Position numbers and translations under genes: made by a program | Origin: a bacterium | Lineage (GTDB): Bacteria > ARS69 | Direction of reading: 5' to 3' | NCBI GenBank assembly: GCA_025774865.1 | Contig: JALGZO010000612.1 | Coordinates: 1-20,840 of the forward strand | Length of the DNA stretch: 20,840 nt | Shown: positions 1 to 20,840 of the stretch, piece after piece | Layout of the letters: each line of letters starts with the position of its first letter | How positions within the stretch are numbered: position 1 is the first letter of the stretch | The notes under the pieces: generated by a model | What the model saw: only the letters and a program-made list of their open reading frames with translations | Told to the model about the DNA's origin: nothing | Database searches by the model: none

Positions 1-979
1 GCTCACGCTCGAGCCCGAATCGGCTCTCGGTGGCGGGCTCGAGCTCGATCTGCCTCCCGCTCCGCCGATGACGCCGGCCAGCGAGATTCGCTACGAGGAG
101 ACCGGTTTGGGGGATGCCGGAGTCGAGGAAGCCGGCGTGCACGAAACCACCGTCGAGGAATCCGGCCCCGGCGCGGAGCAGACCCTGGTCGCTCCGGAAC
201 GGTCGCCCAATCCCGCGCTGAGCGAGCTGCCCGGGATCATCATGCCGCCGACGGCGAATGCTCCGGTCGCGCCGCGCGCCCGACCGAGCGATCAGTCGAC
301 CCCCCCACCGCCGCCCCCACCGACCGAGATCCCGACCGACGAGCCGAGCGCACCCGCTGCCTCGAGGACCGACCTGCTGGGGATGCCCCCCGTGGCTGCG
401 GTGACTGGCTTCTCCGGCTTCTTCCCGCGACCCGAGATTCCGCAGCCAGAGCCAGAGCCAGAGCTCCCCGAGCTGCCGGAGCTGACCGAGCAGGGGCGTG
501 AGCCTGCGATCATCATCGGGGACGACACCGAGCTCGTTCGCGAGGGGGGTGACGTGAACGAGGTCATCAAAGACTTCCGCGAAGCGACGTCGCAGATCCT
601 CGCCCCCGACGATCACCGCGCGCACTACGACCTCGGCACGACCTATCTCGAGATGGAGCTCTTCGACGAGGCCACGGCCGAGTTCGCCCTGGCGTCGGAA
701 GGGCTGGAGTTCGCACTGTTGAGTCGGGAGATGATGGGTTACTGCTATCTGCGCCAGGGTCTGATCGATCACGCGATCGCGGAGCTGAAGAAGGGCCTCG
801 CGATTCCCGACCGCGAGGAGAGAGAGAGACTCGGGCTCCTCTACAACCTCGGGATCGCTTGCAGTGTCCTCGACCGGACGACGGAGGCGATCGACGCATT
901 CCAGAGAATCCTCGATCTCGAGCCCGGCTTCCGTGACACGAGGAATCGACGGGATCGGCTCGGAACGCACGGCCACTGA
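1..979 (+). CDS. TPR-repeat protein, C-terminal part (5' end outside window)
   Basis: The reading frame is open from the first bases of the window, so the ATG at 68 is probably internal and the gene begins upstream. The first half is low-complexity, rich in Pro, Glu and Ala, with a poly-proline run near 300-322 and a Pro-Glu run near 440-460; it looks like a flexible linker. From about 560 the protein becomes helical, with about three tetratricopeptide units (near 608-700, 716-808 and 827-925; typical cores are HYDLGTTYLEMELFDEA and LLYNLGIACSVLDRTTEAI). Such units serve as protein-protein docking surfaces. The architecture of an acidic, proline-rich linker followed by C-terminal TPRs resembles FimV-like or other large scaffolding proteins of Gram-negatives, but the missing N-terminus prevents assignment. 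No signal peptide or membrane segment is visible in this part. Partner and location are unknown. Confidence 0.8.
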   Translation, partial: LTLEPESALGGGLELDLPPAPPMTPASEIRYEETGLGDAGVEEAGVHETTVEESGPGAEQTLVAPERSPNPALSELPGIIMPPTANAPVAPRARPSDQSTPPPPPPPTEIPTDEPSAPAASRTDLLGMPPVAAVTGFSGFFPRPEIPQPEPEPELPELPELTEQGREPAIIIGDDTELVREGGDVNEVIKDFREATSQILAPDDHRAHYDLGTTYLEMELFDEATAEFALASEGLEFALLSREMMGYCYLRQGLIDHAIAELKKGLAIPDREERERLGLLYNLGIACSVLDRTTEAIDAFQRILDLEPGFRDTRNRRDRLGTHGH

Positions 980-1088
980 GCCGGTGGATCGCGGTCGATT
1001 CGGCCGTCGCGCTCGTCGCGTTGACCGGTTGAAGAGCAACGGATAACCTCGGCCGGCTCTCTGAATCTCCCCTCACGATCCAGGCGCG

Positions 1089-1628
1089 ATGTCCTCCCGG
1101 TCCGTCTCCAGCCTCGGAGTATTCACGGCGCTGGTCGCGGCTTTGGGGTTCGCGCTTTCGGGGGTCCCGAACGTCGAGCTCATGACGCTCTCCACATTCG
1201 TCTCCGGTGCGCTGCTCGGTGCGATCCGGGGCGCGATCGTCGGGGCGGGAGCGATCGCGATCTACTCCTCCTTCAATCCGTACGGGCCCGCACCTCCGCC
1301 GGTCTTCGTCATGCAGGTTCTCGGGTACGCGTTCGTGGGGGTCGTCGGAGGGGTCGTCGCGGGTCGGGCGGTCGCATCCCGACGGCTGGAGACGTTCACG
1401 GGGGCTGCTCTCGGAGCCGTGCTCGGGTTCGGCGTCACCCTGGTCTATGATGTGATCACCAATCTCGGAACGGCGTGGTCGATGGGGGTGTACCTCGACC
1501 CCGGTCCCATCGTATGGGGAGGGCTCGCGTTCGCTCTCTGGCACATGGTGTGGAACGCGGCTTTCTTCGCAATCTGTGCACCCCCGCTGCTCGCGGCGGT
1601 GCGGCGGCGGAAGGTGCGCTCACTTTGA
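1089..1628 (+). CDS. ECF-transporter S-component-like integral membrane protein
   Basis: The product is 179 residues, almost all hydrophobic, with about five to six predicted membrane segments (near residues 8-25, 33-58, 70-92, 100-122 and 135-165) and a basic C-terminal tail (VRRRKVRSL). The motif GVPNVELMTL after the first helix and the FNPYGP segment in the middle resemble substrate-binding S components of energy-coupling-factor vitamin transporters. Those proteins bind a vitamin or metal in the inner membrane and need a shared ATPase and T-protein module, which is not in this window. The ATG at 1089 is used; its ribosome-binding site is weak. Its stop codon overlaps the start of the next gene, an outer-membrane receptor, so the two are probably translated together and could serve successive steps of uptake across both membranes. 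Which substrate is moved cannot be read from the sequence. Family assignment rests on motif recall only. Confidence 0.6.
   Translation: MSSRSVSSLGVFTALVAALGFALSGVPNVELMTLSTFVSGALLGAIRGAIVGAGAIAIYSSFNPYGPAPPPVFVMQVLGYAFVGVVGGVVAGRAVASRRLETFTGAALGAVLGFGVTLVYDVITNLGTAWSMGVYLDPGPIVWGGLAFALWHMVWNAAFFAICAPPLLAAVRRRKVRSL
1609..1614 (+). promoter_or_regulatory. Ribosome-binding site for the TTG start at 1625
   Basis: GGAAGG lies 10 nt before the TTG at 1625, inside the end of the upstream gene. Together with the signal peptide that begins exactly there, it supports this non-ATG start. The spacing is a little long, so translational coupling to the upstream gene is probably also used. Confidence 0.4.
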
Positions 1629-3517
1629 GATCGCTCGCGCTCGCCTCGATCGTAACCGCGGCGATCCCGACGGTGCTCGTTGCCGCCGATCCAGCTCCGG
1701 AGCCGCCCGCGGACTCCAGCTCCGTCGCTCCGGTGACCTCGCCCGACAGCGCCGCCGTCGCCCCTGCGGCGCCTCCCTTCGAACCCGACCCGACCGTCTG
1801 GGAGCTTTCGACGTTCCGACTCTCCCGCTCGGCGGACCTCGAGCTCGTTTCCTTCGGCGAGCTCGACGATCCGATGGAGCCGATCGGTACCCTTTCGATG
1901 GCCGATGTGTTGCGGCTGTCGCCGGAGGTCCGGACCCGCGAGCTGTCCCAGGGGCCCACGGTCGAGACGTTCGAGCTGCGGGGCGGGGGAAGCGGACGCT
2001 CTGCCTTCTTGTGGCCCGGGCGATCTCTCACGGTTCCGGGCACGTCGGGTCCGCACACGCACGAGGTCATGCTTTCCGAAGTGTCCGAGCTCCGGATCCT
2101 GCGAGGAGGGGCCGCTGCTCTCTACGGACCAGGGGCCGCGTCGGGGGTGGTCGTCGTGCGGCCGCGCGAGCTCTCTCCCGATCAACTCCACTCTCGGGCC
2201 ATGGGCGAGGAAGGCGTCGACGATTACCAGCGCGGCGCGTTCCAGGTCGCGAGTCGCATCGGACCCGGGGCGGTGTTCCTGACCACCGAGTCACGCCGGA
2301 CCGACGGTTTCTACGCGGGGACGAAGGAGGTCGACCGGCAATTCTCCGGCGTTTGGCGCGGGCGGCTGCCCTTTGCGTTCGAGGGCTCGTTCGGGTATCG
2401 GCTCTTCAAGGGAGACGGCCGCACCGGCTTCTTCGACCCGGCGACGATCGGACACGTCCTGACCTACCGCGACGAGATCCACGTGAGCCTCTTCCGGCGG
2501 ACCCGAAACGACCGCGGCGCGTTGCTCGAGGTCGGTCTCCTTCGCGAGGATCTCGAGAACGAGGATGGGACGACGCAGACGCGCGACATCCGAAGTCCGC
2601 GGGCGGAACTGACGTTCGATCTGCCGGACCTCGCCGGGATCCGGTGGACCGCGCGCGCCGAATTGGCTCAGTGGCGGATCGATCACCAGGAGGTCGGGGA
2701 TCGCGATCAGTTCATGCGTTGGGGCGGCGCGGTGCGAGCGACATGTCCGCTCGGTTCGCGCGCGTTCGTGACCGGCACCGTGCGAACCGACGGCCAGGAT
2801 CAGGACACCGCCCTGCAGGCGCGACTGGAAGGCGAGTGGGCCCTCGGTCGGCTCGCGCTATTCGGAGTCGCGTCCCGGGGCGAGCACTATCCGGATCGCG
2901 GGGCGGAAGGATCGGAGACGGAGACCCACGACTCCGCGACCCTCGGCCTGCGTCTCCGGGTGGCGCCTCTCGTCGCGCGGGTTGCCGCCTTCGGGACGCG
3001 CATCGGGGACTTGCGTCCCGGACCGGAGTTCGACGCCGTGCAGGCGAGGCAACCGGTGCTCGGCGCTCCGGTCGGCGACGCCGAAATCACCGGGGGTACC
3101 GTCGGTTTCGAGACGGAACGGTTCGCCGTGCCCGGTGTGCGGTTCCTCGGTTCGTTCCTGTTGCGCTCCAGCTTCACGCAGATGGCGACCGAGAACGTGG
3201 ACACCGGTGACCCATTGCCGGGCCGGCCGGAACGCACGTGGACCGGGGAAGGGCTCCTCGAACGACGCTTCTTCAAGGGAGAGTTGCTCGCGCGAGTTCG
3301 GGGTCGGCTCACGCACTATGGTGACCGCGTGGACGCCGAGGGGCTGGCGGTGCGCGACGTGTGGCTCACGGACGTGATCCTGGAGGGGGAAATCGGGGAC
3401 GCTGCCTTCTTCTACCGCATCCACGATCTTCTCGAACGTATGGACGAGGTGGAGCCGGGTTTCTTCTTCCCAGGATTCTCGCGATACCTGGGAATCACCT
3501 GGCGCTTCTTCGGCTGA
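1625..3517 (+). CDS. TonB-dependent outer-membrane receptor
   Basis: A TTG start at 1625 is chosen because it is followed at once by a clean signal peptide (MRSLALASIVTAAIPTVLVA, cleavage near Ala-21); the longer frame back to 1475 would lie inside the upstream gene and have no signal. The product is 630 residues. After a Pro/Ala-rich spacer (about 22-55) comes a plug-like domain (about 60-180), with MADVLRLSPEV, FELRGGGSG and the ELRILRGGAAALYGPGAASG stretch typical of TonB-dependent receptor plugs. The rest alternates short polar and hydrophobic stretches as in a beta-barrel. The end (FPGFSRYLGITWRFFG) resembles the closing strand of BtuB-type receptors. The barrel is of ordinary size or slightly short. 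It would import a scarce ligand across the outer membrane using TonB energy; the ligand is unknown. A clear TonB box was not identified. It is coupled by TTGA to the S-component-like gene and converges on the minus-strand cluster. Confidence 0.8.
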   Translation: MRSLALASIVTAAIPTVLVAADPAPEPPADSSSVAPVTSPDSAAVAPAAPPFEPDPTVWELSTFRLSRSADLELVSFGELDDPMEPIGTLSMADVLRLSPEVRTRELSQGPTVETFELRGGGSGRSAFLWPGRSLTVPGTSGPHTHEVMLSEVSELRILRGGAAALYGPGAASGVVVVRPRELSPDQLHSRAMGEEGVDDYQRGAFQVASRIGPGAVFLTTESRRTDGFYAGTKEVDRQFSGVWRGRLPFAFEGSFGYRLFKGDGRTGFFDPATIGHVLTYRDEIHVSLFRRTRNDRGALLEVGLLREDLENEDGTTQTRDIRSPRAELTFDLPDLAGIRWTARAELAQWRIDHQEVGDRDQFMRWGGAVRATCPLGSRAFVTGTVRTDGQDQDTALQARLEGEWALGRLALFGVASRGEHYPDRGAEGSETETHDSATLGLRLRVAPLVARVAAFGTRIGDLRPGPEFDAVQARQPVLGAPVGDAEITGGTVGFETERFAVPGVRFLGSFLLRSSFTQMATENVDTGDPLPGRPERTWTGEGLLERRFFKGELLARVRGRLTHYGDRVDAEGLAVRDVWLTDVILEGEIGDAAFFYRIHDLLERMDEVEPGFFFPGFSRYLGITWRFFG

Positions 3518-3519
3518 GA

Positions 3520-5085
3520 TCAGAAGCGATAGACCGCGCTCGCGTGCCCCTGTCGGTTCTCCTCGGTGTCGCCCTCGCTGCGCTCCCCCGACAGAAGCAT
3601 GTACCAGCTCCGAGAGACCCTCGCGTCCAGGTCGAGGGCCGTCCAGCGGAGATCGTTCGTTCCGGTAGAGAGGCCTCCGTCGGTCTCGTCACGGAGCCCG
3701 AAGGTCAGGTCCGCGTGGATCCGCGAACCCAGCGACGCTCCCGCCGTCAGCGAGTGGAGCCATCCGTCCAGCTGCTCGTTGTGGTAGCGCGTGCTTCGGA
3801 TCGTGGCCGATACGTCATGAAGCGCGGGCCGCCCACTTCGTAGCGTCACCGTGGCCGCGTTCGCGGCGCCGGCACCGCCGCCTGCCGAACGCCGGAAGCT
3901 GGCGCCGAGGCTCGTGTGGGCGAGCGGTCGGACCCGAACGCCCGCCCAGGCTCCCTGGCGGTAGCTGTCGTCGAAGTCCGTTTCCGGGGTGACACGGTGA
4001 CGGTACAGACGGATTGCGCGCCGCGTATCGAAGCCGGCGTCGAGCGAGACGTTCCTTCGCACGTCCCAGCGCGCGCCGAGGAACGTGCTCGTGGGGGTCA
4101 GCGACGGCTCGCGATCTGCCTTCCACCCCCGGTTGAGGTCGATCTCCTGCGTCGCGTGGGCGAAGACGGTTCCCCGGCGCAGTCGCCCGGTCACGACGAA
4201 GTACTCGCGGTCGAGCGACCCTTCGTCGTAGGAGCCGACGAAACCCGTCGTGAGACTCCCCTTCGTCTCTCGGCCGAGACTCTTCCAGCCGATCCAGAGC
4301 CCGTACTCGCGAATCCGATCGGACCAGCCGAAGTCCTCGAGGCCGGGCTGGGTCCCGCCGAAGATCCCCGCGGCCCAGTGTCCCGTCTCGTACGCGGCGG
4401 CGACACCGTCGAAGATGCTCACCGACGCGAGCGACGCGGAAATCTGCCGTCCGGCGGTGATGGCGAGCCCTCGCCCCGGGGGTCGCCAGCGGCCGAGCAG
4501 ACGGTACACCCGAGTGCGGTCGTCTTGGCGGCCCTCTCCGTCGGTGAGCGTGCGATAGGTTCGGCGCGTTCGTACGTCCACGGAGACGTCCACCTGCTCG
4601 AGGAGCGCGCGTCCGTCGAGCCTCACGTCGAGGCCGGGTTGCTGGTAGTCCTCCCCGACGCCGGTGCGATCGCTGAATCCGAGGTAGCGGAAGCCGAGCC
4701 GTCCCCGAAACTTCCGCTCTCCCCGCCGCCCCGCGTCGGCGCGAACGGCGGGGGGAGGAGACGACCCGGCGGGAGGCTCATCGAGCGATCGGAAGACCGG
4801 GGCGAACGTGACACGGTCGCCCACGGAAAGCTCGACTTCCGGGTCCTTCCGAGTGCACGAAGCACGGCGGGACGAGAGGGCCGTCACTTCGAGCGTGGTA
4901 ATCGCCGCCCCGTCTCGAACGACGGTGACGATCATGCCCTTCGTGAGGCCGGCCTCCGATCCGGCGTCGAGGTAGATGGAGGATGACGTGAGATAGCTGA
5001 TTCTCGCCTCCGCCGGTTCGCTCGCGTGGACGGGACACGTCAAGGCGACGCCGGCGAGGGCCAGCGTGACGATCGCGGCGATCAA
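3520..5085 (-). CDS. Outer-membrane beta-barrel with N-terminal periplasmic domain (porin-like partner of multiheme cytochromes)
   Basis: The start is a TTG at 5085 that overlaps the stop of the upstream cytochrome gene as TTGA; it opens directly into a signal peptide (MIAAIVTLALAGVALTCPVH, cleavage near residue 21). The much longer open frame upstream is a shadow of the cytochrome genes. The mature protein has a compact beta-rich domain (about 25-98, with SSSIYLDAGSEAGLTKGM and LSVGDRVTF, SH3-like in character), a proline-rich linker (about 99-118), then some 400 residues of alternating amphipathic strands ending in Tyr-Arg-Phe, the terminal aromatic expected of an outer-membrane barrel. No ligand-binding or enzyme motif is seen. 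As the last gene of a cluster with 20-heme and 16-heme cytochromes it is well placed to act as the porin sheath of a porin-cytochrome conduit (the role of MtrB or OmbB), though no sequence similarity to those is claimed. There is no clear Shine-Dalgarno, so expression probably depends on coupling. An unrelated barrel role remains possible. Confidence 0.72.
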   Translation of the reverse strand: MIAAIVTLALAGVALTCPVHASEPAEARISYLTSSSIYLDAGSEAGLTKGMIVTVVRDGAAITTLEVTALSSRRASCTRKDPEVELSVGDRVTFAPVFRSLDEPPAGSSPPPAVRADAGRRGERKFRGRLGFRYLGFSDRTGVGEDYQQPGLDVRLDGRALLEQVDVSVDVRTRRTYRTLTDGEGRQDDRTRVYRLLGRWRPPGRGLAITAGRQISASLASVSIFDGVAAAYETGHWAAGIFGGTQPGLEDFGWSDRIREYGLWIGWKSLGRETKGSLTTGFVGSYDEGSLDREYFVVTGRLRRGTVFAHATQEIDLNRGWKADREPSLTPTSTFLGARWDVRRNVSLDAGFDTRRAIRLYRHRVTPETDFDDSYRQGAWAGVRVRPLAHTSLGASFRRSAGGGAGAANAATVTLRSGRPALHDVSATIRSTRYHNEQLDGWLHSLTAGASLGSRIHADLTFGLRDETDGGLSTGTNDLRWTALDLDARVSRSWYMLLSGERSEGDTEENRQGHASAVYRF

Positions 5086-6362
5086 CTCGAGCCCCGGGGG
5101 TGACAGGCCAGGCAGGCCTCGCTCTCGTACACGTAGCCGTTCTCTCCGCTGTGATCTTCGTCGGTCTTCTGCCGGTCGCTGTGGGGGTGGCAGCCGAAGC
5201 AGCTGAACACCGACGGATCCGTCGGATTCACGTGGCAGTCGGAGCAGCTCGTCCACTCGTTTCGGTGACGGCCGCTGTAGATGGGGAAGAAGGGTCCGTC
5301 GTGATCGAACGTGGCACCTTCCCACTGCGACGTCCCGTGGCACGACGCGCAGTCGGTACCGAAGCCGCTGCCGAGGTGGTCCGGGTTCGTGGTCGCCTGG
5401 TAGTCGGCGAGGTGGCACGACACGCAGGCCGGATCCGTCCCGGCAAATACGTCGTCCACGTGGCACGCCTGGCACTCCACGGTCCGGTGGGCACCGGTCA
5501 GCGGAAACGCGGTGAGGGAGTGGTCGAACGTCGCGGGCACCCAAGCCTGCGTCGAATGGCAGGACACGCAATCCGTCGAGAGCCCGGCCGCGAGGTGCGC
5601 CGGCCGGACGGTCGAATCGTACTCGTTGCGATGACAGCCGACACACTGGTTCGGAGCGCCCGTGAACTCGAACCCGGGGTGGCATCCGCGACAATCGGCC
5701 CCCACGTGGGCGCCGGTCAGGGGGAAACCCGTCAGAGCGTGGTTGAACGTCGTGCCGGCCCACGAGTAGGTGGAGTGGCACTGCGCGCAATCGGTCGGGA
5801 ACGCCGCCGGGACGTGGGCGGGATTCGTAGTGCTTTCGTAGGCCGGCCGGTGACACACCACGCACTCGGTGGGGGTGTTCGCGAACTGCAGCGACGCGCC
5901 GCGCGTCTCGTGACACGCACCGCACTCGAGAGTCCGATGGACTCCGGTCAGGGGGAATCGCGTCGCTCGATGGGAGCGGACCTCGTCTCCCCGGTCGACG
6001 AAGTTGCGCGTGGTATGGCAGCGATCGCAATCGCTGCCGAGCTCACCGAAGTGGACGTCTTCGTGGCACGCGGCGCAGGTCGTACCCGTCACGGTCTCGA
6101 ACTCGAGCGTGAGGTGGCAGAGGAGGCAGGGAACGTTCTCGTGCGCGTGCTCCAGGGGAAAGCCGAACTGGGAGTGGTCGAAGTCGGGCCCGATGGTCGC
6201 CGGGCTCCAGCTCTTCGCGTCGTGACAGTTGCGACAGTCGGCCCGGAACGAGCCGTGCGGATTGTCGGGAGTCTCTTGGGCGGGCAGCGGAACGACGCTG
6301 GCGAGAAGCCAGCCGAGCACCGTGATCGCGAGCCGGTGCCCGCGGGGTGACGGACGGTTCAT
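5082..6362 (-). CDS. 16-heme periplasmic c-type cytochrome
   Basis: The product is 426 residues from the ATG at 6362, which overlaps the preceding stop as ATGA and has GGAGGG 6 nt upstream. A signal peptide (about 1-29, ending in PLPAQ) precedes 16 CxxCH heme sites with cysteines starting at residues 43, 79, 96, 112, 147, 167, 192, 224, 240, 265, 297, 313, 338, 373, 388 and 417. No lipobox, membrane helix or catalytic domain is seen, so this is an electron wire. Residues 96-377 form four tandem modules of about 70 residues, each with three CxxCH sites and three spaced extra histidines (NPxH, FxH, GxH types) suited as distal ligands. Partial modules sit at both ends. It lies between the 20-heme gene and the barrel gene. 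Lacking a lipid anchor it could sit in the periplasm or inside the barrel, as MtrA does in MtrB; which is not resolved. Confidence 0.9.
   Translation of the reverse strand: MNRPSPRGHRLAITVLGWLLASVVPLPAQETPDNPHGSFRADCRNCHDAKSWSPATIGPDFDHSQFGFPLEHAHENVPCLLCHLTLEFETVTGTTCAACHEDVHFGELGSDCDRCHTTRNFVDRGDEVRSHRATRFPLTGVHRTLECGACHETRGASLQFANTPTECVVCHRPAYESTTNPAHVPAAFPTDCAQCHSTYSWAGTTFNHALTGFPLTGAHVGADCRGCHPGFEFTGAPNQCVGCHRNEYDSTVRPAHLAAGLSTDCVSCHSTQAWVPATFDHSLTAFPLTGAHRTVECQACHVDDVFAGTDPACVSCHLADYQATTNPDHLGSGFGTDCASCHGTSQWEGATFDHDGPFFPIYSGRHRNEWTSCSDCHVNPTDPSVFSCFGCHPHSDRQKTDEDHSGENGYVYESEACLACHPRGSS
5232..6077 (-). repeat. Four tandem three-heme modules in the 16-heme cytochrome
   Basis: Units begin at residues 96, 167, 240 and 313 of the protein (71, 73 and 73 residues apart). 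Each reads C-x2-CH, about 10-12 residues, an extra His, then C-x2-CH, an F-x-H-like His, a PLTGxH-like His and a third C-x2-CH. The first unit has VH104, H131 and H142; the later ones NPAH or NPDH, FNH or FDH, and GAH or GRH. This is a protein-level repeat with diverged codons, not an exact DNA repeat. Confidence 0.85.
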
Positions 6363-8134
6363 CGGGTTCCCTCCTCGAGCGGCGGGGAGGGGCCATGGCA
6401 ATCCTCGCACCGCCGTGAGACGGGCCGGTACCGGGGGCTCGTCGAGCCGTCGGCGTGCACCGTGGGCGCGTGGCACGCCTGGCAGGCGGTCCTCGCGTGC
6501 GCGCCCACCAGGGAGAATTCTGCGTCGCGCTCGTGATCGAATCGCGCGGCCGGCCCCCAAGCGTCGAGGCCGTGGCAGGAGGAGCAGGCGCCCCGATCCT
6601 CGAACTGCCCGCCGTGCGGATCGCGATGGCAATCGCGGCAATCTCGGTGGCGGATCTCGAACCCGAGGTGGGGAGTGGCTCCGGCATCGATGAGAGTGGA
6701 CGCGAGGCGGTCTCCCTCGAGCTCGCGGTGGCATTCGAAGCAAGGGATCGCCGCGTGTGCACCTTCGAGAGGAAACGCGTAGGTGGCGTGCACCGTCGCG
6801 TTGACGTGTGACGGGGAGAACCGATCGTGGTCGTGGCAGGAGAGGCAACCGTCGCTCGCCGGACGCTCCCCGTCCTGAGCGAATCTCCCCCGGTGGGGAT
6901 CGACGTGACAGCTCCGGCACTCGGTGTCGGCAAAGCGGAACCGGACTCCCGCCGCGCCCAGCTCCCGCCCCGAATTCGGGCGGGCGCGGTCCGGAGCGTG
7001 GCACGACCGGCAGTCCGCCTCCACGTGACTTCCCGACAGCGGAAACGCGAGCGTCTGATGATCGGCCACCGCGAAGGTGGAGGGTCTGAACCCCTCGACG
7101 AGGTGACAGGACTCGCAGTCGCCGCCGTCCGACCGGCCGGCCAGCTGCGTCCCGTGCGGATCGGCATGGCAGTCGACACATCGCGCGTGCGCCATCCGTA
7201 GTTTCACACCGTCCCCTTTCGTCGTGACGTGGCACGCCTCACACGCCGCGCTGACGTGCCTCCCCTCGAGCGGGTAGGGTCCGTCCGCGTGCATCGCCAC
7301 GGTGAACGTGGAGGGGCGAAAGCGATCGACTCCGTGGCATTGCGCGCAATCGGCGCGGCGACCGGCGATCGTGGCGAGACCTTGATGAGGATCGGCGTGG
7401 CACGAGGCACAGTTCGAAGACGCGGGCTGGTGGATCCATCCCGCTTCCGATTCGTGGCACCCGGCGCACGACACCTCGCGGTGGGCGCCGCGAAGCGGGT
7501 ACCGAGTGCTCTCATGATCGAAGCCGGTGTCGATGATCTTTCGGAAGTCGTGCTCGGTGTGGCACTTGGCGCAGTCCGAGCCGAGTCGTCCCGCGTGGGG
7601 ATCCGCGTGGCAGCTGGCGCACGCGACCTCCAGCCCGAGCCAGGTTGCCCGGCCGGGTCCGCCGTCGCGGAGCGTCATGACGGCGGACTCGTGGAACTCC
7701 TCTCGATGACAGGTGCGGCACTCGGCCTCCCGGTGGCGCCCCCGCAGCTCCCAGCCGGCGCGCCGATGGTCGAACGACGTGTATCCCCTCTTCCCCCAGT
7801 GAACGATCTCGAAGTCCTTCCCGCCGTGTTCCTGATGGCAGGTCGCACACTCGCCGAGGCCGTCGGCGCCGTGGAGGCCGCGCCCTTGCGCGCGCAGCCA
7901 TTCGATCTCGACGTGGCACTCGAGGCATCGCGCGTCCAGCTTCGCCTCGCCGATCCCGTGACACTCGAGACACTTCAAGACACCCTCCAGCTCCGCGTGC
8001 GCTTTCGACAGGGGGCCCGGCGAGATCTGGGCCGTCACCCGCAGCGGCGCGGCGACGAATCCGAGCGCGGTCGCGGCGACGAGCGCACGGCGGAGCCGCA
8101 TCGCGAACGGGCGGCGCTCAGACCCCGACGGCAT
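6359..8134 (-). CDS. 20-heme periplasmic c-type cytochrome
   Basis: The product is 591 residues with 20 CxxCH heme sites, the cysteines starting at 55, 70, 96, 139, 172, 188, 223, 242, 263, 298, 319, 340, 375, 406, 430, 465, 499, 517, 551 and 576. The ATG at 8134 is preferred because GGAGG lies 6 nt before it; it overlaps the upstream stop by 17 nt. A second ATG at 8101 would give a more compact signal peptide (MRLRRALVAATALGF) but has no ribosome-binding site. The signal peptide has no lipobox, and there is no catalytic domain. Five regular three-heme modules (172-555) follow one looser module (70-143). Each carries DPH, a central His and GxH as probable sixth heme ligands. It is placed after the Fe-S/FAD protein and before the 16-heme protein, so it is the likely first periplasmic carrier of the path. 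A multiheme reductase role cannot be excluded, but every heme appears to have a candidate distal His. Confidence 0.9.
   Translation of the reverse strand: MPSGSERRPFAMRLRRALVAATALGFVAAPLRVTAQISPGPLSKAHAELEGVLKCLECHGIGEAKLDARCLECHVEIEWLRAQGRGLHGADGLGECATCHQEHGGKDFEIVHWGKRGYTSFDHRRAGWELRGRHREAECRTCHREEFHESAVMTLRDGGPGRATWLGLEVACASCHADPHAGRLGSDCAKCHTEHDFRKIIDTGFDHESTRYPLRGAHREVSCAGCHESEAGWIHQPASSNCASCHADPHQGLATIAGRRADCAQCHGVDRFRPSTFTVAMHADGPYPLEGRHVSAACEACHVTTKGDGVKLRMAHARCVDCHADPHGTQLAGRSDGGDCESCHLVEGFRPSTFAVADHQTLAFPLSGSHVEADCRSCHAPDRARPNSGRELGAAGVRFRFADTECRSCHVDPHRGRFAQDGERPASDGCLSCHDHDRFSPSHVNATVHATYAFPLEGAHAAIPCFECHRELEGDRLASTLIDAGATPHLGFEIRHRDCRDCHRDPHGGQFEDRGACSSCHGLDAWGPAARFDHERDAEFSLVGAHARTACQACHAPTVHADGSTSPRYRPVSRRCEDCHGPSPPLEEGTR
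6369..6374 (-). promoter_or_regulatory. Ribosome-binding site of the 16-heme gene
   Basis: GGAGGG on the minus strand, 6 nt before the ATG at 6362, lying inside the end of the 20-heme gene. It fixes this ATG as the start rather than the far longer upstream open frame. Confidence 0.7.
6470..7621 (-). repeat. Five tandem three-heme modules in the 20-heme cytochrome
   Basis: Units start at residues 172, 242, 319, 406 and 499 and follow the pattern C-x2-CH-x-DPH, C-x2-CH, central His, PLxGxH, C-x2-CH. The extra His residues are 180/207/218, 250/282/293, 327/359/370, 414/449/460 and 507/534/546. The same plan is found in the adjacent 16-heme protein, implying growth of both by module duplication from one ancestor. 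Confidence 0.85.
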
Positions 8135-9554
8135 CGCGTGCCTCCGCGAGAGGCAGTTCCTTCACGACCGACGCGATGCCGAGCCGCGCGAGGAACCGGT
8201 CGGGGGGCTCGCCTCCGATCCGGACGATCACCGTGTCGTTCGGAAGTTCGATCGTCCCGTCCGGTCCGGCGATCTTCACCCGCCCCGGTTCGATCGAGAC
8301 CACGGTGCTTTCACGAAGGACGCGCACGCCACGGACTCGCTCCGCTTCCTGCAACCGAGCGACGTTCCGTTCCTTGGCGCGGTCGAAGTCGCGACCTCGG
8401 TAGCTCAGCGTGACCGCCGTCTCCGTTTGGTGGGCGAGTCCGATCGCCGATTCCAGAGCGCTATCGCCCCCCCCCACCACGAGGACCCGCTGCCCGCGGA
8501 AGGCTTCCATCTCGACGATGTCGTAGAAGACGCGGTTCGACTCTTCACCCGGCACGCCGAGGCGTCGCGGCGTGCCGCGTCGACCGAGGGCGAGAATGAC
8601 GCTCCGCGCGTGCACGGCGAACGTCTCGCCGCGAAGCAGGAACACGCCGCCTTCGGTCGTGACTTCCTGAACCCGGTGCCCCGAGCGGAGTCTCAATTCA
8701 CGACTCTCGACGATCGTCTCCCAAACCCGGAGAAGCGTTTCCTTGGAGGCGTCAGCGATCCAGAGATCTCCCCAGAGCGGCACGCTCACCGGTTCGCCGA
8801 GTACGAGCTTGTGCCGCGGGTACCTGCGGATCGAGTCGGCGAGCGTCCCCTGCTCGAGGATGACGTAGTCGAGTCCCGCGCTCTGGGCCTCGAGACCCGC
8901 ACTGAGTCCGGCCGGCCCGCCCCCGACGATCGCGAGATCGAAGATCGGTGGCGCGGCGAGGGTGGGCCGGCTCTGAACGTCGCCGGCCAGCTCCTTCGCC
9001 ACGCTCTCCGCGGCGACTTTTCCTTCGTTGATGGCGTTCTTGATGAGTCCGCGCCCGCCCAGCTCACCGACGATGTAGATTCCCGGCACGTTCGACTGAA
9101 AGTCCCAACGAACGTCGGGCACTTCGACCCGGTGGACCTCGGCGCCGGTCGTGAGGAGGATCCCGCCGACCGGGCAAGCGTCGACGCACTTGCCGTGGCC
9201 GACGCAGCGCTCCACGTCCACGACGGCCAGCTTTCCCTCCATCCGGATCGCCCCTTCCTCCGGACAGGCTGGGACGCATGCGGCGCAGCCCACGCAAACG
9301 TCCGCTCGTACCACCGCGTGCAGGGTGGTCGAGTCCTCCGCCTCGCGGACCGGAGCGAGAGCCGGCGCCGACGCGATCTCGAAGACCTGGAGCGGGACTC
9401 CACAGCTCGGACAGGAAGTCGCCTTTCCGGGGAGCGACGCGTCGCAACGCGGACATCGATGGCTCCGTTCGCCGCCGCCCGACCGACGAACTTGCACGGC
9501 GATCGCGAGCGCGCACAGCGCCAGAAAACCGATCGTGGTGAAAAGGCCGCTCAC
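8118..9554 (-). CDS. Membrane-anchored ferredoxin/FAD-NAD(P) oxidoreductase, permuted thioredoxin-reductase-like fold
   Basis: The GTG at 9554 overlaps the cytochrome b stop as GTGA and gives 478 residues. In order: one N-terminal membrane helix (about 4-22) followed by arginines, which puts the rest in the cytoplasm; a zinc-ribbon-like pair (C34/C37, C48/C51); a two-cluster ferredoxin domain (C87, C90, C93, C97, then C117, H120, C123, C127); a segment NVPGIYIVGELGG...EGKVAA (about 155-182) that matches the C-terminal FAD-binding end of thioredoxin-reductase-like proteins; an FAD Rossmann motif GGGPAG (211-216); and an NAD(P) motif GGGDSA (361-366). The usual C-terminal FAD motif is missing at the end, so the fold looks circularly permuted. 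No redox-active CxxC of true thioredoxin reductase is seen. It probably passes electrons between NAD(P)H (or ferredoxin) and the co-encoded cytochrome b at the inner membrane; direction and substrate are inferred. Confidence 0.85.
   Translation of the reverse strand: MSGLFTTIGFLALCALAIAVQVRRSGGGERSHRCPRCDASLPGKATSCPSCGVPLQVFEIASAPALAPVREAEDSTTLHAVVRADVCVGCAACVPACPEEGAIRMEGKLAVVDVERCVGHGKCVDACPVGGILLTTGAEVHRVEVPDVRWDFQSNVPGIYIVGELGGRGLIKNAINEGKVAAESVAKELAGDVQSRPTLAAPPIFDLAIVGGGPAGLSAGLEAQSAGLDYVILEQGTLADSIRRYPRHKLVLGEPVSVPLWGDLWIADASKETLLRVWETIVESRELRLRSGHRVQEVTTEGGVFLLRGETFAVHARSVILALGRRGTPRRLGVPGEESNRVFYDIVEMEAFRGQRVLVVGGGDSALESAIGLAHQTETAVTLSYRGRDFDRAKERNVARLQEAERVRGVRVLRESTVVSIEPGRVKIAGPDGTIELPNDTVIVRIGGEPPDRFLARLGIASVVKELPLAEARDAVGV
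8141..8145 (-). promoter_or_regulatory. Ribosome-binding site of the 20-heme gene
   Basis: GGAGG on the minus strand, 6 nt before the ATG at 8134 and inside the oxidoreductase gene. It decides between the starts at 8134 and 8101; the latter has no purine-rich stretch in front. Confidence 0.65.
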
Positions 9555-10492
9555 GGTATTCGGATCCAGGTGGCGCCGAAGGCGACGACGACGATGACGT
9601 GGACGGTCACCGCCAGGAATGCCGTGGCGGCGAACGGTCGATGGGCCGTGTCCCAGAATCGGAAGACCCGGTTCGTGTGGTCGAGCATGCGGATCTGCTG
9701 CGAGAACGCCATCTCCCTCCGCGCGAGGCGGGACACGCGGCGCAGCCGCGCCCGATCCGGGGGTACGGCCGGCGCCGTGCGCCTCCAATAGGTCACGAGC
9801 TTGCGCGTGGCGCGTCGCCGCGCGAAATCGTCCGACACCATCCGAGCGATGATCGCGAAGATGTTGTCGCCCGGCGCCGGTGCGGCGGCCGGCGACAGCA
9901 GTCCGAGAACCAGCTCCGGAGGTAGCGCGGTCGACGCGACGATTTCTCCCGTCAGACGTCTCCTCTCGCCAGCGACCTCTTCTCGGGACAGCTCGAGGCC
10001 GTCTCTCGCTCTCGGGATGCGCACGTAGAGGTACCGTCCGACCACGCCGCTGAGCGCCACCACGAGCATGGCCGCGTACCCCAGTCCGATGAGGCCTTCG
10101 AATCGCCAGGCCGCGTGCACTGCGCCGACGACGGGGACGAGGAGCCCCACGACGACGTGCACGTCGAGCCAGCGCCCCAGCGGCCCGGTCCAGGCGAGGA
10201 ACCTCAGGCGCTTCCGCACGGGGTAGAGCCAGAGAAACAGGAACAGGAAAAGCGTGAGGAGCCCCGCCGTTTGCCCGACGTAGCCGGAGGGGCGAAACCA
10301 GGGATGCAGTGGGCTCAGGAGCCGTTGGGAGAGCGGCAGCGTGTAGTAGGGCAGCCCGGCCGCCGTCGCGACGATCGGCGGCAACAGGAAGACGAACACC
10401 GCTCGCGAGACGAAGGGCCCGCGCGCTCGGGTCCGGCCGCGAGGCGTGACGTCGGCCGGCGTTGTGGACGAATTCTGGAGCTGCGTCACCAC
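9551..10492 (-). CDS. Diheme cytochrome b, integral membrane
   Basis: The product is 313 residues from GTG at 10492 (a second GTG at 10489 is equally possible; GAGGGTGG lies just upstream). Five membrane helices are visible, near residues 31-52, 71-91, 109-129, 134-157 and 284-306. Helix 3 carries H112 and H126 and helix 5 carries H284 and H298, both pairs 14 residues apart: the pattern by which four-helix cytochromes b ligate two hemes, one near each face of the membrane. Positive charges put the N-terminus and the basic 120-residue loop (about 158-283) in the cytoplasm and the C-terminus outside. The protein would carry electrons across the inner membrane. It is first in the cluster and overlaps the Fe-S/FAD gene, its probable cytoplasmic partner. 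It could alternatively exchange electrons with quinone. Not confidently placed in a named family. Confidence 0.8.
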   Translation of the reverse strand: MVTQLQNSSTTPADVTPRGRTRARGPFVSRAVFVFLLPPIVATAAGLPYYTLPLSQRLLSPLHPWFRPSGYVGQTAGLLTLFLFLFLWLYPVRKRLRFLAWTGPLGRWLDVHVVVGLLVPVVGAVHAAWRFEGLIGLGYAAMLVVALSGVVGRYLYVRIPRARDGLELSREEVAGERRRLTGEIVASTALPPELVLGLLSPAAAPAPGDNIFAIIARMVSDDFARRRATRKLVTYWRRTAPAVPPDRARLRRVSRLARREMAFSQQIRMLDHTNRVFRFWDTAHRPFAATAFLAVTVHVIVVVAFGATWIRIP

Positions 10493-10619
10493 GTTCCACC
10501 CTCAATTGCACGATCTGGGCTGCCGAGTCCGCTATTCTCCCAAGTCACGGACGGACCGGCGATCCACCTGATGCGTGAATCGTCCCGACTCGGCCATCGG
10601 CTGGGGGTAAGAGATGTCA

Positions 10620-10639
10620 CCACCCCCCCGAGGGGGTGG
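10620..10639 (+). other. GC-only hairpin in the divergent intergenic region
   Basis: CCACCCCC, loop CCGA, then GGGGGTGG: a perfect 8-bp stem with a 4-nt loop. There is no T-run on either side, so it is not a normal intrinsic terminator. It could be part of a 5' leader of the cvpA transcript or a transcription-factor site; no known riboswitch was recognised around it. Confidence 0.5.
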
Positions 10640-10797
10640 CTTCACCGCCGGATAGGGGATCTCTGACGGCTGAGGCCTGCGCCGGACGGTTTCTCATCCT
10701 TCGGCTGCTTCGAGCTCGCTGTTGAGATCCGAAACACCCAGCGCGGCTCGGGCACCTCGACGGCCGCCGGGCGATCCGATACCCTGCGCCCGGACAC

Positions 10798-10802
10798 GGA
10801 GG
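10798..10802 (+). promoter_or_regulatory. Ribosome-binding site of the CvpA-family gene
   Basis: GGAGG, 5 nt before the GTG at 10808. It settles the non-ATG start. Confidence 0.7.
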
Positions 10803-10807
10803 CGGAT

Positions 10808-11353
10808 GTGAACTGGGTCGATTGGGTGATTCTGGGAGTCCTCGGAGTCGCCGTGATCTCCGGCATGATGAGGGGAGCGGTGCGGACGATCTTCTCCCTG
10901 GCCGGAGTCGTCGTCGGCTTTCTGGTGGCGTCTCGGGAATCGGGGGCCGTCGGAATGGTGCTCGCGCGCTGGGTGCCCGAGAACGTGGCGGCCGCGATCG
11001 GCTTCGTGCTCGTCTTTCTCGGGGTGGCGGTGGCGTTTTCCTTGGTCGCCTGGCTGCTGCGACGGATTCTCGAGGGTCTCTGGCTGGGCTGGGCCGATCG
11101 CATGCTCGGCGCCGGGCTCGGACTCGCGCAGGCGGCGGTGGCGCTGGGGATCGCGGCGCTCTTGGTGGAGGGATTCGGATCGTTCCCTGACGCTCGTCGC
11201 TCCACTACGTATCCCTGGGCGCTTCGGAGCGGGCGGATCCTGCTCGGAGCGATACCCCCTGATACGATCGAGCGGCTGAACTGGGACGAATTGCTCGATC
11301 AGGTGCCGAGGCTCTGGACCGCTCCCGAGGAACCCGAAGAAGAGGTGATCTAG
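10808..11353 (+). CDS. cvpA: CvpA-family membrane protein
   Basis: The product is 181 residues from GTG at 10808, with four membrane helices (about 5-22, 28-45, 60-85 and 100-122) and a charged C-terminal tail ending in EEPEEEVI. The opening MNWVDWVILGVLG, the MRGAVRTIFSL segment after helix 1 and the LGAGLGLAQAA segment fit the colicin V production (CvpA) family, inner-membrane proteins of about 160-190 residues linked to envelope integrity. The exact biochemical role of the family is not settled. It is 41 bp upstream of the phosphomannomutase gene on the same strand and probably shares its transcript, which suggests an envelope-related context. There are no odd features beyond the GTG start. 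Confidence 0.8.
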   Translation: MNWVDWVILGVLGVAVISGMMRGAVRTIFSLAGVVVGFLVASRESGAVGMVLARWVPENVAAAIGFVLVFLGVAVAFSLVAWLLRRILEGLWLGWADRMLGAGLGLAQAAVALGIAALLVEGFGSFPDARRSTTYPWALRSGRILLGAIPPDTIERLNWDELLDQVPRLWTAPEEPEEEVI

Positions 11354-11394
11354 GGCCCCGCCCGGTCCCGGGCGCAAAACCGAACGAGGAGAAC

Positions 11395-12759
11395 ATGCAG
11401 GTAAGCTCCGAGATCTTTCGCGAGTACGACATTCGTGGGCTGGTCGACCCCCAGCTCGACTCCGCCACCTGCGAGGCGATCGGGAAGGGATTGGGAACCA
11501 CCCTTCGCCGCGCCGGCGCCAGGAACGTCGTCGTGGGAAGGGATGTCCGTCTCTCTTCGGATCGCATTTGCGACGATCTGGTGCGGGGCTTGACCTCCAC
11601 CGGCCTGGACGTCATCGACATCGGAATCGTTCCGACGCCTTGCCTGTACTACGCGCTGTACACGAAGGATGTCGGTGGCGGGGTCATGATCACGGGAAGT
11701 CACAATCCGGCCGAGTACAACGGATTCAAGACGTCGATCGGCAAGTCTTCCATTCATGGCAAGAAGATCCAAGAAGTGCGCGAGCTGATCGTGGCCGACG
11801 ACTTCGACACGGGCGCCGGCCAGGTCGAAAAAAGACGGATCCTGCCGGAGTATCTGGGGCAGTTGACGGAGGGGGTGGCGCCGGATCGCGGCCTCACCGT
11901 CGTGGTCGACGCCGGGAACGGCGTCGCGGGGCCCCACGCGCCGAACGTCCTGGAGACGCTCGGTTGCACCGTGCACAAGCTCTACTGCGAGCCCGACGGG
12001 AATTTCCCGAATCATCACCCGGACCCGACCGTGGACGAGAACCTGCGGGACCTCGTCGCGAAGGTGAGGGAGACCGGCGCCGACGTCGGGATCGCATTCG
12101 ACGGCGATTCCGATCGCATCGGCGCGGTCGACGAGAAGGGGAACATCATCCGCGGTGATCGTCTCCTCGCGCTCTACGCCCGCGGCGTCCTCGCCGACGG
12201 TCCGACGTCGGTGGTCTTCGAGGTGAAGTGCTCGAAGGGGCTGATCGAGGACATCGAAGCACACGGCGGTACGCCGGTCATGTGGCGCACGGGCCACTCG
12301 CTCATCAAACAGAAGATGAAGGAGACAGGCTCGCTTCTCGCCGGTGAGATGTCCGGGCACATGTTCTTCGGCCACCGTTACTTTGGCTACGACGACGCCA
12401 TCTACGCGGCCGCGCGGCTCGTCGAGATCGTCGCCAACGAGGGTGTGCCGCTTTCGGAGATCATGGCGACGATTCCGTCGTACCCGTCGACGCCGGAGCT
12501 CCGGGTCGAGTGCCCCGAGGAGCACAAGTTCGCTGTCGTGAAGGAGATCACGGAGTACTTCCGCCGGGATCACCCGGTGATCGACGTGGACGGCGCGCGC
12601 ATAGACTTCGGTGACGGGTGGGGACTCGTGAGGGCGTCCAACACGACGCCGCTTCTGGTCCTCCGTTTCGAAGCGGATACGGAAGCGCGGGTGGAGGAGA
12701 TCCGTAGGATCGTCGAGGCGAAGCTGGACGAGGTCATGCGCTCCGTGGTGGCCGCGTGA
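11395..12759 (+). CDS. manB: Phosphomannomutase/phosphoglucomutase
   Basis: The product is 454 residues, full length for the bacterial alpha-D-phosphohexomutase family. It interconverts mannose-6-phosphate and mannose-1-phosphate (many members also take glucose phosphates). All four signature sites are intact: the phosphoserine loop TGSHNP with Ser-102, the metal loop DGDSDR (236-241), the sugar-binding loop GEMSGH (317-322) and the phosphate-binding loop RASNTTP (413-419). FREYDIRG at the N-terminus is typical of the AlgC/ManB type. The ATG at 11395 has GAGGAG just upstream. The stop overlaps the next start as GTGA, coupling it to the guanylyltransferase that uses its product. Cytoplasmic. 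Mannose specificity is inferred from the neighbour; a glucose role is possible too. Confidence 0.92.
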   Translation: MQVSSEIFREYDIRGLVDPQLDSATCEAIGKGLGTTLRRAGARNVVVGRDVRLSSDRICDDLVRGLTSTGLDVIDIGIVPTPCLYYALYTKDVGGGVMITGSHNPAEYNGFKTSIGKSSIHGKKIQEVRELIVADDFDTGAGQVEKRRILPEYLGQLTEGVAPDRGLTVVVDAGNGVAGPHAPNVLETLGCTVHKLYCEPDGNFPNHHPDPTVDENLRDLVAKVRETGADVGIAFDGDSDRIGAVDEKGNIIRGDRLLALYARGVLADGPTSVVFEVKCSKGLIEDIEAHGGTPVMWRTGHSLIKQKMKETGSLLAGEMSGHMFFGHRYFGYDDAIYAAARLVEIVANEGVPLSEIMATIPSYPSTPELRVECPEEHKFAVVKEITEYFRRDHPVIDVDGARIDFGDGWGLVRASNTTPLLVLRFEADTEARVEEIRRIVEAKLDEVMRSVVAA

Positions 12760-13814
12760 GCCGGATCCACTCGATCATCATGGCCGGCGGCCGAGGCACC
12801 CGCTTCTGGCCGGCCAGTCGCGAGAGCCGTCCGAAGCAGTTTCTCCCGTTCGGCGGCGAGGATTCGTTGCTGCGGCTGACCGGCCAGCGTCTGTTGCCGC
12901 TCTCGGGCGAGCGCCGGACGTGGGTGCTGACGAATGCGGCCCACGTCGATCTCGCAAGCGAGCATCTGCCCGAGGTTTTGCCGGACAGAATCGTCGGGGA
13001 GCCGGTCGGTCGGAACACGGCGCCGTGCATCGCGCTCGCGGCCGCACTGGTGCAGCAGGAGGATCCGGATGGCGTGCTGCTGGTGGCCCCGGCCGACCAC
13101 TGGATCGGTGATGAGAACGAGTTTCGGCGCGCCGCGGAGTTGGCGGCGAAGGTCGCGGAGGAGCAGCGCGCGCTCGTGACGTTCGGGATCACGCCGGCGG
13201 CCCCGGAGACGGGATACGGCTACATCGAGGCGGGAGAGGCCGAGCGGAAAGAGGTCTTTCGCGTAGCGCGATTCACTGAGAAACCGGATCGCGACACCGC
13301 CGAGCGATTCGTCGCGGGCGGGCGTCACTACTGGAACAGTGGGATCTTCGCGTGGCGCGCCGACGTTTTCCTCGATGAGCTCGCGAAGCACCAGCCGGAC
13401 ATGGCGGCGGGCTGCCGCGAGATCGTGGAGGCGGGGAATCGGGACGCCGCGCTCGCCGCGGTCTACCCCGGGCTCACCTCGATCTCGGTCGACTACGCGG
13501 TTCTCGAAAAGGCATCGCACGTGTTCATGGTGGCGGCGAGCTTCCCGTGGTCCGACGTGGGCTCCTGGAACGCGCTGGCCGATGTGCTCCCCGCCAACGG
13601 CGACGGCAACGTGTTCGAGGGAGACGCGATCGCCTTCGACTCGTCCGGCTGCCTCGTCCGCGCCGGCTCCCGGTTCACGGCCGTGGTCGGCGTGAAGGAC
13701 CTCCTCATCGTCGACATGCCGGACGCGCTTCTCGTCTGTCCGAAGGACCGCGCCCAGGACGTCAAGAAGATCGTCGAGGAGCTCGAAGGCAAGGGCCGTA
13801 AGGAACTGCTCTAG
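12756..13814 (+). CDS. manC: Mannose-1-phosphate guanylyltransferase
   Basis: The product is 352 residues from a GTG at 12756 overlapping the previous stop. It makes GDP-mannose from GTP and mannose-1-phosphate. Visible motifs are the nucleotide loop GGRGTRFWP (11-19) with RPKQF (25-29), EPVGRNTAP (82-90), PADH (112-115), ETGYGYI (151-157), FTEKP (173-177), NSGIF (194-198), SVDYAVLEK (244-252) and WSDVGSW (265-271). It is the short single-function form: the C-terminal isomerase domain of the bifunctional ManC/AlgA enzymes is absent, matching the length of stand-alone enzymes. With the mutase upstream it completes a two-step route to GDP-mannose for polysaccharide, LPS or protein glycosylation; no glycosyltransferase is present in the window to say which. 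Confidence 0.92.
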   Translation: MSRIHSIIMAGGRGTRFWPASRESRPKQFLPFGGEDSLLRLTGQRLLPLSGERRTWVLTNAAHVDLASEHLPEVLPDRIVGEPVGRNTAPCIALAAALVQQEDPDGVLLVAPADHWIGDENEFRRAAELAAKVAEEQRALVTFGITPAAPETGYGYIEAGEAERKEVFRVARFTEKPDRDTAERFVAGGRHYWNSGIFAWRADVFLDELAKHQPDMAAGCREIVEAGNRDAALAAVYPGLTSISVDYAVLEKASHVFMVAASFPWSDVGSWNALADVLPANGDGNVFEGDAIAFDSSGCLVRAGSRFTAVVGVKDLLIVDMPDALLVCPKDRAQDVKKIVEELEGKGRKELL

Positions 13815-14129
13815 CCGCTCCGGGGCTACCCGATCCCGGTTCTTCGAACATCTTGGGATTCCACCGGGCGGAACGCCGTTCGGAGCCCGGGCTGACGAAC
13901 CAAAGGCATTCTCCCCACCTACCGAGCTCGTTCGAGCCGGGAGTCGTCCCCCCGAGTGCGTCGAAAGACCCGGTCGCAACGTTGCGAATCGCACATCGCG
14001 AGCAATGCTTGGAGATCGTGACAACCGATTGAAACTCAAGGGGATCCGCGTGCCTTGCGGTCAAGGGAGCGGAATGCGGCACCGATATCCGAATGGAGAA
14101 TCCGGAGCCTCAGCTCGCGGGGCGTTCCG
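13815..14129 (+). other. Intergenic region before the competence/pilus genes
   Basis: These 315 nt hold no credible gene except a possible N-terminal extension of the next gene from TTG 14055. The inverted repeat at 13878-13900 is the clearest element. A looser dyad (TTGC...GCAA) occurs at about 13982-14005. The promoter for the comEA-pil block should lie here, but no convincing -35/-10 or -24/-12 pair was recognised. Confidence 0.45.
13878..13900. repeat. 23-nt inverted repeat upstream of comEA-pilB
   Basis: GTTCG-G-AGC-CCGG-GCT-GA-CGAAC: the arms GTTCG/CGAAC and AGC/GCT pair perfectly around a self-complementary CCGG centre, with one and two unpaired bases between. There is no T-tract after it. 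It could be an operator for the downstream block or a weak terminator for manB-manC. Confidence 0.45.
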
Positions 14130-14672
14130 GTGACGCGGGAGGAGCGGAACGTTCTGCTCTTTGTCGTTCTCGGAGTCTTGCTCGGGTCATTGCCGGAGAT
14201 CGCCGGGAACGAAGGGGCGGGGCGGGCCGAACGTGAGGCCGACGCCGCGACGGATGAAGTCGTCGTGGTCGATCTGTTCCCGATCGATGTGAATCGAGCC
14301 GGGCCCGAGCTCCTGGACGAGCTTCCCGGGATCGGTCCAGCGAAGGCCCGCGCCATCGTAGAGCTCCGCGAGGACCGCGGCCCGTTCGCGAGCGTGGACG
14401 AGCTCGCAAACGTGCACGGGATCGGGCCGCGTACGGTCGATCGGCTCCGAGAACTGGTGACGGTCGGGGAGGTGCGCCGAGCCTCCTCCGCGCAGCAGGA
14501 AGCGGATAAAGCACCCGGAGGGCGTCTTGTCGCAGGAACGGCTCGAGACACTTTTTCTGGAGAACGAGCTGCTCACGGCGCAGCAGCTCGAAAGCGCCAA
14601 GGTCCAGCAGAAATCGTCGGGGGAGTCTCTCGACCTCAGTCTCGTGAAAATGGGGCTGATGACCGAGAGTGA
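14130..14672 (+). CDS. comEA: ComEA-like helix-hairpin-helix protein with N-terminal membrane anchor
   Basis: From GTG 14130 the product is 180 residues: a membrane helix (about 8-24), an acidic spacer, then a tandem helix-hairpin-helix domain (about 52-112) with PIDVNRAGPELLDELPGIG and VHGIGPRTVDRL. This is the domain by which ComEA binds incoming DNA in the periplasm during natural transformation. An upstream TTG at 14055 would add 25 residues; GTG 14130 is preferred because the membrane helix then comes first, but its ribosome-binding site is weak. The frame runs 146 nt into pilB, and the last 48 or so residues look like out-of-frame composition, so the functional protein probably ends near 14520. 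It lies directly upstream of pilus motor genes, consistent with pilus-assisted DNA uptake. A role in DNA repair or another DNA-binding role is also possible. Confidence 0.72.
   Translation: MTREERNVLLFVVLGVLLGSLPEIAGNEGAGRAEREADAATDEVVVVDLFPIDVNRAGPELLDELPGIGPAKARAIVELREDRGPFASVDELANVHGIGPRTVDRLRELVTVGEVRRASSAQQEADKAPGGRLVAGTARDTFSGERAAHGAAARKRQGPAEIVGGVSRPQSRENGADDRE
14517..14522 (+). promoter_or_regulatory. Ribosome-binding site of pilB
   Basis: GGAGGG, 4 nt before the TTG at 14527. It supports the TTG start and hence the long overlap with the upstream frame. Confidence 0.6.
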
Positions 14673-16218
14673 TTTGCTGACGGCGCTCTCACGCATCTAC
14701 GACATGCCCGCGGTCGACCTCGCCAACTTCGACGTCGATCGGAATTCCGTGGAGCTGCTCCCGGCTGACGTCGCGGTCAAGTTCTCGGCGGTTCCGATCC
14801 GCAAGGTCGGCCGAACGCTCACGCTGGCGATGGCCGATCCCCTCAATCTCTACGCCATCGACGACATCAAGTTCATCGTCGGGCTCGAGGTCCAGCCGGT
14901 CGTGGCCGCCGAGAGCGCGATCAAGAAGACGATTGATCGCTTCTACGGTACTGCCAACGCGCTCAACGAGATCATGAAGGACATGGAGGACGGGGGGTCC
15001 ATCGAGCTCGTCGAGGACGCGGACGACGAGGGGTACTCCGAGACCGGCGAGGACGACGCACCGGTCATCAAATACGTGAACTCGTTGCTGGCGGAAGCCG
15101 TGACGAGAAGGGCGTCGGACGTGCACTTCGAGCCGTTCGAAAAGGAAGTTCGGGTCCGCCTTCGTCAGGATGGTGCTCTCTACGAGCTGCAGTCGCCGCC
15201 GCTTCGCATGAAGAACGCGATCACCTCGCGGCTCAAGCTCATGGCGGAGCTCGACATCGCAGAGAAGCGCATCCCGCAGGACGGCCGGATCAAGATCCGA
15301 ATCCAGAACCGCATGATCGATCTGCGCGTCTCGAGCCTGCCCGTGATCTACGGCGAGAAGATCGTGATGCGCATTCTGGACCAGCAAAACCTGAACGTGA
15401 ACCTGGAGTCCTTCGGGTTTCAGCCGGAAGCGCTCGATCGATTCTCCAGGGCAGTCAAGAGCCCGTACGGGATGGTGCTCGTCACGGGCCCGACGGGATC
15501 CGGCAAGACCACGACACTCTACTCTGCGATCTCGAAGATCAACACCATCGACGTCAACATCATGACGGCGGAGGATCCGGTCGAGTACAACCTCGCCGGC
15601 ATCAACCAGGTGAACGTCAACGACGACATCGGGCTCACGTTCGCGGCGGCGCTCAAGGCGTTCCTCCGCCAGGATCCCAACATCGTCATGGTGGGCGAGG
15701 TCCGAGATCTCGAGACCGGCGCGATCGCGGTGAAGGCCGCATTGACCGGACACCTCGTGCTCTCCACGCTCCACACGAACGACGCCGCATCCTCGATCGA
15801 CCGAATGATCGACATGGGGATCGCACCGTTCCTCGTGGCCTCGTCCGTGAATTGTATCGTTGCTCAGCGGCTGCTCCGCCGCATCTGCCCCGGCTGTCGT
15901 GAGAAGCACACTCCCCATCAGGAGCTGCTCCAGGAGCTCCAGCTCGATCCCGACGAAATCGGCGACGGAAAGCTCTATCACCCCGTGGGTTGTGACGATT
16001 GTCATGGGACAGGCTACCGGGGGCGGACGGGCGTCTACGAGGTGCTCGACATGTCCAGTTGCCTCAGGAAGATGATTCTCGACCGAGAGTCGACGGCTGA
16101 GCTGAAGGCGACCGCCATCGAGGAGGGGATGCTCACGCTGCGCAGGGATGGATTACGAAAGATGCTCCTCGGGGAAACGAGCCCCGAAGAGGTGCTTCGC
16201 GAGACGTCGGCCGACTGA
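14527..16218 (+). CDS. pilB: Type IV pilus extension ATPase
   Basis: The product is 563 residues from TTG 14527, a usual length for PilB. It powers pilin polymerisation at the cytoplasmic face of the pilus machine. The N-terminal domain (about 1-140, MshEN-type, with LLTAQQLESAK and GLMTESDLLTAL) is present from the first residues, which confirms the start. The motor domain has Walker A GPTGSGKT (321-328), the Asp box TAEDPVEY (347-354), Walker B IVMVGEVRD (386-394) and the His box TGHLVLSTLHTN (407-418). The zinc tetracysteine typical of extension ATPases is intact (C454/C457 and C489/C492). An acidic insert (about 153-178) precedes the motor. GspE of type II secretion is the main alternative, but pilT and pilC directly downstream favour PilB. 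Confidence 0.93.
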   Translation: MSQERLETLFLENELLTAQQLESAKVQQKSSGESLDLSLVKMGLMTESDLLTALSRIYDMPAVDLANFDVDRNSVELLPADVAVKFSAVPIRKVGRTLTLAMADPLNLYAIDDIKFIVGLEVQPVVAAESAIKKTIDRFYGTANALNEIMKDMEDGGSIELVEDADDEGYSETGEDDAPVIKYVNSLLAEAVTRRASDVHFEPFEKEVRVRLRQDGALYELQSPPLRMKNAITSRLKLMAELDIAEKRIPQDGRIKIRIQNRMIDLRVSSLPVIYGEKIVMRILDQQNLNVNLESFGFQPEALDRFSRAVKSPYGMVLVTGPTGSGKTTTLYSAISKINTIDVNIMTAEDPVEYNLAGINQVNVNDDIGLTFAAALKAFLRQDPNIVMVGEVRDLETGAIAVKAALTGHLVLSTLHTNDAASSIDRMIDMGIAPFLVASSVNCIVAQRLLRRICPGCREKHTPHQELLQELQLDPDEIGDGKLYHPVGCDDCHGTGYRGRTGVYEVLDMSSCLRKMILDRESTAELKATAIEEGMLTLRRDGLRKMLLGETSPEEVLRETSAD

Positions 16219-16238
16219 TCGGTCCGAGGAGAAGTCGA

Positions 16239-17318
16239 ATGGTGACACTACGTACGCTGCTGGAGGAAATGGCCAAGCTCAGGGCTTCGGACCTGCACCT
16301 GACCGCGGGAGTTCCGGGCATGCACCGAGTGGACGGCGAACTCGTCGCGTCGAAGCTGAGCGGTGTCCTCACGCCCGACCTCACGCAGCGCCTCGCCTAC
16401 AGCGCGCTGAACGACGAGCAGAAGAAGCTCTTCGAGAACAAGAACGAGCTGGACTTCTCGTTCGGAGTCAAGGGCTTGGCCCGCTTCCGAGGTAACTGCT
16501 TCGTTCAGCGCGGCGTCGTCTCGATGGTGGTCCGGATGATTCCGTTCCAGGTGACTCCGCTGGAGACGCTCGGGCTTCCCAACTCCGTCGTGCAGCTCTG
16601 CAGCCTGCCTCGGGGTCTCGTGCTCGTCACTGGCCCGACCGGATCCGGGAAGTCGACCACGCTGGCGTCGATGATCGACCGCATCAACTCGGAGAAGCCG
16701 CTTCACATCATCACGATCGAGGATCCCATCGAGTTCATGCACAACCACAAGCGGGCGATCGTCAACCAGCGGGAGATCGGGGCGGACACTCAAAGCTTCG
16801 GCGACGCGCTCCGGCACGTTCTCCGCCAGGATCCGGACGTCATTCTGCTCGGGGAGATGCGCGACCGGGAAACCGTGGAGACGGCCCTGCGAGTGGCCGA
16901 GACCGGACACTTGTGCTACGCAACGCTCCACACGAACTCGGCCGTGGAAACCGTCTCGAGAATCGTGGACTTCTTCCCGTCGGATCAGCACCAGCAGGTC
17001 CACTCCCAGCTGGCGTTCGTGCTGAAGGGCGTGATCACCCAGTCTCTGCTGCCGTGTGTGGGGGATCGCGGGCGAGCCCTCGCGTCCGAAGTGCTGCTGT
17101 GCACGCCGGCAGTGTGCGCCCTCGTTCGAGAGGGAAAGGTCCACCAGATCTACAGCCTCATGCAGGCCGGACAGAAGTACGGGATGCAAACGATGAACCA
17201 GAGCCTCGTGGCCCTCCTGAATCGCAAGGAGATCTCGTACGAGGACGCCATGAACCGATGCTCGGACCCCAAGGAGTTCCAATCCATGATGGGTCGGTCC
17301 GTCACGGCCATGGTCTAG
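16239..17318 (+). CDS. pilT: Type IV pilus retraction ATPase
   Basis: The product is 359 residues from ATG 16239, with GAGGAG 7 nt upstream; 20 bp after pilB. It depolymerises pili for twitching and DNA uptake. The start LLEEMAKLRASDLHLTAG is typical of PilT, and the N-terminal domain of PilB and the zinc site are absent, as expected. Walker A is GPTGSGKS (132-139), Asp box TIEDPIEF (159-166), Walker B VILLGEMRD (201-209), His box TGHLCYATLHTN (222-233). The C-terminal retraction motif, AIRNLIRE in well-studied PilT, reads AVCALVREGK here (291-300), so only part is kept. The segment GQKYGMQTMNQSL further on is canonical. This could still be a PilT or a PilU-like variant; the length and position favour PilT. 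Confidence 0.92.
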   Translation: MVTLRTLLEEMAKLRASDLHLTAGVPGMHRVDGELVASKLSGVLTPDLTQRLAYSALNDEQKKLFENKNELDFSFGVKGLARFRGNCFVQRGVVSMVVRMIPFQVTPLETLGLPNSVVQLCSLPRGLVLVTGPTGSGKSTTLASMIDRINSEKPLHIITIEDPIEFMHNHKRAIVNQREIGADTQSFGDALRHVLRQDPDVILLGEMRDRETVETALRVAETGHLCYATLHTNSAVETVSRIVDFFPSDQHQQVHSQLAFVLKGVITQSLLPCVGDRGRALASEVLLCTPAVCALVREGKVHQIYSLMQAGQKYGMQTMNQSLVALLNRKEISYEDAMNRCSDPKEFQSMMGRSVTAMV

Positions 17319-17348
17319 CGACTCGGGGAGTCAGGGGAACTCAGCGCC

Positions 17349-18557
17349 ATGACCACATTCATTTGGCGAGGCAAGACCACGGGAGGCGAGACGGTGAGCG
17401 GTGAGCTCACGGTCAACAGTCGGGGAGAGGCGCTCGCGCAGCTCCGCAAGCGGAAGATCATCGTCACCTCCGTCAAGCCGAAGCCGAAAGAGATCAACTT
17501 CAAGCTTCCGTTCGGGGACAGAGTCAGCACCAAGGATCTCGCGATCTTCACGCGTCAATTCGCGACGATGATCAACGCGGGTCTTCCGTTGGTGCAGTGC
17601 CTCGACATCCTTTCGCGACAGCTGGAAAAGGAAGCGTTCCGGACCATCACGAAGAAAGTGATGTCGGACATCGAGGGCGGCTCGACGCTGTCCGAGGCGT
17701 TGTCCCGGCACCCGCGGCCGTTCGACGAGCTCTATGTCAACATGGTGAATGCGGGAGAGGCGGGTGGCATCCTGGACACGATCCTGGTCCGTCTTGCCGA
17801 GTACATCGAGAAGATCGAGGCACTCAAGCGCAAGATCAAGGGAGCGATGATGTACCCCACCGTGGTGTTCCTGGTGGCGGCGGGAGCCACGCTGTTCATG
17901 CTGATGTTCATCATCCCCACATTCTCGAAGATGTTTTCGGACTTCGGGGCGGAGCTCCCGGGGCCGACTCGCGTCGTCATGGGGCTGTCTGACTTGATTC
18001 GCGGCTACTGGTGGGCGGGAGCCATCGCCGTCGGGGCGGTGGTCTTCGGGACCAAGAAATACTACAGCACGAACCGGGGCAAGCATCAGATCGACGCCTT
18101 GCTGCTGCGGATGCCGGTACTCGGCGACGTGTTGCGCAAGGGGGCGGTGTCCAGGTTCACGAGAACCCTGGGGACGCTGGTGTCGTCCGGGGTTCCGATC
18201 CTCGACGGTCTGGAGATCACCGCGAAGACGGCGGGTAACGTGATCGTGAAGGACGCGATCATGCACGCCCGCACTTCGATCCGGGAAGGAGATACGATCG
18301 CGAATCCGCTCCGGCAATCGCAAGTGTTTCCTCCCATGGTCGTCCAAATGATCACCGTCGGGGAAGAAACCGGCGCCCTGGATCAAATGTTGACCAAGAT
18401 CGCGGATTTCTACGATGACGAGGTCGACACGGCGGTCGACGCCCTGACGTCGGTCATCGAACCGGTCATGATCGTCGTGATGGGGGCAATCGTCGGCGGG
18501 ATGGTGGTGGCGATGTACCTGCCGATCTTCAAGATGGTCGACGTCATCGCGGGATAG
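17349..18557 (+). CDS. pilC: Type IV pilus inner-membrane platform protein
   Basis: The product is 402 residues, the normal length for PilC/GspF. It is the inner-membrane platform on which PilB and PilT act. The N-terminal FIWRGKTTGGETVSGEL and TRQFATMINAGLPLVQCLD are family hallmarks. There are two homologous cytoplasmic domains (about 62-165 and 265-370) and three membrane helices (about 170-190, 220-238, 372-395), ending in YLPIFKMVDVIAG. The second domain repeats the pattern of the first (FTRTLGTLVSSGVPILDGLE; NAGEAGG in the first corresponds to GEETGAL in the second). It begins 30 bp after pilT and ends 8 bp before pilS, so the genes form one transcription unit. Confidence 0.93.
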   Translation: MTTFIWRGKTTGGETVSGELTVNSRGEALAQLRKRKIIVTSVKPKPKEINFKLPFGDRVSTKDLAIFTRQFATMINAGLPLVQCLDILSRQLEKEAFRTITKKVMSDIEGGSTLSEALSRHPRPFDELYVNMVNAGEAGGILDTILVRLAEYIEKIEALKRKIKGAMMYPTVVFLVAAGATLFMLMFIIPTFSKMFSDFGAELPGPTRVVMGLSDLIRGYWWAGAIAVGAVVFGTKKYYSTNRGKHQIDALLLRMPVLGDVLRKGAVSRFTRTLGTLVSSGVPILDGLEITAKTAGNVIVKDAIMHARTSIREGDTIANPLRQSQVFPPMVVQMITVGEETGALDQMLTKIADFYDDEVDTAVDALTSVIEPVMIVVMGAIVGGMVVAMYLPIFKMVDVIAG

Positions 18558-18565
18558 GACACGCC

Positions 18566-20248
18566 ATGGATTCGAACTCGCAGAAGGGCACACTCGCCTC
18601 GCAGGTCCGTCGGCTGATTCTCGTGCGGTTGCTCGTCATGTCCGTGCTCGGGATCCTGCTCTGGGGAGCCGCTCAGGCCGGGGCCCTGCGCGTGAGCGCG
18701 GGCCCGCCGCTCGTCATGTTGGGCGCGGTATGGGTGTTGACGGCCTGCTATTGGATGGGGATGCGGTTCGGGATCCCACTGGCGGGTCTCGTCGCCGTGC
18801 AGCTCGCGCTGGACCTCGCGCTCGAAACGTCTCTGGTGGTCGGCACGGGCGGAATCGACAGCCCGTTCGTCCTGCTGTATTTCCTGACGGCCTTCACGGG
18901 CGCGATGTATCTGGGCCGCCGGGGTGCGATCATTACCGCAGCGGGAGGAATCGCGGCGCTCACCGCCGTCGCGATGGTCATCGGGGACGGGAGCGGGATC
19001 CCGCTCGATCGGAACCGGGTGATCTACGAGATATGTGTGCACGCGGCGGCGCTCCTCCTGCTGGGTCTCCTCTCCGGCTACATCGCCGAGCGGTCCCGCC
19101 GGGTCCGTCTCGAGCTGCAGGTCACGTCCGAGGAGCTGGAACGCGTCATGGCGTCCACCGATCGGATTCTCCAGAACATGCCGATCGGGCTGATGACGGC
19201 GTCGAGTCAGGGGACAATCTTGCGCTCCAATTGCGCCGCTCGCGAGATTCTCGGCGTCGATCCCGAGGACGATCTCGTGGGGCAGCCCCTCGCCGAGTTC
19301 CTCGGCACGTTCGCGCCCAAGCTCAGCGCGACGGTGGACGACCTGCTGGTCACGCGGGAGTGGTCGGTACGTGAAGAGATTCTCGTGGAGAAAGGTTCCG
19401 GAACGCATCCGATCGGCGTGGCAGTCACGCCGCTCGTGCACGACGGCACGGCCCTCGAGGAAGTCATCGTGACGTTCACCGACCTGCGCGAGGTGCGTCG
19501 GATGGAGCGAGAGATGCGCCGGTCGGAGCAGCTCGCGACCCTCGGGGAGCTCGCGGCGGGTGTCGCCCATGAGATCCGTAATCCCATGGCGTCCATCTCC
19601 GGCGCGGTCCAGGTGCTTCGAGCGGAGGTGAAGTCGGACGGCGATGAGGCTGAGCTCATGGACCTCATCGTGCGCGAATCGGATCGGCTGAATCGCATCA
19701 TCGACGGCGTTCTCGACTACACGCAGGATCATTCCGGGTCGCGCAGCGTCCACGACCTCTCCGAGACCGCGGTCGAGGTAACACGCCTCGTGCAGCATGA
19801 TCACGATCTCTGCGCGGGGAAAACGATCGCGGTCGAGTTCTCCGAGGACGGCGATTTCCGGGCCGAAGTCGAAGAAGCGGGGATGAAGCAGGTCTTCTTC
19901 AATCTGATTCGGAACTCCCTCGAGGCGATGGAGACCGGCGGTACCCTGCAAATCAGGGGCGAGAACTCGGGCAGTGGTCGCATTCGGGTCGTCTTCCGCG
20001 ATGACGGTATCGGGATCCCCCCCCACGAGCTCGATCACATCTTCAAGCCGTTCCATACCTCCAAGGACGAAGGAACGGGACTCGGACTCTCGATCGCCTC
20101 GAGAATCGTCGAGGGTAACGGCGGCACGATCCAGGTCAAGAGCACGCCTGGAGTCGGCACTGCGATCGCGGTGGATGTCCCGGCCGCGCGCGTCGCGCGC
20201 GCGCACGCTCCGCCGAGCTCTTCCGTCGCCGCCGAAGCGAGCGCCTGA
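18566..20248 (+). CDS. pilS: Sensor histidine kinase of the PilS type
   Basis: The product is 560 residues. The N-terminal part (about 15-172) has about six membrane helices and forms the sensor; a PAS domain (about 195-310) follows, with the opening ILQNMPIGLMTASSQGTIL. The HisKA domain has the phosphoacceptor H335 in GVAHEIRNPMASISG. The ATPase domain shows N-box FNLIRNSLEAM (445-455), DDGIGIP (479-485), IFKPFHTSK (492-500) and GTGLGLSI (503-510). The order and the position between pilC and pilR match PilS, which in studied species senses pilin levels in the membrane and tunes pilA transcription through PilR. The C-terminal tail (about 540-560) is Ala/Ser-rich. The stop overlaps the start of pilR by 1 nt (TGATG). 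Confidence 0.9.
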   Translation: MDSNSQKGTLASQVRRLILVRLLVMSVLGILLWGAAQAGALRVSAGPPLVMLGAVWVLTACYWMGMRFGIPLAGLVAVQLALDLALETSLVVGTGGIDSPFVLLYFLTAFTGAMYLGRRGAIITAAGGIAALTAVAMVIGDGSGIPLDRNRVIYEICVHAAALLLLGLLSGYIAERSRRVRLELQVTSEELERVMASTDRILQNMPIGLMTASSQGTILRSNCAAREILGVDPEDDLVGQPLAEFLGTFAPKLSATVDDLLVTREWSVREEILVEKGSGTHPIGVAVTPLVHDGTALEEVIVTFTDLREVRRMEREMRRSEQLATLGELAAGVAHEIRNPMASISGAVQVLRAEVKSDGDEAELMDLIVRESDRLNRIIDGVLDYTQDHSGSRSVHDLSETAVEVTRLVQHDHDLCAGKTIAVEFSEDGDFRAEVEEAGMKQVFFNLIRNSLEAMETGGTLQIRGENSGSGRIRVVFRDDGIGIPPHELDHIFKPFHTSKDEGTGLGLSIASRIVEGNGGTIQVKSTPGVGTAIAVDVPAARVARAHAPPSSSVAAEASA

Positions 20249-20840
20249 TGGCCAACGAGAGAATCCTGGTCGTCGACGACGAAGAGAGCCTTCGCCGGTT
20301 CCTCTCGATCATGCTGTCGCGCGAGGGCTACGAGGTCACGGAGGTAGCCGGGGGTACCGAGGCGCTGCGCGCCTTCGAGAAAGACTCCTTCGACGTGGTC
20401 ATCTCCGACATCCACATGTCGGGAATGTCGGGGATCGAGCTTCTCAAGGGAATTCAAAGCCTCGATCCGACCGTTCCTGTCATCATGATGACGGCGTATG
20501 CGTCACTCGACACGGCGATCGAGGCCGTGAACCACGGCGCATTCCACTACTTCGTGAAGCAGACGAAGAACGAAGAAATCAAGATCGTGATTCGTCGCGC
20601 GATCGAGATGCGGGGGTTGCGGCGCGAGAATAGGTACCTGCGACACGAGCTCACCAGCAGCCAGAAGTCCCGACGCATCATCGGGAACAGCCCGCGGCTC
20701 GAGCAGGTGTTCGAGACGGTCCGCAAGGTCGCGAAATCGGACTCGACCGTGCTCCTCTGCGGCGAGAGCGGAACCGGGAAGGAGCTGTTCGCCCGTGAGA
20801 TCCATGCGGCGTCGAGCCGCGCGTCAGGGCCCTTCGTCTC
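20248..20840 (+). CDS. pilR: Sigma-54 response regulator of the PilR type (3' end outside window)
   Basis: The frame starts at ATG 20248 and is open to the end of the window (197 codons). A receiver domain fills about 1-120: acidic pair D10/D11, phosphoacceptor D54 in VVISDIHMSGM, T82 and K104. After a linker helix, the AAA+ sigma-54 activator domain begins near 143 (IIGNSPRLEQVFETV) and has Walker A GESGTGKE at 172-179; the window ends soon after (near ASGPFV). It would activate sigma-54 promoters, classically pilA, on phosphorylation by the adjacent kinase. Odd point: the residue after K104 is Gln (FVKQTKN), where nearly all receivers have Pro. The GAFTGA loop and DNA-binding domain are outside the window. 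Confidence 0.9.
   Translation, partial: MANERILVVDDEESLRRFLSIMLSREGYEVTEVAGGTEALRAFEKDSFDVVISDIHMSGMSGIELLKGIQSLDPTVPVIMMTAYASLDTAIEAVNHGAFHYFVKQTKNEEIKIVIRRAIEMRGLRRENRYLRHELTSSQKSRRIIGNSPRLEQVFETVRKVAKSDSTVLLCGESGTGKELFAREIHAASSRASGPFV

Follow-up and report, generated by a model that had tools for sequence, protein, structure and literature searches.

The window analysed here, a stretch of 20,840 bases, is one entire contig (C616) of a 785-contig draft genome with an estimated completeness of 92.65% and contamination of 8.3%. Translation revealed five minus-strand genes between positions 3520 and 10492, each overlapping its neighbour (by 4, 17, 4 and 4 bases in succession from the first gene to the last). 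They encode a five-helix, diheme cytochrome b (cytb; 313 aa, 9551..10492), a membrane-anchored 2[4Fe-4S]/FAD/NAD(P) oxidoreductase (the FeS/FAD protein; 478 aa, 8118..9554), a 20-heme cytochrome c (cyc1; 591 aa, 6359..8134), a 16-heme cytochrome c (cyc2; 426 aa, 5082..6362) and an outer-membrane barrel protein with a TTG start (521 aa, 3520..5085). Judged from sequence, cyc1, cyc2 and the barrel protein have signal peptides; neither cytochrome has a lipobox. The first-pass annotation had described these five overlapping genes and their products, and translation, motifs and models bore it out. On the plus strand, convergent with the module, positions 1089-3517 encode an ECF S-component-like protein and then a TonB-dependent receptor, for which the best model is B12-receptor-like. 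Further along the plus strand (14527-20838) lie the type IV pilus genes pilB, pilT and pilC, then a PilS-like kinase and a response regulator, all named from sequence. The flanking genes of the window are not kept beside the module in relatives. A possible link between the pilus operon and the module was discarded because PilB and PilT do not lie near the relatives' modules.

Four histidines of cytb (H112, H126, H284 and H298) are invariant in an alignment of 30 relatives. They form two HX13H pairs, His112-X13-His126 and His284-X13-His298, with an in-pair distance of 14 residues, and in the structural model (five membrane helices, mean pLDDT 90.4) the first pair lies in TM3 and the second in TM5. 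Two stacked b hemes in this layout are familiar from ferric reductases and NADPH oxidases, and cytb shares with the Ferric reductase/NOX superfamily the trait of an HX13H pair in each of two helices of a b-type membrane domain. Matches to Ferric_reduct were weak, appearing in 12 of the 30 cytb members with E 6.9e-6 for the best relative and E 0.51 for the window's own protein (PF01794). Indeed, all Pfam matches among the relatives (Ferric_reduct, DUF4405, b561) were sub-threshold. Searches against known structures gave no clear solved relative of cytb, and Foldseek and VIA, being uninformative here, returned only unrelated helical proteins for the model. TM4 and TM5 are separated by a positively charged insert of 120 residues, which the charge pattern predicts to be cytoplasmic.

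Profile searches resolved the FeS/FAD protein into an N-terminal TM, a zinc-ribbon-like CxxC pair, a dicluster ferredoxin and a Pyr_redox domain, in that order. By alignment, the ferredoxin part (9165..9317, minus strand) comprises C87-x2-C90-x2-C93-x3-C97P and C117-x2-H120-x2-C123-x3-C127P. Its second motif, CxxHxxCxxxCP, has a histidine in place of the usual second cysteine; since this residue is invariant in 23 sequences, it suggests a second cluster of the Cys3-His type. The FAD and NAD(P) Rossmann parts (8166..8942, minus strand), recognised from profiles and alignment by GGGPAG, GGGDSA and the invariant R386, R392 and N397, fold as the YpdA/TrxR type (7a7b, E 2e-48; the FNR 3ab1 also matched). 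Across the 23 sequences this region contains no conserved cysteine or CXXC, and a role as a disulfide (bacillithiol) reductase was therefore rejected as the active-site cysteine is missing. From sequence alone, a 2'-phosphate-binding arginine pattern was considered: R386 and R392 follow GGGDSA and are invariant, and no acidic residue is found there. Together with the kinship to YpdA, these arginines lean towards NADPH as the donor.

The flavoprotein is also apparently circularly permuted. The segment NVPGIYIVGELGGRGLIKNAINEGK (8979..9104, minus strand), which is C-terminal in YpdA/TrxR proteins, here lies N-terminal of the FAD Rossmann motif and was recognised by comparison with YpdA and by a lipoamide dehydrogenase profile, in which positions 291-334 align to residues 148-190 of the FeS/FAD protein. 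The stretch NVPGIYIVGELGG...EGK stands near the C-terminus in both YpdA and lipoamide dehydrogenase but ahead of the FAD motif in the FeS/FAD protein. The permutation is argued mainly from this motif order, since second-segment scores against YpdA structures, taken alone, were not significant. Matches at loci L045-L048 covered the FAD domain only and lay in different gene contexts; they were set aside. Frames of ~760-910 aa with a similar FAD domain and no ferredoxin occur in L045 (282-3011), L047 (8457-10733) and L085 (8989-11373), the last adjoining a cytochrome b and a 10-heme cytochrome.

The two cytochromes contain 20 (cyc1) and 16 (cyc2) CXXCH motifs. In profile searches, part of cyc1 matched the MtrA chain 6r2q_A (E 1.5e-7), and the protein also matched GSU1996-type and 16-heme cytochromes; its match to the MtrA/DmsE model TIGR03508 was partial (33 bits, cut-off 192). 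Across the family cyc1 has 20 or 23 hemes nearly always. The heme spacing of cyc2 follows a different plan, in which a head (36-17-16-35-20-25) is followed by copies of a 32-16-25 unit and finally by a tail, which reads 35-15-29 in the window. The window's protein has two copies of this three-heme, 73-residue repeat (5337..5786, minus strand). Counting the window's own, 30 of 34 uncut principal cyc2 proteins have a CXXCH number equal to 1 mod 3 (10+3n), with values of 10, 13, 16, 19, 22, 25, 31, 34, 40, 43 and 76. The four exceptions have 12, 9, 15 and 15, and one of those with 15 (L034) has an extra CX4CH. The protein with 76 motifs is a single 1,934-residue frame (L103 11905-17709, genome G280) in which the three-heme repeat runs almost without deviation. 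The 36-heme path proposed at first pass is correct as a count for the window (20+16), but the total varies within the family. With cyc1 constant, cyc2 expandable and a barrel encoded alongside, the arrangement fits a wire of tuned length, which would either span the periplasm or reach outside the cell. The window encodes no third cytochrome and no lipobox cytochrome, and a surface lipoprotein cytochrome is missing from most relatives' clusters too. Lipobox cytochromes were found only in two divergent clusters, L044 (5001-5636, 8 hemes) and L099 (10209-11948, 11 hemes), where these additional multiheme proteins are possible surface cytochromes.

The barrel protein is modelled with 22 strands (3523..4710, minus strand; mean pLDDT 79.5), preceded by a small N-terminal beta domain (4801..5013, minus strand) that is weakly FlgT_C-like in profile searches. 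It matched no Pfam family in a profile search. MtrB_PioB (PF11854) in particular matched neither the window's barrel nor those of 17 relatives, and a profile search of the draft found it absent from the window's genome. In fold searches the structural neighbours of the model were outer-membrane barrels; many of these were returned, with no named conduit among the matches listed (an absence that carries no weight), and structure comparison gave no clear solved relative.

The same five-gene order, the recurrence of which the first-pass annotation had made a test of its proposal, is found across phyla. Among named genomes, we identified 27 proteins related to the FeS/FAD protein, from Gemmatimonadota, Eisenbacteria, Acidobacteria, Krumholzibacteriota and one unclassified bacterium; a 28th match (L039) covered a short stretch only and was left out. 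The compact relatives keep the order cytb, FeS/FAD, cyc1, cyc2, barrel. Wherever their contigs extended far enough, cytb (25/25), cyc1 (25/25), cyc2 (23/23) and the barrel (16/16) were all present, so that barrel and cytochromes co-occur, as a conduit had been said to demand. Additionally, pairwise distances of four module proteins correlate with r of 0.83-0.93. In a sample of 386 genomes, 25 encode a full FeS/FAD protein, and cytb and cyc1 are found in 24 and 23 of these, respectively; the Fisher values for the two gene pairs (p 3e-32 and 1e-25) are descriptive rather than strict probabilities, since the genomes are related and the search profiles included rows from five of these genomes as well as from the window's own. 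The five genes are a genuine, co-inherited module.

More distant lineages have these genes in different arrangements; for instance, the FeS/FAD gene comes last in L041, L042, L091, L092 and L105 and first in L040 and L102. A single compact locus, L015, has cyc2 and the barrel gene in the opposite orientation to the other module genes (12505-15938), and these two would accordingly be able to form separate transcription units. In the tree, the window clusters with Krumholzibacteriota (97/97), and one row from Eisenbacteria sits beside Gemmatimonadota; horizontal transfer of the module is possible. An apparent cyc1-barrel fusion in L023 was discarded as an artefact of a frame that runs through a gap of Ns.

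How electrons might enter the module is indicated by the partners of cytb. At two loci the FeS/FAD protein and cytb are encoded in one reading frame (L103 5892-8156 and L099 5259-8297), and the cytoplasmic end of the flavoprotein joins the cytoplasmic start of cytb, in agreement with the topology. At some loci where cytb occurs without an FeS/FAD protein, other candidates, all named from sequence, adjoin it on the same strand. L080 has a NirB/rubredoxin-reductase-like FAD protein with a ferredoxin encoded by its own gene, and L086 has an FAD protein resembling that one; NuoE/NuoF-like genes are found in L087, and L083 has the Fe-S subunit of a Mo-enzyme. These differing partners make cytb and the multiheme cytochrome look like a plug-in core for several cytoplasmic donors. 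Since the partners are mostly of the NAD(P)H type, NAD(P)H input is favoured, and the subunit in L083 suggests a donor other than NAD(P)H in some cases. At one further locus, L097 (6401-13593, genome G338), the neighbours of an FeS/FAD protein and cytb are an ETF-oxidoreductase-like protein and etfBA-like genes, and both multiheme cytochromes and barrel are missing; given this setting, the entry pair may serve a different pathway there.

These results are best accommodated by a model, which we consider probable, whereby the five genes encode one trans-envelope conduit from NAD(P)H inside the cell to an extracellular acceptor, without quinol. NAD(P)H, probably NADPH, would be oxidised at the FAD of the cytoplasmic flavoprotein, and electrons would pass by way of both Fe-S clusters to the heme b on the cytoplasmic side of cytb (H112/H284), then across the inner membrane to the one on the periplasmic side (H126/H298). 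From there they would move to the 20-heme cyc1, the 16-heme cyc2 and, through or at the 22-strand barrel, to the acceptor. Such a conduit would require neither a quinol nor a terminal reductase. Of the electron conduit envisaged at first pass, the co-inherited trans-envelope module and the step from a cytoplasmic FeS/FAD protein to a diheme cytb stand; NADPH as donor, the outward direction, the order of cyc1 before cyc2, the seating of a cytochrome inside the barrel and an extracellular acceptor are what we infer from them. The wider proposition, that this is a widespread, quinone-independent respiratory conduit carrying NAD(P)H electrons across both membranes, with a cyc2 wire lengthened by three-heme steps (10-76) and a cytb core with exchangeable donors, strikes us as evenly balanced.

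Cytb could instead trade electrons with the quinone pool, with the FeS/FAD protein either in an auxiliary role or as an NAD(P)H:quinone entry, in a CbcL-like manner. Quinone sites are frequent in diheme b-type subunits and cytb may have one, some genomes have cytb without the FeS/FAD protein, and a cluster of cytochrome b and multiheme cytochromes in MBNT15 has been interpreted in this way (PMC9386147). However, the FeS/FAD-cytb fusions and the 24/25 co-occurrence speak against this, as does the replacement of the FeS/FAD protein by other cytoplasmic FAD or NuoEF-like proteins. Moreover, the entry proteins include no NrfD-type subunit and bear no c heme, and we regard a quinol-linked module as unlikely.

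It is also conceivable that electrons travel inward along the wire, from a donor outside the cell such as a mineral or a partner cell, to make NADPH. All parts of the module are reversible in principle, and since homologues of the Cyc2 iron oxidase have been reported in the same phyla (PMC9769843), these lineages could plausibly draw on electron donors from outside the cell. Nevertheless, the first-pass view that reverse flow is equally possible is weakly supported and looks too generous. Electron exit from NADPH would be downhill and aided by the negative-inside potential; reduction of NADP+ (about -0.32 V) from donors like Fe(II), and indeed from most outside donors, is not, inward electrons would work against that potential, and no pump, bifurcating or other energy-coupling part is encoded in the module. 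Uptake is therefore rated lower here, as improbable. Finally, it is very improbable that the cytochromes feed a periplasmic enzyme or act as a capacitor beside a barrel that transports something else: most clusters have no surface cytochrome and at least 36 hemes could hold many electrons, but the barrel is present in every informative compact locus, its distances correlate with those of the other parts, and no conserved reductase gene adjoins the module.

The proposed NAD(P)H-linked conduit can be compared with several known systems. Porin-cytochrome conduits are established (PMC4245776; PMC6148476). As in MtrCAB, OmbB-OmaB-OmcB and Ext (Pcc), multiheme cytochromes and an outer-membrane barrel share one operon, and the models and gene order of the window place a large predicted barrel gene beside genes for periplasmic multiheme cytochromes. 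In contrast to those systems, the barrel has no MtrB_PioB match, the hemes number 20 and 10+3n rather than about 8-14, the operon carries its own inner-membrane and cytoplasmic entry, and the cluster has no surface lipoprotein cytochrome, although variants that lack the surface cytochrome and have larger periplasmic ones are known (PMC4245776). The module is one that works like a trans-envelope multiheme conduit but is not a member of the Mtr family. To date, the entry proteins that have been described are multiheme quinol oxidases (PMC6295460). CymA, CbcL and ImcH, which are such c-type oxidases, likewise hand inner-membrane electrons to periplasmic multiheme cytochromes; the entry here consists of a diheme b protein and the FeS/FAD protein, and translation found no CXXCH in either, confirming the unlikeness noted at first pass. 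A parallel in route is offered by the transmembrane domain of NADPH oxidase/ferric reductase (NOX, FRE), with NAD(P)H, FAD and two b hemes held across the membrane by HX13H pairs, but there the flavoprotein is of the plant-FNR rather than the TrxR type; in the module Fe-S clusters intervene and the acceptor is a multiheme cytochrome. The FeS/FAD protein shares its FAD and NADPH Rossmann fold with YpdA and TrxR-type ferredoxin-NADP reductase, and differs from them in lacking the active-site cysteines, in its apparent permutation and in its fusion to a dicluster ferredoxin and TM anchor. Similarly, cyc2 resembles the triheme c7 repeat cytochromes of the GSU1996 type in its tandem units of three hemes per about 73 residues, but has up to about 22 repeats and a unique head and tail, and is encoded beside a barrel. 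Clusters in MBNT15 and Melioribacter also combine a cytochrome b with several multiheme cytochromes, but no FeS/FAD protein or barrel is described there and they are interpreted as quinol-linked (PMC9386147); the MBNT15 cluster may be a relative of the module. We found no description of the module in the open-access literature, and as far as can be told it is undescribed; its reading as a conduit is probable.

In Gram-negative bacteria, electrons destined for extracellular transfer enter mostly via quinol oxidases, and quinone-independent entry from NAD(P)H is the most interesting claim that we make for the module. If nucleotide-linked entry is correct, cells could dispose of reductant by a route that bypasses the quinone pool, and would probably pay for it in membrane potential. 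Extracellular redox capacity would then extend to many uncultured lineages, amounting to about 6% of the domain-wide sample (25/386) and, within the phylum of G198 (the record of the Eisenbacteria locus L017), to 15 of 47 genomes. The three-heme step of cyc2 supplies a single heme wire in a naturally occurring range of lengths, which should help in asking why lengths differ. Both the FeS/FAD protein with its CxxHxxCxxxCP motif and the HX13H cytochrome b can be searched for with ease as marker genes.

Some features of the source organism bear mention. Three other contigs of the window's draft genome (C34, C129 and C182 of G000) have more runs of CXXCH-type sites, and the organism therefore probably has several further multiheme cytochromes. 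A heme-copper oxidase gene is also present in the draft. The organism may thus respire oxygen too, in which case the module may serve redox balancing or anoxic survival.
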